A stretch of 64,000 bases of DNA from Lachnospiraceae bacterium NC2004 (GTDB lineage: Bacteria; Bacillota; Clostridia; Lachnospirales; Lachnospiraceae): NCBI GenBank assembly GCA_000621905.1, contig JHXB01000007.1:1-64000 (forward strand), in the 5' to 3' direction. Under the pieces are notes generated by a model. The model had not been told where the DNA came from and made no database searches. It worked only from the letters and a program-made list of their open reading frames with translations. Each line of letters opens with the position of its first letter. Positions within the stretch are counted from its first letter, which is position 1. Below, piece after piece: positions 1 to 64,000 of this stretch. The position numbers and the translations under genes were made by a program.

Positions 1-272
1 TTATAATTGATGAAATAGGATACATGCCAATCGACACAGATACAGCAAATATCTTTTTTCAGCTAATAGCAAGACGATACGAGAAAAACAGCACCATAAT
101 CACTACTAATATGCCGTTTTCAAAGTGGGGTGAGTTCTTCGGATCTGCAACCTTAGCAAATGCAGTATTGGACAGGCTGCTGCATCATTCAAGTATTGTA
201 TCTATCAAGGGACCGTCATACCGAACCAAAGACATTCGGTCCTTGTTGGAATCTCAACCTACGGAGGAGTAG
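1..272 (+). CDS. istB: IstB-like ATP-binding protein, C-terminal part (IS21 family)
   Basis: This is the 3' end of a transposase-helper ATPase; the gene enters from the left edge and the open frame (codons from base 3) has no start in the window. The visible part begins at a Walker-B-like I-I-D-E-I-G-Y. It then shows the IstB signature: T-T-N-M-P-F-S-K-W-G, and L-D-R-L-L-H-H followed by I-K-G-P-S-Y-R. In IS21 elements IstB loads the IstA transposase onto target DNA. The istA gene would lie upstream, outside the window. The stop is TAG at 270-272. Whether the element is intact cannot be judged from here. Confidence 0.9.
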   Translation, partial: IIDEIGYMPIDTDTANIFFQLIARRYEKNSTIITTNMPFSKWGEFFGSATLANAVLDRLLHHSSIVSIKGPSYRTKDIRSLLESQPTEE

Positions 273-331
273 GTGGAAAATCCTACATTTTTATTTTCCA
301 CTTTTCCGACATTTTTATATTGACATTTACA
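273..331 (+). mobile_element. putative right end of the IS21-type element
   Basis: Directly after istB the sequence has short repeated blocks (GTGGAAAAT, ATTTTCCACTTTTCCGACAT) and reaches TGACATTTACA at 321-331. Read from outside inward this would be an end starting TGT, that is, a 3' CA end, as is usual for IS21-family ends with several inner transposase-binding repeats. The left end is outside the window, so the exact border is inferred. Confidence 0.4.
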
Positions 332-470
332 ATTATTAATATTTTATTTGATTTATTGCAGTAGAAATCTGCCGACATTATCATTGGGGTTGTTAGTACA
401 TTATTTAGGAATCATCATCTTATTTTTGAGTAAATCATGACAATCCTGCAGGACCTTTATCACAAATTTG

Positions 471-561
471 GTTGTTTGTCAAACAACTAATAGTTGTTAA
501 ATAGTACGAAAATTGTCGAATTAACAACTCACAGTTGTTTTTAATACAACTAACAGTTGTT
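471..561. repeat. cluster of four palindromes with AACAAC half-sites
   Basis: Four inverted repeats are built from the same half-site. They are GTTGTTT-GTC-AAACAAC (471-487), AACAACT-AAT-AGTTGTT (482-498), AACAACT-CAC-AGTTGTT (523-539) and TACAACT-AAC-AGTTGTT (545-561). Each has a 3-base centre. They lie between the IS element and the mazEF promoter. They could be operators for a dimeric regulator or part of mobile-element debris. The rest of 332-634 shows no gene. Confidence 0.75.
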
Positions 562-634
562 GGACAGTGGTATTAGTGGATGCTATCATTTTCTTATAAG
601 AATTATTGAATGTTTTATAGTTTAAAAATACTAA

Positions 635-663
635 TTGCATTCGGGTTTGTTATACAGTATAAT
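635..663 (+). promoter_or_regulatory. sigma-A type promoter of mazEF
   Basis: TTGCAT (635-640) and a perfect TATAAT (658-663) are separated by 17 bases. They lie just upstream of a strong AAGGAGGTG ribosome binding site (676-684) and the antitoxin start at 690. The same -10 context (AGTATAATGTATATACAT) also occurs in front of sodA. Confidence 0.7.
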
Positions 664-689
664 GTATATACATCCAAGGAGGTGATTTT

Positions 690-932
690 ATGCAACAGGT
701 AGCAATAAGATCCTGGGGTAACAGTCAGGGAATACGTATTCCTAAAGATATATTAGAGAAAATGCAACTAAAAGTTTCTGATGTTTTGGATTTAGAAATA
801 AAGGACGACACTATAGTTCTAAAAAAACAATTTGTTCATAAATCCTTTGAAGAAAGACTTGCTGAATACAATGGAGAAATATCACTTTGCGATTTTGATT
901 GGGGTGAACCGGTAGGGAGAGAGATGCTATGA
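690..932 (+). CDS. mazE: MazE/AbrB-type antitoxin
   Basis: An 80-residue protein with an N-terminal SpoVT/AbrB swapped-hairpin DNA-binding fold: residues 1-45 contain R-S-W-G-N-S-Q-G-I-R-I-P-K, the classic MazE/ChpR signature. The acidic tail (E-I-S-L-C-D-F-D-W-G-E-P) is the kind of peptide that wraps and blocks the MazF toxin. The gene has its own promoter and a strong ribosome binding site. Its stop overlaps the toxin start as ATGA at 929-932, so the two are translationally coupled. MazE normally represses its own operon together with MazF. A decayed copy of the same C-terminus lies at about 3274-3325. Confidence 0.93.
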   Translation: MQQVAIRSWGNSQGIRIPKDILEKMQLKVSDVLDLEIKDDTIVLKKQFVHKSFEERLAEYNGEISLCDFDWGEPVGREML

Positions 933-1240
933 AAGATTTTTATCAAGGAGACATTATTAAAATTTCAAGCTATAAAAAACAATTATTTGTAATAGTTAGT
1001 AAAAATGCATTTATAAGAGCAACAGGTATATTTCATGTATGCCCATTACTTCCCAACGTTCAAGCCGGTCCTATACATATTCCGGTGCAAGGTAAAAAAG
1101 GTGAATCTGGAACTGTAATATGTGAACAGATAAAGGCAATTGACCCTAATGCACGAGGTTGCAACAGAGTAGATTCTCTTGCCTACGAAGATGTTATGAA
1201 TGTATCCGATGCTGTACAAGGTGTATTTGAATACGATTAA
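929..1240 (+). CDS. mazF: MazF/PemK-type mRNA interferase toxin
   Basis: A 103-residue type II toxin of the MazF family. The N-terminus K-D-F-Y-Q-G-D-I-I-K-I matches the first strand of the family, and the central G-E-S-G-T-V-I-C-E-Q-I-K-A-I-D block is the usual conserved core. Members cleave mRNA at short specific sequences when free of antitoxin. The length is normal (about 100-115 residues). The start codon overlaps the mazE stop by four bases. It looks intact. Confidence 0.92.
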   Translation: MKDFYQGDIIKISSYKKQLFVIVSKNAFIRATGIFHVCPLLPNVQAGPIHIPVQGKKGESGTVICEQIKAIDPNARGCNRVDSLAYEDVMNVSDAVQGVFEYD

Positions 1241-1299
1241 AGGTTTTTAGGGCACTCGCCCATGGCAGAGAACACATTAGTGAAAGGATTGGTGGTATT

Positions 1300-1494
1300 A
1301 TGGGTGGACAGGTAATTATGACAAAAGCGAAGGAGATTCTTAATAGCGGGATTGAGCAAGGCATTGAACGTGGATTTGAGCAAGGTAGAATCCAAATGGT
1401 TGTTGATTTAGTTAACGATGAGGTGCTATCTATTGAGGAAGCTGCTGCAAGAGTAGGATTGACTGTTGAAGAGTTTAAGAAGCGAGCTGAATAA
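1300..1494 (+). pseudogene. C-terminal remnant of an Rpn/PD-(D/E)XK nuclease-transposase family gene
   Basis: A 64-codon frame with I-E-Q-G-I-E-R-G-F-E-Q-G repeats followed by E-A-A-A-R-V-G-L-T-V-E-E-F-K-K. This tail is typical of Rpn-type recombination-promoting nucleases, whose N-terminal catalytic domain is absent here. The second copy at 28318 still has an N-terminal fragment beside it. This copy has two fewer heptad-like E-Q-G-I repeats. The frame may still be translated, but no nuclease residues remain. Confidence 0.65.
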
Positions 1495-1570
1495 CATACA
1501 TATATAGGATTGGTGGTACCATTAACAAGCTTAAAACCCACATGAATTGTGTAGAGTAATCAGAATAAAT

Positions 1571-1600
1571 AAAATGCGCCGTCATGTGCCGGCGCATTTT
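1571..1600. terminator. GC-rich hairpin with A/T tails
   Basis: AAAATGCGCC (1571-1580) pairs with GGCGCATTTT (1591-1600) around a 10-base loop. This is a bidirectional intrinsic-terminator shape. It is a sister of the hairpins at 3331 and 28601. Confidence 0.65.
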
Positions 1601-1738
1601 CATCGTTATATTACTTCACTGCCTCGTCGTACTTAGATGTAATAACCTCCTTCATTAATAATAGCATCCGATCTGTTTCGCACATTGGCGTCCTATTACT
1701 TATTATCTCATATATTTGATATATATCAAGTATTGATA

Positions 1739-3079
1739 CTACATTGTTATATCCTCAAGTACTCCTATATCTTTCTCCTGCTTTATAAATGATATCATAT
1801 ATACAGGAAGGTATGTTATCTTATCTTTGATATCAATATTAGCGTTAGACATCACATACCCTTGCTTTATCTGATATTCTGGATTGTTAACCGCTTTTGA
1901 CATTGCTGAATGTATTGTATAATCTTTACCGCTCTTAACTTCAATCGGGACAACCGACATTTCTTGCTCAATCAAAAAATCCAGTTCTCCGTTCTTATGA
2001 CTGTTATAAAAATATAATGATATATCAAACGTATTTAGCTCTTGTGCAATAGCATTTTCATATATTCCACCCAAATTAACTGTAATATCGTCGGTAAGGA
2101 TCTTTGCCCGTATAGAATTGCCATATTGACATGTAAGCAAACCAACATCTGATGAGTATATCTTTAACAAGGTACTCTTAGTATTTTGCTTTAAAGCCAC
2201 TCTTGGTTCAGTAGTGTTGTATACCGGGATACTAACTCCTGCGTATGTAAGCCATAAAAATGAATCCTCAAGTCTTTCAAATCTCAAACCTTTCTTTATA
2301 TCACTGTAATTAAACCTGCGGTTCTGCTTCATTAACTGCGCTGGAATCTGGTTATATATTTCTACTAATTTAAGTTTTTTATCGATACTTTCATATTTAG
2401 TAAAGTCTCTTTTATACAATTCAATTATATTGCGCTGTATATCTGAAACAGTGCTTATGTTACTTGTATTAACATATTCTTGAACTGCATCAGGCATTCC
2501 ACCTACCACTAAATATCTTTTGAAATGTTTTAGCATCGCTTTATGTACACTTTCCATAACAGGTTTCTTCTCGTCGTAACAAGTGTGCAAATACTGAATA
2601 ACATCATCAGTTACTCCGGACGCAATAAGAAACTCGTTAAAATCAAGAGGATACATTTTGATTTCAGTTAGGTAACCTATAGGAGTTGATCTCAGGTTCC
2701 TTAGTTCTACACCTAAAAGCGAACCACTCAAAATATATCTATAGCTTCCTTCATCCACCCAAAATTTAATTCGAGTAACAATATCCTTATACTCTTGAAC
2801 CTCATCAATGAAGATAACAGTCTCATTCTTTTTAAATATATGATTGCTTACTGCAGAAAGGCCAATTACCAGGTCTTGAACACTTCTACATTGATCTATA
2901 ATATCAATATACTCAGAATTATCAATCAAATTAATCTCAATATAATCCTGTTTTTGGGCCCGAAGCCTATCTCTTATAAGCCATGTTTTACCAACTTGTC
3001 TCGCCCCTGTAACTAACAACGCATTTGATGAATTAGATAACCATTGATCTATTTTATCACTCACTGTACGATATAACAT
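1739..3079 (-). CDS. AAA-family ATPase with C-terminal DUF4143 (nuclease-like) domain
   Basis: A 446-residue protein. The Walker A motif G-A-R-Q-V-G-K-T is at residues 25-32 and a Walker B V-I-F-I-D-E-V-Q-E near residue 93. The C-terminal part carries G-E-L-D-F-L and P-I-E-V-K-S-G-K, the D...E-x-K pattern of PD-(D/E)XK-like folds found in DUF4143 proteins. These orphan ATPases are common and variable in gut clostridia; their role is not settled, and defence or mobile-element functions have been suggested. I chose the ATG at 3079 because GGAGGTGAT precedes it; the open frame extends 22 codons further without such a site. Repeated TGTCATTTTTGCAA-like sites lie upstream. Confidence 0.85.
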   Translation of the reverse strand: MLYRTVSDKIDQWLSNSSNALLVTGARQVGKTWLIRDRLRAQKQDYIEINLIDNSEYIDIIDQCRSVQDLVIGLSAVSNHIFKKNETVIFIDEVQEYKDIVTRIKFWVDEGSYRYILSGSLLGVELRNLRSTPIGYLTEIKMYPLDFNEFLIASGVTDDVIQYLHTCYDEKKPVMESVHKAMLKHFKRYLVVGGMPDAVQEYVNTSNISTVSDIQRNIIELYKRDFTKYESIDKKLKLVEIYNQIPAQLMKQNRRFNYSDIKKGLRFERLEDSFLWLTYAGVSIPVYNTTEPRVALKQNTKSTLLKIYSSDVGLLTCQYGNSIRAKILTDDITVNLGGIYENAIAQELNTFDISLYFYNSHKNGELDFLIEQEMSVVPIEVKSGKDYTIHSAMSKAVNNPEYQIKQGYVMSNANIDIKDKITYLPVYMISFIKQEKDIGVLEDITM

Positions 3080-3128
3080 ACAATCACCTCCGATAAGTCC
3101 TGTATTTATAAGGATTATATCATCACAG

Positions 3129-3239
3129 TGACATTTTTTCAACAATAATCCTCTTCATAATGTCATTTTTGCAATAGATATTTCGCTTAAAATGACATTT
3201 TTTCTGTTACTTTTATCGGTAAAATGTCATTCTTGCAAA
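3129..3239. promoter_or_regulatory. repeated T-G-(A/T)-CATTTTT sites upstream of the ATPase gene
   Basis: Four related words occur within about 110 bases: TGACATTTTTTCAACAA, TGTCATTTTTGCAATAG, TGACATTTTTTCTG and TGTCATTCTTGCAAAAA. They lie just upstream of the chosen ATPase start on the minus strand and read as binding sites for a repressor or as a short degenerate repeat. No regulator gene is adjacent. Confidence 0.45.
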
Positions 3240-3273
3240 AACGTGCTTATAAAGCTTAATATGATGAACAAAT

Positions 3274-3325
3274 ATCAATTTGTAATTTCAATTGGGGCGA
3301 TCCGTTAGGGAGAGAGATGTTATAA
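3274..3325 (+). pseudogene. mazE C-terminal remnant
   Basis: In one frame the DNA reads D-E-Q-I-S-I-C-N-F-N-W-G-D-P-L-G-R-E-M-L-stop. This matches the tail of the MazE at 690-932 (E-I-S-L-C-D-F-D-W-G-E-P-V-G-R-E-M-L). Nothing of the rest of the gene, nor a toxin, follows; a GC hairpin comes next. It is a scar of a second mazEF copy or of recombination between copies. Confidence 0.75.
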
Positions 3326-3330
3326 TAACA

Positions 3331-3353
3331 ACGCGCCGGCACTGCCGGCGCGT
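3331..3353. terminator. strong GC hairpin
   Basis: ACGCGCCGGC-ACT-GCCGGCGCGT is a perfect 10-bp stem with a 3-base loop. It lies beyond the stop of the first sigma-fusion gene (3392, minus strand) and after the mazE remnant. The T-run is weak, so it may act as a stabiliser rather than a classic terminator. The same hairpin family recurs at 1571 and 28601. Confidence 0.55.
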
Positions 3354-3391
3354 TTGCGTCATCTGTTGAATACAATGATTTATATCATACC

Positions 3392-5347
3392 TTACAGCGA
3401 TATGCAAATTGATTCCACACGATATATAGTTTCATTTTCATCAACGTATAGCGTTACGTAATTATAAACACCTTTGCTTTTACAGGCTTTAAGAACTGAA
3501 TATATATTACTTTCTTTATAAAAAACTTTATTATATATTGGCTTCTCGGTAAAAATACAGTTCTCATCAACCTTAAGACTAATCTTATTCTTCTCTAACG
3601 GTCCTAATTTTTCCCCAGAAAGAACCACCGTGTCATTTGAAACCTTTGCCTTCATATAACCACTGCCTATAAAATCTTTAGCTCTACCAGAAGGCTTTTT
3701 CTCTACTAACCAGTTACTAATAATATAACCTTTACGCGTGTAGGGTATTACAACTCCTTCAGAAGTTCTCCACTCAACATGAGCAGGTTCTACCTCTATA
3801 CTATCATTATTGATGTAGTCAACTTGCTTAGTCGTGATATTTTCTATCTCACCATCAGCTATAATTCTGTCAATCTGAACAAACTCTCCGTCATCATCGT
3901 ATTTCCTAATAACATATCCATCCTCAGACAACATGTCTATCCGAAAATCTAAATTTCCATCATACTCAAATACAGTTTTTAACACGCCATCAAAAACTGT
4001 ATATATCCCATATATATCGACAATTCCCGCGCTAAAGGTAGAATAACAATTATCATAATCTTCATAATCAACACATGCACGAGCTCCAATTACCAATTCA
4101 TCTACATCGTCATTATTAAAATCATAGTACGCATACATAGTCTGTACATCATGCATAGGAACAACAAAGTATCCAGCCGGCGAATCATGTTCTATTTCGT
4201 CTTGCTTAGCCCATTCATTATCTGATGCATTCTCTAAAAGCGTACTTAATTCATCTTCATATATCGATTCTGATGACTTTGTATCACTTTCAGATGATGC
4301 ATTTTCGCTAACACTGTCTGAAGAAACATCTTCCTTACCACTACCTGATGGTTCTTCGAAACTCTCATTTGAAGAATAACTCGAATCTGACTCACTACTC
4401 AAATCATCACTATATTTTTGATATATATTGCTACCAATTACAGCACCAACACTTGTAGAAATTATAATAATTATCATTACAGCAATTGATTTGATTATCG
4501 AAGTTCCTACAGTTGACGATACCGAAACACTTGTCGCCGTAACAGACATACCAGTAACTCCGTTAGAAACTCCGCTAACAGCTCCCGGATTGCTTGCGCT
4601 AGACGCTAAATATCCCGCATTTGAAACATTGTCAAATGATTGCGCAACTACCGACACATACTGCATCTTGGTTGCAATGCTGTTGTATGCAATCTGTGCA
4701 TCTGCGATGCCAAGTGAAAACCCTTCCATGTACATACGAACAGCAATAATAATTGTTGGGATAGTAACAGAATGAAGTCGAATACCTTCTCTTTCTTCTT
4801 TAGCAATAACAAGCTCTTGTAACTTCTTTCTAGCATAGTTAAGGCGAGATTTAATTGTACCGGTAGATACGCCCAGTGTCTCTGCTATATCAGTTACACT
4901 CATCTCATCATAATAATACGCCACTACAACAGCACTCTGCTCAGGTGGTAATTCATCAAGCATATCCTTTATAATATCAGCTGTCTCACGTTCCTCCATC
5001 TCGACACCGGGTTGAACTGACTTATCAAGGCACTCTTGAACCTCAAACAGACCTTCGCCTTCATCAGAAACCAACACATCTCTTTGCTTATTAAATATCT
5101 TCATTCCCTGGCGATATGCGATACCACCAAGCCAAGCATAGAGATTGTTAGGATCACTGAGAGTACTAAGAGATTTGGATGCTGCTATATACACTTCCTG
5201 CAAAAGATCTGCCGCGTCATCGTAATTCTTCATAATTGCTCTGGTCTTAGCAAACACATAATTGTAAGTCTCGTTGTATATAGTATTAAAACCCTCTTCA
5301 TTACCATTAATCCATTGATTAACAGCTAACGCAAGATTCTCATCCAT
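3392..5347 (-). CDS. membrane-tethered ECF sigma factor, paralog 1
   Basis: A 651-residue fusion. Residues 20-85 are sigma region 2 (D-A-A-D-L-L-Q-E-V-Y, Y-A-W-L-G-G-I-A-Y-R) and residues 127-180 are region 4 (L-P-P-E-Q-S-A-V, V-T-D-I-A-E-T-L-G-V-S-T-G-T-I-K-S-R-L). A conserved amphipathic stretch follows (191-228), then a linker, one predicted transmembrane helix (about 283-305, very Ile-rich), a Ser/Asp-rich stalk, and an outer domain with Y-Y-D-F-N-N-D-D-V-D-E-L, an acidic calcium-loop-like motif. Normal ECF factors have about 160-200 residues, so two thirds of this protein is extra. The start is the ATG after GGGGGATT; an in-frame ATG 14 codons earlier lacks a site. The sigma part is almost identical to paralog 2. 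Binding to RNA polymerase and release by proteolysis are inferred. Confidence 0.85.
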   Translation of the reverse strand: MDENLALAVNQWINGNEEGFNTIYNETYNYVFAKTRAIMKNYDDAADLLQEVYIAASKSLSTLSDPNNLYAWLGGIAYRQGMKIFNKQRDVLVSDEGEGLFEVQECLDKSVQPGVEMEERETADIIKDMLDELPPEQSAVVVAYYYDEMSVTDIAETLGVSTGTIKSRLNYARKKLQELVIAKEEREGIRLHSVTIPTIIIAVRMYMEGFSLGIADAQIAYNSIATKMQYVSVVAQSFDNVSNAGYLASSASNPGAVSGVSNGVTGMSVTATSVSVSSTVGTSIIKSIAVMIIIIISTSVGAVIGSNIYQKYSDDLSSESDSSYSSNESFEEPSGSGKEDVSSDSVSENASSESDTKSSESIYEDELSTLLENASDNEWAKQDEIEHDSPAGYFVVPMHDVQTMYAYYDFNNDDVDELVIGARACVDYEDYDNCYSTFSAGIVDIYGIYTVFDGVLKTVFEYDGNLDFRIDMLSEDGYVIRKYDDDGEFVQIDRIIADGEIENITTKQVDYINNDSIEVEPAHVEWRTSEGVVIPYTRKGYIISNWLVEKKPSGRAKDFIGSGYMKAKVSNDTVVLSGEKLGPLEKNKISLKVDENCIFTEKPIYNKVFYKESNIYSVLKACKSKGVYNYVTLYVDENETIYRVESICISL

Positions 5348-5440
5348 AAAATAATCCCCCATCCAAAGTAAATTAACATTGAAATGCACATATATATAAT
5401 GTATTATATAAGTATCAAAGTATAATGCGAGGTGATAGTT

Positions 5441-5644
5441 ATGACTTGTTCTGTAGTATTAACCGAAGAAGAAACTTGGTATGTTGCAACAGACACAACT
5501 ACTGGTATTGCATCACAAGGCAAAACAAGCAAAGAAGCTCTCTATAATCTAAAAGAAGCCTTGGAATTGTATTATGAAGATATTCCTTCTGAAGAAAGAG
5601 TTTCGTATCCTACAATGCTTACAACATTGGAGGTGATTGCCTAA
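5441..5644 (+). CDS. hicB: HicB-type antitoxin
   Basis: A 67-residue protein of the HicB partial RNase-H-like fold: W-Y-V-A-T-D-T-T-T-G-I-A-S-Q-G-K-T-S-K-E-A-L-Y-N-L-K-E-A-L matches the family pattern of a short sheet followed by the E-A-L helix. The ATG at 5441 follows GAGGTGAT; a GTG three codons earlier is less likely. Its TAA shares one base with the next ATG. The gene lies on the plus strand between two sigma-fusion genes that run the other way. Confidence 0.85.
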   Translation: MTCSVVLTEEETWYVATDTTTGIASQGKTSKEALYNLKEALELYYEDIPSEERVSYPTMLTTLEVIA

Positions 5645-5856
5645 TGCCTTCAAAATACCCAGTACTCTCTTCTATGGAAGTAGTAAAACGACTTGAGTCA
5701 TTTGGATTTGTCTTCGTATCACAAAAAGGCAGTCACAGAAAATACAAAGATGCCACTCATGTTGTAATTATACCAATGCATTCCACAATTGAAAAAGGTA
5801 CTCTTAAAAGTATTCTTTCACAAGCCGGTATATCACTGGAAGATTTCATGAAATAG
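5644..5856 (+). CDS. hicA: HicA-type mRNA interferase toxin
   Basis: A 70-residue double-stranded-RNA-binding-like toxin. G-S-H-R-K-Y carries the catalytic histidine of the HicA/YcfA family, and the usual I-P-M-H and I-E-K-G-T-L-K-S-I-L-S-Q-A-G-I elements follow. HicA cleaves mRNA until HicB binds it. It is translationally coupled to hicB (1-base overlap); the order is antitoxin first. It ends 59 bases before the stop of sigma paralog 2, which is convergent. Confidence 0.92.
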   Translation: MPSKYPVLSSMEVVKRLESFGFVFVSQKGSHRKYKDATHVVIIPMHSTIEKGTLKSILSQAGISLEDFMK

Positions 5857-5915
5857 AATAAAGAAACCCTATCGTTATCATATATTGACAGATTCCTAGA
5901 TATCTAGTTGTTATT

Positions 5916-7805
5916 TTACCAACCATATCCCATATTCCATAAATCCATTCGATATGCTCTTCCGTCTTTATCCAGATACAAGCATCCTCCTCCGTTCCCA
6001 CCGTATGCCAGGCCAACGCTCGACGCATCACTTTCTTCTGAATACTCATAGGTATTTCCTCGCATAGCTCCTGACCTTTGTACAAAATGTTCATCAAGCT
6101 CATACTTATCATTTACTCTATGTGGCTCACCATCTTCATCCATGCCATCAATAAGAAGAATAAATGTGGATCCATCTATTTTATATACAGGTTCTGCCTG
6201 ATAATACGTAGGTAAATCAACAACCCTTCCACCATCTCTATATTCAGGAATACTTATCCCGTCACTATTGCTCCACTCTAAATATGACACCGGCTTATCT
6301 TCGGTCCTATCATCAGTTTCTTTCGTCTCTCCATTTGCCAGAATTCTGTATACTCCATGAGAATCACTATATCCTTTTTCCCATATAGCTCCTGGTCCAT
6401 TATCCTTTGTAAAATCTTCAATCATCTCAGGTTTATTATCAACCAACGCATAAATTCCACATATATCCATAGAAGAAGAAGTCGTTCTGTAACCACCATT
6501 TTTATCGGCAGAGCGAGCACCAACTACTATTTCAGGAATCTCATCACCATTAAAATCGTAATAAGAATAATATACCTCAAAATCTGTAAAAACTTCCTCA
6601 ACATCATACGGACAATCGCTATAACTCTTAATCTGCTCTAAATATGTCTCCCCCATATCCGATAGGTTATCAATCACATCCTTAAAAGCATCCTCATATT
6701 GCTTTTGAGGATCTTCATCTCCCAAGGCATCGTTACTAGCTGCATCTCCAGATGAGTTATCACCTTGAGAGTTATTACTCTCATTATTTGCTGAGGAAGT
6801 ATCATCTCTTTGAGCTGAAGATGATGACGAGTACTCAATCTTATCATGATACTTTTGATATGCCTTCTTTCCTATTACAACACCACTGGTTGAAGAAATT
6901 ATAATAATTATCATTATAGCAATTGATTTGATTATCGAAGTACCTACAGTTGAGGATACTGACGCACTAGTTACTGCAGCAGACATCCCGGAGCTACCAC
7001 TTGCAGCACCACTAATTCCTCCATGATTAGTTATATTTGATCCCAATGAACTCATGTTGGAAGCATTGTCAAATGTATATGCTTCTCCTACACCTTGAGA
7101 ACCCACTACAGAGGCATACCCCATCTTGGTAGCGATACCGTTATATACAATCTGAGCATCCGCAACATCAAGAGCGAATCCTTCCATATACATGTGAACA
7201 GCAATAATAATTGTTGGGATAGTAACAGAATGAAGCCTGATACCTTCTCTCTCTTCTTTGGCAAGAACGAGTTCTTGAAGTTTCTTTCTAGCATAGTTAA
7301 GGCGAGATTTAATTGTACCGGTAGATACGCCCAGTGTCTCTGCTATATCAGTTACACTCATCTCATCATAATAATACGCCACTACAACAGCACTCTGCTC
7401 AGGTGGTAACTCATCAAGCATATCCTTTATAATATCAGCTGTCTCACGTTCCTCCATCTCGACACCGGGTTGAACTGACTTATCAAGGCACTCTTGAACC
7501 TCAAACAGTCCTTCACCTTCATCAGAAACCAACACATCTCTCTGCTTATTAAATATCTTCATTCCCTGACGATATGCGATACCACCAAGCCAAGCATAGA
7601 GATTATTAGGATCACTGAGAGTACTAAGAGATTTGGATGCAGCTATATACACTTCCTGCAAAAGATCCGCAGCATCATCATAATTCTTCATGATTGCTCT
7701 GGTCTTAGCAAACACATAGTTGTAAGTCTCATTGTATATAGTATTAAAACCCTCTTCATTACCATTAATCCATTGATTAACAGCTAACGCAAGATTCTCA
7801 TCCAT
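5916..7805 (-). CDS. membrane-tethered ECF sigma factor, paralog 2
   Basis: A 629-residue protein. Residues 1-180 are practically the same as paralog 1, including the DNA sequence, with sigma region 2 (20-85) and region 4 (127-180). The predicted transmembrane helix is at about 291-312 (I-A-I-M-I-I-I-I-I-S), followed by Y-Q-K-Y, a Ser/Asn-rich stalk and an outer domain containing Y-Y-D-F-N-G-D-E-I-P-E-I-V-V-G-A-R and D-I-C-G-I-Y-A-L. The latter motifs are shared with paralogs 1 and 3, but the rest of the outer domain has diverged. GGGAGAG precedes the ATG. It lies 79 bases after the LRR gene and may be the end of the long operon. Confidence 0.85.
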   Translation of the reverse strand: MDENLALAVNQWINGNEEGFNTIYNETYNYVFAKTRAIMKNYDDAADLLQEVYIAASKSLSTLSDPNNLYAWLGGIAYRQGMKIFNKQRDVLVSDEGEGLFEVQECLDKSVQPGVEMEERETADIIKDMLDELPPEQSAVVVAYYYDEMSVTDIAETLGVSTGTIKSRLNYARKKLQELVLAKEEREGIRLHSVTIPTIIIAVHMYMEGFALDVADAQIVYNGIATKMGYASVVGSQGVGEAYTFDNASNMSSLGSNITNHGGISGAASGSSGMSAAVTSASVSSTVGTSIIKSIAIMIIIIISSTSGVVIGKKAYQKYHDKIEYSSSSSAQRDDTSSANNESNNSQGDNSSGDAASNDALGDEDPQKQYEDAFKDVIDNLSDMGETYLEQIKSYSDCPYDVEEVFTDFEVYYSYYDFNGDEIPEIVVGARSADKNGGYRTTSSSMDICGIYALVDNKPEMIEDFTKDNGPGAIWEKGYSDSHGVYRILANGETKETDDRTEDKPVSYLEWSNSDGISIPEYRDGGRVVDLPTYYQAEPVYKIDGSTFILLIDGMDEDGEPHRVNDKYELDEHFVQRSGAMRGNTYEYSEESDASSVGLAYGGNGGGCLYLDKDGRAYRMDLWNMGYGW

Positions 7806-7884
7806 ATAATCTCTCCCAATACTAATCTTTAACTAATCTCTTTAATACACTCTCCATTAATAACATTTATTAATATCCATTCTC

Positions 7885-9567
7885 TTAATTGGCTACATAA
7901 ACGCTCGGTAAAGGTCCAATCACCTTAACTTTAGAATCACAAAACAGCTCGTCTAAACACACATTATTGCTAATATCAAGACTTGTTATATTATTGTCCT
8001 CACACGAAAGCTTTCTTAGCCTTACACATTTACTTACATCTAAAGATTTTAATTTGTTTTCATCGCAATCCAAACTTTCTAACCGCGTGCAGTTACTTAA
8101 ATCCAAAGACTGTATGTTATTTCTACCACACGAAACCTCCACTAATTTAGGATTGTTGGATAAGTTTAAACTTGATATTCCAATAGCTCTACACTCCAAC
8201 TTAGTTAGGTTAGGATTATAGATTAAATCAATATTCTCGATATCACCACTACCATTACAATTCAGTTCTTCCAATTTAGGGCATTCAGATAAATCTAAAC
8301 TTTTTAATACCTGCTTTCCTGAATCATCACTACAATCAAGCTTAACTAAAGAACTACAACCACTAAGATTCAATTCTCTTAGAATATTACTTCCACAGTC
8401 GACTTCTTTTAATTTGCTTTTATTGCACAGATTTAATTCTGCTATATCGTTCAATCCACAATTCAAATACTCTAATGAATCTATGCCATATAAATCAAGT
8501 TTCACTAAGTCACAGCCACTACAGTACAGTTTGGTTAATTCACTATCTCCAAGGGTTAAATTGAAAATTGGGCATTCGCTACAATTTAAATACTCCAGAC
8601 TAGTGTTATTAGTGAGATCTAAAACAGTCAAACCTGTACGCGAACAATCTAGATATCCAAGCGAAGAGTTATTACTTAAATCTAATGCTTCTAACCTGAT
8701 ACAATCTGTACACTTTAAATAATTCAGTCGTTTATTATTACTAAAATCTAGCTTTGTCAACCCGTTACTATTGGAACAACAAAACCTCCTTAAATCATTT
8801 AAACCATCAAAAGATATCTCTCCTGCCAGCGTTACATCCTCCCAGTTAATGGATTCTAACGAACCTTCCACCCATCCGTATTGCGGAGAATTGTAAATAT
8901 CATCATCAATATTTCCGTATAATATGTCTTCGCTTTGCGTTTTATAGTATGATCTCATTTTCTTAACATCTTCTATTAAACGCTTAAGCACAGTCTCATC
9001 TGACATATCATTCGGATCAATTGACTCCGTAGTAGCTTTAGGCTTCTCTGTAGTAGAAACACTTTCAGTTGTTGATTTATTCTCTGTTGTTCCGCTAAAC
9101 TCTGATGTAGATTCAGTTGAAGCTTTGCTCTCAGTTGCTACATCAGAATTATTCTCACTAGAATCACTAGCTTTTTCTATAATTTCTTCAACAGTAACGT
9201 ATACCTTTAGCTTTTTAGTATATTTTCTTTTTTTCTTTTTGTACTTCACGCTTGCTGTAACTATCGCCTCGCCTTCAGATACAGCAACTACATTCCCCTT
9301 ATTATTTACCTTAGCAACTGACTTATTGTCAGTAGAATACGAAGTTTTAATAATCTTAACTCCCTTTGATTTCTTAATATCTATCTTGTAGTTATCATAC
9401 AATACCCCATCAGCATTCTTAACAATCCTCAAATAGCAGCTCTTTTTGGTTAACTTTACAGCAGTTGATGCAACAACATCATTCTCTATTGGCACATTAT
9501 TAAAACAAACCATCATAGCCAATATAAACGCCATTATTCTTTTAGTATAAACACATAATCCTTTCAT
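7885..9567 (-). CDS. secreted leucine-rich-repeat protein with Big-like domain
   Basis: A 560-residue protein. The N-terminus has a signal peptide (K-R-I-M-A-F-I-L-A-M-M-V-C-F). A bacterial Ig-like region follows (S-V-A-K-V-N-N-K-G-N-V-V-A-V-S-E-G-E-A), then a Lys-rich strand, a Ser/Thr/Glu linker rich in T-E-S, and a long LRR domain with about a dozen units of the form L-x-x-L-D-L-S-N-N-x-x-L-x-x-L-x-C. Cys at the fixed repeat position is typical of Firmicutes internalin-like LRRs. There is no LPXTG or membrane anchor at the C-terminus, so it is probably released or held by other means. TAAGGAGGAA precedes the ATG at 9567. It follows the kinase gene by 51 bases. Confidence 0.85.
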   Translation of the reverse strand: MKGLCVYTKRIMAFILAMMVCFNNVPIENDVVASTAVKLTKKSCYLRIVKNADGVLYDNYKIDIKKSKGVKIIKTSYSTDNKSVAKVNNKGNVVAVSEGEAIVTASVKYKKKKRKYTKKLKVYVTVEEIIEKASDSSENNSDVATESKASTESTSEFSGTTENKSTTESVSTTEKPKATTESIDPNDMSDETVLKRLIEDVKKMRSYYKTQSEDILYGNIDDDIYNSPQYGWVEGSLESINWEDVTLAGEISFDGLNDLRRFCCSNSNGLTKLDFSNNKRLNYLKCTDCIRLEALDLSNNSSLGYLDCSRTGLTVLDLTNNTSLEYLNCSECPIFNLTLGDSELTKLYCSGCDLVKLDLYGIDSLEYLNCGLNDIAELNLCNKSKLKEVDCGSNILRELNLSGCSSLVKLDCSDDSGKQVLKSLDLSECPKLEELNCNGSGDIENIDLIYNPNLTKLECRAIGISSLNLSNNPKLVEVSCGRNNIQSLDLSNCTRLESLDCDENKLKSLDVSKCVRLRKLSCEDNNITSLDISNNVCLDELFCDSKVKVIGPLPSVYVAN

Positions 9568-9618
9568 GGTATTCCTCCTTAATATTTGCAACTAAATACT
9601 TATTCCGTAGTATTGCTT

Positions 9619-11436
9619 TTAATCTATGGTGACTTCATCATATCTATTTTTCTTAGACTTTTTCTTTTTAGGCGTATTAGTCTTCTTGGTGGTTGATTGT
9701 TTAGGAGTACTAACCACCGGCGCAGGTTTCGGCCCATTACTTACATAAATAGTAATCTTTTTACCCTTGGTTACTTTCTTATCAGCATCAACACTCTGCT
9801 TAAATATATTACCTGCACTTACAGTAGTGTCATACTCGTATTTAAGTTCTAATTTAAGCCCCACTTTCTTTAGTGAAGACTGTGCTTTGTCAGCCGTAAG
9901 CCCAATAACATTAGGAACTGTAACTTTCTCAACACCTTTACTAATAATGATATTAACTTTGTCACCTTCGCAAACATCCTCACCGGCAGCAGGTTTCTGA
10001 GAAATAACACTTCCTTTTTTTGCTTTACTTGAATATTTTTCTTCTATATCTCCAACTATAAGATTGGCTTCTGAAAGCTTCAAAGAGTATTCTTCCTCAG
10101 CCATCCCCTTCAAATCAGGCATGGTAAGTTTGGCAAGCTCAGTAGTAGCAATTTCAGTCGTAACTTCAGTAGTCGTTTGATCTTCTGTTGTGATTGATGC
10201 AACAGAACTTGCTACATCCTTAGTCGTAACGTAATTTTTGTTGTAATAGAATATACCGCCACCAAAAAGTGCGCCTACTAACACACATAGTACAAGATAT
10301 ACACCAATGCCTTTTTTTCGTTTCTCTTTTGATTGAACACTAGCTCCAGATGCAGAATTGCCGTTACTAGATACACATCCAGAAACAAATGGTTCATTTG
10401 TAATATTATTCACACTGTTATCTAATTTAGCACCATTATCATTTGTCAACATATCATCATTTATAACCGGCTCGACCGACATACTCCTAGTTCCACTTTT
10501 CTTGTTCTCAATACGCAAAATGATATCATCTCTAGCATCGTTGTAGATTAATTCAAGTTCAGCACGCATATGAGAAGGATCCGAGTATCTGTCTTCTGAA
10601 CGATACGAACATGCTTTTAATACTATCTGAGATAATGATTCACTTGCTTTAGATGGTGCTGGTATAGCATCTCCTCTCATTCTCCTAACCGTAGCATTCT
10701 CCTGATCAGAAAACTGAATATTCTGAGGTGCAGGTGGCCAGAAAGGATGCCTGTTCTCATTCAAATATCTATACATCACTATTCCAAGTGAATATATGTC
10801 TACACTAGAATTATACTCTTCTCCCTTGAACACTTCAGGAGCCATGTAATTTCTTGTCCCTACTTTAGTAAACATAGCAGAAGTCTTCTCAAGTTCTCGC
10901 GCTATACCAAAATCTCCAATTTTATAATCACCATTTGGAGATATAAATATATTTTCAGGCTTAATATCTCGGTGAATAATACTATTATTCTTACATAATT
11001 CTAAGCCTCTACATAAATCTATTCCTAGTTTTACAATATCTTTTTCACTTAAGCCATTGGATTTAATATGATCAAGCAAAGGAGTCAGTAATTCCATTCG
11101 GATAAATATTCTCCATCCGAATTCATTCTCTTTCTTTTCAACAACATGATCCTCATAACTCACAATATTAGAATTGCCTTTTAGTTTAGCCATCAAAGCG
11201 AATTCATCTACTATCCTCTCAACCATCTGTTGAAAAAATAAAGTAACATTCTCATCAGTCATTCCTTCACTTCTGACAGCTTGAACCTCAGAAGGATGTT
11301 GAGGAACATCAATTATCTTAAGAGCAGCTTCGTACGTATGTCCAAACTCCTCTCTGACAATCTTATAGACCTTGCCATAAGAACCCTCTCCTATGCACTT
11401 GACAACGTCCCATTCCTGAAACTTTTGTCCGACCAT
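9619..11436 (-). CDS. Ser/Thr protein kinase with two PASTA domains
   Basis: A 605-residue PrkC/Stk-type kinase. The catalytic domain (about 8-300) shows G-E-G-S-Y-G-K-V, A-A-L-K-I-I, H-R-D-I-K-P-E-N, D-F-G-I-A and A-P-E, so it should be active. After a polar region there is one transmembrane helix (V-Y-L-V-L-C-V-L-V-G-A-L-F-G-G-G), a T-T-E linker and two PASTA units (M-P-D-L-K-G..., V-P-N-V-I-G-L...). PASTA domains bind peptidoglycan fragments or lipid II in this family. A basic Lys/Thr tail ends the protein. The partner phosphatase, usually adjacent (PrpC/Stp), is not seen here, which is odd. I chose the ATG two codons inside the frame because of its spacing to GGAAG. Confidence 0.92.
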   Translation of the reverse strand: MVGQKFQEWDVVKCIGEGSYGKVYKIVREEFGHTYEAALKIIDVPQHPSEVQAVRSEGMTDENVTLFFQQMVERIVDEFALMAKLKGNSNIVSYEDHVVEKKENEFGWRIFIRMELLTPLLDHIKSNGLSEKDIVKLGIDLCRGLELCKNNSIIHRDIKPENIFISPNGDYKIGDFGIARELEKTSAMFTKVGTRNYMAPEVFKGEEYNSSVDIYSLGIVMYRYLNENRHPFWPPAPQNIQFSDQENATVRRMRGDAIPAPSKASESLSQIVLKACSYRSEDRYSDPSHMRAELELIYNDARDDIILRIENKKSGTRSMSVEPVINDDMLTNDNGAKLDNSVNNITNEPFVSGCVSSNGNSASGASVQSKEKRKKGIGVYLVLCVLVGALFGGGIFYYNKNYVTTKDVASSVASITTEDQTTTEVTTEIATTELAKLTMPDLKGMAEEEYSLKLSEANLIVGDIEEKYSSKAKKGSVISQKPAAGEDVCEGDKVNIIISKGVEKVTVPNVIGLTADKAQSSLKKVGLKLELKYEYDTTVSAGNIFKQSVDADKKVTKGKKITIYVSNGPKPAPVVSTPKQSTTKKTNTPKKKKSKKNRYDEVTID

Positions 11437-11472
11437 AATCATCTTCCTTTACAACCTGTATTTATGATAATC

Positions 11473-13104
11473 TTACTTAATCTTCACCCGTTTCACCGAA
11501 CTCCACTCACTATAATACTTCTTACCTGACTTAGTAGCAACTGTTCTTATTCTCACATATCGCACCTTATTATTCTTTTTTATCGTTACAGTAATACGAC
11601 CGCGTTTCAGTTTGTTTAATTTCTTTGTTATAGTGGAAGTTGCTTTTTTATCAAATCCATCATTCTTAGAAATCTGAATCTCTATACTTTTTTTTGTATC
11701 AGTCTTTTTCCAAGTAATCAATATTTTATTTTTGGATTTAGATGATACTTTCAATCCACTCATATTATCCGGAACTATAGTTACATTAATACTTCTATAT
11801 GCTTCTTTGTACTTTCCCGTTTCTGGAGATATGACAGTTATCGTTGCATTACCACACCCCTTAATTGTAACCATACCGGTATTAGATACAGTTACAACAC
11901 TAGAATCAGATGTCTCATAGAACAAAGACGTCCCACTATATGATGCGCACTGTAGCTGAAATGATTTTTCACCATAGCTGTGCTTTACTTTAGAAGGCGC
12001 GCTTATATCAGCGTATGTCTTAGTATTTGACGACTGGGTATCTTCAGTTGTCGCCTTTGCTGCTTCCTCAGCTGCCCTTCTCGCCTCTTCTTCTGCCTTC
12101 TTTGCCGCTTCCTCTGCCGCCTTTTTCGCTGCCTCCTCTGCACTAGTATCAGTAGCATTCTTATTCCATACAGCATAAAGGGTTATATCATTATCTGTTT
12201 CTATAGTGATTCCATCTCCAGCATTATATGTTGCGGTCGTTGCATTCGAATCCACAGACCACCCGAGAAACGAGTATCCAGCTCTTACCGGCTCAGTTTT
12301 TGACAAATATGTCAATTCTCCATAAGTTACTCCCTGATTTGATGGAGAACCAAATCCACCGTTGCCGTTATACTTTATAATATAGCTTTTAGGACTCCAT
12401 ACTGGATAAAGCTTCATACAATCATCCGACTCATCCGAAGGAAAAAAAGTAAGAGAACTTAAAACAAAACAATCACCAGGCTTATACTTAACCGTCTTAG
12501 CATCATATGACCAACCTAGAAAATCGTATCCCTTTCTAATGAGTTCTGTATTTGGCAAATCTATAATTTTACCAAATTTTACATTTTCACTTAACATCCC
12601 GTTTTTTTCTTTCAAGAGATTCCCTACACTTATTGGATCTACATCTACATCTATTATATACTCAAGACAATAAGTCTTCGCTTTCCACACAGCATAAAGG
12701 GTTATAGAGTCTTCTGGAACCCCATCCTCAGTATAGGGCAATACTTGAAAACTGTCTCCTGGCATATGTTCGATTATATCTGATTGCGGTTGATTAGCCC
12801 AACCCATAAAAATATCCCCATCTCGAACTGGTTTATCTAATGGTAATGTAATAGTAGAACCATATAACGCAGATAAACTCTTAGGGCCTCCGCTACCTCC
12901 GTCAGTTTCAAATTCAATTTTAACATCAAAAGTACTTAAAGGATCAAAAGGGAAAGTATTGCTATTAACTTCCCAGCCATCCAGATCAAAATCATCTGGA
13001 TTAAAAGTCTCAGCAGCTACATTTTGAGAAATAAAAGCCATAACTGAAAAAGTCGTAACAACTAATCCAATAATCAATAATACAGCTCGCCATAGTCTAC
13101 GCAT
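11473..13104 (-). CDS. secreted InlB B-repeat (Listeria-Bacteroides repeat) protein
   Basis: A 543-residue exported protein. A signal peptide (A-V-L-L-I-I-G-L-V-V-T-T-F-S) is followed by three B-repeat units, each ending L-Y-A-V-W or L-Y-P-V-W and containing G-Y-x-F-L-G-W-S. An Ala/Glu/Lys-rich coiled coil (E-E-A-A-K-K-A repeats) follows, then an Ig-like domain (V-S-N-T-G-M-V-T-I-K-G-C-G-N-A) and a fibronectin-III-like C-terminal domain. The coiled coil resembles that in the next upstream gene. No sorting signal is seen. The ATG at 13104 has GAGGTG six bases upstream; a GTG three codons earlier overlaps that site. It probably binds carbohydrate or protein at the cell surface. Confidence 0.85.
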   Translation of the reverse strand: MRRLWRAVLLIIGLVVTTFSVMAFISQNVAAETFNPDDFDLDGWEVNSNTFPFDPLSTFDVKIEFETDGGSGGPKSLSALYGSTITLPLDKPVRDGDIFMGWANQPQSDIIEHMPGDSFQVLPYTEDGVPEDSITLYAVWKAKTYCLEYIIDVDVDPISVGNLLKEKNGMLSENVKFGKIIDLPNTELIRKGYDFLGWSYDAKTVKYKPGDCFVLSSLTFFPSDESDDCMKLYPVWSPKSYIIKYNGNGGFGSPSNQGVTYGELTYLSKTEPVRAGYSFLGWSVDSNATTATYNAGDGITIETDNDITLYAVWNKNATDTSAEEAAKKAAEEAAKKAEEEARRAAEEAAKATTEDTQSSNTKTYADISAPSKVKHSYGEKSFQLQCASYSGTSLFYETSDSSVVTVSNTGMVTIKGCGNATITVISPETGKYKEAYRSINVTIVPDNMSGLKVSSKSKNKILITWKKTDTKKSIEIQISKNDGFDKKATSTITKKLNKLKRGRITVTIKKNNKVRYVRIRTVATKSGKKYYSEWSSVKRVKIK

Positions 13105-13138
13105 ATCCATCACCTCTATAACAAATCATCAATATTAT

Positions 13139-14215
13139 TTAAATCCTAACAGTAAAATCACCATCATCAAGATAAGACACCGTATCATTAACAACAGGTG
13201 CTTCTGTGTTAACCGCATTACCACTTACAGCAGGTGTACTCTTTGAGTCCATGTATTTTAAAACGAAAAATGTTGCTGCACACGCAATAACCATCAACGC
13301 TATCATCACAATTATTGTTCCAACAATCTTTCCAACCTTGCTTCCTTGAGGTTGCGCTTGCATCTGAGGTCGTTGTACAGGTTGATTCATAGGAACAGGT
13401 CTAACCACCTGAGGCTGGACTTGATTCATTTGATTTGCCATTGCCACTCTTGGATTGTTATATCTATTTCCGGCCGAAACGTTATTCTGTGCAGCTGCAT
13501 TCAAATTAACAGACTCGCTAACTTTCTTGATAGGGCCGTTACTCGAAGCTGGTTTAGAACCAGATTCCTGCTCTACCTTAGGCTTTACGACTGCCTTCTC
13601 TTCCTTCTTCTCAGGCTTATCATTTCTTATCTGAGCAGGATCTCTTAATACTACAGTAGGCTCCGGAGCATTTTCATCAATAAATTCATCAGATTCAACT
13701 CTCTGACCGCAGTGCATACAGAACATAGCTCCTTTAGGAAGCGTGTAGCCACACTTAACACAATAAGTCTCTTCTTCCGAAGAATCATCACGTGTCTCGC
13801 TAGCAACTTCTTCCACCTGCTTAGCTTCTTCAGCTTTCTTTATAGCCTCTTGTTCAGCTATTCTCTGGGCAGCAGCAGCAATCTCCCTTCTGGCTGCTTC
13901 TTCCTCTTCTCTCTGTCTTGCTGCCTCTTCTTCTGCTTTACGCTTTGCTTCTTCCTCCGCTGCTTTTCTCGCTGCCTCTTCTTCTGCTTTACGCTTTGCT
14001 TCTTCAGCTGCTGCCTTTCTCGCTGCCTCTTCTTCTGCCTTACGCTTAGTCTCTTCCTCTGCTGCCTGTCTCGCTGCTTCTTCCTCTGCTTTTGTATCTT
14101 CTGCAGCTAAATCATGATAGACATTCCAATCTATCCTGTTCCCGCAAGAAACACAGAATACATCTCCTTCATAAATTAAAGTTCCACATTTTGTACAATG
14201 AAATTCCATAGCCAT
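13139..14215 (-). CDS. zinc-ribbon, coiled-coil, single-TM protein
   Basis: A 358-residue protein with two zinc ribbons: C7-x2-C10...C21-x2-C24, and C152-x2-C155...C166-x2-C169. Between them is a highly charged Ala/Glu/Lys/Arg coiled coil (about 40-140) with three to four 17-residue repeats. After a Pro/Gln-rich stretch comes one C-terminal transmembrane helix (I-V-G-T-I-I-V-M-I-A-L-M-V-I-A) and a tail of some 35 residues outside. The bulk is therefore cytoplasmic. Function unknown; the arrangement suggests a membrane-bound adaptor. It sits in the sigma/kinase cluster with 34-41-base gaps. Confidence 0.75.
   Translation of the reverse strand: MAMEFHCTKCGTLIYEGDVFCVSCGNRIDWNVYHDLAAEDTKAEEEAARQAAEEETKRKAEEEAARKAAAEEAKRKAEEEAARKAAEEEAKRKAEEEAARQREEEEAARREIAAAAQRIAEQEAIKKAEEAKQVEEVASETRDDSSEEETYCVKCGYTLPKGAMFCMHCGQRVESDEFIDENAPEPTVVLRDPAQIRNDKPEKKEEKAVVKPKVEQESGSKPASSNGPIKKVSESVNLNAAAQNNVSAGNRYNNPRVAMANQMNQVQPQVVRPVPMNQPVQRPQMQAQPQGSKVGKIVGTIIVMIALMVIACAATFFVLKYMDSKSTPAVSGNAVNTEAPVVNDTVSYLDDGDFTVRI
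13895..14095 (-). repeat. 51-bp tandem coding repeats
   Basis: The coiled coil of the zinc-ribbon protein is encoded by near-identical 51-base units (17 residues, K-R-K-A-E-E-E-A-A-R-K-A-A-E-E-E-A). Three clear units and one degenerate unit are seen. Such repeats can change number by slippage or recombination. Confidence 0.7.
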
Positions 14216-14256
14216 AATTACACCTCAATTTTTAATATTATATTAAATACCAGATA

Positions 14257-15711
14257 TTACCCCTCTGAATGATCAACATGAATATGAGAATAAATATATC
14301 TATTCAATCTACATACGCCCCATGCTGAGTATATTCCAAATGTAATAATATCCAATAACCATACAAGAAGATAAGTTCCTAAAAGACCTAACGCAGTTCC
14401 GTCATACTTCATATGATCTCTTCCAACGACAGAATTCTTCGTTTCCCATTTAGTAATCATCGTGGTTGTCCACGGCCATGCCAAACCACAAGTAATACAA
14501 AGAATAATACTCTGAACTATTCCGTAACCAATATAAGCAGCCCATTCTCCCTCAAATCTACCATTAGTACCAGTTTCATCTGCATAACGAGTATTGTCCA
14601 TTTCCCATCTAAGTAAAAAGACATGTTCTACTAGTGAGAATAATCCACAGGTTACTATCGTTAATATTGTCCATAATATCCATCTTCCAAGGAGCCCGCC
14701 ACCTGTACCTGTAAATGCTAGTCTTCTCCCATTAATAACTGTATGTGACTTTCTCCATCTATATATTCTGCATAGCATCCATGGAGTTCCTATACCACAT
14801 GTAATTCCTGATACAATTATAAATAGAATCATATTGCCAATAAGCTCAATTCCTCTTCCGTCAAAGTACGAAGCTTCTCCGGGATTATGGATAATAGCGA
14901 GTTCAGCCTCACGCTGCTCTGACTCCGAGGATTCCTTGAGTTTCTTAAAGAACTCCCCATACTCACTCATATCTCTCCCTATATTAGGTCCGGATTCAAT
15001 CCCTTCACCTTGCATAATTACACGAGGCACTAAATCTACGCCCCAAATAACCACTATAGCACTAATAACTATACCCACGGTCAAAAGAACAGGATACTTA
15101 TCACGCAATATAATCATAAAGAAAGCCACAACATTTAAACTCACCATAGCAAGAGTTACATATGCGTACGCACTTCTCTTGTGTACAAATGATATCAATA
15201 TATACACTACCGCAACCAAAGCTGCTATATCTACAATTCCAAGCGCTATGTCGAATAATACATTTAGAATTATAGGTAAATTCTCTCTTAAAGAGTAATT
15301 GCCTATTACATTAAGAATACCTTTAAGTAAGTAAATAACTATACCTATAGCCAGACAGATTAATGGAACAAACAAACTTATCGCTGTCAGCTTCTCCATA
15401 TTATCAACCGTAAGATACCTTTTTATGCCTGTAGCTGTATTATCTGTAGAAATAGCACTTTCCTTACTAACTGTGTTAAATCTTTTCGAAGCGTTGCTTG
15501 TCGTATTATGGTTCTCTTCGTACATCCTTGAAAAATCTTGCCTTATTTCGGATGCAGCTCTATCTATGGTATCACCTAACCTATCGCTAACCTGATCTAT
15601 AGTTTGCCCAATAGAATCAACGTGACGTGAACTTCTGTCTTGGGATGATCCACACTTTGTACAAAATTTGGCTCCCTCCCTTATCTCGCTACCACACTTC
15701 CAACAAAACAT
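14257..15711 (-). CDS. zinc-ribbon DUF898-like multi-pass membrane protein
   Basis: A 484-residue protein beginning with a zinc ribbon (C3, C6, C17, C20). After a polar linker there are five or so transmembrane segments, then a C-terminal half made of two similar blocks with G-x-x-L-L-G-x-x-(I/L), T-C-G-(I/L) and W-x-x-x-R-I-Y-R-W. This pattern fits the DUF898/YjgN membrane family. No catalytic residues are evident. It shares its zinc-ribbon head with the neighbours on both sides. It starts after GGGAGG and lies 31 bases from the upstream gene. Confidence 0.75.
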   Translation of the reverse strand: MFCWKCGSEIREGAKFCTKCGSSQDRSSRHVDSIGQTIDQVSDRLGDTIDRAASEIRQDFSRMYEENHNTTSNASKRFNTVSKESAISTDNTATGIKRYLTVDNMEKLTAISLFVPLICLAIGIVIYLLKGILNVIGNYSLRENLPIILNVLFDIALGIVDIAALVAVVYILISFVHKRSAYAYVTLAMVSLNVVAFFMIILRDKYPVLLTVGIVISAIVVIWGVDLVPRVIMQGEGIESGPNIGRDMSEYGEFFKKLKESSESEQREAELAIIHNPGEASYFDGRGIELIGNMILFIIVSGITCGIGTPWMLCRIYRWRKSHTVINGRRLAFTGTGGGLLGRWILWTILTIVTCGLFSLVEHVFLLRWEMDNTRYADETGTNGRFEGEWAAYIGYGIVQSIILCITCGLAWPWTTTMITKWETKNSVVGRDHMKYDGTALGLLGTYLLVWLLDIITFGIYSAWGVCRLNRYIYSHIHVDHSEG

Positions 15712-15742
15712 TCTAATACCTCCCGCGCATTTAGCAAAATAC

Positions 15743-17245
15743 TTATTCCACTAAAGTATCATCTACTAACTGCAGATTCTCACTTTCACACTTTTCAGTA
15801 ACATATTCCTTCAATTCTTCAATATCTTTATATCCATAATAGGACCAAATCTTTTTATCCCAATAATTCACTTTAATTCCTGAATCAAACTCAACATTAT
15901 AATTGTCGTAATTATACCAACTGTCAATTGCTTGATAATCTTCAATATCTGATATCAATTTACCATCGGAATCGCGTGCAACATTAGAATATGTTATGTA
16001 GTAATAAACACAATTCTCTTTATTATAATTTCGTTTTCCAGACTTATACTTATTCCTAATAGTTGCTTTATATATGATTAGAAGTCTATTATTAACATCA
16101 GGATAATCATTACTCGGAAGAAACATCATTTCTCCCATTTGTTCAAGTTTCTTCAGAGATTCTGTCTCGTCAGAATCTTGGAAATAATCCATCCACCAGT
16201 TTTTACATTGCTCTCTCATTTCTTCGATATCACTATCAGAAATATCTTTTAATTGCTTGACATATTCGTCAAGTCCCTCTACTGTATACGTACGCTCCGT
16301 TACACTTGGTTTCATCCCATGTGCTTTTATAAAATCATTAATGTTACTTGTATCAACACATACCGTAACAGAGTCCCCGTTACTTAAATCCCCATCATCT
16401 TCATATGATTCACTAGAAAGTTCAAAGTTCAGCTCGCCCTGATATTGTAAATTATTAATCATGACACTTCCATTAGGAGAAACTCCCTCGAACCTTACAT
16501 CTAGGATATCTTCTGAGAATGCATCAAACTCTTCTGCCTCCTCAAGACCTTTGATTTTTACTTCAACATCCTCGTCACTGTACTTTACCTTACAATTAAA
16601 ATATTCACTTATCACATCGGTATCTGCTTTAATCATGTATGTAACGTCATCACCATTCGACAATGAACCATAACAATTTTCCGATTTACTAATCGAAGTG
16701 TGGGCTTTAATAACCTCAGCTAGCCACCCAGATATGTATTTATCACGTACTACTCTCTTACCGTATTTTTTTTCGATGGCATCAGAATCGATTTTAACAT
16801 TGAAACTTCCATACCCATTATAGCCAATCGTTTCAGTCACAACATATTTGTCAAGATTAATTGTATTCCTATTAGTAAACCAGAACACTCCCGCCCCTAT
16901 CGCACATAATGCAAGCAATGCACAAATAACAATTGGTATTATAGGAAACTTCTTGCTCGTACCGCCGTTTCCATATGTTGCGGTAGGCTGTGGTTCATAT
17001 GGTTGTGATTGTACTTGTGCTGCTTGAATCCTCGCAGAAGCACCTGCTACCGCAGGATTTACTCTTGGTTCCATATTGTGCAGCTGATCTCCGTTAGATA
17101 CATTGTTATTGCTATCTACAACTACCGGAGATACACCCTCATTAATTGAAGCATTGTTGTTTGGAAGTGGCATCAGCCTAGCGCCACATTCTGCACAGAA
17201 AATATCGCTATCCTCATTCTTGGTTCCACACTTTCTACAAAACAT
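15743..17245 (-). CDS. zinc-ribbon, single-TM protein with large outer domain
   Basis: A 500-residue protein with a zinc ribbon at residues 3-20 (C-R-K-C...C-A-E-C), a Gln/Pro-rich linker, one transmembrane helix near residues 105-128 (P-I-V-I-C-A-L-L-A-L-C-A-I-G-A-G-V-F-W-F), and about 370 residues that would be outside. The outer part begins L-D-K-Y-V-V-T-E-T-I-G-Y-N-G-Y-G and looks like a repeat of two beta-rich domains (F-N-V-K-I-D, F-E-L-S-S-E). I do not recognise a named function. It has the same in-to-out plan as the sigma fusions, with a zinc ribbon in place of the sigma factor. Confidence 0.75.
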   Translation of the reverse strand: MFCRKCGTKNEDSDIFCAECGARLMPLPNNNASINEGVSPVVVDSNNNVSNGDQLHNMEPRVNPAVAGASARIQAAQVQSQPYEPQPTATYGNGGTSKKFPIIPIVICALLALCAIGAGVFWFTNRNTINLDKYVVTETIGYNGYGSFNVKIDSDAIEKKYGKRVVRDKYISGWLAEVIKAHTSISKSENCYGSLSNGDDVTYMIKADTDVISEYFNCKVKYSDEDVEVKIKGLEEAEEFDAFSEDILDVRFEGVSPNGSVMINNLQYQGELNFELSSESYEDDGDLSNGDSVTVCVDTSNINDFIKAHGMKPSVTERTYTVEGLDEYVKQLKDISDSDIEEMREQCKNWWMDYFQDSDETESLKKLEQMGEMMFLPSNDYPDVNNRLLIIYKATIRNKYKSGKRNYNKENCVYYYITYSNVARDSDGKLISDIEDYQAIDSWYNYDNYNVEFDSGIKVNYWDKKIWSYYGYKDIEELKEYVTEKCESENLQLVDDTLVE

Positions 17246-17259
17246 ATCTTACCCTCCAT

Positions 17260-17664
17260 TTAAATATTTCTGTATATTCCATATAATACAGTAATCACTA
17301 AACAAACAATCAAAAATACTATCTCCCACACTCTAAACCAGTCTTTTCCGGTCTTAATGTAGATACTGCACTTATAAATCCCATATATCACCATCACAGG
17401 GACAAGACTAACAGATAAAGCGTTGTATTCAAATGCCTTATAAATATGCCCTGACAATACAGCAACTGCTGCATGAGTCATTCCACACCCGGGACATTTA
17501 TACCCTGTAATTAATCTAAACACACAAGGAATACCTAACCCAAATATCTTAATTATTATATAATAGGCTATTCCGAGCACCAGAATCGATAGAATACTTT
17601 TTATAACTGATGATAGTCTTTCTTTACATTGTTTATCTTTCATATTGCAGTTAATACTTAGCAT
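17260..17664 (-). CDS. DUF2752 small membrane protein
   Basis: A 134-residue protein with three hydrophobic segments and the DUF2752 signature Y-K-C-P-G-C-G-M-T-H-A near its middle. The role of the family is unknown. There is no good ribosome binding site at either candidate start (the first ATG or the Met at position 8), so the start is uncertain; coupling to sigma paralog 3, which ends 15 bases upstream, may drive translation. Confidence 0.75.
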   Translation of the reverse strand: MLSINCNMKDKQCKERLSSVIKSILSILVLGIAYYIIIKIFGLGIPCVFRLITGYKCPGCGMTHAAVAVLSGHIYKAFEYNALSVSLVPVMVIYGIYKCSIYIKTGKDWFRVWEIVFLIVCLVITVLYGIYRNI

Positions 17665-17678
17665 TCTTTAAAGCTAAT

Positions 17679-19805
17679 CTAAGATCTTACAATTATCTTA
17701 TAAATCTTATCATTCTCATCTATATACAAAAATACGCCAAGACCCTCCGCATCTAATACAACACCTATCTGATCTATGGTTGACTCCTGTAGTGGATCAT
17801 ATGGAGTATCTCTATGAGTGTGTTGGGTAACAATTCTACAATTGTCATCAAGCTTATATTCTTTATTCTTTAATTTGATATAGTCATTTGCTTTACTGCT
17901 ACCAAATTTCCCATTTAGGATCAATGCATTATTCTTATACTTAATCTTACCCATTGGCTGTGTTGCAATTAAATGATATCCTTTTCTAAGAGTGGATTTA
18001 TAAACTACGTCGCCATTATCATCTCTCCAATCAATATTAGGGTACTTTTCAAAATCATCGTCACTATCTCTCGTAGTTTTCCCTGAGGCGCCTATTTTGT
18101 ACATCGAAGCATTATAACCATCTTCGTCGTTTGAAATATAATAACCATGTTCATATATCCCGGTGCATCTCTTAGACAGCTTACTTGAAGCATTGTCAAA
18201 TTCCTTAATAGGATTAAGACTGTTGTTATCCACCAAATATATCCCCCAAACTTCAATGGTCTGTACCAAACCGTTAGTCTGAGAAGCATATGTTACAGAG
18301 ATCTCTGATTCTGAATTCTCTATTCCTGAAATACTTTCATTAGAGCTATCTAAATCTAAAGCTCCTCCTATTATCAACTCGTCAACACCATCATTGTTGA
18401 AATCGTAATATGAATGATACATCTGATATCCTTTTGATGTATATCCGGATAAATCTGCTTTCCGCATAAATTTACTACAATAAGAATCTGCTTTTTTCTG
18501 AAATTCATCCTTCTTGGCAGCAATAACGTCCAAGCTAACCTCATAATTACCATCAGCATTGTCGACAGCATTTTCTTCTGCTGAACCATCAACTTTGGTT
18601 GTCTTAGTTGTAGCACCAGCATCAGAATTGTTAGCATTTACAACCAAATCATTAGCGTCTTCTAATATCTCAGCTGTTGTTTCAGCATCAGCCGACGCCT
18701 CAACAGCAATGTTGTTTCGCTCCTCATACTTGTGGTATTCATGTGTCGCGATACCTGCTCCACTAGCTGTTGGTACAGCTATCGCAAGAGCCACTGCCGC
18801 AGTCTTAAGCACCGTTGCACCTACTGTCGCACCTGCAGCCGCACTTCCCGCTGTAGCACCGGTTGCAGCTACTCCGCTGGCCATTGCTGCTCCTGTAACA
18901 GATGACGCTTTAACTACTCCGGTCGCAGCCGCTGTACCTGCCATTGTTGATGCATCGCTTGCCCCAAATGCACCTGCCACACCGCCGGTTGCTCCTGATA
19001 TCGCGGTTGTACCTGTCATCGCTGCTGCACCTGTTACTCCTCCACTGTTAGCAGCTATCCCTGCAGTAGCAAGTGCTCCTGCTGCTCCTATAGCCTGTCC
19101 TGTTGTAACAGCAGCATATCCCATCTTTATCGCAATAATGTTATACGCTGCCTGTGCACCTGATGTACCGAAAACAAAACTCTCCATATATGCTCGAACA
19201 GCCATAATAATAGACGGTACTGTAACAACGTGTAGCCTAATTCCTTCCGCTTTCTCCTTAGCGAGAACAAGTTCTTCTATCTTCTTCCTAGCGTAATTGA
19301 GACGTGATTTAATTGTTCCTGTTGATACCCCTAAAGTGTTAGCAATATCTGTAACGCTCATCTCATCATAGTAGTATGCGACTACAACAGCACTCTGTTC
19401 AGGCGGAAGCTCATCAAGCATGCCTTGTATAATGTTGGCTGTCTCACGCTCTTCCATCTCAACACCGGGTTGAACAGACTTATCAAGGCATTCCTGCACC
19501 TCAAACAATCCTTCACCTTCATCACTTAGGAGAACGTCTCTCTGTTTATTGAATATCTTCATACCCTGACGATATGCAATACCACCTAACCATGCATAAA
19601 GATTATTGACATCTTTAAGAGTATCAAGCGATCTTGACGCTGCTATGTATACTTCCTGCAAAAGATCTGCAGCATCATCGTAGTTCTTCATGATAGCTCG
19701 CGTCTTAGCAAATACATAATTATATGTCTCATTGTATATAACATTAAATCCATTTTCATCGCCGTTAATCCACTGTTCAACGGCAAGTGTTAGATTGTCA
19801 TTCAT
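17679..19805 (-). CDS. membrane-tethered ECF sigma factor, paralog 3
   Basis: At 708 residues the longest of the four. Sigma region 2 (20-85) and region 4 (127-180) are close to those of the others (M-N-D-N-L-T-L start as in paralog 4). The linker after residue 235 is an Ala/Gly/Thr-rich stretch of about 100 residues, then comes a weakly hydrophobic predicted membrane helix (about 331-353, A-A-V-A-L-A-I-A-V-P) and H-K-Y. The outer domain has a Thr/Ala/Asp stalk and Y-Y-D-F-N-N-D-G-V-D-E-L-I-I-G-G, as in paralogs 1 and 2, then W-G-I-Y-L-V. GGTGAG precedes the ATG at 19805; the open frame starts 8 codons earlier. It is the first gene of the tight run down to the LRR gene. Confidence 0.85.
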   Translation of the reverse strand: MNDNLTLAVEQWINGDENGFNVIYNETYNYVFAKTRAIMKNYDDAADLLQEVYIAASRSLDTLKDVNNLYAWLGGIAYRQGMKIFNKQRDVLLSDEGEGLFEVQECLDKSVQPGVEMEERETANIIQGMLDELPPEQSAVVVAYYYDEMSVTDIANTLGVSTGTIKSRLNYARKKIEELVLAKEKAEGIRLHVVTVPSIIMAVRAYMESFVFGTSGAQAAYNIIAIKMGYAAVTTGQAIGAAGALATAGIAANSGGVTGAAAMTGTTAISGATGGVAGAFGASDASTMAGTAAATGVVKASSVTGAAMASGVAATGATAGSAAAGATVGATVLKTAAVALAIAVPTASGAGIATHEYHKYEERNNIAVEASADAETTAEILEDANDLVVNANNSDAGATTKTTKVDGSAEENAVDNADGNYEVSLDVIAAKKDEFQKKADSYCSKFMRKADLSGYTSKGYQMYHSYYDFNNDGVDELIIGGALDLDSSNESISGIENSESEISVTYASQTNGLVQTIEVWGIYLVDNNSLNPIKEFDNASSKLSKRCTGIYEHGYYISNDEDGYNASMYKIGASGKTTRDSDDDFEKYPNIDWRDDNGDVVYKSTLRKGYHLIATQPMGKIKYKNNALILNGKFGSSKANDYIKLKNKEYKLDDNCRIVTQHTHRDTPYDPLQESTIDQIGVVLDAEGLGVFLYIDENDKIYKIIVRS

Positions 19806-19846
19806 ACTCTCACCTTTATAATATTTCATGTAAACCTTCCAAAGTA

Positions 19847-19898
19847 GGTCAAAAATACTTTGCTTCGTTTAGGATGACTCGATTAATGTGTTAATAAA
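19847..19898. repeat. degenerate REP-like element (GGTCAAA...GCTTCG...GATGAC)
   Basis: GGTCAAAAATACTTTGCTTC..., then GGATGACTCGATTAATGTGTTAAT. The same order of words, better preserved, occurs at 22985-23035. It lies between the small membrane protein gene and sigma paralog 3. Confidence 0.55.
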
Positions 19899-19912
19899 AC
19901 ATCATTAATCAA

Positions 19913-20353
19913 TTATTCATCGCCATATCCTATAAGATTAAATAACCCTGTAACTGCAGCCGCAATAGCAGAATATAATATCAACGATTTAACATCTGTA
20001 TTTCCCATCTCTATATTAACTCGCCATGTAATTACAGCGACCAGTCCACAACCAAAAATACCAAACACTACTCTGGCAGCCTTTATGTTTAACTGCAATA
20101 TAATTACAATCAATGCAACAATCCCACATATTACAACACAATGCGTAGTTTCACAGCCTGAAGAATACATCAATACAGCCGGAATAGCTCCTGCCATCAA
20201 CCCATTAACAATATAAAAATGTGTAATTAAGAATAATGCGATTGAAATTACGAGATTAATACCAAACCCAATTAGATAAATGAGTATTCCTAAAACTCCC
20301 AATCCAACCTCTGCGTCGTTATTTGTGTCAATGTACCATACATCTCTGTCCAT
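19913..20353 (-). CDS. small four-TM membrane protein of unknown function
   Basis: 146 residues with about four transmembrane segments and little else; a soluble N-terminal stretch (M-D-R-D-V-W-Y-I-D-T-N-N-D-A-E-V) precedes the first. I do not recognise a family. A strong AAGGAGGAATT site precedes the ATG. Copy A of the bipartite promoter-like motif lies 54 bases upstream, so this gene, and possibly sigma paralog 3 behind it, may be started from there. Confidence 0.7.
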   Translation of the reverse strand: MDRDVWYIDTNNDAEVGLGVLGILIYLIGFGINLVISIALFLITHFYIVNGLMAGAIPAVLMYSSGCETTHCVVICGIVALIVIILQLNIKAARVVFGIFGCGLVAVITWRVNIEMGNTDVKSLILYSAIAAAVTGLFNLIGYGDE

Positions 20354-20406
20354 AATAATTCCTCCTTTGAATCATATAATAGTTTACTCAAGGGCATTTC
20401 TTAACC

Positions 20407-20445
20407 CTCTCATATATAAGTACAGAGAAATATGGTTTTGGTTTT
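20407..20445 (-). promoter_or_regulatory. bipartite ECF-promoter-like motif, copy A
   Basis: On the minus strand: AAAACC, 16 bases, then GTACTTATATATGAGAG. The first block overlaps the stop codon of sigma paralog 4. The 16-base spacer differs in sequence from those of copies B-E while both blocks and the distance are kept, which argues for a two-part recognition site rather than a plain repeat. Confidence 0.6.
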
Positions 20446-22105
20446 AAATTTTTATAAATTTTTTATTCTTTTTCATAGGCAGTTCGACAAAGTATGTATC
20501 AGCAGAATCAGGAGACATAACATGCACTTCTACATTACCGTTACTATTAACCCAGAAAGCCTCATGACTCATAAAAAATTCTTTTGTATTCTTCATATCA
20601 TCTAACTGAATATCATTAAACAGAATTTTTGCATAAGAATCCTCTTTATATTTTTCTTTAACTTCAGCTTTGATTATTTTGTATATTTCGTCATCATCAC
20701 CAAGCAAGTCATTAATTGACATCATTTTGCCTGTATTAATATCATAATTCAATCCTTCTAACCCTAGAGCTCCGGTTCCTAGTCCCAATATTGCGTGATT
20801 TAATTTTACGCTAAATATACCATTATTATTGCATATCACATCTAAACTAATACTACCATGATACGGCATTTGCGGACGGTTACTAAGCGAATCAAATAAT
20901 TCTTCAATACGCTCATATAAATCATTTAGATCTCTATTAATCTTATCAATACCATCACTTGAGCCCATTAATACTATTTTATCGTACCTCTCGTCCTCCA
21001 TTTCTGTATCTGTGTAAATCACTTCCTCTTTCGTGAACTCAACGCTATCTATCATATCTGCTGATGCATCGGAAGACTTAGCCGATTCAGATGCATTGCT
21101 CGACACTTGCGCATCATCGGTTACATTTGCATTATTAGGAGCATCGGTATCATTATTATCAACATTCGTCACATAATCAGTAGATGAAACAGCAATCTCA
21201 TTGGAATAATGTTGATATACATTATTTCCTACAAATACCCCTCCACCTAGCGAAGCAAGTGTCATAATCGCTATTATCATGGTTTTAAATCCCATACTTC
21301 CAACGCCAACTCCCATAGCGCTCGATGCAACTACATTTGACGCGCTAGCCCCTGTATATACTGTATTAATTGAAGCATTCTGAACAGCTTCGATAACATT
21401 TGCACCGATTGATGTATATCCCATCCTTGTTGAAATACTGTTATATGCAGTTTGAGCATCCGCCATAGATATAGCAAAGCCTTCCATGTACATATATACA
21501 GCAAGCAGAATACTTGGCATTGTAACAGAATGAAGCCTGATGCCTTCTTTCTCCTCTTTAGCAAGTACAAGCTCTTCTATCTTCTTTCTTGCGTAATTAA
21601 GACGAGATTTAATCGTGCCCGTTGAGACTCCCAATGTACTAGCTATATCAGTAACACTCATCTCGTCATAGTAGTATGCAACTACGACTGCACTCTGTTC
21701 CGGAGGCAACTCGTCAAGCATATCTTTTATGATATTCGCTGTCTCACGCTCTTCCATCTCAGCACCCGGCTGAACAGACTTATCAAGACATTCCTGCACC
21801 TCAAATAATCCCTCGCCTTCATCACTTAAGAGAACGTCTCTCTGTTTGTTGAATATCTTCATACCCTGACGATATGCTATACCACCTAACCATGCATAGA
21901 GATTATTGACATCTTTAAGAGTATCAAGCGATCTTGACGCTGCTATGTATACTTCTTGTAGAAGATCCGCAGCATCATCATAGTTCTTCATGATAGCTCG
22001 CGTCTTAGCAAATACATAATTATACGTCTCGTTGTATATAACATTAAATCCATTTTCATCGCCGTTAATCCACTGTTCAACAGCAAGTGTTAGATTGTCG
22101 TTCAT
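20444..22105 (-). CDS. membrane-tethered ECF sigma factor with RsiV-like outer domain, paralog 4
   Basis: 553 residues. Sigma regions 2 (20-85) and 4 (127-180) match the other three. The transmembrane helix is about 271-293 (M-I-I-A-I-M-T-L-A-S-L-G-G-G-V), followed by N-V-Y-Q-H-Y. The outer domain (about 355-553) differs from the others: L-N-Y-D-I-N-T-G-K-M-M-S-I-N-D-L-L resembles the DUF3298 domain that ends RsiV, the lysozyme-binding anti-sigma-V of Bacillus, and the part before it could be the DUF4163 half. If so, sigma factor and anti-sigma-like sensor are one chain. The start has GGTGAG. It lies 33 bases after the secreted PPC-like gene. Confidence 0.85.
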   Translation of the reverse strand: MNDNLTLAVEQWINGDENGFNVIYNETYNYVFAKTRAIMKNYDDAADLLQEVYIAASRSLDTLKDVNNLYAWLGGIAYRQGMKIFNKQRDVLLSDEGEGLFEVQECLDKSVQPGAEMEERETANIIKDMLDELPPEQSAVVVAYYYDEMSVTDIASTLGVSTGTIKSRLNYARKKIEELVLAKEEKEGIRLHSVTMPSILLAVYMYMEGFAISMADAQTAYNSISTRMGYTSIGANVIEAVQNASINTVYTGASASNVVASSAMGVGVGSMGFKTMIIAIMTLASLGGGVFVGNNVYQHYSNEIAVSSTDYVTNVDNNDTDAPNNANVTDDAQVSSNASESAKSSDASADMIDSVEFTKEEVIYTDTEMEDERYDKIVLMGSSDGIDKINRDLNDLYERIEELFDSLSNRPQMPYHGSISLDVICNNNGIFSVKLNHAILGLGTGALGLEGLNYDINTGKMMSINDLLGDDDEIYKIIKAEVKEKYKEDSYAKILFNDIQLDDMKNTKEFFMSHEAFWVNSNGNVEVHVMSPDSADTYFVELPMKKNKKFIKI

Positions 22106-22138
22106 AGACTCACCTTTATAGTCCGAATCGAATATACT

Positions 22139-22921
22139 TTATCTTTTGGTTATTTTAAGCTTGTATTCTCCTCTATACCAGTATTCTCCTGGAATCTCAA
22201 TATATATTTTCTGACCTTTTTTCAGTTTGCCACTATACGCCTTAATCCATCCCTGGCCCGACTTTAAATAACAGTTGCTTACTTCTTTATATCCCTTATA
22301 TACATGCATTGCTTCTGTTCCTTCTATACTTACTCCTTTGATTACATACTTTCCTTTTCGAGGAGCTTTAAATACGAAGCAATCTTTATCTTCGGAATAG
22401 TTAACAATTCCACCCTTAATAGTATTTAGTTTTATCACATTGGCTTTCTTCTTGGAATCATTATTTTCAACCTCAAAGTTCTTTGGTGTAACCTGTATTA
22501 CTTTTAAAACATACTCACCATCGCAATACATAGAATCATTTCTAAGTGACATTTTAACTTTAGAACCTTTCTTGAATGACAAACAGCTACTTGTACCCGT
22601 TCCACGTCCTTCGTAAACATCAAACTTATCATACTCTTTATAATTATGTTCCATTGAAAATATTATCGAACCTTTTCCAAGACCTAATCCTGTATCATCT
22701 CCATCTGTACATGTTAACTCCACATAAAAATAGCCTTCACCTGTTGTTGTATATGTATATTCAGCTCTGCCGTCACTACCAGCTAATCTTCCTGTATATT
22801 CTTTTCCTGCTTCAATCTCTGTAGCTGCATCAGCATTTATTGAACTAAAACCTGCAAGTAGGGCAAGTGTTGCCAACATCATAACTACTACTCTCTTAAC
22901 TTTAATAATCGCATTCTTCAT
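22139..22921 (-). CDS. secreted protein with PPC-like domain
   Basis: A 260-residue exported protein: a signal peptide at residues 8-30 (V-V-V-M-M-L-A-T-L-A-L-L-A-G-F), then two beta-rich domains. The second opens F-E-V-E-N-N-D-S-K-K-K-A-N-V-I and continues G-x-V-x-Y-S-E-D-K-D-C-F-V-F, the pattern of bacterial pre-peptidase C-terminal (PPC) domains, which often serve in export or surface binding. There is no enzyme domain and no anchor. It starts after AAAGGAGGAA and lies in the same direction just before sigma paralog 4, so it is a candidate ligand or partner of that sensor. Confidence 0.75.
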   Translation of the reverse strand: MKNAIIKVKRVVVMMLATLALLAGFSSINADAATEIEAGKEYTGRLAGSDGRAEYTYTTTGEGYFYVELTCTDGDDTGLGLGKGSIIFSMEHNYKEYDKFDVYEGRGTGTSSCLSFKKGSKVKMSLRNDSMYCDGEYVLKVIQVTPKNFEVENNDSKKKANVIKLNTIKGGIVNYSEDKDCFVFKAPRKGKYVIKGVSIEGTEAMHVYKGYKEVSNCYLKSGQGWIKAYSGKLKKGQKIYIEIPGEYWYRGEYKLKITKR

Positions 22922-22984
22922 TAGAAATTCCTCCTTTATTTGTATCTTTAGTATTATTTAATAATTTAGGATGACCTTCTAAAG

Positions 22985-23035
22985 AAGGTCAAAGATCCTT
23001 CGCTTCGCTCAGGGTGACATGATTAGTGTGTTAAT
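22985..23035. repeat. REP-like element
   Basis: GAAGGTCAAAGATCCTTCGC, then CTTCGCTCAGGGTGACAT, then GATTAGTGTGTTAATC. It belongs to the dispersed family with members at 19847, 35007 and 61926 (opposite orientation), and ends on the stop codon of the YARHG gene. Confidence 0.7.
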
Positions 23036-23835
23036 CAACCACCTTGAGATTTAATCTTCTTTTGCTTTTTCTTGTTATCGAGTGGATACCTCCATTGATT
23101 ATTGTCATCCTTCACTCCATACTTCTTAGCAAGCATCGCCTCACGGGCACGAAGCTTGTTAAAGTTCGCGCCCTCTACTTCATCGTCTGTCACGGATTCA
23201 TCATCAAACTCTCCAAGTTCGTACAGAGGTTCATACCAATCCTTTGATTCAAAATACTTCTGTAATTCCTTTGATTGAAACCTCCGCCCATGTCTAGCAA
23301 ATAACTCATTTGCAGCGTAGTTACACTCTTTTATGCTAAGTTTGTTAACTTTCTTATCAGACACATATTCCACGTCACTATCTGGAATGATATACCCACT
23401 CTTGCTGTTTATTCCCTCTCCAGGATCATCGTCTTCGTCCTCTAAAGCATCCTCATCAGGATCTTCCTGAACAGTTTCCTTAGTCGTTGCTTCCGTAACT
23501 TCTTCGGTAGTAACAGCTTCAGTAGTGACATCCGCGATAAAGGCTTCCGTCGTTGCTATCGCATTTGCCATAGAGTCGCCTTCTGTCTTGTTATTCAAGC
23601 CTCTCACAAAAAAGATTGTTCCAGCCACAGCAGCACCACATAAAAGTATAGCCACCATTACAAGTACACCTAGTTTGCTAGAAGATGATCCTTTCCCCGC
23701 ATTAGGCGGAGCAAAATCATTCATATTGGTGGTCTCTTGAGGACCCCATTCGATTTTTGAACCACAATTGGTGCAGAAACCATCTCCTTCGAGAAGATTA
23801 GCACCACATATAGGACATTGAAAAGTCCTTGACAT
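23035..23835 (-). CDS. zinc-ribbon, single-TM, YARHG-domain protein
   Basis: A 266-residue protein: a zinc ribbon at residues 7-24 (C-P-I-C...C-T-N-C), one transmembrane helix (L-G-V-L-V-M-V-A-I-L-L-C-G-A-A-V-A-G), a T-T-E/acidic linker and a C-terminal YARHG domain (N-E-L-F-A-R-H-G-R-R-F-Q-S-K-E-L-Q-K-Y-F). YARHG domains are extracellular and of unknown function in clostridia. The frame begins with a GTG, but the ATG three codons in has GAGGTG at better spacing and is preferred. It is the first gene of the cluster on this strand. Confidence 0.85.
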   Translation of the reverse strand: MSRTFQCPICGANLLEGDGFCTNCGSKIEWGPQETTNMNDFAPPNAGKGSSSSKLGVLVMVAILLCGAAVAGTIFFVRGLNNKTEGDSMANAIATTEAFIADVTTEAVTTEEVTEATTKETVQEDPDEDALEDEDDDPGEGINSKSGYIIPDSDVEYVSDKKVNKLSIKECNYAANELFARHGRRFQSKELQKYFESKDWYEPLYELGEFDDESVTDDEVEGANFNKLRAREAMLAKKYGVKDDNNQWRYPLDNKKKQKKIKSQGG

Positions 23836-23961
23836 AAAACTCACCTCAGTTCTACGTAATCATTGATGACATACGCTTATCAGAATGTCAACAGTACAAA
23901 TTATAACGCTTTTTAGTCATATTTTCAATATTTCTTTGCCTTTTTTGTGCTATATTACTAT

Positions 23962-23978
23962 AGTGTTTGCGAAACACT
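23962..23978. promoter_or_regulatory. perfect 17-base inverted repeat
   Basis: AGTGTTT-GCG-AAACACT, in the 309-base divergent space between the YARHG gene and the XRE regulator. This is the right place and size for an operator of the regulator at 24145, although it lies about 165 bases from that start. The rest of 23836-24144 shows nothing else clear. Confidence 0.5.
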
Positions 23979-24144
23979 CGTTGTCATTTTCTAAAGAGCA
24001 CCGAAACTCAGCGCATTTTACGTTCTATCACTCTTTTCCGTTATATCAAGCAAATTTATGACGCTTTTAAGTATCTATCACCAAATGCAATCATGCATTA
24101 TAGTTGAATATATCAATAAATCTGTATCTAGGAAGGTATAACTC

Positions 24145-24462
24145 ATGAACGAAGTATTAGAACGTATTGAGGAAATGTTAGAAGAGCGTGGCTGGACTAA
24201 ATATCGCCTTGCCAAGGAATCCCATATTGCCTATTCTTCTCTGAACGGTCTGTTTCAAAAGAACAACCAGCCTACCATTCCTACGCTACGCAAAATATGT
24301 AAAGGGTTTAATATTTCTATCTCTGACTTCTTTGCTTACGACGAAAGCAACAATTACATTATCAAGCTCAGCGACGACGAAATAGAACTGCTAAAAATGT
24401 ACAATTCTCTTGATAACAAGCACAAACACGCTATATACAACCTTTTAAAGTCCTTAGTATGA
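24145..24462 (+). CDS. XRE-family transcriptional regulator
   Basis: A 105-residue protein with a Cro/C1-type helix-turn-helix at about residues 8-65: R-L-A-K-E-S-H-I-A-Y-S-S-L-N-G-L-F and T-I-P-T-L-R-K-I-C-K-G-F-N-I-S-I-S-D-F-F. A short C-terminal helix (E-I-E-L-L-K-M-Y-N-S-L) follows, as in small dimeric repressors. AGGAAGG precedes the ATG. It is the only classic DNA-binding regulator near the sigma cluster and is divergent from it. Confidence 0.9.
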   Translation: MNEVLERIEEMLEERGWTKYRLAKESHIAYSSLNGLFQKNNQPTIPTLRKICKGFNISISDFFAYDESNNYIIKLSDDEIELLKMYNSLDNKHKHAIYNLLKSLV

Positions 24463-24484
24463 ACATCCCTCTATAAAACTTTTT

Positions 24485-24769
24485 TCAATTAGACTCGCTA
24501 TTCTTTACTACCGGAGCTATAAGCTTCACTAACACTACAGGAATATATAGCCATCCTACAACCCAGCTAAACAATAACTCTATAACAGCTATCAACACTA
24601 TAGACGCTACATTCTTCGGAGAATCCTTATTAGATATTGGAATGTGCGCCAGCTCCCATAAACCTAATATACTCGGAGACAACATAATCGCTAATATTAT
24701 ATGGTCTTTCAATAGCATTCCTGATATATATACGCCAAGCAACAGACTTAAAATTTCAGATGTAACCAT
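24485..24769 (-). CDS. small membrane protein of unknown function
   Basis: 94 residues, mostly hydrophobic, with about three membrane segments. I do not recognise a family. GAGGGTG lies before the ATG. It is convergent with the XRE gene (22 bases between stops), and a strong hairpin lies upstream of it. Confidence 0.6.
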   Translation of the reverse strand: MVTSEILSLLLGVYISGMLLKDHIILAIMLSPSILGLWELAHIPISNKDSPKNVASIVLIAVIELLFSWVVGWLYIPVVLVKLIAPVVKNSESN

Positions 24770-24816
24770 ATTTTCACCCTCTTTCTTAATTGATTATGCA
24801 GGCGAAACATAACTTA

Positions 24817-24859
24817 AATCGATTCACCCCGGGCCTCATAGGCCCCAGGTGAATTGATT
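24817..24859 (-). terminator. hairpin terminator after the transglutaminase-like gene
   Basis: AATCGATTCACC...GGCC-TCATA-GGCC...GGTGAATTGATT forms a long stem (about 19 pairs with small mismatches), 3 bases past the stop codon at 24862. Confidence 0.7.
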
Positions 24860-24861
24860 CA

Positions 24862-26145
24862 TTACCATTTAGCCATGTTAAGCGACTTGGTTGCTATTGT
24901 GTATTTATAAGATGATGCTCTCTTATGAGAATCAGGGTTTTTAAAGAGAGGCTCGCATGTAGTGTTTCCTACTTTGATTTTTTTACCTGCTACTGTACCA
25001 AAATCCTCATCTGACAACATTGACCATCCATAGTACTTTACGTTCTTTCCGAAATCTTCCTTAATATCATCAATCATATAATCATCCCAAGTTACATCCA
25101 TGTTGTACCACTTGCCATTGTACTTAACGAGATTCCATGCATGATTTCCCTTTTCTACACTCTCAACAACTACACAATCAATTCCAGCGGCGTTCATAAG
25201 AAGCTTGGTATATTCTGAATATCCGGCACATACTGCTTTACCCATAATTGCGCCATATGCAGTCTGATCATTTTTATTTTCCTTATATACTGTCTTTTTG
25301 CAAATATAATCATGAATATACTTAATCTTCTGCTTATCTGTCTTACCCTTAACTGCTTTGGCTACCTTCTCTGCTTCCTGTCTGCACACTTTATCTTCCT
25401 TGCTCTCAGTTGTTTCCACCTTCTTCTTGATTGTAAGATTAACTATACCTACTTTCTTTTTGGTATCCTTTCTTACTAATGCGAATTTGTATGTGCCTGC
25501 TTTAAGTAACTTATATTCAAATACTAACGTAGATCCATCCTTCTCAAACTCACATCCAACTCTCTTTACAGCACTATTTACATCATTACCAGAAAGAGCA
25601 TAGTTTTTATCCTTTGCATTCTTAAGAGAAAACTTAATTGTTTGTCCTACACTTGCTTCACGAGTAATCTCAGCTATATTAGCTGGTGCCTCAGTTGTAG
25701 CCTTCTTCTGAGTTGTTGACGGTGCCTGTGTTGTTGCCTTTTTCTGGGTTGTTGACGGTGCCTTGCCCTTAACTTCCATTGCTGTAATATGTACAACACC
25801 TAATACTTCATCAGTATTTGTTTTTACAATCTTGATGTCGAACGTTCCAGCCTTGATCAACTTTACGAAATATTCGGTAGAAACAGTATTTTTATCCTTC
25901 ACCTTATCCGTACTTGTAACAAAAGTTGCATAATCATTAATATTCTTACCCTTAAGTTTATATGTATTAGTCTTAGGATGACTAAGTGAAAATGAAATGG
26001 TATTGCCTACAACCCCTTCCTTATTTACGGTTTTAACAGCTGCATTACCTTTTACTACATTGCTGAACCCGGCTCCGGTTACCATGATTGCCATTGCCAA
26101 TACAAATGCTACCATTCTTTTAAAATTCTTTACTACGTTTAACAT
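24862..26145 (-). CDS. secreted transglutaminase-like protein
   Basis: 427 residues with a signal peptide (M-V-A-F-V-L-A-M-A-I-M-V-T-G-A-G-F). Two related beta domains follow (V-G-N-T-I-S-F-S-L..., V-G-Q-T-I-K-F-S-L..., each ending in K-A-G-T-x-x-x), separated by a S-T-T-Q-K-K-A repeat linker. The C-terminal third is a transglutaminase-like cysteine-protease fold: A-V-C-A-G-Y-S (Cys), N-H-A-W-N (His) and M-D-V-T-W-D-D (Asp) give the full triad. It could cleave or cross-link surface protein or peptidoglycan peptides. AAGGAGGAATT precedes the start, and two promoter-like motifs (copies B and C) lie about 99 and 208 bases upstream. Confidence 0.87.
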   Translation of the reverse strand: MLNVVKNFKRMVAFVLAMAIMVTGAGFSNVVKGNAAVKTVNKEGVVGNTISFSLSHPKTNTYKLKGKNINDYATFVTSTDKVKDKNTVSTEYFVKLIKAGTFDIKIVKTNTDEVLGVVHITAMEVKGKAPSTTQKKATTQAPSTTQKKATTEAPANIAEITREASVGQTIKFSLKNAKDKNYALSGNDVNSAVKRVGCEFEKDGSTLVFEYKLLKAGTYKFALVRKDTKKKVGIVNLTIKKKVETTESKEDKVCRQEAEKVAKAVKGKTDKQKIKYIHDYICKKTVYKENKNDQTAYGAIMGKAVCAGYSEYTKLLMNAAGIDCVVVESVEKGNHAWNLVKYNGKWYNMDVTWDDYMIDDIKEDFGKNVKYYGWSMLSDEDFGTVAGKKIKVGNTTCEPLFKNPDSHKRASSYKYTIATKSLNMAKW

Positions 26146-26243
26146 AATAATTCCTCCTTATACTCCTGCTTTGCAGGGTGTTTAGTTAATTTGTTATTTT
26201 ATAATAAGTACTTTCTTGTTCCCGCGATCCTCCTTTTTCATCG

Positions 26244-26282
26244 CTCTCATATATAAGTACCTTTAAGTTTTGATTTGGTTTT
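26244..26282 (-). promoter_or_regulatory. bipartite ECF-promoter-like motif, copy B
   Basis: Minus strand: AAAACC, N16, GTACTTATATATGAGAG, followed by CGATGAAAAA. The last base is 99 bases from the transglutaminase-like start codon. Confidence 0.6.
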
Positions 26283-26352
26283 ATTATTTTGAAACTTTTT
26301 TATTATTTTTATTTCTTATCATAAAACCTCGTCTTTTAGGGGTTTTTCATCC

Positions 26353-26391
26353 CTCTCATATATAAGTACCTCTAAGTTTTGGTTTGGTTTT
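26353..26391 (-). promoter_or_regulatory. bipartite ECF-promoter-like motif, copy C
   Basis: Same two blocks and the same 16-base spacing as copy B, 109 bases further upstream, just past the stop of the protease gene (26422). Between B and C an AAAACC/GGTTTT stem could form in RNA. Confidence 0.6.
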
Positions 26392-26421
26392 ATTATTTTG
26401 AAACTTTTTTATATATTTGTC

Positions 26422-27807
26422 TTAAGATGCCATCTCACCACATGAGAAGCAAAACTTTGCACCTTCGCGAAGCTTCGTACCACACTTACCACATGTACAG
26501 ACTTTTGGTACAATCGGTACATATTCAACCGGTGTTCCACAAGAATTACAGAACTTCGCTCCCGGTCTTAATATGTTGTTACAGCATATGCAATTGCTAA
26601 CACTTTCTGCGCTAAACGCCACACGTTTAGGAGCAGCCATAGGTTTAGCGTAACTGATATTAGATTTGTCAGCCTCCAACTTTGAAACTGCTATATCATC
26701 CATTGAAGCCTCAACTTCAGCTTTAACCATAGTGTCCACTTTTGGTATTATCAATTCTTCTTCATAAACAGGAGCGTTATTAACTGTTCTACGAAGCAAG
26801 TTCAATCTCTCAATTCTTGATTCGGTGTCAGGGTGACTACTTGACAAAGCCGCAAACAAACCCTCCGGAGCAGGTCCTTCATCAAATGTTCTAAACACTT
26901 CAATAAGCTCATCTCCATAACCAAGATCAAATGAAAACTTATCAGCCTCGTATTCGCAATCTCTACTAGCTTTTTGCATGATAAAGAAACCAAGCTTGGT
27001 CCATCCTGCAAAAAACAAACCAACAACTACAAATGAAGCGAATCTACAAAAGAGTTTAAGTCCTTCCCCGATAATAAAACCGATTAAATCAAACATCCAA
27101 CCTACAATCCTTGGAAGACATGCACCAATCATTGTACAAAAGAATTTCGAAAAGAAACTTCCTACTCTTCCAAATAAAGCAATGAGAATCTGATTCATCC
27201 AAACTATAAAGCTAACAAGCAAATTACCAACTGTTATCACAAGAATTGTATCTGTGTCCTTGTGAGCTAAATGTCCCATCTCATGTCCTAAAATCGCCTT
27301 TATGTGTTCAGGTGACTCGTTAAACAGCCCCTCAGTAACGCATACCGTCTTCCTACCTACTGCAAATGCGTTGACACTCTCATCCGCACAAATGAACAAT
27401 TTAACATTATCAGGAATCGACGGATCTAATCTCTTTGCCTTCATATATACTTCATTAAATAACGGCTCTATGAACGCAAGCTTGTCAGGATCAGCTATTT
27501 TCCTACATCCATTTTGTATTCTGACGATAAACTCACCAACAGGCGACAATGCAATTACAAGGCATATGAAATATGCAACTATGCTAAGTGCAAATGCGAT
27601 CAAGATTTCTTTGACTCCAATAGAAAGGTTACTATATTCTCCAGAGGACATACTTGCGTCATGAATAAAACTACCAGTAGAATCCATAAGCATTAATGCC
27701 GTTATCATGCCTGCTGCAATAAGTAAAACATTGACAACCAGGTAGATAATCAACTGAACGCTATTCTTCCTTGAAAACAACCTCTTAAAAAAATCAAATA
27801 CATACAT
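26422..27807 (-). CDS. HtpX-like M48 membrane metalloprotease with C-terminal zinc ribbons
   Basis: 461 residues. Two N-terminal membrane segments (about 18-42 and 66-90), then H-E-M-G-H at 175-179 with a downstream C-E-Y-E-A-D-K-F that supplies the third zinc ligand, and S-S-H-P-D-T-E-S-R-I-E-R as in HtpX-type proteases. Two more hydrophobic stretches lie between. The extra C-terminus (about 90 residues) ends in two zinc ribbons (C-x2-C...C-x2-C, N-C-I-C-C and C-G-K-C), which ordinary HtpX lacks. M48 membrane proteases do quality control of membrane proteins. GGAGG fits the ATG at 27807 better than the two in-frame starts before it. Motif copies D and E lie upstream. Confidence 0.88.
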   Translation of the reverse strand: MYVFDFFKRLFSRKNSVQLIIYLVVNVLLIAAGMITALMLMDSTGSFIHDASMSSGEYSNLSIGVKEILIAFALSIVAYFICLVIALSPVGEFIVRIQNGCRKIADPDKLAFIEPLFNEVYMKAKRLDPSIPDNVKLFICADESVNAFAVGRKTVCVTEGLFNESPEHIKAILGHEMGHLAHKDTDTILVITVGNLLVSFIVWMNQILIALFGRVGSFFSKFFCTMIGACLPRIVGWMFDLIGFIIGEGLKLFCRFASFVVVGLFFAGWTKLGFFIMQKASRDCEYEADKFSFDLGYGDELIEVFRTFDEGPAPEGLFAALSSSHPDTESRIERLNLLRRTVNNAPVYEEELIIPKVDTMVKAEVEASMDDIAVSKLEADKSNISYAKPMAAPKRVAFSAESVSNCICCNNILRPGAKFCNSCGTPVEYVPIVPKVCTCGKCGTKLREGAKFCFSCGEMAS

Positions 27808-27891
27808 AATCATTACCTCCATTTTCTAATTATTGATTTGTTGTATTGTAATTACGTACTTTTTATTATGGCGACACTCCTTTTTATATCG

Positions 27892-27930
27892 CTCTCATAT
27901 ATAAGTACCCTCGAGTTTGGATTTGGTTTT
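27892..27930 (-). promoter_or_regulatory. bipartite ECF-promoter-like motif, copy D
   Basis: AAAACC-N16-GTACTTATATATGAGAG on the minus strand, 85 bases before the protease start codon. Confidence 0.6.
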
Positions 27931-28001
27931 ATATTTTTGAAATAATTTTTATATTTTTATTATTCAACATAGAACCTCATCTTTTCGGGCTTTTTTCATC
28001 C

Positions 28002-28040
28002 CTCTCATATATAAGTACCTTTGAGTTTTGATTTGGTTTT
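28002..28040 (-). promoter_or_regulatory. bipartite ECF-promoter-like motif, copy E
   Basis: The same motif 110 bases upstream of copy D. The D/E pair has the same layout as the B/C pair. Apart from these motifs and A/T-rich DNA, 27808-28109 holds no gene. Confidence 0.6.
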
Positions 28041-28109
28041 ATATTTTCGAAAATTTTTTGTATTTTTTTATTATTGAACATATGTTGAATGGTATTGTTG
28101 AATGAATAG

Positions 28110-28524
28110 AAACATATTGAAATATCATTTGATAATAACTATAATGATAGAAAAGAGTATTCAGGTGATGAGGAGATTGTTTTTCATCCGAATGAACATT
28201 ACATATCTAGGAACAACGAGCCTGATGTGAAGCGGATTACTGATTCGGTTTTTTCGATTATAGGTAGTGTAACCAAGAATTATCATTTGGAATATTAGTG
28301 AAAGGATTGGTGGTATTATGGGTGGACAGGTAATTATGACGAAAGCTAAGGAGATTCTTAATAGCGGGATTGAGCAAGGTATTGAACAGGGCATAGAACA
28401 AGGAATTGAGCAAGGTAGAATCCAAATGATTGTTGATTTAGTTAACGATGAGGTGCTATCTATTGAGGAAGCTGCTGCAAGAGTAGGATTGACTGTTGAG
28501 GAGTTTAAGAAGCGAGCTGAATAA
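28110..28524 (+). pseudogene. broken Rpn/PD-(D/E)XK nuclease-transposase family gene
   Basis: Two pieces of one gene lie side by side. Bases 28110-28298 read ...E-P-D-V-K-R-I-T-D-S-V-F-S-I-I-G-S-V-T-K-N-Y-H-L-E-Y-stop, the N-terminal strand region of this family. Bases 28318-28524 read the C-terminal I-E-Q-G-I-E-Q-G repeat tail with E-A-A-A-R-V-G-L-T. The catalytic middle is missing, so an internal deletion is likely. The second piece, but not the first, is duplicated at 1300-1494. Confidence 0.75.
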
Positions 28525-28600
28525 CCAACATATATAGGATTGGTGGTACCATTAACAAGCTTAAAACCCACATGAATTGTGTAGAGTAGTCAGAATAAAT

Positions 28601-28629
28601 AAAATGCGCCGGCACTGCCGGCGCGTTTT
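28601..28629 (-). terminator. sodA terminator hairpin
   Basis: AAAATGCGCCGGC-ACT-GCCGGCGCGTTTT: a 13-pair stem with a single G-T pair, beginning 14 bases past the sodA stop and followed on the minus strand by A/T-rich DNA. Confidence 0.75.
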
Positions 28630-28642
28630 ACATCATTATATA

Positions 28643-29257
28643 TTACTTCACTGCCTCGTCGTACTTAGCTGATACCTTAGCCCAATCTAATACATTGAAG
28701 AAAGCATCAATATAACTTGGACGTAGGTTCATATACTTAAGGTAATAAGCATGCTCCCAAACATCAAGTGCAAGGATAGGTACTCCCATGTGCTCTGTGT
28801 ATGGATTGTCCTGATTAGCGGTCGAAGTAACCTCTAATGAACCATCCTCCTTAACTACAAGCCATGCCCAGCCTGAACCAAACCTTGTTGTAGCAGCAGT
28901 TTTGAGCTTAGCCTTAAGCTCATCAAGGCTTCCAAATGTCTCATTAATCTTAGCCTCTAAAGCTCCGGTTGGCGCTGCAGCAGGGCTAGGTGAGAACTGT
29001 TCAAAATACATATTGTGGTTGTAATATCCACCACCATTGTTCTTAACTGCATTTCTTAAAGCTACATCTTCAATACTCTCCAAATTAGACAATATCTCTT
29101 CTGCAGTCTTATCTGCAACTCCCGCCTCAGTAGCTTTCTCATTAAATGTTGCGGTATAAGTCTTATGGTGCTTGCCATAGTGGGTCTCAACCGTAAGCTT
29201 ATCAATGTGTGGTTCCAACGCATCAGTAGCGTATGGAAGTGTAATCTGTTCGAACAT
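28643..29257 (-). CDS. sodA: superoxide dismutase (Fe/Mn type)
   Basis: 204 residues, the normal length. It converts superoxide to oxygen and hydrogen peroxide in the cytoplasm. Metal ligands are visible: His26 in T-H-Y-G-K-H-H, a His in N-H-N-M-Y-F-E-Q-F-S-P, and Asp and His in L-D-V-W-E-H-A-Y-Y-L-K-Y. The Gly-Gly-G and Tyr pattern fits this family; Mn and Fe forms cannot be told apart safely by eye. AAAGGAGGT precedes the ATG. The last codons are also found as a scar at 1611-1636. It is a single-gene unit with its own promoter and terminator. Confidence 0.95.
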   Translation of the reverse strand: MFEQITLPYATDALEPHIDKLTVETHYGKHHKTYTATFNEKATEAGVADKTAEEILSNLESIEDVALRNAVKNNGGGYYNHNMYFEQFSPSPAAAPTGALEAKINETFGSLDELKAKLKTAATTRFGSGWAWLVVKEDGSLEVTSTANQDNPYTEHMGVPILALDVWEHAYYLKYMNLRPSYIDAFFNVLDWAKVSAKYDEAVK

Positions 29258-29293
29258 ATAATAACCTCCTTTATAAATAGAAAATGTATATAC

Positions 29294-29322
29294 ATTATAC
29301 TATAAATCAAACCTAATTAACA
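29294..29322 (-). promoter_or_regulatory. sodA promoter
   Basis: On the minus strand, TGTTAA and TATAAT are separated by 17 bases. The -10 box runs into the palindrome AATGTATATACATT (29283-29296), which could bind a regulator. Confidence 0.55.
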
Positions 29323-29333
29323 GACCAAAGTTG

Positions 29334-30875
29334 TCACTTGCGCAGATTCTTATATATATGTCGGGACAAGGAGCCAATCTTCCCTATCGTATCGTAACTA
29401 TCCGACAAATCCTCCGTCATAACACAAAGTATATATGGAGAATCATCAAGAAACACTATTGCAGCGTCATTTTCCACGTTAGCAAGTTCTCCTGTCTTAT
29501 TGGCAACTGTGATTCCTTCAGGTATTCCCGCGGGTATCTTTCCTCTTCTATCCTGAGTTTTCATATACGAGATTACATTTTCTGAACCATCGAGTTCTCC
29601 ATTATAATATGCTTTTAAAATTCTGATTAAATCTTTAACCGAGGTATAATTCTCCGTACCGTTGTTAACCAACATAAGCCGATTCATCTCAGTGTCGTCA
29701 AAACTATGCTTTTTACAGAATTCATTGACAATCTTCATCCCTCTATTCTCATCGCCGTTACCCAGCCTTTTAACTAGAGTATTAGCAGAATCATTGTCAC
29801 TTACGCTGATCATATTGTTTAGAAGAGTCTCTGTGTCATTTGTAGAAGCTTCCTGACTCCTAACCTTATCGTAATTCTCGTAAACAGCACCTGCAATATA
29901 GAGTTTAATAAGACTTGCGGCAGTCATTGGTTTTGACTTGTATAAGTATTCAGCGTCATCGTTAATGCTAAAAAAGCCTACAGACGATGTACCTTTTATA
30001 GACTTGGCACCTCTCTTGATAATCTTCTTAACTTTTACAGGAACACCATCTTTTTCACCACCAAAATCATAATAAGCCTCAACACCCGCAACTATACCCT
30101 CTACCATTTTCTTCTGATACGCGGAGTCTTGCATGATTCTGTCGTCGTGCTCATTTGTCATAAATCCCATTTCAAGAATGATAACCGGTATCTTACTCCA
30201 ATTAATTCCTGTCATCGTATCAGTCTCTGTAATGCCAAGATTAGCCATACCAGTTGCATTGCAATACTCATCTATAACCGCTTTAGCAAGACGGTGACTA
30301 TCCTCGTAACAATCGCCTACGTGTTGATTGGTTGGCGATGATGTCATTGTAAGAGCACCGCTGTTAGATGGATTGTCGCTTCCGTTTGCGTGTATTCTTA
30401 TAGATATGTCCGCACCGTTATCATTTGCAAATGTTGCTCGTTCTGCGTTACTAATCGCAGTATCGTTGTCCTCACGAGTCATAATGACCCGATAACCTAA
30501 GTCTTCAAGGGCGTCTCTCAACTTAAGCGAAATATCAAGATTAAGCTGGTACTCGCCAACACCTGTAAACTTTCCCGTTGTTCCGGACGTCGCCTTTGTC
30601 TTCATAACAGAAGATCCCGGCGCATTAGGCTCCTTCGCACTCATGTCAACATTAGGTCCCTGATGCCCCGGATCAATCGCGATTATAATATTCTTTCTCG
30701 GATTCGGAGCTTCGGTGGTTGGCGCCTCGGTAGTCTCTTCCTCAGTTGTCGCTTCAGTCGTAGCCATCTCTGTAGTTGCAGGTGTTTCTGTAGTTGCTGG
30801 CTCATCATCCCTTTTACCACATCCCGAAAATGTTATTGCAATTATTGTGAGTAGAATAAGAAGATTCCTTTTCAT
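29334..30875 (-). CDS. lipoprotein: N-acetylmuramoyl-L-alanine amidase fused to a beta-lactamase-fold domain
   Basis: 513 residues. The N-terminus K-R-N-L-L-I-L-L-T-I-I-A-I-T-F-S-G-C-G is a lipoprotein signal with its lipobox Cys, followed by a T-T-E linker. Amidase_3 domain (about 63-275): I-D-P-G-H, E-Y-Q-L-N-L (zinc ligands His and Glu), I-R-I-H-A-N and V-I-L-E-M-G-F-M. Then a class-A beta-lactamase-like domain with S-L-I-K (SxxK), S-D-N and K-T-G, so all three active-site motifs are present. The first domain cuts the sugar-peptide bond of peptidoglycan; the second may be a D,D-peptidase or a lactamase. GGGAG precedes the ATG. Confidence 0.9.
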   Translation of the reverse strand: MKRNLLILLTIIAITFSGCGKRDDEPATTETPATTEMATTEATTEEETTEAPTTEAPNPRKNIIIAIDPGHQGPNVDMSAKEPNAPGSSVMKTKATSGTTGKFTGVGEYQLNLDISLKLRDALEDLGYRVIMTREDNDTAISNAERATFANDNGADISIRIHANGSDNPSNSGALTMTSSPTNQHVGDCYEDSHRLAKAVIDEYCNATGMANLGITETDTMTGINWSKIPVIILEMGFMTNEHDDRIMQDSAYQKKMVEGIVAGVEAYYDFGGEKDGVPVKVKKIIKRGAKSIKGTSSVGFFSINDDAEYLYKSKPMTAASLIKLYIAGAVYENYDKVRSQEASTNDTETLLNNMISVSDNDSANTLVKRLGNGDENRGMKIVNEFCKKHSFDDTEMNRLMLVNNGTENYTSVKDLIRILKAYYNGELDGSENVISYMKTQDRRGKIPAGIPEGITVANKTGELANVENDAAIVFLDDSPYILCVMTEDLSDSYDTIGKIGSLSRHIYKNLRK

Positions 30876-30931
30876 AATGTCTCCCTAGTATCTGTTGATT
30901 TTTCGCTTCGCGAGGTCATGACAAGCATCTA

Positions 30932-32533
30932 TCACTCCTGATACGGCATAAGTGGCATCCCAGCATTGTTATAGAGGTTACAAGTGATATAACTCAACCA
31001 CCCATAACTTGAATGCACAGGGTTAGGAACCTTATCAGAGGTAAGAATAATATTATCCCCCTCGACGATGGCATCCGCATCGTAATACACTCCGTCCTCA
31101 CCAGCAATTCTAAAACCTTTTATCTTTTGCCCATCGTATTTAACGAGTTTAATCTCCTTGCCCTGATCGGCAACATTTGCCATAAAGCCGCCCTGAGCGT
31201 TATTAAACTTCAATCCTATAGCACCATTTTCGCTATAGGCAAATGCTAATGTCATCGGACGAGCATCTATATCATTAACCCCGTAAATCTCCATAAGTGT
31301 GTAATCGCCTAAACGATTGCCCGGAGTTCTCTTGTCCACCGGATGCACATTATCGTACTCTCCGATATCAATAAGCGGAATAACATGAACGTTATCAACC
31401 TCCGCTCCTACTTCACCCTGAATACGCCTAATCTCAACCCATCCGGTGTTGGTCTCGTTATCAAGACTCCTGTCAATCCATACCGGAAGTTGCATGTATA
31501 TAAACGGCAAATCAGGATTACCTGTCTTCTCTCTGATAAACTTTATATAGCGAATAAACTGCGTCTTATAATGCTCATTCTTATCTGCGTCCTCTTCACC
31601 CTGATAATACCACACACCTCTGTAAGTCATGCTAATAACAGGTTTTAACATAGTCTCACTTATACCGCCCGGACGATAAGGAGACTTATATCCGGCAGGC
31701 TCCGGCCAAGGATATGGTCCGATAAGTTCATTAAGCTCACCGTCTGACAACTTTCTTCCAGCCTTCTTCTCTTCATCACTTTTGTTTGTTAGATATATAT
31801 CTAATCTTTTGTTATACTCTTCTAATTCTTTAAAGTACTCTTCATCACTCTTGCCATCAACCAGTTCATCATACTGTTTAATATACCACTTACCATCCTC
31901 TGATTCATTTAACGTATCAAGATCAAGCCATGCAGAAACCGAAGTTCCGCCTTTAGAACAATTGACAACTCCAATAGGAACATTAAGTTCATCGTATAAT
32001 TTAACCGCAGCGAAAAATGCTACCGCCGAAGAATGAACTGCCTCATTTTCATCCATTGTGACCCATTTGTTAGCAGCTATCTTGGCATTCCATTCTTCAC
32101 TGTGATATGGCGCTTTAATAACATTATAAAACCTGATATTTTTAGCAAGCCTTGAATCAACTTTTATTCTTTCAAATGCCTCTTCCGCCTGAATAGAATT
32201 ACATAGTTCAAACTCCATGTTAGACTGGCCGTTGGCAAGCCAAACCTCGCCAAACACAACGTTTTTTATAAATGTTGTGCCGACTCTATGCTCCCCATCA
32301 CCTTCATCTACATCCATATACACATTGATAAACGTCGGATCTTCTACATAAGGATGGGGTGGCATTACAACCCTAAACCTTCCATTCTCATCTGCATAGC
32401 TTTCACCCTCATAACCATCCTCACCGTAGTTTATATTAACATATGCCCCTGGCTCGGCAGTGCCGGTAAAAACCACCTCTTTATCTCTCTGTAAAACCAT
32501 ATTGTTGGTATATATCGAATCAAGTTTAATCAT
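30932..32533 (-). CDS. sialate O-acetylesterase-like (SASA) protein
   Basis: 533 residues without a signal peptide. It removes O-acetyl groups from sialic acids or other sugars. The SGNH-hydrolase blocks are visible: G-E-V-W-L-A-N-G-Q-S-N-M-E-F (nucleophile Ser), I-G-V-V-N-C-S-K-G-G-T-S-V-S-A-W, and G-V-W-Y-Y-Q-G-E-E-D-A. The start M-I-K-L-D-S-I-Y-T-N-N-M-V-L-Q-R-D is typical of the family. A final His/Asp region is less clear. It is probably intracellular, acting on imported acetylated glycans. AGAGAGG precedes the ATG. Confidence 0.88.
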   Translation of the reverse strand: MIKLDSIYTNNMVLQRDKEVVFTGTAEPGAYVNINYGEDGYEGESYADENGRFRVVMPPHPYVEDPTFINVYMDVDEGDGEHRVGTTFIKNVVFGEVWLANGQSNMEFELCNSIQAEEAFERIKVDSRLAKNIRFYNVIKAPYHSEEWNAKIAANKWVTMDENEAVHSSAVAFFAAVKLYDELNVPIGVVNCSKGGTSVSAWLDLDTLNESEDGKWYIKQYDELVDGKSDEEYFKELEEYNKRLDIYLTNKSDEEKKAGRKLSDGELNELIGPYPWPEPAGYKSPYRPGGISETMLKPVISMTYRGVWYYQGEEDADKNEHYKTQFIRYIKFIREKTGNPDLPFIYMQLPVWIDRSLDNETNTGWVEIRRIQGEVGAEVDNVHVIPLIDIGEYDNVHPVDKRTPGNRLGDYTLMEIYGVNDIDARPMTLAFAYSENGAIGLKFNNAQGGFMANVADQGKEIKLVKYDGQKIKGFRIAGEDGVYYDADAIVEGDNIILTSDKVPNPVHSSYGWLSYITCNLYNNAGMPLMPYQE

Positions 32534-32571
32534 AATTCTAACCTCTCTTTATCATCGAACTTGCTATCTTA

Positions 32572-32633
32572 CCAGTGGGGACAGTCCCCTCTGGTAAATT
32601 AGCTAATTGATCAGTGGGGTCTGTCCCCACTGG
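32572..32633. repeat. pair of GTGGGG/CCCC palindromes
   Basis: CCAGTGGGGACAGTCCCCTCTGG at 32572-32594 (written here as 5' CCAGTGGGG, 3' CCCCTCTGG) and CAGTGGGGTCTGTCCCCACTG at 32612-32632 (stem CAGTGGGG/CCCCACTG) form two hairpins 17 bases apart. Palindromes of this word are a known dispersed REP type in several bacteria. They lie between divergent genes. Confidence 0.65.
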
Positions 32634-32719
32634 TAAGTTAGCATAATTATACTTCATTTTAAAATAAAAATACAGTTGCAATTACAATATGTTATAATAA
32701 AATAAATCGGAGGTGTACT

Positions 32720-33352
32720 ATGACCAAAAAGCAGAGAGTTAAAGAAGTTATAAGACTTTTGAAAGAAGAATATCCTGATACAGTTTGCACGCTTGATTAT
32801 GACGAAGCATGGAAGCTTTTGGTAAGTGTGCGCCTCGCCGCACAATGCACCGACGAGAGAGTTAACAAGATTGTCCCTAATTTATTTGATAAATATCCAA
32901 GCATAGAAGCTCTTGCAAATGCTGACGTTAGCGACATTGAAGCAATCGTTAGGCCATGCGGACTCGGCCGCTCCAAAGCAAGAGATATAAGTGCCTGCAT
33001 GCAAATGCTTGTTAACGATTTTGATTCTAAAGTTCCAGGCAACATGGAAGACCTTTTAAAACTTCCGGGCGTTGGAAGAAAGAGCGCCAATCTGATTATG
33101 GGTGATGTATTTGGTCAACCCGCAATCGTTACCGACACTCACTGTATAAGACTCTCCAATCGCATCGGGTTAGTCGATAAAGAAAAGGATCCTAAGAAGG
33201 TTGAAATGGCACTTAGAAAGATAGTTCCTGAAGAAGAAGGCAACGCTCTATGCCACAGATTTGTAGATCATGGCAGAGCAGTCTGCACCGCAAGAACAAC
33301 CCCGCACTGTGATATATGCTGTCTTAACGAAATGTGTCTAAAGCGTATATAA
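32720..33352 (+). CDS. nth: endonuclease III (DNA glycosylase/AP lyase)
   Basis: 210 residues, full length. It removes oxidised pyrimidines and cuts the strand at abasic sites. Helix-hairpin-helix: L-L-K-L-P-G-V-G-R-K-S-A-N (about 115-127), with the catalytic Lys in G-V-G-R-K and the Asp in V-T-D-T-H-C. The [4Fe-4S] motif at the end reads C-x7-C-x2-C-x5-C rather than the common C-x6-C-x2-C-x5-C, so the first loop is one residue longer. CGGAGGTG precedes the ATG. Divergent from the esterase gene. Confidence 0.95.
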   Translation: MTKKQRVKEVIRLLKEEYPDTVCTLDYDEAWKLLVSVRLAAQCTDERVNKIVPNLFDKYPSIEALANADVSDIEAIVRPCGLGRSKARDISACMQMLVNDFDSKVPGNMEDLLKLPGVGRKSANLIMGDVFGQPAIVTDTHCIRLSNRIGLVDKEKDPKKVEMALRKIVPEEEGNALCHRFVDHGRAVCTARTTPHCDICCLNEMCLKRI

Positions 33353-33461
33353 ATAAATCAATTCTGATAATATAAATATTACTTTTTACCACTTTTATTT
33401 TTTATGATTTATGGTATACTCATTTGTAAAATGGTTTTAAGTATTATTATGGGGATTAATT

Positions 33462-34745
33462 ATGAAGACTAAGATTTTTGTAGCCTTTCTAGCTGTAATT
33501 CTTGCTTTAACAGGATTTATGGGTTATTCAATATATAAAAAGAAATCAGCCGGCATCTTACCTGACAACATTTACATTAACAACATTCCTTGTGGTGGGA
33601 TGGCATTAGGCGAGACGAAAGCATTTCTTATTAACTCTTACAACATGAACGATGTTGTTCTCACGATCAACGGCAGAGAATATACTTATCCTATATCCTC
33701 TTTAGCCGAGTTAAATGTTGACTCCATCGACAATTTCAATATTCCGCTAAGCTACTACTTTATGTTTGGCGAGAACCATGTCACACTTGATTATTACAAA
33801 GTTAACCGGGATATGGTTAAGTCGACCTTGGGTTCTCTAATTAAGGATGAGCCTAAGAACGCCAAGATTAAGTACAAGAACGGAGAGTTTTCAATCAGAG
33901 AAGAAATATATCAGGGCAATTTAGATGACATTTACACTGAACTCGACAAGAAGATTAGCCTTGGTAAAATCGACATAACAAGATTCGTAACCGCTCCGAC
34001 CAAATTTGCCGAAGGCCTGATTGATGAGTGTGACAAGCGCAATAATTATATAAATGAGGACACCAAGTTCTCCAACATTCCAGAATCAATAACAACCGAT
34101 ATTAAGAAGTCTCACATCGTCAAAAATAAGATAGATTACTCTTGGATTGACGAATATGTCAACAACCTTTACTTAAAGTATTCCACTGCCGGTGGTACAC
34201 ATGAATTTACTGATGTAGACGGCAATACTTTCGAAGTAGTGGGCGGTACATACGGTTGGCTTATGGACTCTGACGCAACCAAGGCGCGAGTAATGTCCGA
34301 TCTCAAAAAAGGCAAAAATAAAACCAAAGCGGTATTTACACAAGAAGCCAATATAATCGGCTCTGCGGATATTGGAGATACTTATGTAGAAGTAAGCATT
34401 CCACAACAGACTATCAAATACGTCAAGAAAGGCAAAGTCAAGCTCCAAAGTGCATGTGTAACAGGCAAGATGACCAAAAAGCGCCACACATATACAGGCG
34501 TGTATTCAGTAATTGAGAAGCGCAAGGACACTTACTTAAAAGGTGCAACTTGGAACACACATGTAATGTATTTTATGTTATTTAATTATGCAGGTCAGGG
34601 ATTCCATGATGCAACCTGGCGTTCAGCATTTGGAGGCAACATCTATGTAAGAAACGGAAGTCATGGATGTGTTAATCTTCCATATAGCGCCGCAGAAGAT
34701 CTTTATAGCAAGATAGACGTCGGAACCCCGGTCGTCATCCACTAA
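33462..34745 (+). CDS. L,D-transpeptidase (YkuD domain)
   Basis: 427 residues. An N-terminal membrane anchor or signal (I-F-V-A-F-L-A-V-I-L-A-L-T-G-F-M) is followed by about 260 residues of a VanW-like/peptidoglycan-binding-4 type outer region and a C-terminal YkuD catalytic domain with H-G...S-H-G-C-V-N-L-P (catalytic Cys), ending I-D-V-G-T-P-V-V-I-H. It forms 3-3 cross-links in peptidoglycan or attaches proteins to it. GGGGATT precedes the ATG. A short hairpin (GGTGGC-CCC-GCCACC, 34768-34782) follows the stop. Confidence 0.92.
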   Translation: MKTKIFVAFLAVILALTGFMGYSIYKKKSAGILPDNIYINNIPCGGMALGETKAFLINSYNMNDVVLTINGREYTYPISSLAELNVDSIDNFNIPLSYYFMFGENHVTLDYYKVNRDMVKSTLGSLIKDEPKNAKIKYKNGEFSIREEIYQGNLDDIYTELDKKISLGKIDITRFVTAPTKFAEGLIDECDKRNNYINEDTKFSNIPESITTDIKKSHIVKNKIDYSWIDEYVNNLYLKYSTAGGTHEFTDVDGNTFEVVGGTYGWLMDSDATKARVMSDLKKGKNKTKAVFTQEANIIGSADIGDTYVEVSIPQQTIKYVKKGKVKLQSACVTGKMTKKRHTYTGVYSVIEKRKDTYLKGATWNTHVMYFMLFNYAGQGFHDATWRSAFGGNIYVRNGSHGCVNLPYSAAEDLYSKIDVGTPVVIH

Positions 34746-34849
34746 GCCCACCCCCAAGGCTCCCCCCGGTGGCCCCGCCACCCTGTGTTAATGCGTGGGA
34801 TAATATATTATATCATTTTTATATCAAAACTAAATTCTACAATTATACA

Positions 34850-34985
34850 AAGCAAAATGCACTATTTATGGGTGTTTGTGCGCCTCGTTACTTAACGAAT
34901 GCAAGCTTTAGCGATGCATGAGTTTAGTAACGCAAGCTGCGCACAATCAAGTCGAGAGACGCCCCATAAAATAGTGCTTTTGCTT
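34850..34985. repeat. large structured repeat, copy 1
   Basis: 136 bases with nested inverted repeats: outer AAGCAAAA...CACTATTTATGGG against CCCATAAAATAGTGC...TTTTGCTT; then GTGCGC/GCGCAC; then CGTTACT/AGTAACG; then GCAAGCTTTAGC inside. No open frame. It differs from copy 2 (35104-35240) at only a couple of bases, both in the left outer arm. It could be a miniature transposon or a structured RNA. Confidence 0.8.
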
Positions 34986-35006
34986 ATAATATCTAATTAT
35001 AATATT

Positions 35007-35054
35007 GACCTTTTTACGAAGGTCAAAGATTCTTCGCTTCGCTCAGAATGACAG
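35007..35054. repeat. REP-like element
   Basis: GACC, then AAGGTCAAAGATTCTTCGC, then CTTCGCTCAGAATGACAGG. It sits between the two large structured repeats and belongs to the same family as the elements at 22985 and 61926. Confidence 0.7.
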
Positions 35055-35103
35055 GGGTATCTATACTGACACTTTACTTATATTAAATTCTACTACTTTA
35101 TAA

Positions 35104-35240
35104 AAGCAAAACGCACTATTTTATGGGTGTTTGTGCGCCTCGTTACTTAACGAATGCAAGCTTTAGCGATGCATGAGTTTAGTAACGCAAGCTGCGCACA
35201 ATCAAGTCGAGAGACGCCCCATAAAATAGTGCTTTTGCTT
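35104..35240. repeat. large structured repeat, copy 2
   Basis: 137 bases, same orientation as copy 1. The outer arms here are a better match: CACTATTTTATGGG against CCCATAAAATAGTG. It ends 9 bases before the stop of the phosphoesterase gene. Together with copy 1 and the REP element it fills the 503-base space 34746-35248, where no gene is seen. Confidence 0.8.
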
Positions 35241-35248
35241 ATAATACT

Positions 35249-35842
35249 TTATTCGAATTCTATAATATAATGATCATACGCATTAATAATCCTGGTTTCT
35301 TTGTAATTCCTCTCCCTCTTATTGTTCATCCCATAATTCATATGTATATGCCCATGCACAAAGAACTTAGGCGAATACTTATCAATCAACGACACAAAAG
35401 CCTCAAATCCCTCATGCACCTTATCATCCCCATCATAGATATGATAAGCCGGCGCATGTGTAAGCAAAATATCAAAACCCCTGTTAAAGAAAATCTTCGG
35501 CTTAAGCTTGGCAACCCTACTCTTCATCTCAAACTGCGTATACTGATGTGGCCCATTCTTATACCTTATCGAACCACCAAGTCCAAGAATCCTAATCCCA
35601 TTATATTTGTAAATCTTGTCCTCTATGCAAATGCATCCTTCCGGTGGCTTTGTCTCATAACTCGCATCATGATTCCCATGAACATAAAGAATCGGAACCT
35701 TGGCGTATGTTGCAAGAAAAGAGAGAAACTCCGCCTTCAAATCGCCGGCAGACAATATAAGATCAATATCATTTAACTTATCCATGCTAAAGAAATCCCA
35801 ATAATACTTGGATTCAACATCAGCTAAAACTAATATCTTCAC
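35249..35842 (-). CDS. calcineurin-like metallophosphoesterase
   Basis: 197 residues. The motifs of the family are in order: L-A-D-V-E (Asp), S-A-G-D-L-K, G-N-H-D-A-S, L-L-T-H-A-P and H-G-H-I-H, so a two-metal centre is expected. Some relatives act on cyclic dinucleotides, cAMP or nucleotides; the substrate here is unknown. It starts with GTG, whose last bases overlap the stop of the ParB-like/BMP gene (35842), so it is translationally coupled to it. This is the last gene of the long wall-polymer operon. Confidence 0.88.
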   Translation of the reverse strand: MKILVLADVESKYYWDFFSMDKLNDIDLILSAGDLKAEFLSFLATYAKVPILYVHGNHDASYETKPPEGCICIEDKIYKYNGIRILGLGGSIRYKNGPHQYTQFEMKSRVAKLKPKIFFNRGFDILLTHAPAYHIYDGDDKVHEGFEAFVSLIDKYSPKFFVHGHIHMNYGMNNKRERNYKETRIINAYDHYIIEFE

Positions 35843-37767
35843 TAGTCTTGCTCCTCTCTTGCAACACCTGCATACTCAACCACTTCCCTGACATTATCAT
35901 CAAGGTCAGATAGCATCGGAATATCGCCGATAACATTATCAACCAACCACTCCATCTTGGTAAGATCATCAATATTAAGCGATGGTCCACCATTCACACT
36001 GTGCCTTAACACACCATTCTGATCTACAATATCACATGTAAGATTATCAAAAGAATCATCTACAATATGTTTCTTCATGGCATTGACAAGCGCTCTGACC
36101 TCAGATGGGACTTCTCTCGAAACAATGAGATCAATAACTCCGGCTGACATTCCCCACCAGTAGTTATAAGCCTTCTCACTCTCCTGCCAATCGCGCTTAA
36201 AAGAACCATTCAACACACTTCTGATCAAGCGCTCATAAAATATTCCCCAATGCCAAACCGGCATAACCATATTAACAGGACCCGCATCACTACGATAGTA
36301 GAGTCCGAACTCCCTCGAACTGCTGTCAGGAGTTATAAAATCCTGACCTGATAAATATCTTATGTCCTCTTTGACAAAAGAAGCACCGTAGTCGTAATCA
36401 TTTGCTGTCGTCCAATTAAGATATACCTTCGCGCGAGGATTAGTGAACTTAGCACCAATTGCAAATGCATTAATGTTGGTGGTAGTACCATAAAGCGGAT
36501 AATCCGCAATATATCCAATCTTGTTGTTATCAGCCATTGCACCCGCAACCATACCTGTTAAGAACTTCGCCTCATACATCCTGGCGTGATACGTCCTGAC
36601 ATACCTGTGAGGATTATTAAGCGAACAGTTAAGAATCTTGACATCCTGATGTTCAACAGCCACTTTAAGCGAAGCATCAAGTAATCTAGGTGTAACTGTG
36701 AAAATGATATCGGCACCCATCTCAACCTCTTTAGTCAAGATATCAACCGCATCTTCAATATCAGGAATAATCACCTTATCAGTCATAAGCTCGTCTCCAA
36801 ATCTATCCTCGACGTAGAGACGGCCCAGTTCATGCGTATATATCCAATCTGACGCTCCCGGCTCTTTATCATACACAAATACAACCTTGTACTGCTTCTC
36901 ACTCCAAGGAAGAAGGTAGTGTAAGAGTTTCTTACCTGCATTATCCTTATCTTCAGTCGGATCAGTAAGAATATCCATCTGATCCTCTTCCTTCTGAAGC
37001 ACAAGCTCATTCCATATCTTACCGATAGCCTCCTTCATAAGTGAAGGCGTCATTTCCTTAATCTTGTCATATCCGTAAATACTTAGGAAAGGAACAAAGG
37101 CGTCGCCAGACTTAATATGGAGCTTAGCTCCTCCCATCGCCTTGAATTCCTTACGAAACATAAAGAATACAGCGCTGAACTCCTTGCGTTTCTCATCACT
37201 CCAAGGCTCTTCTCTTCCTCCTGTAAGATCTAATATCTTTCCAAACTCACCAAGTCTTGAAACGTATAGCGCATTGATGCCTGCAATATCATAAAAGTCC
37301 ATGAACTCATAATATATCTGATTCTGCAAAAGATCAGACTTAGCAGGTATCTTTCTTGTAACCACAGCAGAGATAGTCACCGCCCCGTAATACTTAAGAA
37401 CACTGACTCTTTTATTGCCCTCAACAACATAGAATCTATTGAGATACTCATATACCTTAATCGGATCTCTAATACCCTCTTCAACCTGTGCGTCCGCAAG
37501 GTGTGACCATTTAGTCGAGAACTCAGTTCCATTATCTAAAAGCGGCATAAAGTTCCTTGCAAACGCTTCCGTCCTGCCGGCAGTACTTGTACCTACCACT
37601 CTGTCTAACGGAATATCACAAAGCCCAATCTCCACCTCCGAATCAATCTGAACATGTTTTAAGATGTCATCAAGAACCGGAAGGTACGGATACTCACCAT
37701 TAGAAATCGCCGATCTGTATTCTTTTTTACCAATTTTCTGCGCATCCAAATAATCTGTAACTGCCAT
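35842..37767 (-). CDS. cytosolic ParB-like/BMP-family fusion protein
   Basis: 641 residues with no signal peptide or membrane helix. The N-terminal third has a ParB-like partner-binding element: C-D-I-P-L-D-R-V-V-G-T, then V-E-G-N-K-R-V-S-V-L-K-Y-Y-G-A (about 120-135). The C-terminal half (about 290-600) is a BMP/PnrA-like periplasmic-binding fold: K-V-V-F-V-Y-D, D-I-I-F-T-V-T-P, K-F-L-T-G-M-V-A-G-A-M and N-A-F-A-I-G-A. BMP proteins bind nucleosides outside the cell, so a soluble intracellular version is unusual and is more likely a sensor. GGAGGC precedes the ATG. The identity of the ParB-like part is less sure. Confidence 0.8.
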   Translation of the reverse strand: MAVTDYLDAQKIGKKEYRSAISNGEYPYLPVLDDILKHVQIDSEVEIGLCDIPLDRVVGTSTAGRTEAFARNFMPLLDNGTEFSTKWSHLADAQVEEGIRDPIKVYEYLNRFYVVEGNKRVSVLKYYGAVTISAVVTRKIPAKSDLLQNQIYYEFMDFYDIAGINALYVSRLGEFGKILDLTGGREEPWSDEKRKEFSAVFFMFRKEFKAMGGAKLHIKSGDAFVPFLSIYGYDKIKEMTPSLMKEAIGKIWNELVLQKEEDQMDILTDPTEDKDNAGKKLLHYLLPWSEKQYKVVFVYDKEPGASDWIYTHELGRLYVEDRFGDELMTDKVIIPDIEDAVDILTKEVEMGADIIFTVTPRLLDASLKVAVEHQDVKILNCSLNNPHRYVRTYHARMYEAKFLTGMVAGAMADNNKIGYIADYPLYGTTTNINAFAIGAKFTNPRAKVYLNWTTANDYDYGASFVKEDIRYLSGQDFITPDSSSREFGLYYRSDAGPVNMVMPVWHWGIFYERLIRSVLNGSFKRDWQESEKAYNYWWGMSAGVIDLIVSREVPSEVRALVNAMKKHIVDDSFDNLTCDIVDQNGVLRHSVNGGPSLNIDDLTKMEWLVDNVIGDIPMLSDLDDNVREVVEYAGVAREEQD

Positions 37768-37795
37768 ATTGCCTCCTAATCCGACAAAGTGCCTT

Positions 37796-38938
37796 CTACT
37801 TCATCATCAAATCATACACTCTCTTAGCACTGTTACTGTCCTTATATTTATATGTATCATCAACAAACTCATCAAGATGGTACATACTGTCATACTCATC
37901 AATCGAAACATTAGACACTTCTCTAATCTTATTAATCACTCCTTCTTCGTCAAATGTTACCGCACCCGGAACATAGCTCTCATAGTCATGATAGAAACCT
38001 CTTCCGCTGTCACTAAACTCTTTAAGATCAGGCGCGTGAAATATCATCGGTCTCTTTAGCGCAGCATACTCAAACACAATCGACGAATAATCGCTAATCA
38101 GAATATCACTCGCAAAAAGAAGAGTATTAAGACTTCCATACGAACTAAAATCAACTACACCTTCAATTCCATCCTTATGTTGCTCATTAAATGTTTTTGC
38201 CACAAAAGGATGAAGCCTTATTCCGAGAACATATCCATCAGGAAGTTCACTCGCAACCTTCTTGACGTCAAGCATAAGCTTAGGATGATCTACATCCTTA
38301 TCTCTAAATGTCGGAGCATATAGGATAATCTTCTTATTCCTTAAATCAGGATAGTCTTTATAAAACATCTCCTTCTGCTCATCAATATAATCATCTCCCT
38401 TAAACAAGCAGTCCGTCCTTGGCATTCCGGTGATAAACACCTTATCATCAGGCATCGAAAAACTTCCGGAATATATGCGCTTGGTAGTCTCGGAGCTCAC
38501 AATCAAATGCGTGGTTTTAGCATTTGCCTTAATCTCTAAGTCCTTAAGACGACCTTCGTTGGCGTCTGAACCAATCTTCTTAATGACTCCTGTTCCGTGC
38601 CAAAGCTGAATAATCTTAACACCCTTCTTAGGCTTAATAAAAGCGTAAGGAAGAAACATGTTATCCATAATTACATACTTGCTCCTTGCAAGATGATAAC
38701 TGCTTATAAAGAAGAACCTAAACGCCTTAGCAAAACTCTTACCAAAATGAGTATCTCCTCTGACAAGGCTGTAAAATGAATAATCGCCCTTGTTTGCCAT
38801 ATAATCTCTCATAACCGCAACATTACCTGTACCGCCTGCGTCGTGAGTCATAATGAGAAACACTCTCTTCTCATCAAGCTTAAAAATACAAAAAATGCGA
38901 TAAAGAATCGCAAATATATGATATCCCAATTCTTTCAT
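37796..38938 (-). CDS. CDP-glycerol glycerophosphotransferase family protein
   Basis: 380 residues, TagB/TagF-type fold: L-W-H-G-T-G-V-I-K-K-I, G-M-P-R-T-D and S-D-Y-S-S-I-V-F-E-Y are the conserved blocks. It would move a polyol-phosphate unit from a CDP donor onto a lipid-linked acceptor at the inner membrane face. N-terminal hydrophobic stretch (Y-H-I-F-A-I-L-Y-R-I-F) may help it sit on the membrane. Second of two neighbouring family genes, 17 bases behind the first. Confidence 0.9.
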   Translation of the reverse strand: MKELGYHIFAILYRIFCIFKLDEKRVFLIMTHDAGGTGNVAVMRDYMANKGDYSFYSLVRGDTHFGKSFAKAFRFFFISSYHLARSKYVIMDNMFLPYAFIKPKKGVKIIQLWHGTGVIKKIGSDANEGRLKDLEIKANAKTTHLIVSSETTKRIYSGSFSMPDDKVFITGMPRTDCLFKGDDYIDEQKEMFYKDYPDLRNKKIILYAPTFRDKDVDHPKLMLDVKKVASELPDGYVLGIRLHPFVAKTFNEQHKDGIEGVVDFSSYGSLNTLLFASDILISDYSSIVFEYAALKRPMIFHAPDLKEFSDSGRGFYHDYESYVPGAVTFDEEGVINKIREVSNVSIDEYDSMYHLDEFVDDTYKYKDSNSAKRVYDLMMK

Positions 38939-38955
38939 CGCATTTCACTCCTTTA

Positions 38956-40140
38956 TTATTTGGCATTAAGCTTAGCTTCAATAAGCTCAGATACCTTCTT
39001 AGACGCATGTCCGTCATCACATGAATTATATTTATCACTAAATGCCTTGTATTTGTCTTGCCAGTCCTCGTCTTTATAATTCCTGATTGCTTCAGCTAAA
39101 CTCTTGGTATCCTGGGCTATAGGACCCGGTGCAGTCGCCAAGAAATCAAAGTAAAAACCTCTTAAATTGTTCTTATAATTCTCCATATCATAAGCAAAGA
39201 AGAACAAAGGACGCTTAAGCAAGCTATAGTCAAACATAACAGAAGAATAGTCTGTAATCAACATATCTGCCACAAGGTAAAGATCAGCAATATCAGCATG
39301 CTGATTGAACTCATAGATGAATCCTTTATACTTACTCCAATCAACCTTGTCCTCAACAAGATAATGATACTTGACTATCATTACGTATTCATCACTAAGA
39401 GCATCCCTCATGACATCGTAATCCATGTCGCTTACGAACTTATATCTACTCTTTGCAACGAACTGGTCGTCTCTCCAGGTTGGCGCATAGAGGATAATCT
39501 TCTTATCCTTAGGAAGCTTAAGTCTTGTCTTTAACTCATCGATATCCTTGGCATTATTCTTCTTAAAAAGGACATCATTTCTTGGATAACCTATCTCAAG
39601 CATATCCTTATGAAAATCAAAACATCTTCTAAATGTCTCTGTAGAGAACGGGTTCTGAGAAATCAGATAATCCCAGGTGTGAGAGTTCTTCTTAAAGTTC
39701 TCTCTGTACTTCTCAACGTCAGTACTTCCACCCATACTAAGTACATCCATGTCAAGCGCAAGCTTCTTAAGTGGTGTTCCATGCCAGGTCTGAATGTATG
39801 TAACACCCTCACGCTTAACAAGCCATTTAGGCATACGGGAATCTGAAACCCACACCTTGGCAATAGACATATAGTAGAGATACTTTAACCTCGTTCTTCT
39901 CACTATACTTACTCTGCCGGGAATCTTAGTCTTGACATCCTCGATAGACCAGACAAACCTGTACTTCTTATCAAGGCCCTGCTCTATCATGTACTCATAA
40001 ATTGCCCTTACATTACCGCTGTAGTTGCGACCAACATTTGACTCGAATACAACCACATCTTTAGATAGCGGTAAAATCTTGGTAAGTATAACGTAACCCA
40101 TAAGCGCAAGCTTACGAAGCGGCTTCTTAATCCATTTCAT
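38956..40140 (-). CDS. CDP-glycerol glycerophosphotransferase family protein
   Basis: 394 residues with the family blocks T-W-H-G-T-P-L-K-K-L, G-Y-P-R-N-D and L-I-T-D-Y-S-S-V-M-F-D-Y, and a hydrophobic/basic N-terminus. It is closer to the TagF type than the 37796 gene, judged by W-H-G-T-P-L. The start follows the cytidylyltransferase stop by two bases, so it is likely coupled to it. Whether it primes or extends the polymer cannot be told. Confidence 0.9.
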   Translation of the reverse strand: MKWIKKPLRKLALMGYVILTKILPLSKDVVVFESNVGRNYSGNVRAIYEYMIEQGLDKKYRFVWSIEDVKTKIPGRVSIVRRTRLKYLYYMSIAKVWVSDSRMPKWLVKREGVTYIQTWHGTPLKKLALDMDVLSMGGSTDVEKYRENFKKNSHTWDYLISQNPFSTETFRRCFDFHKDMLEIGYPRNDVLFKKNNAKDIDELKTRLKLPKDKKIILYAPTWRDDQFVAKSRYKFVSDMDYDVMRDALSDEYVMIVKYHYLVEDKVDWSKYKGFIYEFNQHADIADLYLVADMLITDYSSVMFDYSLLKRPLFFFAYDMENYKNNLRGFYFDFLATAPGPIAQDTKSLAEAIRNYKDEDWQDKYKAFSDKYNSCDDGHASKKVSELIEAKLNAK

Positions 40141-40142
40141 TG

Positions 40143-40547
40143 TTATTTCGCCTCTTTATCCGTAACTCCAAGGTCACTCTTAATCTTAGTTGTAGATATA
40201 CCCTCTGTTCTTGGGAGATATACAACCTCACAGTAATCCTTTAAGAAATCAAACTTACCGGTCCAGTCATGTCCCATTACAAATACATCAACATCATTGT
40301 TCTTGACATCGTCAATCTTCTGCTCCCATGTATTCTCAGGAAGAACCTCGTCAACATACTTGATAGCCTCAAGTATAGTCTTTCTGTCTTCAAATGAGTA
40401 ATAAGCTTTCTTGCCCTTAAGAGCGTTGAACTCATCTGTTGACACGACTACGATTAAGTAATCGCCAAGCTCCTTAGCCCTTCTTAAAATGTTGATGTGT
40501 CCCACATGCAACAAGTCAAATGTACCATAAGTAATAACCTTCTTCAT
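40143..40547 (-). CDS. tagD: glycerol-3-phosphate cytidylyltransferase
   Basis: 134 residues, the usual length of TagD. It makes CDP-glycerol from CTP and glycerol 3-phosphate, the donor for the neighbouring transferases. Nucleotidyltransferase motif G-T-F-D-L-L-H-V-G-H at the N-terminus and R-T-E-G-I-S-T-T-K-I near the end are both present. AAGGAGGAT precedes the ATG. Its place next to three glycerophosphotransferase genes supports CDP-glycerol as the donor. Confidence 0.92.
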   Translation of the reverse strand: MKKVITYGTFDLLHVGHINILRRAKELGDYLIVVVSTDEFNALKGKKAYYSFEDRKTILEAIKYVDEVLPENTWEQKIDDVKNNDVDVFVMGHDWTGKFDFLKDYCEVVYLPRTEGISTTKIKSDLGVTDKEAK

Positions 40548-40565
40548 TGAAATATCCTCCTTAAA

Positions 40566-41477
40566 CTACTTGTTATTAACTAATGCTTTTAATCTCTCTA
40601 TCTCTGCCTGAGCTTCTATGAGCTTGTCGTTGCTCTCTTTAAGCTCATCCTTAAGCTTCTTAACTTCTTCTTTACAATGCTGCTTTAATGATTTATCAAG
40701 TGACAAAAGTTCAACCTGATTAGGATCCTCCCCATCCTTCTCAGCGAGCATACGCTTATAAAACAGCGCAACCTCTTCTATCTCACCGGCCTTGATAATC
40801 TGACCGTGATCAAGAACGATAGCCTTATTACATATCTTTCTAACCTGTCTTAAAGAATGTGATACGAAAAGCACAGTCACGCCCTTATCAAACATTCCAG
40901 TTACCTTCTTAAGACTCTTCTGCTTAAACTTGGCATCTCCTACAGAGAGAACCTCATCAAGAATCAGAATCTCAGGATCAACCACTGTCGCAATCGAGAA
41001 TCCAAGTCTCGCCTTCATACCCGAAGAATAATTCTTGATAGGCATGTTGATGAAATCTCCAAGTTCCGAGAACTTGACTATCTCTTTATATTTAGATTCA
41101 AGAAATGACTTAGAATATCCAAGCACAGCACCATAGAGGAATATATTCTCCCTACCTGTGTACTCCTTATCAAAGCCTGCACCAAGCTCAAGCAAAGGCA
41201 CAACCTTACCTCTTGTAGAGACTGTTCCTTCGGTAGGTTTCATAACACCTGCAACAGTCTTAAGAAGCGTACTCTTACCTGCACCATTGGTGCCTAATAT
41301 ACCAAGATGGTCGCCCGGCTCAAGCGTAAAGCTGACATTCTTAAGAGCCCAGAACTCCTTATGTGATATCTGACCCTTGAACATCTTGATAGCATATTCC
41401 TTGATGCTGTCGACCTTCTCCTGATTCATATTAAATCTCATGGAAACATTGTCCACGACTACTGATGGCTTACCCAT
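40566..41477 (-). CDS. ABC transporter ATP-binding protein, polysaccharide/teichoic acid export
   Basis: 303 residues. Walker A G-T-N-G-A-G-K-S, signature Y-S-S-G-M-K-A-R-L and Walker B I-L-I-L-D-E-V place it in the TagH/RfbE/Wzt group. A C-terminal coiled coil (L-K-D-E-L-K-E-S-N-D-K-L-I-E-A-Q-A-E-I-E) is extra. AAGGTGAT before the ATG at 41477 decides the start; the longer frame would overlap the permease gene. It pairs with the permease upstream to export the finished polymer. Confidence 0.92.
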   Translation of the reverse strand: MGKPSVVVDNVSMRFNMNQEKVDSIKEYAIKMFKGQISHKEFWALKNVSFTLEPGDHLGILGTNGAGKSTLLKTVAGVMKPTEGTVSTRGKVVPLLELGAGFDKEYTGRENIFLYGAVLGYSKSFLESKYKEIVKFSELGDFINMPIKNYSSGMKARLGFSIATVVDPEILILDEVLSVGDAKFKQKSLKKVTGMFDKGVTVLFVSHSLRQVRKICNKAIVLDHGQIIKAGEIEEVALFYKRMLAEKDGEDPNQVELLSLDKSLKQHCKEEVKKLKDELKESNDKLIEAQAEIERLKALVNNK

Positions 41478-41487
41478 ATCAATCACC

Positions 41488-42279
41488 TTATAAATGTAAA
41501 ATAAAATCATCCTGCTTCTTGTAGAACACAATCAGTCCTATAAGGAAGCATCCAACAGAAAACAATCCGGAATAAAGAACCAAATTCCAGTGTATAGCCT
41601 CTCCAAACACACCATCCCTAAACACTCTTATGCAAGCGTAAAGCGGATTAATATCAAACAATATCGCCTTAGAAGGGCTCTTCTCCACGATTGAATCTGT
41701 ATAGTAAAATATCGCAGAACCGTACATAATCATCATTAGGAATACGCTCCAAATGTACTCGATATCCCTAAAGAACACATTCATAGTAGCAAGGATAAGT
41801 CCCACACCACTTGACATTATAAGAATAATGATAAGCGGTATAATACAGGTAAGTATCCTGAGTGTCGGGAACACACCCTCAAATATCATAAGTCCTAACA
41901 ACACAATCATGGAAATGATAAAGATTACATAGTTAAATATAACCGAAGACAATGGGTACATATACTTAGGTACGTACACCTTCTTAATCATTCCTGAATT
42001 CTGCCTGATTGATTTCATGGCGCCGTTAGTCGCACTTGAAAAGAAACTGTATAATAGTCTTCCTGATAGAATATACACAGGATATGACTCACCACTTCTT
42101 CCAAGTAACATACCGAATATAACAGTAAGTACAATAGTCGTAAGAAGCGGTTCAATGAGAGTCCACAAAATACCAAGATAAGATCTTCTGTACTTAAGCT
42201 TGACTCCCTTTTTAATCAGCTCAACCAACATGAACCGATATTTCATAAAATTCTTTGAAACTCTTTCTAGTTTATTCAC
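41488..42279 (-). CDS. ABC-2 type permease, polysaccharide/teichoic acid export
   Basis: 263 residues with six membrane segments and the G-I-L-W-T-L-I-E-P-L motif typical of TagG/KpsM-type permeases. GTG start overlapping the stop of the upstream transferase gene (GTGA, 42276-42279). It forms the channel for the ATPase encoded next. Confidence 0.92.
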   Translation of the reverse strand: MNKLERVSKNFMKYRFMLVELIKKGVKLKYRRSYLGILWTLIEPLLTTIVLTVIFGMLLGRSGESYPVYILSGRLLYSFFSSATNGAMKSIRQNSGMIKKVYVPKYMYPLSSVIFNYVIFIISMIVLLGLMIFEGVFPTLRILTCIIPLIIILIMSSGVGLILATMNVFFRDIEYIWSVFLMMIMYGSAIFYYTDSIVEKSPSKAILFDINPLYACIRVFRDGVFGEAIHWNLVLYSGLFSVGCFLIGLIVFYKKQDDFILHL

Positions 42280-44552
42280 TTTTTATCCTCATCCTCGTAA
42301 CTAAATACGTCTTCCATTTCAAGAAACATCTTCTTTGCAAGTCGTCTAGCACTTCCCTTGGCATACGGTGTGTATCTCTTGGCAAATGCTTTAAGTCTGT
42401 CGCTATACATAACAGATATCTCCGGTTTCTTGATATCGTCTATAATCTCCTGAGTAGTTGTAATAACCGGCCCCGGCATATTCTCTTCATCTTCAAAATC
42501 AAGATAAAAATGCTCCTTGTTAGCCTTATATAAGTCAAGATCATATAGATAAAAATAAATCGGTCTGTTAAGTACACTATAGTCAAATACAAGTGAAGAA
42601 TAATCTGTAATCAGATAATCAGATACCAATAAAAGCTCGTGAGCATCATTATATCTACTGCAATCATAGATGAAACCACCATAGGCTTCATCAACCATAA
42701 CATAATCAAGTATGTACTGGTTCATCCTCAAAAGAACAATATAATCTCCTTCAAGTTGCTCCTTCATCCTGTACAAACCAAGCTGAATTCTATAATTGCC
42801 GGAAACGTCAGTCTCCTCTTCCTCTCTCCAGCAAGGTGCATAAAGTATGACCTTCTTGTCAAGCGGGAGACCAAGTTTCTCCTTAATCTCATCTATGCTC
42901 TCCTGGTTATTATGTGAGATTAAGTAATCATTTCTCGGATGTCCAATCTCCAATATCTGATTAGGATTAACCTTAAGAGCGCTTAAATACTTCTCAGTCG
43001 TAAAGCGGTTACCACTTATAATAGCATCCCACTGCTCAACCTGAGCCTTAAGTCCCTTGTGTATCGCAGCAGTCTGCGTCGCATAGGCAGGAACATCATG
43101 AAACATCTTCTGTAAAGGAGTTCCAAGCCAGGTACATATAAATACCTGATCCTTAGACTTGTACCACCATATAGGCTGTCTCGTATCCTTAACCCAGTAC
43201 TTACACCTCAAAGTATAATAAAAATATCTTAAGCTATCCTTCTTAACTGTGGTGCATCTTCCGTCAATCTCTGCAGCCAACTCTCTGTCATTGGCAACCC
43301 AGATACACTTATATTCGCCCGGATAATTCTCAAGCAAATACTTATATATGTACTTAGGATCTCCGTAATACCTGTCTCCACCGTCACTCTCAAAAAGGAT
43401 ATATCTATCAAGTATATCCATATTGGCAAACATCTTCTCTGCGAGATTTCTGACAAAATTACTCTTCTTCTTAAAACGGTACTCTCTCTTCTTGAGTTTA
43501 ACATACTTAGGCATATATTCGACTGCCTTCTTCATGTTGCCCGCCAAAAGAAGCTTAAGATGCTCACGCTCTGACTTAGGAAAACTCTTAATTACTCTCT
43601 TGTCGACTCTGATAATCTGCTTATTAAAACTCTCAAAGAGATGTCTTGCAAAATCCCTGTCCTTGCTCTTGCTTATAAGCCTTACAACTACATTGACATA
43701 CCTAGTACACATAGTCTCCTGCACAAGAAGCATAAGAGCCGGCTGACTCGTACACTGACTGTACGCCTTGTCATAACATACAATATAATCTTCAACTCTC
43801 GCCTGCCATGAACAGAACTTCTCGATATTGTACCTGAATGTACCACTTCTTCTGATATAAGCTCCACTCTCAACAGAAAGCGTACTCTGTGCATTAAGTA
43901 ACACTTTGCAAATGAATGGTGCATCCGGATAAATCTGAACATTAACATCGAACTCGATATCATTTTCTTTAAGGAAACTCCTATAGAACATACAACCAAG
44001 AACGGTGAAGTCCTCTAAGTTGTCTCTTAATCCAACCATGTACTCAACAGCTTCCTGATCGTAATTGGCAAGTGCCTGGTCGATAACAGGTCGCTGATCT
44101 AACTTACTCTGATCATACTCATTAAGCAAAGTAAGCTCGTCTTCGTACTCTTCATGATATCCGCTGGCAAGCCTGTGAAGAGGCTTAACTCTTGTGTACA
44201 CCAGTGGTACAGGAAGATTAGGAACAGCTTCAAGTATGTTCTTTAAAGTTCCATCCTCCAAATAATCATCCGGATCAAGGAACATAACATACTCACTCTT
44301 GGTGTTGGCTAGTCCTGCGTTCCTTGCTGCAGAAAGCCCATGCTCCAAGTCGGTAGTTATCTGCTTAATAGGTATCTTGCCGGACAACTTCGAAGCAAGA
44401 GCGTCTATATGCGCCTCAATGGTATCGGACTCGAAATCTCTAACAACCAAGGCATCTATATTGTATATATCCTGCCTTGCAAGACTCTCTAAACACTCGT
44501 CTATATATTGAGGCTCAGTTATTAACGGAATAATAACCGTCAGTTTACTCAT
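42276..44552 (-). CDS. glycosyltransferase family 2 fused to CDP-glycerol glycerophosphotransferase
   Basis: 758 residues. N-terminal GT2 domain (about 1-260): T-V-I-I-P-L, G-L-S-A-A-R-N-A-G-L and F-L-D-P-D-D-Y (the DxD metal site). A linker (about 260-365) leads to a C-terminal TagF-like domain: T-W-L-G-T-P-L-Q-K-M, G-H-P-R-N-D and L-I-T-D-Y-S-S-L-V-F-D-Y. One protein could thus add both a sugar and a polyol-phosphate unit, giving a polymer with alternating units. The ATG after GGAGGT at 44552 is preferred over a TTG four codons upstream. Confidence 0.9.
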   Translation of the reverse strand: MSKLTVIIPLITEPQYIDECLESLARQDIYNIDALVVRDFESDTIEAHIDALASKLSGKIPIKQITTDLEHGLSAARNAGLANTKSEYVMFLDPDDYLEDGTLKNILEAVPNLPVPLVYTRVKPLHRLASGYHEEYEDELTLLNEYDQSKLDQRPVIDQALANYDQEAVEYMVGLRDNLEDFTVLGCMFYRSFLKENDIEFDVNVQIYPDAPFICKVLLNAQSTLSVESGAYIRRSGTFRYNIEKFCSWQARVEDYIVCYDKAYSQCTSQPALMLLVQETMCTRYVNVVVRLISKSKDRDFARHLFESFNKQIIRVDKRVIKSFPKSEREHLKLLLAGNMKKAVEYMPKYVKLKKREYRFKKKSNFVRNLAEKMFANMDILDRYILFESDGGDRYYGDPKYIYKYLLENYPGEYKCIWVANDRELAAEIDGRCTTVKKDSLRYFYYTLRCKYWVKDTRQPIWWYKSKDQVFICTWLGTPLQKMFHDVPAYATQTAAIHKGLKAQVEQWDAIISGNRFTTEKYLSALKVNPNQILEIGHPRNDYLISHNNQESIDEIKEKLGLPLDKKVILYAPCWREEEETDVSGNYRIQLGLYRMKEQLEGDYIVLLRMNQYILDYVMVDEAYGGFIYDCSRYNDAHELLLVSDYLITDYSSLVFDYSVLNRPIYFYLYDLDLYKANKEHFYLDFEDEENMPGPVITTTQEIIDDIKKPEISVMYSDRLKAFAKRYTPYAKGSARRLAKKMFLEMEDVFSYEDEDKK

Positions 44553-44564
44553 AGTTACCTCCAA

Positions 44565-45794
44565 CTAATTACTCTTAACAACCGTTACGGAAATCTTACC
44601 GGACACGGTAACCTCCGCGTTGTCTACATTTGAGTATTGTAAATCAAGCAAATGACTTCCGACTCCACGATCAGATACATCAATCATTGGCGCAAAATCA
44701 GATGCTTTAAGTTTATTAATGTCATCCTGATATCCTGATATTATAAGCTTAACAGTGGTTTCAGGATCTAATTTATAATTGTATTTAGGACTACCTCCCG
44801 AAATATCTATATCATCATTGGTGAGGGTTAATGTCTTGGTAATATACTTACCAACCTCAACTGTGACAGCTATCTGCTCATCAGTATTGGCGAGGTATAC
44901 TCCCTCAGGGATGTAGCCTGCAGGATCAATAGTATACTGCTTACTTGAATGTATACCACTGATATCTACGTCATCTATTGTAATCGATGTAAGTGACGAG
45001 AGCACTTCATCGGAAGCCGCAACCGTAATGGTCTGTGGCTCGTAAGTGATATTCTTAACGCTGTATCCGTCAGGTAATTCACCTATAGTCTCAACATTAA
45101 CGGTAATATTCTTGCTCTTATATACACGAACAGTAACATTAACAGAATCGTAATCAGCTGTCAACCTATCTGCATCAAGCAAATCTCCGTCACCGTTAAG
45201 ATATATAAGTTCAACCTTATTCTCAACATCTTTGTATGCGTTGTCTACGTTAACCATAGCCTGGACTGTCTTAATCTTCTTGATAAGACTTGCCGGTCCC
45301 GTAACCTGAACAAGGTTCGGTGTTGCAACTCTCTCTCCGATAGCGTAGCCTTCCTTAACAGTGCCATCAGTAACAACTGTTACAGGGAAGTTGCTACTTG
45401 CCTCATCTTCAATGCTTACGGTAACAGTGTTGGAATTCCTGTATATCTCGATATTGGAACCTGCGCTCTTAGGAGTGATATCAACGTTCATAGCGTTGAC
45501 CTCAGACAAATGCGCAAGGTCAGCCTGAACTAAAAAATCGTCCGCAGTAAGAGAATTGAGCACACTCTCCCTACCCTTTACGATAAATGTAGCCGTCTTG
45601 CCATCCTTAATCTCGTAGACCTTGTTGATAGAGTCTAACACCGATTCATTGATGATCTCAACCGGAACGTCACTAAACTGCTTGGTCGTAACCGGATCCT
45701 CGATGTTACCGACGACAAGCCATAGTAATCCCGCTATAAGGAAAGCTAATATCTTAAGATGTAAATTATTGGTTATTATCCCCTTTAACTTCAC
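44565..45794 (-). CDS. cdaR: CdaR/YbbR-domain regulator of diadenylate cyclase
   Basis: 409 residues. One N-terminal membrane helix (L-K-I-L-A-F-L-I-A-G-L-L-W-L) and three or four YbbR units (each with V-x-V-x-x-x-G and P-x-x-V/I-x-V-x-G-P) outside. It binds CdaA and alters its activity. GTG start inside the cdaA gene (29-base overlap), so the two are tightly coupled. Confidence 0.92.
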   Translation of the reverse strand: MKLKGIITNNLHLKILAFLIAGLLWLVVGNIEDPVTTKQFSDVPVEIINESVLDSINKVYEIKDGKTATFIVKGRESVLNSLTADDFLVQADLAHLSEVNAMNVDITPKSAGSNIEIYRNSNTVTVSIEDEASSNFPVTVVTDGTVKEGYAIGERVATPNLVQVTGPASLIKKIKTVQAMVNVDNAYKDVENKVELIYLNGDGDLLDADRLTADYDSVNVTVRVYKSKNITVNVETIGELPDGYSVKNITYEPQTITVAASDEVLSSLTSITIDDVDISGIHSSKQYTIDPAGYIPEGVYLANTDEQIAVTVEVGKYITKTLTLTNDDIDISGGSPKYNYKLDPETTVKLIISGYQDDINKLKASDFAPMIDVSDRGVGSHLLDLQYSNVDNAEVTVSGKISVTVVKSN

Positions 45795-46668
45795 GCTTCT
45801 TCATACGTCCTTTCCAAAGCTTAAACTTGTTAACATCAATCTTCTTCTTTCTGAAGTATTCAATCTTATCTCTGATTTCGTCGGCATCACAGTTTCTGTA
45901 AATCTCGCCGCCGTAAACCAAAGATACCTGTCCATTCTCCTCGGACACAACAATGGTAAAGCTGTCCGACACCTCGCTTATACCAAGAGCAGCTCTATGT
46001 CTTGTTCCTAAGTGCTTATCAACATCCGGGTTCTCTGTCAGTGGCAGATAGCAGGTTGCCGATACAACTCTGTCGTCCCTGATAATAACCGCACCGTCAT
46101 GAAGTGGTGTATTCTTCTCGAAAATGTTGATCAAAAGCTGTGAACTAACCTGCGCATCAATATTGATACCGGTTCTCTCATACTCTCCAAGAGCAACATC
46201 CTGCTCAACAACAATCAACGCTCCCGTCTTATACTTAGCCATCTCGAATGTCGCCTTCACTATCTCGTTGACGGTTCTCTTGCTTAACTTGCCATCGTTA
46301 CGGTTCTTGTCATTTTCAATGACGAAGTTGCCAAAGAACCTCTTTCTTCCGAGCTGTTCAAGTGCTCGACGAAGCTCCGGCTGGAACACGATAACGATAG
46401 CAATAATACCAACGTTAAAGAGCTTAGTAAATATCCACACAATTGTGTTCAACTGGAATATGGCTGCTATAACCATGAAGCCTAAAATAACCATAAATCC
46501 CTTAAAAAGCGACCAAGCCCTTGTCTTTTTGACCCATTTGAACAACTGATAAATCAACACCGTAAGAATGATAATCTCAATGATATCGGTAACCCTAACG
46601 GTAGGAACAGACATCCAATATAGGTATTTTTCGATAAATTCTACAATTCTGTCCGTTAATACGTTCAT
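45766..46668 (-). CDS. cdaA: diadenylate cyclase CdaA
   Basis: 300 residues. Three N-terminal membrane helices, a linker, and the DAC domain with D-G-A-V-I (about 185) and G-T-R-H-R-A-A-L-G, the two motifs that hold ATP. It makes c-di-AMP, which controls potassium and osmolyte balance and wall homeostasis in Firmicutes. glmM, the usual third gene of this cluster, is not seen; the wall-polymer genes follow instead. The phosphodiesterase gdpP is also in the window (59723). Confidence 0.95.
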   Translation of the reverse strand: MNVLTDRIVEFIEKYLYWMSVPTVRVTDIIEIIILTVLIYQLFKWVKKTRAWSLFKGFMVILGFMVIAAIFQLNTIVWIFTKLFNVGIIAIVIVFQPELRRALEQLGRKRFFGNFVIENDKNRNDGKLSKRTVNEIVKATFEMAKYKTGALIVVEQDVALGEYERTGINIDAQVSSQLLINIFEKNTPLHDGAVIIRDDRVVSATCYLPLTENPDVDKHLGTRHRAALGISEVSDSFTIVVSEENGQVSLVYGGEIYRNCDADEIRDKIEYFRKKKIDVNKFKLWKGRMKKREVKGDNNQ

Positions 46669-46671
46669 CGG

Positions 46672-47622
46672 CTACTCATCATCTCCCACCTTCTTAGTAC
46701 TTTCGGTAATTGTCTGCACATTAACATCTCTCTCGGCTACATAAATCTTAGGTATAGCCTTAACATAATAATAATAGTCATCGTCCTCAAATTGAACAAT
46801 CTCAATGCGTCCATAATCCAAAACTCCTTTGAAGAATTGAACTACAAACGCTATAACTCCCGATAAAAGAGAGCCTATAAGTATAGTTGCAAGTTCGATC
46901 TCGTCATCTTCAATCATCATAGTACCTGCAAGCATCATAAAAATCATAAGTGCTGTACCTGCTACAATAGCAGAAAACCACGCATATCTAAGTGAACTCC
47001 TATAGATAAGATATGTAAACATAATGATTACCGCGATAATCACTATAAACAGCAGCATCTCTTTATCCTTAAAAAGTGTATCCATAAGATAAGGTATCTG
47101 CGAATCTGATACATCATCAGTACTTGCATTGATAAGTGGTTCAAGCTGTCTTGCGTGAATACTGAAATAGTAAAGTATAACTCCACACACACACGGAATA
47201 ATCGCAACAGGCCCTATAAACATTGCTGCAACAAGCGGTATAAGGCAAGGTAATTTCATGGTCAGAATCATGGAAATCATAACAATCCAACTCTTGCCAG
47301 GTATAAATCTCAAGTAAAGCAAGTATATAACCAGAAACAAAATCGCAAGCACCAGCGACACCTGAAGGCTCAAACTCATAATGTCATATACCGCAAATGC
47401 CGAAGCTACAATATAAACAACACCGTTAGGCAGAAACGCACATACAAGCGACACCGGAATAACAATCATAAGGCTGTAAATATCATCGTTATATCCGAAC
47501 AGTCTCTTAAATATCATCAGGACAATAAAAGCATAAAAGAATTTAAACACAGGCGTTAAAAAACGCTCATATCTCTGAAAGAATGCTTTGAGATAATCCC
47601 TAATAATCAATAAATTCGTCAT
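46672..47622 (-). CDS. multi-pass membrane protein of unknown function
   Basis: 316 residues with about eight membrane helices and a 40-residue acidic soluble tail (Q-F-E-D-D-D-Y-Y-Y-Y-V-K-A-I-P-K) at the C-terminus. I do not recognise a named family. It lies three bases before cdaA and overlaps the previous gene, so all three are probably co-translated; a link with c-di-AMP output is inferred from position only. Confidence 0.7.
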   Translation of the reverse strand: MTNLLIIRDYLKAFFQRYERFLTPVFKFFYAFIVLMIFKRLFGYNDDIYSLMIVIPVSLVCAFLPNGVVYIVASAFAVYDIMSLSLQVSLVLAILFLVIYLLYLRFIPGKSWIVMISMILTMKLPCLIPLVAAMFIGPVAIIPCVCGVILYYFSIHARQLEPLINASTDDVSDSQIPYLMDTLFKDKEMLLFIVIIAVIIMFTYLIYRSSLRYAWFSAIVAGTALMIFMMLAGTMMIEDDEIELATILIGSLLSGVIAFVVQFFKGVLDYGRIEIVQFEDDDYYYYVKAIPKIYVAERDVNVQTITESTKKVGDDE

Positions 47623-48058
47623 TATTTAACGGGTCTCCTTCCTGATGGCTAAATCTAGGCGAGCTGTCTCTATCTGCAATATAAAACCCTCTGAGCTTCT
47701 TTAGGGTGTCATAATAATCATTGACGCCCTCTCTTGCCTCCTCAAACCTCTTGCGATAAACAATCCTTGCAACAACTGCGTAAATTATAAGTATAATCCC
47801 CCATCCGACCAATATCTTGATGAGCAGCGGCTTATACTGCATCTTATTAAACAGAGTAAATATCTCCTCATAGTTAGCAATAAAATATAACATAAGAAGT
47901 AAAACATAGCCAAAGGTAGCAAAAATCAACGATTTAAGGACATTCCACCTGACAAAATCGCGTCTGAAATATCCGGCGATATGAAGATTGTTGTCAATCT
48001 CGTTCTTCTCATAGCATGCACACTTGGTCATAATCCTGACTTTTTCTTCATTAATCAC
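47600..48058 (-). CDS. two-TM membrane protein of unknown function
   Basis: 152 residues. Two membrane helices (about 40-62 and 75-97) and a C-terminal cytoplasmic helix. GGAGGTGG before a GTG at 48058 sets the start; the open frame runs seven codons further. Overlaps the next gene by 23 bases. First gene of the run that ends with the phosphoesterase. Confidence 0.65.
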   Translation of the reverse strand: MINEEKVRIMTKCACYEKNEIDNNLHIAGYFRRDFVRWNVLKSLIFATFGYVLLLMLYFIANYEEIFTLFNKMQYKPLLIKILVGWGIILIIYAVVARIVYRKRFEEAREGVNDYYDTLKKLRGFYIADRDSSPRFSHQEGDPLNNDEFIDY

Positions 48059-48144
48059 TTTGCCACCTCCAATCCGCACTTACCCACATTACATCATAAT
48101 ATTATATCACATTTCCCCTATCATAACCATAAAAAAATAACAAA

Positions 48145-48179
48145 AAAGGTTGATTGAAGTGCTTCTCCAATCAACCTTT
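48145..48179 (-). terminator. intrinsic terminator after the fibronectin-III gene
   Basis: AAAGGTTGATTG (48145-48156) pairs perfectly with CAATCAACCTTT (48168-48179), followed on the minus strand by a T-run. Confidence 0.85.
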
Positions 48180-48207
48180 ATCATTCTCATATATTAATCT
48201 TAAAAAA

Positions 48208-50616
48208 CTATCTCGTCTCAGTATCTAAAAGCCCCGATTTCTTAAATGCACAAACCCTATCCATCGGTATCGTAGCGTCAGGAAATGCCGGTGACTCATA
48301 ACACACATAGATGTATGCACCCTTGATAGCTATCGACTCGTTCATACTAGGCATAGGAATCGAGTTCTTAGTAGATCCGGTCTTGGTTATATTATCGCCA
48401 TCCCATGTAACCTTATAGTAGTCAAGCTGACAAATGTAAGAAGTCTTGGTGTTAGATGACTTATACGACCTTGAAAGTACTAAGCATCCATCTGTTGTAA
48501 ATGCCATTCCCTGAGTTCTTGTAGGAACCTGAAAACTTGAAACAGCCGAAATAGATGGAACACCACTCTTATTCTCTACCGTATAACTATAAATAGGCTG
48601 TTTACCCTGAGAACCCGTACCAAAAGTTCCGATCCACAATCTGTTCTTGTAATAAGTACAATATGATGCAGTGCTTTTAGTATCACAGAGGCAGACATAA
48701 TCAACCTTTCTGTATACATCTCCCTCTTCCGCTGCCTGCTTTATCTCAGAGTACTTGATACATGCTATCTTCTCGCCATGGCACACCCAGACATTTTCTC
48801 CGTCAAATGCAACTCCGCCGGCGTGAATCTGATCCGGCAGAACTATCATTGTAAGATAGTCACCGCTTCCTTTCTCCATAACATATATAATACTGTTCTC
48901 TTCGCTGTTCTTATCGTAAGCGGTGATAAGAAGGTAATCTCCTGCAAATGTCATACCCTGCGGACACATCCTGTCACTGAAGAACCCGCCGACATTAGCA
49001 GCTGAAGCACCCGGAATAATCGAGCTTCTCTTGTAATTAATATACTTTCTAAACCATCCCGATGTCTCATACGCAACCGAACCCTTAAAATCAGACAATG
49101 ATAAGTAGTTAAATGCTGTCGTATTGGTAGGAGGAACCTCAGCAGGTGTACCCGACACCTCTTTAGACTCCTCAGAATATACCGTTAATTCGGACGCAGT
49201 TCCCACATCCAAAGTCCTATAGGCAGTAACCTTAAACTTGTAATCATTGCCATACTTCATATTCTTAAATACAAAGCTATATGTACCCTGTAAAGTCGAT
49301 CCTGCCTTATAGTAATCGGCATCACCTGAAGCCTTAGTATAAACATTATATCCCGTAGCTCGGTCACATTTGTCCCAGCTGACTCTGACCATACTCTCTC
49401 CACCCTTGGTCTTAGGCACAACCTTAACAGGTGTTGTAGTGGTCTTAATTACTGATGATTGAACACCCTCATATGTCTGATGTACTCTGTAACCGACAAT
49501 CTTATATCTGTACGTGGTTGCTGATGTAAGCGCAGTTCCAACACCATCTGTATATGTAGTCGCAGTAGTGGTTCCAATCTTATTGTAAGTCGTGTCGGTT
49601 CCATCTCTTCTGTAAAGCACGTAACCGTCTGCATAGTCGTTCTTGTTCCAACTTAAGTTAATTGTCGAAACGCTCATATCACTGGCTTTAAGACCGGTAG
49701 TCACATAAGGACCAGTTCTCAAAGTAAGTGCTGGTGACTTCTCACTGTAAAGCACAAGATTCTTGCCCGAACTATCTTTGCCATAAATGTAAAAAGATCT
49801 GATATAGAACTCATAGTCCTTACACACAGACACATCTATAGGTGTGTATGTCGCATCACCCGATGTCTCAGTCTTAGACTTAATTGTGTATGATGTTGTT
49901 CCCGCAGCAATCTTGTTGGAAGTAGGTCCGCCGTAATAGTACCATTTGCCGTATTGCTCGCTGTAATAACAGAGCTGATATCCTGTAATTCCACTAGCTT
50001 GAGCCCATGTAACCGTCATTGAAGAATCCGTTGAAGAAGATTCCGAGAAATTAGTTACATTAGGCGGATATATAGTGACATTAAGTTCAGCGGTAAGAGT
50101 CTTGCTACTTGTAGTATATGATGCAACAATCGTCTTAACACCCACGCTTCCCGTAGTTCCGTATATACTGTTGCCATCCTTAAGAGAATACTTAACAAAT
50201 ACATTGCTTATAGTCTCTCTCTCTGTAGCACCTTCTTTATAACCGTATGTGACAAGCATTGCATTGGGATCAAAGTTAGTCCCGTAGACATATCTTGCGA
50301 CAGTGCTTTCAACTACAATCTTGGTATACTCCACAGAACCTACAGGATCACCGCTTGTAGCCTGTTCAGTCTCATCACCTTTTTTAACTGCGCCTGCTAT
50401 AACAGACTTAGTAGTTTTGACACTCTTAGTCACCTTCGCTTTATTAGCTGTTTTGGCTTTAGATGACTTCTTAGAAGCTTTAGCCTTCTTGCTTGCCGAC
50501 TGAGTTGAAACAACCGACTTGGTCTTAGCATCCGCCTTAATATTGACGAACGGCATATCTCCCATCATCAATGAAAATGTTATAATAAGCGCTAAAAAGC
50601 GCGAAAATCTCTTCAT
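48208..50616 (-). CDS. secreted fibronectin-III protein with a propeller-like C-terminus
   Basis: 802 residues. Signal peptide (F-L-A-L-I-I-T-F-S-L-M-M-G-D-M), then a Lys/Ala/Ser/Thr-rich stretch (about 30-85) that may lie in the wall, a bacterial Ig-like domain (about 95-185), and three fibronectin-III units with S-W-x-K or T-W-x-Q-A strands. The last 270 residues have repeated G-M-T-F-A-G-D-Y-L-L, G-V-A-F-D-G-E-N-V-W-V and M-A-F-T-T-D-G-C-L-V-L blades, as in a beta-propeller. No enzyme motif or sorting signal is seen. AAAGGAGAT precedes the ATG. Confidence 0.8.
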   Translation of the reverse strand: MKRFSRFLALIITFSLMMGDMPFVNIKADAKTKSVVSTQSASKKAKASKKSSKAKTANKAKVTKSVKTTKSVIAGAVKKGDETEQATSGDPVGSVEYTKIVVESTVARYVYGTNFDPNAMLVTYGYKEGATERETISNVFVKYSLKDGNSIYGTTGSVGVKTIVASYTTSSKTLTAELNVTIYPPNVTNFSESSSTDSSMTVTWAQASGITGYQLCYYSEQYGKWYYYGGPTSNKIAAGTTSYTIKSKTETSGDATYTPIDVSVCKDYEFYIRSFYIYGKDSSGKNLVLYSEKSPALTLRTGPYVTTGLKASDMSVSTINLSWNKNDYADGYVLYRRDGTDTTYNKIGTTTATTYTDGVGTALTSATTYRYKIVGYRVHQTYEGVQSSVIKTTTTPVKVVPKTKGGESMVRVSWDKCDRATGYNVYTKASGDADYYKAGSTLQGTYSFVFKNMKYGNDYKFKVTAYRTLDVGTASELTVYSEESKEVSGTPAEVPPTNTTAFNYLSLSDFKGSVAYETSGWFRKYINYKRSSIIPGASAANVGGFFSDRMCPQGMTFAGDYLLITAYDKNSEENSIIYVMEKGSGDYLTMIVLPDQIHAGGVAFDGENVWVCHGEKIACIKYSEIKQAAEEGDVYRKVDYVCLCDTKSTASYCTYYKNRLWIGTFGTGSQGKQPIYSYTVENKSGVPSISAVSSFQVPTRTQGMAFTTDGCLVLSRSYKSSNTKTSYICQLDYYKVTWDGDNITKTGSTKNSIPMPSMNESIAIKGAYIYVCYESPAFPDATIPMDRVCAFKKSGLLDTETR

Positions 50617-50646
50617 AAAAAGATCTCCTTTCTCAGAATAAAAAAA

Positions 50647-50681
50647 CTATATCACATCCCTGTGAATAGGATGTGATATAG
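50647..50681 (-). terminator. intrinsic terminator after the aldolase gene
   Basis: CTATATCACATCC (50647-50659) and GGATGTGATATAG (50669-50681) form a 13-pair stem followed on the minus strand by six T. Confidence 0.85.
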
Positions 50682-50697
50682 AAAATCAAGCATTTAA

Positions 50698-51672
50698 TTA
50701 ATCCTGCATAGAAATCTCTTTCCAGAAGTTGGTGTAATCCTTTCTGTCCTCGTTGGTAAATGCAATCGCTGTTCTAGGATGCTGATTGAGAATACCAGTC
50801 ATCATGTACTGCCAATCATATCCCCATTTAACGCCTGACTCCTTAAGTGGAACCATGTAGTTCTCAATAAACTTAAGAGCAGGATAGATATCGTACTTAG
50901 GATTTCTGAGGAATCCCAAGAGATTCTCCATTGTACAGTTACCGGCGCCTCTTCCCATTCCGGCGTATGTACCGTCAAGATAATCAACTCCGTCTCCGAC
51001 AGCTTCGATTGTATTGGCAAATGCAAGCTGCTGGTTGTTATGAGTATGAACACCGAGCTTCTTGCCGTACTTGTCTGCGTACTCTCTGTAAAGTTCCGCA
51101 ACTCTCGACATCTGCTCAGGATATAAAGCTCCGTAACTATCGACAATGTAGATAACATCAACAGAAGATCTTCCGAGCATATCAAGTGCTACCTTGATAT
51201 CGTTCTCCTGAGCCGTTGAGATAGCCATAAGGTTACATGTTACTTCGTATCCTTTGTTCTTGGCATCTTCAATCATATCGATCGCACCCGGCATCTGGTG
51301 AACATAAGTCGCTACCCGTATCAATGAAAAAGGACTGTTAGAAGCCTCGTGTATGTCCTCTTTGTAGTTGCATCTTCCTACATCTGCCATAACAGCAAGC
51401 TTAATCTTATCGCTCTTCTCTCCGAAAAGCTCAAATATCTTGTCATCATCACAGAACTTATATAATCCGAACTCTGACTCATCAAACATCTCTTTATCTG
51501 CCTTGTAGCCGACCTCCATATAATCAACTCCCGATTTAATGTTGGTCTTATAAAGCTCTCTTGCAAATTCATCGGTAAATCTGAAGTCATTAACCAATCC
51601 ACCATCTCTTAAAGTCGCATCAACAACTCTGATTGACTGTCTGTAATCCATCAAGTTCTCTAACTGTTTCAT
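50698..51672 (-). CDS. HMGL/DmpG-type aldolase
   Basis: 324 residues with a TIM-barrel of the pyruvate carboxyltransferase/aldolase family: V-V-D-A-T-L-R-D-G-G-L (metal Asp) and G-V-H-T-H-N-N-Q-Q-L-A (two metal His). D-S-Y-G-A-L-Y-P is also conserved. It resembles 4-hydroxy-2-oxovalerate aldolase, but the acylating dehydrogenase that normally pairs with DmpG is absent, so the true substrate is open. AAGGAAGG before the ATG. Single-gene unit with its own terminator. Confidence 0.85.
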   Translation of the reverse strand: MKQLENLMDYRQSIRVVDATLRDGGLVNDFRFTDEFARELYKTNIKSGVDYMEVGYKADKEMFDESEFGLYKFCDDDKIFELFGEKSDKIKLAVMADVGRCNYKEDIHEASNSPFSLIRVATYVHQMPGAIDMIEDAKNKGYEVTCNLMAISTAQENDIKVALDMLGRSSVDVIYIVDSYGALYPEQMSRVAELYREYADKYGKKLGVHTHNNQQLAFANTIEAVGDGVDYLDGTYAGMGRGAGNCTMENLLGFLRNPKYDIYPALKFIENYMVPLKESGVKWGYDWQYMMTGILNQHPRTAIAFTNEDRKDYTNFWKEISMQD

Positions 51673-51777
51673 AACAAAACCCTTCCTTTATCAGTAAAAT
51701 AGCACATCTGACAGTTACCCCGCTTATGTGACTTGACTACTATAACACATATCAAAACACTTTGCAACTTTAAAGTG

Positions 51778-54315
51778 CTAAAGTTTTCGAATTTCTTCAA
51801 TAACCTCCTCATATTCTTTCAAGATAGTATCGTGGTTTTCCTTTGCAAATGCTACATTTCCGTCCTTTAATGCCATCTCAACATTCTTGGCATGTTCAGA
51901 CAAATCAGTAGCGCCAACATTAAGTGAAGTAGATTTAAGGGAGTGAATCTGTACTCTGTAATCCTCGAAGTCCTCAGCTTCTAAGTCCTTCTTTAATTTC
52001 TCGACTCTCTCTTCATATGCCTCAATATATACCGCGATTATCTGCTTATAAAGCTCTTCTACTCCGCCACAGTACTTTAATGCAACATCTTTGTTAATCA
52101 CAGGACGATTAATGATTATCTCGTCCTTAGTGGCTTCCTCCTGAGCGTCAGTAGTCTCGGTTGTATTGTCATTATCAGCTTTGACATTCGGTGATTTAAG
52201 CTCTTCTTCACTGACAAATGTAATCTTCTTAGATGGAATGTACTTAAGAAGCAATTCCTCAAGCTTCTGACCATTAACTGGCTTAGACATATAGTCATCA
52301 AATCCGGCTTCTAAGTATTTCTCTCGACTTCCGACTATAGCATTAGCAGTAAGTGCAACAATCGGTGTACTTTCACAAGGAAAATCAGTCATACTCCTAA
52401 TCTTCTTGAGCGTCTCAAGGCCGTCCATAACAGGCATCATATGATCAAGTAAAATGACATCGAACCGCTCTCTCTCCACAAGTTTTAAGCACTCTGCACC
52501 ACTAAGCGCTGTGGTAATTCTAATCTGTGTATACTTAAGAAGCTTCTTGACAACGACAAGATTCATATCATTATCATCAACAACAAGTACTTTCGCCTTC
52601 GGAGCTATGTAATATTCGCGTTTCTTAACTTCTTCGCTAACCTCCTTATGTTCTTCAAGTCGCTTATAGAAGTCGCCTATTACGTCATTACCCGCAATAG
52701 CCTGAGGAACATTAACTATAAATGTTGAACCTACTCCGTATTCACTCTTAACTTCAATATTACCTCTCATGAGGCCAACGAGCTTCTGAGTCAGTGAAAG
52801 GCCCAAACCTGTACCCTCAATGGTTCTGTTGCGTTTCAAATCAAGTCTCTCGAAATTAGAGAACAATTTAGGAATATCATCTTTCTTTATACCTATTCCC
52901 GTGTCAGAAATACTTATGTGAAGCTTAACCTCCTTAAAAAGCATCTCACCGGTCACTTTAAGAGTAACAGAGCCTTCGGTTGTGTACTTAGCAGCATTGT
53001 TAAGTATGTTAACCATAACCTGTCTAAGTCTTGCACCGTCTCCGTAAAGTCTGTTAGGAAGATTGTTGTCTACGTCAATATCAAACTGAAGATTCTTCTG
53101 TTTGAGCTTGATATCTACCATATTGACCGCATCACTTATCGTATCCGAAAGATTATATTCACTCTCAACAAGCTCCATCTTGCCTGCTTCAATCTTAGAA
53201 AAATCAAGAATATCATTTATCAAAACCAACAAAGCATTGGAAGACTTCTTGATAAGATTGGCATATTCTTTGGTAGATTTCTCCTTGGTATCCCTTAATA
53301 TCATCTCATCCATACCCATTATGGCGTTAATAGGAGTCCTAATCTCATGAGACATATTGGCAAGGAAATCACTTTTGGCTCTGTTAGCTTTGTCGGCTTC
53401 TTCTTTAGCTTTCTTTATCGCATCATCCTCGATGTATCTCGCCTCTGCGCCATTAACAAATACTGAGCCTATAACAATCATAAGGAACATGATTCCAAAG
53501 GCCCAGATAACAAGCCCTGTTATAACTGATACACCCTTAGAAACCACCTTTTCCGGAACATAACCACATACTCTAAGATCGTATTCATTTACATCGGCAC
53601 CAAAAAGATAGTAATTACCATTCTCCGTCTTTAGATATTCAGCAGCAGAATCGCCAACTGCCAGATTCTTAACTATCTCCCTGTAGCCATTTACAAATTC
53701 TTCGTCGTAGAACAAATCATGATCCGACGCTCCGATAAGAGGCACTGTAAGCTTCCAATTGCTGTCGACTACTCCCACGGTTCCCAGACCATCATAGCAT
53801 TCAACTCCAAATCTATCAGATATCTTGCCAATCGGATATAATCTGTAAAGAACGTACTTTACATTCTCATTACTATACACCGGAACTGTAAAAAGCATTC
53901 CTTCCGATTCACTGTAAATAACCTTCTTATAGCCTCTTAACGATTCCTGCACACCGTAATACAAAGATCTGTCAAGCTCTTCTCCGGCAACAGTTTCTCC
54001 GTTGGCATCAATAAGTCCCATTATATTAAAATCGCCGGAAATGGAAGAATTATATACGAGTCTGTCCTTAAGTCCGTAATCTCTTTCTATATACTTAGAT
54101 ATCGCTGTCATTTCCTTAAAATCAGCTTCAATCTGCTCACTAAACTTATCGGATAATTCCGTCGCATTTAGTTTGACGTTGTTTTCGATAAATCTGATAA
54201 TCAGAGTATTAAGTCTAAATCCAAGAAAAATGCCGATTACAAGCAATATCATCAGAAAACTGGCGATAACCAAGAACCCTCTTTTTTCTTTTAAATCCTT
54301 TTTCTCATTTGACAT
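51778..54315 (-). CDS. hybrid histidine kinase with outer sensor, receiver and Hpt domains
   Basis: 845 residues. Membrane helices near 15-38 and 265-290 enclose a dCache-like outer domain. Then HisKA (F-L-A-N-M-S-H-E-I-R-T-P-I-N), HATPase (N-I-L-N-N-A-A-K-Y-T, D-T-G-I-G-I, G-T-G-L-G-L-S), a receiver (V-L-V-V-D-D-N-D-M-N, I-L-L-D-H-M-M-P-V-M-D-G) and a C-terminal Hpt (I-H-S-L-K-S-T-S). All phosphorelay residues are present. Overlaps the BMP gene by 11 bases, so the binding protein is probably its sensor partner. No DNA-binding regulator is next to it. Confidence 0.93.
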   Translation of the reverse strand: MSNEKKDLKEKRGFLVIASFLMILLVIGIFLGFRLNTLIIRFIENNVKLNATELSDKFSEQIEADFKEMTAISKYIERDYGLKDRLVYNSSISGDFNIMGLIDANGETVAGEELDRSLYYGVQESLRGYKKVIYSESEGMLFTVPVYSNENVKYVLYRLYPIGKISDRFGVECYDGLGTVGVVDSNWKLTVPLIGASDHDLFYDEEFVNGYREIVKNLAVGDSAAEYLKTENGNYYLFGADVNEYDLRVCGYVPEKVVSKGVSVITGLVIWAFGIMFLMIVIGSVFVNGAEARYIEDDAIKKAKEEADKANRAKSDFLANMSHEIRTPINAIMGMDEMILRDTKEKSTKEYANLIKKSSNALLVLINDILDFSKIEAGKMELVESEYNLSDTISDAVNMVDIKLKQKNLQFDIDVDNNLPNRLYGDGARLRQVMVNILNNAAKYTTEGSVTLKVTGEMLFKEVKLHISISDTGIGIKKDDIPKLFSNFERLDLKRNRTIEGTGLGLSLTQKLVGLMRGNIEVKSEYGVGSTFIVNVPQAIAGNDVIGDFYKRLEEHKEVSEEVKKREYYIAPKAKVLVVDDNDMNLVVVKKLLKYTQIRITTALSGAECLKLVERERFDVILLDHMMPVMDGLETLKKIRSMTDFPCESTPIVALTANAIVGSREKYLEAGFDDYMSKPVNGQKLEELLLKYIPSKKITFVSEEELKSPNVKADNDNTTETTDAQEEATKDEIIINRPVINKDVALKYCGGVEELYKQIIAVYIEAYEERVEKLKKDLEAEDFEDYRVQIHSLKSTSLNVGATDLSEHAKNVEMALKDGNVAFAKENHDTILKEYEEVIEEIRKL

Positions 54316-55399
54316 ATATCTCTACACCTTCTACAAACCAATCCATATTATTCATAAGTTCACTATCGGTGATTGATTCACCCTCTTCGGAACGAACTAC
54401 ACCGGTATTGTCTTTTATGTAACCCGTGAATACATCCTTACCGGAAATAATCCTTGCTTTTGCAGCTTCGATAAAGAGTCTCTCGTTATTACTTACTGCC
54501 GGAGAGTATTCCGATAATCCGACAGTTTCACGCTCAAGTCCTAGCCAACACATATCTTTAGAAGAACCGGCTGCGGCATCGTCTCCAATCAGTTCTTTGT
54601 AAAGTGTACCCCAGTTACATACAACAGAAGTCAGATAATGCTCGGAATAACCTTCAAATGCCTCATGGTATCCGATAGATTCAATACCATACTCTTCAGC
54701 GGTATCGATAACATTTGGCTGATTCTGGTGATATGTAAGAAAATCTACACCCACATCCTTGATAAGAGTCCTCGCCGCCTCCCTCTCAACGTTTGGATTA
54801 CTCCATGAATTGGTCCATTTAACATAAACAGTCGCATTCTCGTTGACACTTCTTACTCCCATGGTAAATGCATTTATACCCCTGACAACCTGCGAATTCT
54901 TCTTAGCAGCAACATAACCTATCTTACCTGACTTAGAATGCATTCCTGCAAGTATACCTGCTAAATATCTCGCCTGATAATAACGTACAAAATATGAAGT
55001 ATAGTTGTCGGCTTTCACATCTGATGAAGTCCCGTAAAATGAAACATTAGGATTGTCCTCTATAACCTTCTTACACTCAGAAGTAAATCCGTAGCTGGTT
55101 AGGAATATTACACCTACATCTCGCTTTATAAGATCGGTACAAACATCATCAACATTACCGGTCTCCTCCTTGATATTGTATTCCGTCAGTATCGGAATAT
55201 CGGTTGAATCGGAGAATTCTTCTATTCCGGTACAAAGCGAACGATTCCACCCCGAATCACTGCTATCTCCGTTAAGAACAAATGCTATCCTGGAATAATC
55301 TTCATCCGTTCGCCCAAAAAAGATAACAACAGCAACTATGGATATCATCAAAAATATAATCAAGGATATAAATATTATTCCTTGCGTAAATTTATTCAT
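54305..55399 (-). CDS. membrane-anchored BMP-family binding protein
   Basis: 364 residues. An N-terminal membrane helix (I-I-F-I-S-L-I-I-F-L-M-I-S-I-V-A-V-V-I) and a PnrA/BMP fold outside: A-F-V-L-N-G-D-S-S-D-S-G-W-N, V-I-F-L-T-S-Y-G, A-R-Y-L-A-G-I-L-A-G, G-I-N-A-F-T-M-G-V. No lipobox Cys, unlike normal ABC lipoproteins, and no transporter genes nearby. It lies between two histidine kinase genes, which suggests nucleoside-like ligand sensing instead of uptake. Confidence 0.88.
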   Translation of the reverse strand: MNKFTQGIIFISLIIFLMISIVAVVIFFGRTDEDYSRIAFVLNGDSSDSGWNRSLCTGIEEFSDSTDIPILTEYNIKEETGNVDDVCTDLIKRDVGVIFLTSYGFTSECKKVIEDNPNVSFYGTSSDVKADNYTSYFVRYYQARYLAGILAGMHSKSGKIGYVAAKKNSQVVRGINAFTMGVRSVNENATVYVKWTNSWSNPNVEREAARTLIKDVGVDFLTYHQNQPNVIDTAEEYGIESIGYHEAFEGYSEHYLTSVVCNWGTLYKELIGDDAAAGSSKDMCWLGLERETVGLSEYSPAVSNNERLFIEAAKARIISGKDVFTGYIKDNTGVVRSEEGESITDSELMNNMDWFVEGVEIYVK

Positions 55400-55414
55400 T
55401 AGTTACCACTCCTG

Positions 55415-57322
55415 TTAGCACATAGTTTCCAATAACTGACATAGCTCATTAGGATCAACCGGCTTACTTAAAGCATAGTAGAATCCCTGCTCTGAATATG
55501 CTGCCATATCTTCATTGGTCATATTGGCACTCATTAATATAAACGGAACTTCATGGTTAACACCACTGTGATCTTTAACCATACTTTTGAATATCTCAGT
55601 TCCATTCATAACAGGCATCATGTAATCAAGGAAAACAAGATCGAAAGGCTCAGTCTCTAAAAGTCTCAAGCCCTCAGTGCTACTATCGGCAAGAACTATC
55701 TCGGCCTTGGTCATTCTAAGAAGCCCCTTTATAACAGTAAGACTCATCTCATTATCGTCAACTACAAGTATCCTAAGTCCAAGAAGACTAGGCATTTCTA
55801 CATTTGCTCTGACACCTGTAACTTTGACATGATCGATATATCGATCTGATCCTATTACTTCCTGATTAATAACAATCGAAAATCTTGAACCCCTGTTATA
55901 GTAACTCTGTACATCAATTCTTCCACCCATTAAGTTGACGACATTCTTCACTATCGAAAGTCCAAGTCCGGCGCCCTGAATACTTCTGTTGCGCTCCATA
56001 TCAACTCGCTTAAAGTTGTCAAATATAACAGGTAAGTCCTCTTCTCTAATACCTACACCCGTATCCTCAATGACAAAGTTAAGCCTAATTGTATCATGAG
56101 GATTGACTCCCTCTTCTTCCTCATCAACATTCTTACGATTGAGTATCTTACCCGTAATTGTAAGTTCAACATCGCCCTTCTCTGTAAACTTAATCGCGTT
56201 ATCAAGAAGCTTAATGAGAATCTGCTCTATCCTCTCAACATCGCCCATCAAAGAATCAGGAAGTTTGTCATCCACATGTACAAGTAAACGAAGCCCCTTC
56301 TCCCTGGCCTTGCCTTTCATCTCACTTTCAACATTAAATACAAGTTTAGAAAGCTGATACTTCTCTTCCTTGATAGAAAACTGTCCCGCCTCAATCTTAG
56401 AAATCTCAAGGACATCATTGATAATCTGCAAAAGCTCCCCACCTGCCTTCTTCATATCTGAAGAATATTTAAGAATCTGTGGTTCATTGTTGTTTCTTAA
56501 TATGATATCATTCATTCCCAAGATTGCGTTCATCGGAGTTCTTATCTCGTGAGAGGTATTAGCTAAGAATGTGCTCTTTGCAAGGTTAGCGGCGTTAGCC
56601 GTCATCTTAGCCTCGATAAGCTTTCTTCTGACCTCAACCATGTTTCTGTAATCACTCGACTCTAAAGAAAGATAAAGCACAAATATAGCAAATGAACCAA
56701 AAAGTCCGGTGAGCTTTAACCTTCCATGCATAAGTGGCTGCATAACAGACGCACCTACAATAAGAGTAAACGATATAATCAGGAATATCTTCTCTCTAAA
56801 ATCAGTCTTCTTCATGTTAATCAAGAAGATAATCAAGCTGTATATAGTAAAATAAATACATGGTCCATATCCTACAGCAAGATATAACGGACCGCTTACA
56901 AATACATGCTCAACTTCATCGTAATTACTTATCCAACCGGTAAAAGGACTCGTAAGCATTACAAACAATGTAAATGCAATCAAAACATCATTAAATATGC
57001 TAATTACCCTAGGTGCCTTGAACTTACATGTAAGAGCCATGTATTCTGCAAATGATACCTCCGCCAAAAATGCAAATATAAAGGTAGAAACATCAAAATA
57101 CATCTTGATAACATGAAACTGTGCATCCCAGGCTCTCGTAATCGGTCCCAATATCTCCACTAATGTGAGCATAGATATTGTAATAGCCAGATACCTAAAC
57201 CTCTTACCGTTCTCGCTTATAAGTCTTCCCTGAGTAAGCAAAAAGCCAAGAAGGATAAAGTCATAGAGTATTGCTGCTGCTTCAAGCATCATATATTTAT
57301 TGTTAAAAATATATTCCTGCAT
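55415..57322 (-). CDS. 7TM-type hybrid histidine kinase
   Basis: 635 residues. About seven N-terminal membrane helices (1-225), HisKA (F-L-A-N-T-S-H-E-I-R-T-P-M-N), HATPase (D-N-A-I-K-F-T, D-T-G-V-G-I, G-A-G-L-G-L-S) and one receiver (I-L-V-V-D-D-N-E-M-S, V-F-L-D-Y-M-M-P-V-M-N-G). No Hpt; it may pass phosphate to the Hpt of the 51778 kinase. GGGGAAT precedes the ATG. Four bases follow the upstream kinase gene. Confidence 0.92.
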   Translation of the reverse strand: MQEYIFNNKYMMLEAAAILYDFILLGFLLTQGRLISENGKRFRYLAITISMLTLVEILGPITRAWDAQFHVIKMYFDVSTFIFAFLAEVSFAEYMALTCKFKAPRVISIFNDVLIAFTLFVMLTSPFTGWISNYDEVEHVFVSGPLYLAVGYGPCIYFTIYSLIIFLINMKKTDFREKIFLIISFTLIVGASVMQPLMHGRLKLTGLFGSFAIFVLYLSLESSDYRNMVEVRRKLIEAKMTANAANLAKSTFLANTSHEIRTPMNAILGMNDIILRNNNEPQILKYSSDMKKAGGELLQIINDVLEISKIEAGQFSIKEEKYQLSKLVFNVESEMKGKAREKGLRLLVHVDDKLPDSLMGDVERIEQILIKLLDNAIKFTEKGDVELTITGKILNRKNVDEEEEGVNPHDTIRLNFVIEDTGVGIREEDLPVIFDNFKRVDMERNRSIQGAGLGLSIVKNVVNLMGGRIDVQSYYNRGSRFSIVINQEVIGSDRYIDHVKVTGVRANVEMPSLLGLRILVVDDNEMSLTVIKGLLRMTKAEIVLADSSTEGLRLLETEPFDLVFLDYMMPVMNGTEIFKSMVKDHSGVNHEVPFILMSANMTNEDMAAYSEQGFYYALSKPVDPNELCQLLETMC

Positions 57323-57325
57323 ATT

Positions 57326-59245
57326 CTATTCCCCCTCTCGCTCTTCAACAAGCTCCTCAGGAAGAAAACTGAAAAGCACTTCAAAGAGTAACTGTTGCTT
57401 AAGAGGTTTACTTAAATATTCGTCGAATCCCATATCCATAAACTTCTGCCTTGAATCAGACAAAGCATCAGCCGTAACGACAATAATCGGAGTAGAATTA
57501 TTAGGATTGTCCGAATCCTCTCTGATAGTCTTAAATACTTGAGGCCCGTCTATAGTAGGCATAAATGCATCAAGAAGAATAATATCAAATTTCTCATTCT
57601 TGGTTAATTCTATCGCCTCTGCACCACCATCAACAGTAGATACATTAACCAGTGTATCCTTCAAAAGTCCCTTGGCAACCTTTAGGTTCATAGAGTTGTC
57701 ATCAACAACCAAAACCTTAGCATTCGGTGCTACTACACGCTTGGTCTTAACTTCTTCGGCTTTCTTAACTGTAGTTTCAGTGTACTCTGAAACCTTGCCT
57801 TCACCCGCAATCTTCTGTCTGACTTTGATTGTAGTTGTAGTGCCAACGCCATATTCACTTTCAACCTTAATAGTACCGTTCATTCTGTCTATTATCTCTT
57901 TTACAATAGACATACCAAGTCCGGTCCCCTCTACATTCTTATTCTTATCGTCAGCGTCAAATCGCGCATAACTATCAAAAAGCTTATCCAAATCTTCTTT
58001 CTTAATACCGATTCCGGTATCAGAAACAACAAATACCAAATCTACATATCCTTCATCTTGCTTGCCTGCAACCTTAAATGATACGCTTCCCTCTTTGGTA
58101 TACTTAACAGAGTTGTTAAGTATATTGATAATAACCTGCCTAAGTCGTACACTGTCACCAATCAATCTGTCCGGAATATTACCATCCACATCAACTATGT
58201 ACTCAAGGGACTTGTCTTTAGCCCTGGAGCTTATGATGACATTAGTCTCTCTTAACAGTTTGGCGAGATGATATTCACCCTCATCAAGCGTAAACTCTCC
58301 ACTCTCAATCTTAGAAATATCAAGAACATCACTGACTATAGCCAAGAGAGCATCTATCGCTGACTTCATATCCTGAGCGTACATAACAGTCTCTTCGTCC
58401 TTGCTCTCCTTGATTATAAGGTCGTTAAGACCTGACAATGCGTTGATAGGAGTTCTGATTTCATGAGACATATCCGCAAGAAATGTTGACTTCATAGCAT
58501 TGGCATTATCAGCTTCAACCCTTGCTTTCTCAAGGCTCTCAGTGACTTCGAGAAGTTTAGAGTGATCCTCTGTCTCAACGGTAAAGTAAAGAGTTACAAT
58601 ACTTAAAGAGGCAAAAAGTGCTGTTACTGTAATGCTTATATTAGAAAGCGGTTGAATAATAACTCCCAAAATAATCATGAGCGTAGCAAATGAAAGAGGA
58701 GTCCTTATCTTACCGGCTATTCCCTTAAACGACACAGCAAATATAATCACTATGCTGACATAGTAGAAAATCGGAATAAGATTACCTATAGGGAAATACA
58801 GCACGCCATGAACATAGCTGCCGGTGCCGTAATCATAAAGAGAAATAACTCCGGTAAAGAGATTGATTATAATCACAATCGTATATACCGCGAGTATACC
58901 GATATTAAGCATCATGTACCATTTGGCTCTTTTGAATTTAAAAATAAAAGAATAGTATTCCATTATTCCAAAACCCAAATAGCATGTAGAAAGATAAGCC
59001 AATGAATTGGCTATATTGATTGCATAATAATCTAAAGTTGTACCTTTTAGATCTCTGAACAACCCACGAGCGCATACCTCAGCAATCCCAAGAACGGTCG
59101 CTAAATATAAAAGAATCTTAAATCTTTTTGCCGTATCCTGACCACGCTTAGTCTGCAGATTAGCAAACAGAATCAGGATAAGATCAAATCCTACAGCACA
59201 CATTTCCAAATATGTTTCAGGATGCTTATACAAAACGTCAATCAT
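57326..59245 (-). CDS. 7TM-type hybrid histidine kinase
   Basis: 639 residues, same plan as the 55415 kinase: about seven membrane helices, HisKA (F-L-A-D-M-S-H-E-I-R-T-P-I-N), HATPase (N-I-L-N-N-S-V-K-Y-T, D-T-G-I-G-I, G-T-G-L-G-M-S) and a receiver (V-L-V-V-D-D-N-S-M-N, I-L-L-D-A-F-M-P-T-I-D-G). The two differ enough to look like an old duplication. The ATG at 59245 is preceded by GGGGGACAG; the open frame begins 11 codons earlier. Confidence 0.92.
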   Translation of the reverse strand: MIDVLYKHPETYLEMCAVGFDLILILFANLQTKRGQDTAKRFKILLYLATVLGIAEVCARGLFRDLKGTTLDYYAINIANSLAYLSTCYLGFGIMEYYSFIFKFKRAKWYMMLNIGILAVYTIVIIINLFTGVISLYDYGTGSYVHGVLYFPIGNLIPIFYYVSIVIIFAVSFKGIAGKIRTPLSFATLMIILGVIIQPLSNISITVTALFASLSIVTLYFTVETEDHSKLLEVTESLEKARVEADNANAMKSTFLADMSHEIRTPINALSGLNDLIIKESKDEETVMYAQDMKSAIDALLAIVSDVLDISKIESGEFTLDEGEYHLAKLLRETNVIISSRAKDKSLEYIVDVDGNIPDRLIGDSVRLRQVIINILNNSVKYTKEGSVSFKVAGKQDEGYVDLVFVVSDTGIGIKKEDLDKLFDSYARFDADDKNKNVEGTGLGMSIVKEIIDRMNGTIKVESEYGVGTTTTIKVRQKIAGEGKVSEYTETTVKKAEEVKTKRVVAPNAKVLVVDDNSMNLKVAKGLLKDTLVNVSTVDGGAEAIELTKNEKFDIILLDAFMPTIDGPQVFKTIREDSDNPNNSTPIIVVTADALSDSRQKFMDMGFDEYLSKPLKQQLLFEVLFSFLPEELVEEREGE

Positions 59246-59280
59246 AATTACTGTCCCCCATAATCTAATAGACAACAACC

Positions 59281-59730
59281 CTATAAACTATCAAAAACTT
59301 CACTCTCGATACTGTATATATCCGAAAATGCTATCTTAACATTAACAATCATCATATAACCCGCACTCATGTCTACCTTCGCAAGCAAACCCTTGGTTCT
59401 GATGTATTCAACCACATTGGTGTCTCTGTTAAAATGAACATGAACAACGTCAACCACCGGCTTTTGCCCTTCTTCAAACACATGACACAGATAATTGAAC
59501 CTCATATCCAAAATCTCTAAATCTTCATCCGTCAATTCCTTATCAGGAGCATTGACAACCGAAGCCTCATCGATTGCTTCGTTGTACCTCTTAAGCGCGG
59601 CAAACGGCGCAAATATCTTGGCTCTGTTCTCAATCGACATCGGCGGATGTTTAATAACAAACCTGTCATTTATATGGATAGGCCTGTCTAAATCAATGAT
59701 ATCACTGTAATCATAGCGTTTATCAGACAT
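59281..59730 (-). CDS. YolD-like protein
   Basis: 149 residues, soluble. The middle reads M-S-I-E-N-R-A-K-I-F-A-P-F-A-A-L-K-R-Y-N-E-A-I, which fits the YolD-like family (R-x-x-I-x-x-P-F-x-A-L). Function unknown; some relatives sit with DNA polymerase Y genes, which is not the case here. AGAGGAAAC precedes the ATG at 59730, inside the gdpP frame (8-base overlap). The assignment is by motif only. Confidence 0.65.
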   Translation of the reverse strand: MSDKRYDYSDIIDLDRPIHINDRFVIKHPPMSIENRAKIFAPFAALKRYNEAIDEASVVNAPDKELTDEDLEILDMRFNYLCHVFEEGQKPVVDVVHVHFNRDTNVVEYIRTKGLLAKVDMSAGYMMIVNVKIAFSDIYSIESEVFDSL

Positions 59731-61831
59731 TTTCTGTTTCCTCTGACTCATCCTCTTCCTTAGGAAGAAAATCTCCAACCTGATCTATCTCATCAAGATA
59801 TCTCTTGATTGTAGCAATAATCTCCTGTGGATCACCGTCAATAACCTGCGCGCCGGAAGCATTAGAGTGACCTCCACCGCCAAACTTCTCCATAACAACC
59901 TGCACATTAATCATATCAATTGATCTTGCGCTTATATAGATTGTACCGTCAATGTTAGACAAGACGAATGAAGCCCCGATTCCTTCTACATCCAAAAGCT
60001 CGTTAGCCACCTGAGAAGCCACTACGGTAGGGCTATCCACACCGTCTGTAGGGAATATTGCAAATGCATACTGCTCTCTATACTGCTCTGCATCCCTGAT
60101 AGCCTCAGCCTTATGTCTGATAGCATCCATACTGTCTCTGAACATCTTTCGAACTCTTACAACATCGCAGCCCTTTCTTCTAAGATAAGCCGCGGCCTCA
60201 AATGTTCTAGCACCTGTCTTCTGCACGAAGTTACCTGTGTCTATCATCATTCCGGCGTAAAGCGCATCAGCCTCCATAGCGCTCATGTCGATAGGCTGGT
60301 TGGTGTACTGAAGCACCTCGGCAACCATCTCGCACGCCGAAGATGCGTAAGGCTCTACATAAGATAAAACGGCGTTGCTAATGGTCTCACCACTCTGCCT
60401 GTGATGATCAAACACGACTATAGTCTTAGTCTTCTCAAGAAGCTCAGGGCACTCTGTATAGCTTGGCCTGTTAACATCAACTATCATAAGCAACGTGTCG
60501 GAATCAACAATCTTCTTAGCCTGCTCATTGTTGATAAACATGTCATCATCATAGAGTGTATTGTTGCGGAAATTGTCAAGTATAGGTCTGATCGACACAG
60601 TTGCCTCATTGATACATATATGAGCCTCCTTATGATATGCCTTGGCAAGAATATAAACACCAATCGCCGAACCGATTGCGTCTGCATCAGGCAAATGATG
60701 ACCCATAATTACTACTCTTTCTTTGTTCTCGATAATACCCTGTAAAGCGTGCGCCTTAACACGCGCTCTAACTCTGGTATTCTTCTCTACTACTGTATTC
60801 TGTCCTCCGTAGTACTCTATCTTCTCTCCATCCTTTATGACAACCTGGTCTCCGCCTCGACCTAACGCCATATCCATTGCAAGTCTTGCATCCGCATAAC
60901 ATGTCTGGAAGTTAGGTGAACCTTTACCGATAGACAGTGAGATAGTAACCGGAAGCTCGTTACCTACATTAATATCTCTGATCTCGTCAAGCAATGCGAA
61001 CTTCTCTGCCTTGAGCTGATTTAGATATTTCTGTTGAAACACCACGAAATACTTGTCTTTCTCAGGCTTTCTTATAATACCTTCTATATCGTTAATGGTC
61101 TTGTTAATCTTACGGTCCACCAACGCAATAAGGAGAGGCTGTCTTGCCTCCTCTATACTCTCTAGTACTTCATCAAAGTTGTCTATATATATAAGACCTG
61201 CAACAAGACGCTGATCCGTATAATCCTGCTGAAGCTTTCTATACGCTGTCTCATCAAAGAAATATGCCACGATAAGTGTATTGGCATTCTTGTTGTCAAA
61301 TCTGCTTAGATTAAGCTCTTCGTCTTCTTCCTCGTCGGCAACATCCTCCTTAATCATTCTAAACTGAATCTTGTACTGCCTATCTTCATACGCCATAGAG
61401 AATTCTGTCACATCGTCAGGCGACGCAGGAAACATATCATCATTCATCATAGGAAAATAGGTGTGGATATTGTCCTCGATATCCGATGAACCTACCATGT
61501 ATTCAAATCCCTTGTTATGCCACAAAATCATGCCATCAACGTCTAAAAGAGCGTAAGGAACAGCAAGTTGCTGAAGCATAGACCTCTGGACCTGTCCCTG
61601 CTCTATTGCAAAGCTGTACAACTGAGGCATAATCTTACCCTTTTGAGTAAAATATAATATGAGTGCAATTATTGCGTATAATGCCACACCGCTTCCGACG
61701 ATAATTGCTGTCTTTTGGCTGTAGTTAAATACAACAAGCGCTGCCATCATAACGATTAAAAACAGCACAAGATCGAGTGGCATTCTTAAAAAGATATCTA
61801 TTTGTGATTTGAGTGGACGCTTTTTCAACAT
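59723..61831 (-). CDS. gdpP: c-di-AMP phosphodiesterase GdpP
   Basis: 702 residues. Two N-terminal membrane helices, a PAS domain (V-P-Y-A-L-L-D-V-D-G-M-I-L-W-H-N), a degenerate GGDEF domain (about 210-345), and DHH/DHHA1 domains with M-G-H-H-L-P-D-A-D-A-I-G-S, V-D-V-N-R-P, F-D-H-H-R and G-G-G-H-S-N-A-S-G-A. It hydrolyses c-di-AMP made by CdaA. AGAGGTG precedes the ATG at 61831; a GTG two codons earlier overlaps it. First gene of the run with the three kinases. Confidence 0.94.
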   Translation of the reverse strand: MLKKRPLKSQIDIFLRMPLDLVLFLIVMMAALVVFNYSQKTAIIVGSGVALYAIIALILYFTQKGKIMPQLYSFAIEQGQVQRSMLQQLAVPYALLDVDGMILWHNKGFEYMVGSSDIEDNIHTYFPMMNDDMFPASPDDVTEFSMAYEDRQYKIQFRMIKEDVADEEEDEELNLSRFDNKNANTLIVAYFFDETAYRKLQQDYTDQRLVAGLIYIDNFDEVLESIEEARQPLLIALVDRKINKTINDIEGIIRKPEKDKYFVVFQQKYLNQLKAEKFALLDEIRDINVGNELPVTISLSIGKGSPNFQTCYADARLAMDMALGRGGDQVVIKDGEKIEYYGGQNTVVEKNTRVRARVKAHALQGIIENKERVVIMGHHLPDADAIGSAIGVYILAKAYHKEAHICINEATVSIRPILDNFRNNTLYDDDMFINNEQAKKIVDSDTLLMIVDVNRPSYTECPELLEKTKTIVVFDHHRQSGETISNAVLSYVEPYASSACEMVAEVLQYTNQPIDMSAMEADALYAGMMIDTGNFVQKTGARTFEAAAYLRRKGCDVVRVRKMFRDSMDAIRHKAEAIRDAEQYREQYAFAIFPTDGVDSPTVVASQVANELLDVEGIGASFVLSNIDGTIYISARSIDMINVQVVMEKFGGGGHSNASGAQVIDGDPQEIIATIKRYLDEIDQVGDFLPKEEDESEETENV

Positions 61832-61925
61832 CGACACCTCTTTCTTCTAAATATACTCCGCTTTAGTATACCATATATCTTGATTATGTGCCACAAAAAA
61901 GTGCTTCCTCACCTTGCCGGTACCA

Positions 61926-61977
61926 TGTCATTCTGAGCGCAGCGAAGAATCTTTATCCCGAACCCTGTTCGGGATAA
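61926..61977. repeat. REP-like element (inverted orientation)
   Basis: TGTCATTCTGAGCGCAGCG, then AAGAATCTTTATCCCGAAC...GTTCGGGATAA, which adds a small hairpin (ATCCCGAAC/GTTCGGGAT). Same family as the elements at 22985 and 35007 but reversed. It lies between gdpP and the mannosidase gene. Confidence 0.7.
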
Positions 61978-62012
61978 CACCTCTAAAACCTTATAATAAC
62001 CACATTTTATAA

Positions 62013-62042
62013 TTGATATACCCTCTGACTCTATGTTAAAAT
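62013..62042 (+). promoter_or_regulatory. possible promoter of the beta-mannosidase gene
   Basis: TTGATA (62013-62018) and TAAAAT (62037-62042), 18 bases apart, 37 bases before the ATG. A moderate match to the sigma-A consensus. Confidence 0.4.
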
Positions 62043-62078
62043 CATCATAATTCATATGACACACAGGAGGTAAAGCAC

Positions 62079-64000
62079 ATGAAACACTTACTAAACGGCA
62101 GCTGGGAGCTTATATGTGACGACAAAAAGCTTACCGATGTCACTATCCCGGGCTCGGTTTTATCAGGATTGTATAACTCAGGTCTTATTGAAGACCCTTT
62201 TTACAGAACCAACGAATATATTGCAAGGAGAGAATTATATAAAGACTATACATTTGCCAAAACATTTGACATAGAACTAAATAAAGGCAGTGAGTACATT
62301 CTGGTGTTTGAAGGTGTCGACACCGACTCAGATATTTACCTGAATAATCAGAAGATATTAAGTACGAACAACATGTTTAGAAAGTACGAAACCGAAGATA
62401 TTAAAGACATCTTAAAACCTGAAGGCAATAAATTGACCGTCAAGATCAGATCTCCTTTCTCTGGCATTTCAAGTCACGAGAATGCTCCGGGCAAAGAGAT
62501 TAACTATGTGAGCACAGGAGTGCTCCCGGGCGCCCAATATATGAGAAAAGCAGGATCTTCATTCGGATGGGACTGGGGACCTGAGCTTCCTGACATGGGC
62601 ATTCATAAAAATGTTTATATCGAGGAGGTTAGCTCGGGCAGAATTCTAGATATCGAGACCAGACAGACTCACAGTGATGGCAAGGTCAACCTATTTGTCG
62701 GCGCGTATCTTGACATTACCTCTAATGATTTAAATCTTAACTTTACTCTAACCACACCTTCAGGAGAGAGTTTCGAGATCAAGGAAGATATCGTAAATGA
62801 AGATAAATACTCTATGAGAAGTGTATCATTTGACATAAATGACCCTATGCTTTGGTGGCCGAGAGGATACGGCGAACAGCCATTATATACCTTGAAGGTT
62901 GAGCTTAAGAAAGATAATGAGACTGTTGATTTAAAGGAACTTAGGATCGGTCTTAGAACAATCACCGTCAATCGCGACAAGATAGATGATGGCGAGAATT
63001 TCGCAGTAACAGTTAACGGCGTGTCCGTGTTCTTAATGGGAGCTAATTATATCCCTGAAGATGTAATCTATAGCAGGATTACCATCGACACATATAAGAG
63101 GCTTATCGATGCAGCTACATTTGCCAATTATAACTGTCTTAGAGTTTGGGGCGGTGGGTACTATCCTGACGAGGAATTCCTTAGCCTTTTAGACGAGAAC
63201 GGTATACTTCTGTGGCAGGATTTGATGTTTGCGTGCCTAGTATATGAGGTTGATGATGCATTCTTAGAAAATGTCAAAACCGAAGTTGACGAGAATATTA
63301 GGCGCATATCTAATCACGCATGTTTAGCCCTTGTGGCAGGCAATAATGAGATGGAATATGCTTGGAGTGAGTGGGATGGATATAGAGATCATTCCGAGGC
63401 TTTAAGGCAGGATTACCTTAGATTATTCGAGGAGGAGTTTCCTAAGATTATCGGCGATATTTCTCCTGACATTTTCTATTGGCCATCCTCACCTTCTAAG
63501 GGAGGCGGCTTTAAAGATTCTCAGAAAGAAAATGCCGGAGATACACACTACTGGGTGGTTTGGCATGGTGAAGTACCATTTAGCGAATATGAAAATCATA
63601 AATTCAGAATGTGTTCAGAGTTCGGATTCCAGTCATTTCCTGACATAAAGACAGTAAGGACATACGCCGAAGACGACGATATGAATATATTCTCACCCGT
63701 TATGGAATGTCACCAGAAGAACCCTTCTGCCAACGGTAAGATTATGAAGTATCTTGCGGATACTTTTAAGAATCCTAAGGACTTTGAAAGCCTGTTATAC
63801 ATAAGTCAGCTTATGCAGGCACTGGCCTTAAAGACAGGAGTAGATCACTTCAGAAGAAACCGCGGCGACTGTATGGGAGCGCTTTACTGGCAGATTAACG
63901 ATAACTGGCCGGTTGCTTCATGGAGTTCTGTTGACTATTACGGTAGATATAAGGCAGCTCATTATTACGCCAAGAGATTTTATAATCCAATCTCTCCTAC
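62079..64000 (+). CDS. beta-mannosidase, glycoside hydrolase family 2 (partial)
   Basis: The reading frame runs off the right edge after 640 codons; family members have about 800-850 residues. There is no signal peptide, so it works inside the cell on imported manno-oligosaccharides. N-terminal jelly-roll: L-N-G-S-W-E-L, I-P-G-S-V-L-S-G-L. Catalytic barrel: L-R-V-W-G-G-G-Y-Y, A-G-N-N-E-M-E-Y-A-W-S (acid/base Glu) and C-S-E-F-G-F-Q-S-F-P-D (nucleophile Glu). ACAGGAGGT precedes the ATG. Confidence 0.93.
   Translation, partial: MKHLLNGSWELICDDKKLTDVTIPGSVLSGLYNSGLIEDPFYRTNEYIARRELYKDYTFAKTFDIELNKGSEYILVFEGVDTDSDIYLNNQKILSTNNMFRKYETEDIKDILKPEGNKLTVKIRSPFSGISSHENAPGKEINYVSTGVLPGAQYMRKAGSSFGWDWGPELPDMGIHKNVYIEEVSSGRILDIETRQTHSDGKVNLFVGAYLDITSNDLNLNFTLTTPSGESFEIKEDIVNEDKYSMRSVSFDINDPMLWWPRGYGEQPLYTLKVELKKDNETVDLKELRIGLRTITVNRDKIDDGENFAVTVNGVSVFLMGANYIPEDVIYSRITIDTYKRLIDAATFANYNCLRVWGGGYYPDEEFLSLLDENGILLWQDLMFACLVYEVDDAFLENVKTEVDENIRRISNHACLALVAGNNEMEYAWSEWDGYRDHSEALRQDYLRLFEEEFPKIIGDISPDIFYWPSSPSKGGGFKDSQKENAGDTHYWVVWHGEVPFSEYENHKFRMCSEFGFQSFPDIKTVRTYAEDDDMNIFSPVMECHQKNPSANGKIMKYLADTFKNPKDFESLLYISQLMQALALKTGVDHFRRNRGDCMGALYWQINDNWPVASWSSVDYYGRYKAAHYYAKRFYNPISP

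Follow-up and report, generated by a model that had tools for sequence, protein, structure and literature searches.

Five predicted ECF-type promoters in a cluster of membrane-tethered fused sigma factors of Lachnospiraceae bacterium NC2004

The window, by which we mean the whole 64,000-nucleotide stretch of contig JHXB01000007.1 analysed here, carries four paralogous genes for fused ECF sigma factors on its minus strand. A small membrane protein, a secreted transglutaminase-like protein and a membrane protease are encoded nearby on the same strand. The genes and a sigma-A-like promoter are as follows (promoter 1 is listed further below):

3392-5389, minus strand: fused ECF sigma paralog, 665 aa (homology, transmembrane prediction)
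5916-7805, minus strand: fused ECF sigma paralog, 629 aa, last in the gene run behind promoter 1 (homology, transmembrane prediction)
17679-19829, minus strand: fused ECF sigma paralog, 716 aa, in which sigma2/sigma4 are followed by one transmembrane helix and an ectodomain; probable member of the operon behind promoter 1 (Pfam sigma70 r2/r4, transmembrane prediction)
19913-20353, minus strand: small membrane protein, 146 aa, first gene after promoter 1 (open reading frame)
20444-22105, minus strand: fused ECF sigma paralog, 553 aa; a sigma-A-type promoter precedes its probable operon (Pfam, transmembrane prediction, AlphaFold model)
23900-23928, minus strand: sigma-A-like promoter TTGAAA-17-TATAAT, upstream of the gene run from 23844 to 20444 (sequence match)
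24862-26145, minus strand: secreted transglutaminase-like protein, 427 aa, predicted target (PF01841, E 2e-10)
26422-27822, minus strand: M48 membrane protease, 466 aa, with C-terminal zinc ribbons, predicted target (PF01435, E 7e-22)

Each sigma protein is predicted to have its sigma2 and sigma4 domains in the cytoplasm, joined by one transmembrane helix to an extracellular domain. Compared with the sigma part of the 20444-22105 gene, those of its three paralogs are 89 - 94% identical, and the C-terminal parts with the ectodomains diverge (window 3392-22105). Because the four sigma parts are nearly identical, one common promoter is expected; judged from the sequences, the four proteins with their different ectodomains probably share it. 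In Pfam and NCBIfam searches, sigma70 r4, ECF and TIGR02937 score above the curated cut-offs and sigma70 r2 scores at or slightly below its cut-off. Pfam finds no zinc anti-sigma domain in the fused sigma proteins. One strong hydrophobic segment lies behind the sigma part in all 34 homologs, five of which have a weaker second segment. The AlphaFold model of the 553-aa protein is confident for sigma2 and sigma4 and has low confidence past residue 240, so that the transmembrane helix at residues 272 - 309 is a low-confidence feature. Since the ectodomain of this protein matches DUF3298 only non-significantly (E 1.1), no solved homolog of it was found, and the ectodomain model has low confidence, no signal is proposed. 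Weak FG-GAP matches were noticed in the ectodomain of the 5916-7805 protein (E 0.011) and in a relative from the sheep rumen described below (E 0.007). The 146-aa small membrane protein has no match in Pfam or NCBIfam.

The cluster contains some repetitive DNA of other kinds. Two similar intergenic stretches, 19840-19912 and 22978-23034 (GTCATCCTAAACGAAGCAAAG... and GTCACCCTGAGCGAAGCGAAGG..., respectively), resemble a short dispersed palindromic repeat. Two nearly identical stretches of 43 nt, 1533-1575 and 28563-28605, lie 27 kb apart and are possible mobile-element remnants; the second adjoins an open reading frame, 28161-28571, that encodes GIEQGIEQG repeats.

A bipartite motif, TAAAACCAAA-N13-GTACTTATATATGAGAG, occurs in five exact copies on the minus strand of the window and nowhere else in the 3.37-Mb genome. 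An earlier note on this DNA had reported five bipartite minus-strand copies, each upstream of a gene, and on rescanning all five proved exact at the reported positions, in sense orientation with respect to the gene that follows. The two blocks and the fixed 16-nt spacing between the -35-like and -10-like elements were described correctly, but the constant blocks are longer than was reported, 10 bases (TAAAACCAAA) and 17 bases (GTACTTATATATGAGAG) separated by 13 variable bases. The sites are:

20407-20446, minus strand: predicted ECF-type promoter 1; exact motif TAAAACC(-35)-N16-GTAC(-10)TTATATATGAGAG, spacer unlike that of the other copies
26244-26283, minus strand: predicted ECF-type promoter 2, proximal to the transglutaminase-like gene; exact motif
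26353-26392, minus strand: predicted ECF-type promoter 3, tandem distal copy before the transglutaminase-like gene; exact motif
27892-27931, minus strand: predicted ECF-type promoter 4, proximal to the M48 protease gene; exact motif
28002-28041, minus strand: predicted ECF-type promoter 5, tandem distal copy before the M48 protease gene; exact motif

The genome-wide scan proposed in the earlier note, with both blocks and a spacing of 16 +/- 1 (AAAACC-N(15-17)-GTACTTATA), gave five matches in the 3.37 Mb, all of them within the window and upstream of genes; reversed-pattern controls gave 0. Scanning the genome for the whole motif with up to 3 mismatches added no copy to the same five. The second block by itself, GTACTTATATATGAGAG, again with up to 3 mismatches, matches five times in the window versus 0.37 expected by chance. 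At a spacing of exactly 16 nt the window contains the five perfect copies and none with 1 - 2 mismatches, nor is there such a copy before any other gene of the window.

Four of the five copies are related by duplication. The sites at 26244 and 26353, and those at 27892 and 28002, form two tandem pairs with repeats of 109 and 110 nt, and the pairs are themselves duplicates of each other, ~80% identical over ~236 nt. The genome thus offers two independent contexts for the motif and not five, because four copies stem from one duplicated tandem promoter unit. This history is what speaks for regarding the copies as a plain dispersed or tandem repeat with no regulatory role. The pattern of divergence, however, points the other way. 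When the four duplicated copies are aligned, none of the 27 motif columns varies, whereas outside the motif only 34 of 93 columns are invariant (Fisher P 4e-10, taking columns as independent). The copy at 20407 keeps both arms, 27 of 27 motif bases, around a spacer of equal length that has only 4 - 5 of 13 bases in common with the others, in line with what the earlier note had said of this spacer. The motif is invariant while spacer and flanks have diverged, which argues for a constrained bipartite site. Furthermore, the rest of the genome is without copies, and similar sites in other genera adjoin the same sigma family. A plain repeat is rejected on the grounds of the genome-wide uniqueness, the invariant motif columns and the unrelated 20407 spacer; we give it next to no credence. 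The tandem pair has been copied before two unrelated genes, for the M48 protease and the transglutaminase-like protein (26146-26421 and 27823-28100). As the M48 gene is consequently flanked by direct repeats, recombination between them is possible.

Promoter 1 lies ~50 nt ahead of the start codon of the gene for the small membrane protein. This gene is followed by ten genes on the same strand with gaps of 14 - 83 nt, including the sigma paralogs at 17679 and 5916, and terminator prediction gave no convincing call between the genes of this run. Because of the short gaps and the lack of a convincing terminator, promoter 1 probably drives the paralogs 17679-19829 and 5916-7805 as well, in an operon whose extent is deduced from these features. 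The 553-aa sigma gene (20444-22105) is arranged differently. It is the last gene of the run from 23844 to 20444, the motif was not found upstream of it, and its probable operon has the sigma-A-type promoter.

Homologs of the fused sigma factors were gathered by protein similarity alone, and the surroundings of each homolog, up to 7.5 kb away, were then scanned with a matrix built only from the sites of the window, with 200 shuffles as a control. Fused sigma factors are present in 32 of 397 sampled genomes of the family (~8%). The nearest one in another genus, 42% identical over the matched part, is that of G006, the sheep-rumen Lachnospiraceae MAG RGIG6919. The pattern TAAAAYCAA-N14-GTAYTTATA has three zero-mismatch matches in the entire G006 genome, and the rest of the matches need 2 - 3 mismatches and are near the control frequency. 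One of the three is upstream of the fused sigma gene, from which a short zinc-ribbon ORF separates it; another precedes a papain-like protease gene directly after the sigma gene; the third, on another contig, precedes a short ORF and a small membrane protein gene. When a longer pattern was run over the 397 family genomes, more than one match, or matches with zero mismatches, were found only in G000 and G006. That the motif is common in the family was ruled out, since exact-core matches elsewhere are at the level of the reversed-pattern control.

The window matrix finds intergenic, correctly oriented sites at the fused-sigma loci of six out of six relatives that carry [YF]RQxxK in region 2.4 of the sigma factor. 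Four of these (G006, G202, G070 and G451) have two sites each that score above all 200 shuffles, and G438 and G222 have one site each, whose score is reached by 1 and 2 of 200 shuffles, respectively. In G006, G070 and G438 a site directly precedes the sigma gene; in G202, G451 and G070 there are sites before genes for secreted proteins, and in G222 the site is upstream of a gene run leading to the sigma gene. In G202 and G070 the exact core pattern, searched for genome-wide, matches at the fused-sigma loci only. An unbiased dyad search in the relatives, requiring four or more copies, found nothing because these loci carry only one to three sites each.

The conserved block could also be partly an RNA element. 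Downstream of a promoter, a leader starting from GAGAG would then fold into a short 5' hairpin that governs the stability or translation of the mRNA. A short hairpin can form directly after GAGAG in all five leaders, three of which exceed all 200 shuffles, and GAGAG is invariant in the window. The hairpins are on the minus strand at 20376-20412, 26218-26249, 26340-26358, 27870-27897 and 27985-28007 (for example GCGAT..ATCGC); at 26244 and 27892 the loop contains GGAG, and the hairpin is weaker in G006. It is weak or absent in the relatives G202 and G451, however, and the -35 and -10 blocks are upstream of any transcript. As an account of the sites this is therefore quite unlikely, and a hairpin could be an addition to a promoter rather than an alternative to it.

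The window matrix was also run on 24 other fused-sigma loci and found GTAC-type sites in none of them. These loci contain 14 sense-strand matches to AAAC[CTA]-N16-17-CGTC versus ~2.5 expected, and 10 of the 14 are placed where a promoter for the sigma operon or for the next gene is expected. The 10 sites, of the ordinary ECF form TAAAACC-N16-CGTC, belong to eight loci: G197 and G030a with two each, and G030b, G291, G324, G410, G004 and C21. The last is a contig of the NC2004 genome itself with a second fused ECF system (L042 13397-13430), in which TAAAACC-N16-CGTCTAATATA lies upstream of lipoprotein and sigma genes; in G004 the sigma factor and promoter are nearly as at C21. Apart from these sites at C21 and in G004, neither genome has a zero-mismatch match to TAAAACC-N16-CGTCTAATATA. 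In all, promoters are predicted from sequence at 14 of the relatives' loci examined.

The two kinds of site go with two kinds of region 2.4. The [YF]RQxxK sequence is present in all six GTAC-type relatives and in the sigma factors of the window, compared with 0 of the 24 other loci. The CGTC-type sigma factors mostly have N and D/N at those positions (e.g. NNTIDYMRK, NKTVDYLRK), with G324 as an exception. In Mycobacterium tuberculosis sigma-H, N88 contacts a base at -10 (PMC6411747), and in Tt-RpoE1 the D of DXXR reads the -12G of CGTC (PMC3397946). The residues that differ (N to R and D to K) correspond by alignment to these known -10 contacts. If the sites are aligned at constant distance from the -35, CGTC-TAATATA is in register with GTAC-TTATATA. 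In this alignment GTAC takes the place of CGTC as the -10 tetramer, with no change of the -35 or of the spacer. An alternative register, with GGTA as the -10 and a spacer of 15, is possible. The RQ-type sigma factors may be one clade, in which case the covariation may go back to one event in evolution. Sampling of one further genus and of the wider order added loci with non-RQ sigma factors only, and neither GTAC-type nor CGTC sites were found there; the lack of GTAC-type sites at non-RQ loci is as the promoter hypothesis predicts, and no new positive case was added.

These comparisons bear on whether the sites might be operators of another DNA-binding regulator, acting on ordinary promoters nearby. 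A candidate regulator exists: inside the cluster, on the other strand, 24145-24462 encodes an HTH protein. The conserved block, 27 bases, is also long. Against this, the site follows the fused sigma factor across seven genera, and its -10-like block changes with the sigma2 residues while the -35-like block and the 16-nt spacer stay constant. The sites are, furthermore, non-palindromic and always in sense orientation before genes. Operators of this kind are accordingly an improbable explanation.

ECF promoters are characterized by AAC at -35, CGT at -10 and frequent autoregulation (PMC8103513, PMC3817407). The sequence TAAAACC, which contains AAC, is found in all five sites and in the GTAC- and CGTC-type relatives, with the variants TAAAATC in G006 and TAAAACT in G070. 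The 16-nt spacer of the five sites is likewise constant in the relatives. Autoregulation is indicated by the sites at the sigma genes of G006, G070 and G438; in the window it would run via the 20407 promoter and the paralogs 17679-19829 and 5916-7805 of the presumed operon. The -10, however, is GTAC instead of CGT, the CGTC form being that of more distant relatives and of the C21 locus, and the conserved block extends to GAGAG, beyond the usual ECF -10. Both count against ECF promoters, as do the duplicate origin of four of the five sites and the absence of the motif upstream of the 20444-22105 sigma gene. With the AAC -35 and autoregulation present and the CGT -10 missing, the sites would be ECF promoters of a variant type.

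The earlier note had proposed that the sites are promoters for the neighbouring fused sigma factors and mark out their regulon. This proposal is supported by the genome-wide uniqueness of the motif, its sense position before genes, its occurrence at homologous loci only, and the change of the motif that tracks the -10-reading residues. We thus consider it highly probable, from comparison of sequences, that the five sites are ECF promoters read by the adjoining, predicted membrane-tethered fused sigma factors. Such a promoter would be laid out as a -35 TAAAACC, a 16-nt spacer, a -10 GTAC and an A+T-rich region downstream. By analogy with IutY and with what is proposed for ECF48/52/53, an extracellular signal would set the sigma part free, probably through regulated intramembrane proteolysis. 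The released sigma part would then direct transcription at the five sites and hence production of envelope proteins. The regulon would be small and local, with three parts: the small membrane protein and the gene run containing two sigma paralogs, the transglutaminase-like protein, and the protease of the M48 family. The two paralogs behind promoter 1 would yield more sigma factor and so a positive feedback.

A more specific proposal, to which we assign an even chance, is that the cluster is an array of four sensors with one promoter. The sigma proteins, with near-identical DNA-reading parts and different ectodomains, would serve one dedicated promoter class, kept orthogonal to the CGTC-type sigma factor of C21 by GTAC and the swap of N to R and D to K. 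The regulon would stay near the sigma genes and would have grown by copying of the tandem unit before an unrelated gene. The promoter presumably common to four sensors and the proposed natural swap of -10 specificity are the most interesting aspects of the locus. Through the analysis an unannotated sigma cluster of gut and rumen bacteria acquires a defined promoter and a predicted regulon. The locus also provides a natural example of coupled change in the -10-reading residues of a sigma factor and in its promoter, which is testable by swapping residues and bases.

Autoregulated ECF promoters, such as that of Tt-RpoE1 in a clostridium (tGTTAC-N16-CGTC), similarly have AAC in the -35, a spacer of 16 - 17 nt, and sites at the sigma operon and nearby envelope genes. 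The subfamily of the window differs from them in having GTAC and not CGTC, N to R and D to K in region 2.4, and the conserved downstream TTATATATGAGAG.

The fused architecture is already known in kind (PMC8999054). IutY (ECF243), ECF48, ECF52 and ECF53 are also single proteins in which sigma2-sigma4 is followed by one transmembrane helix and then an extracytoplasmic domain; IutY is known to be activated by proteolytic release, and the same is proposed for the other three (PMC8999054). Here, in contrast, the proteins are from Lachnospiraceae, have no zinc anti-sigma domain by Pfam and occur as four paralogs in one cluster. The SigI/RsgI arrays of cellulolytic clostridia resemble the cluster in being paralogous sets of membrane-coupled sigma factors with diverse ectodomains and adjoining targets. 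The SigI paralogs are 36 - 45% identical and have been studied for the avoidance of crosstalk (PMC6056542). The sigma parts described here, however, are at least 89% identical to that of the 20444-22105 gene and are expected to read one promoter, and RsgI is a separate protein, whereas here sensor and sigma factor are fused.
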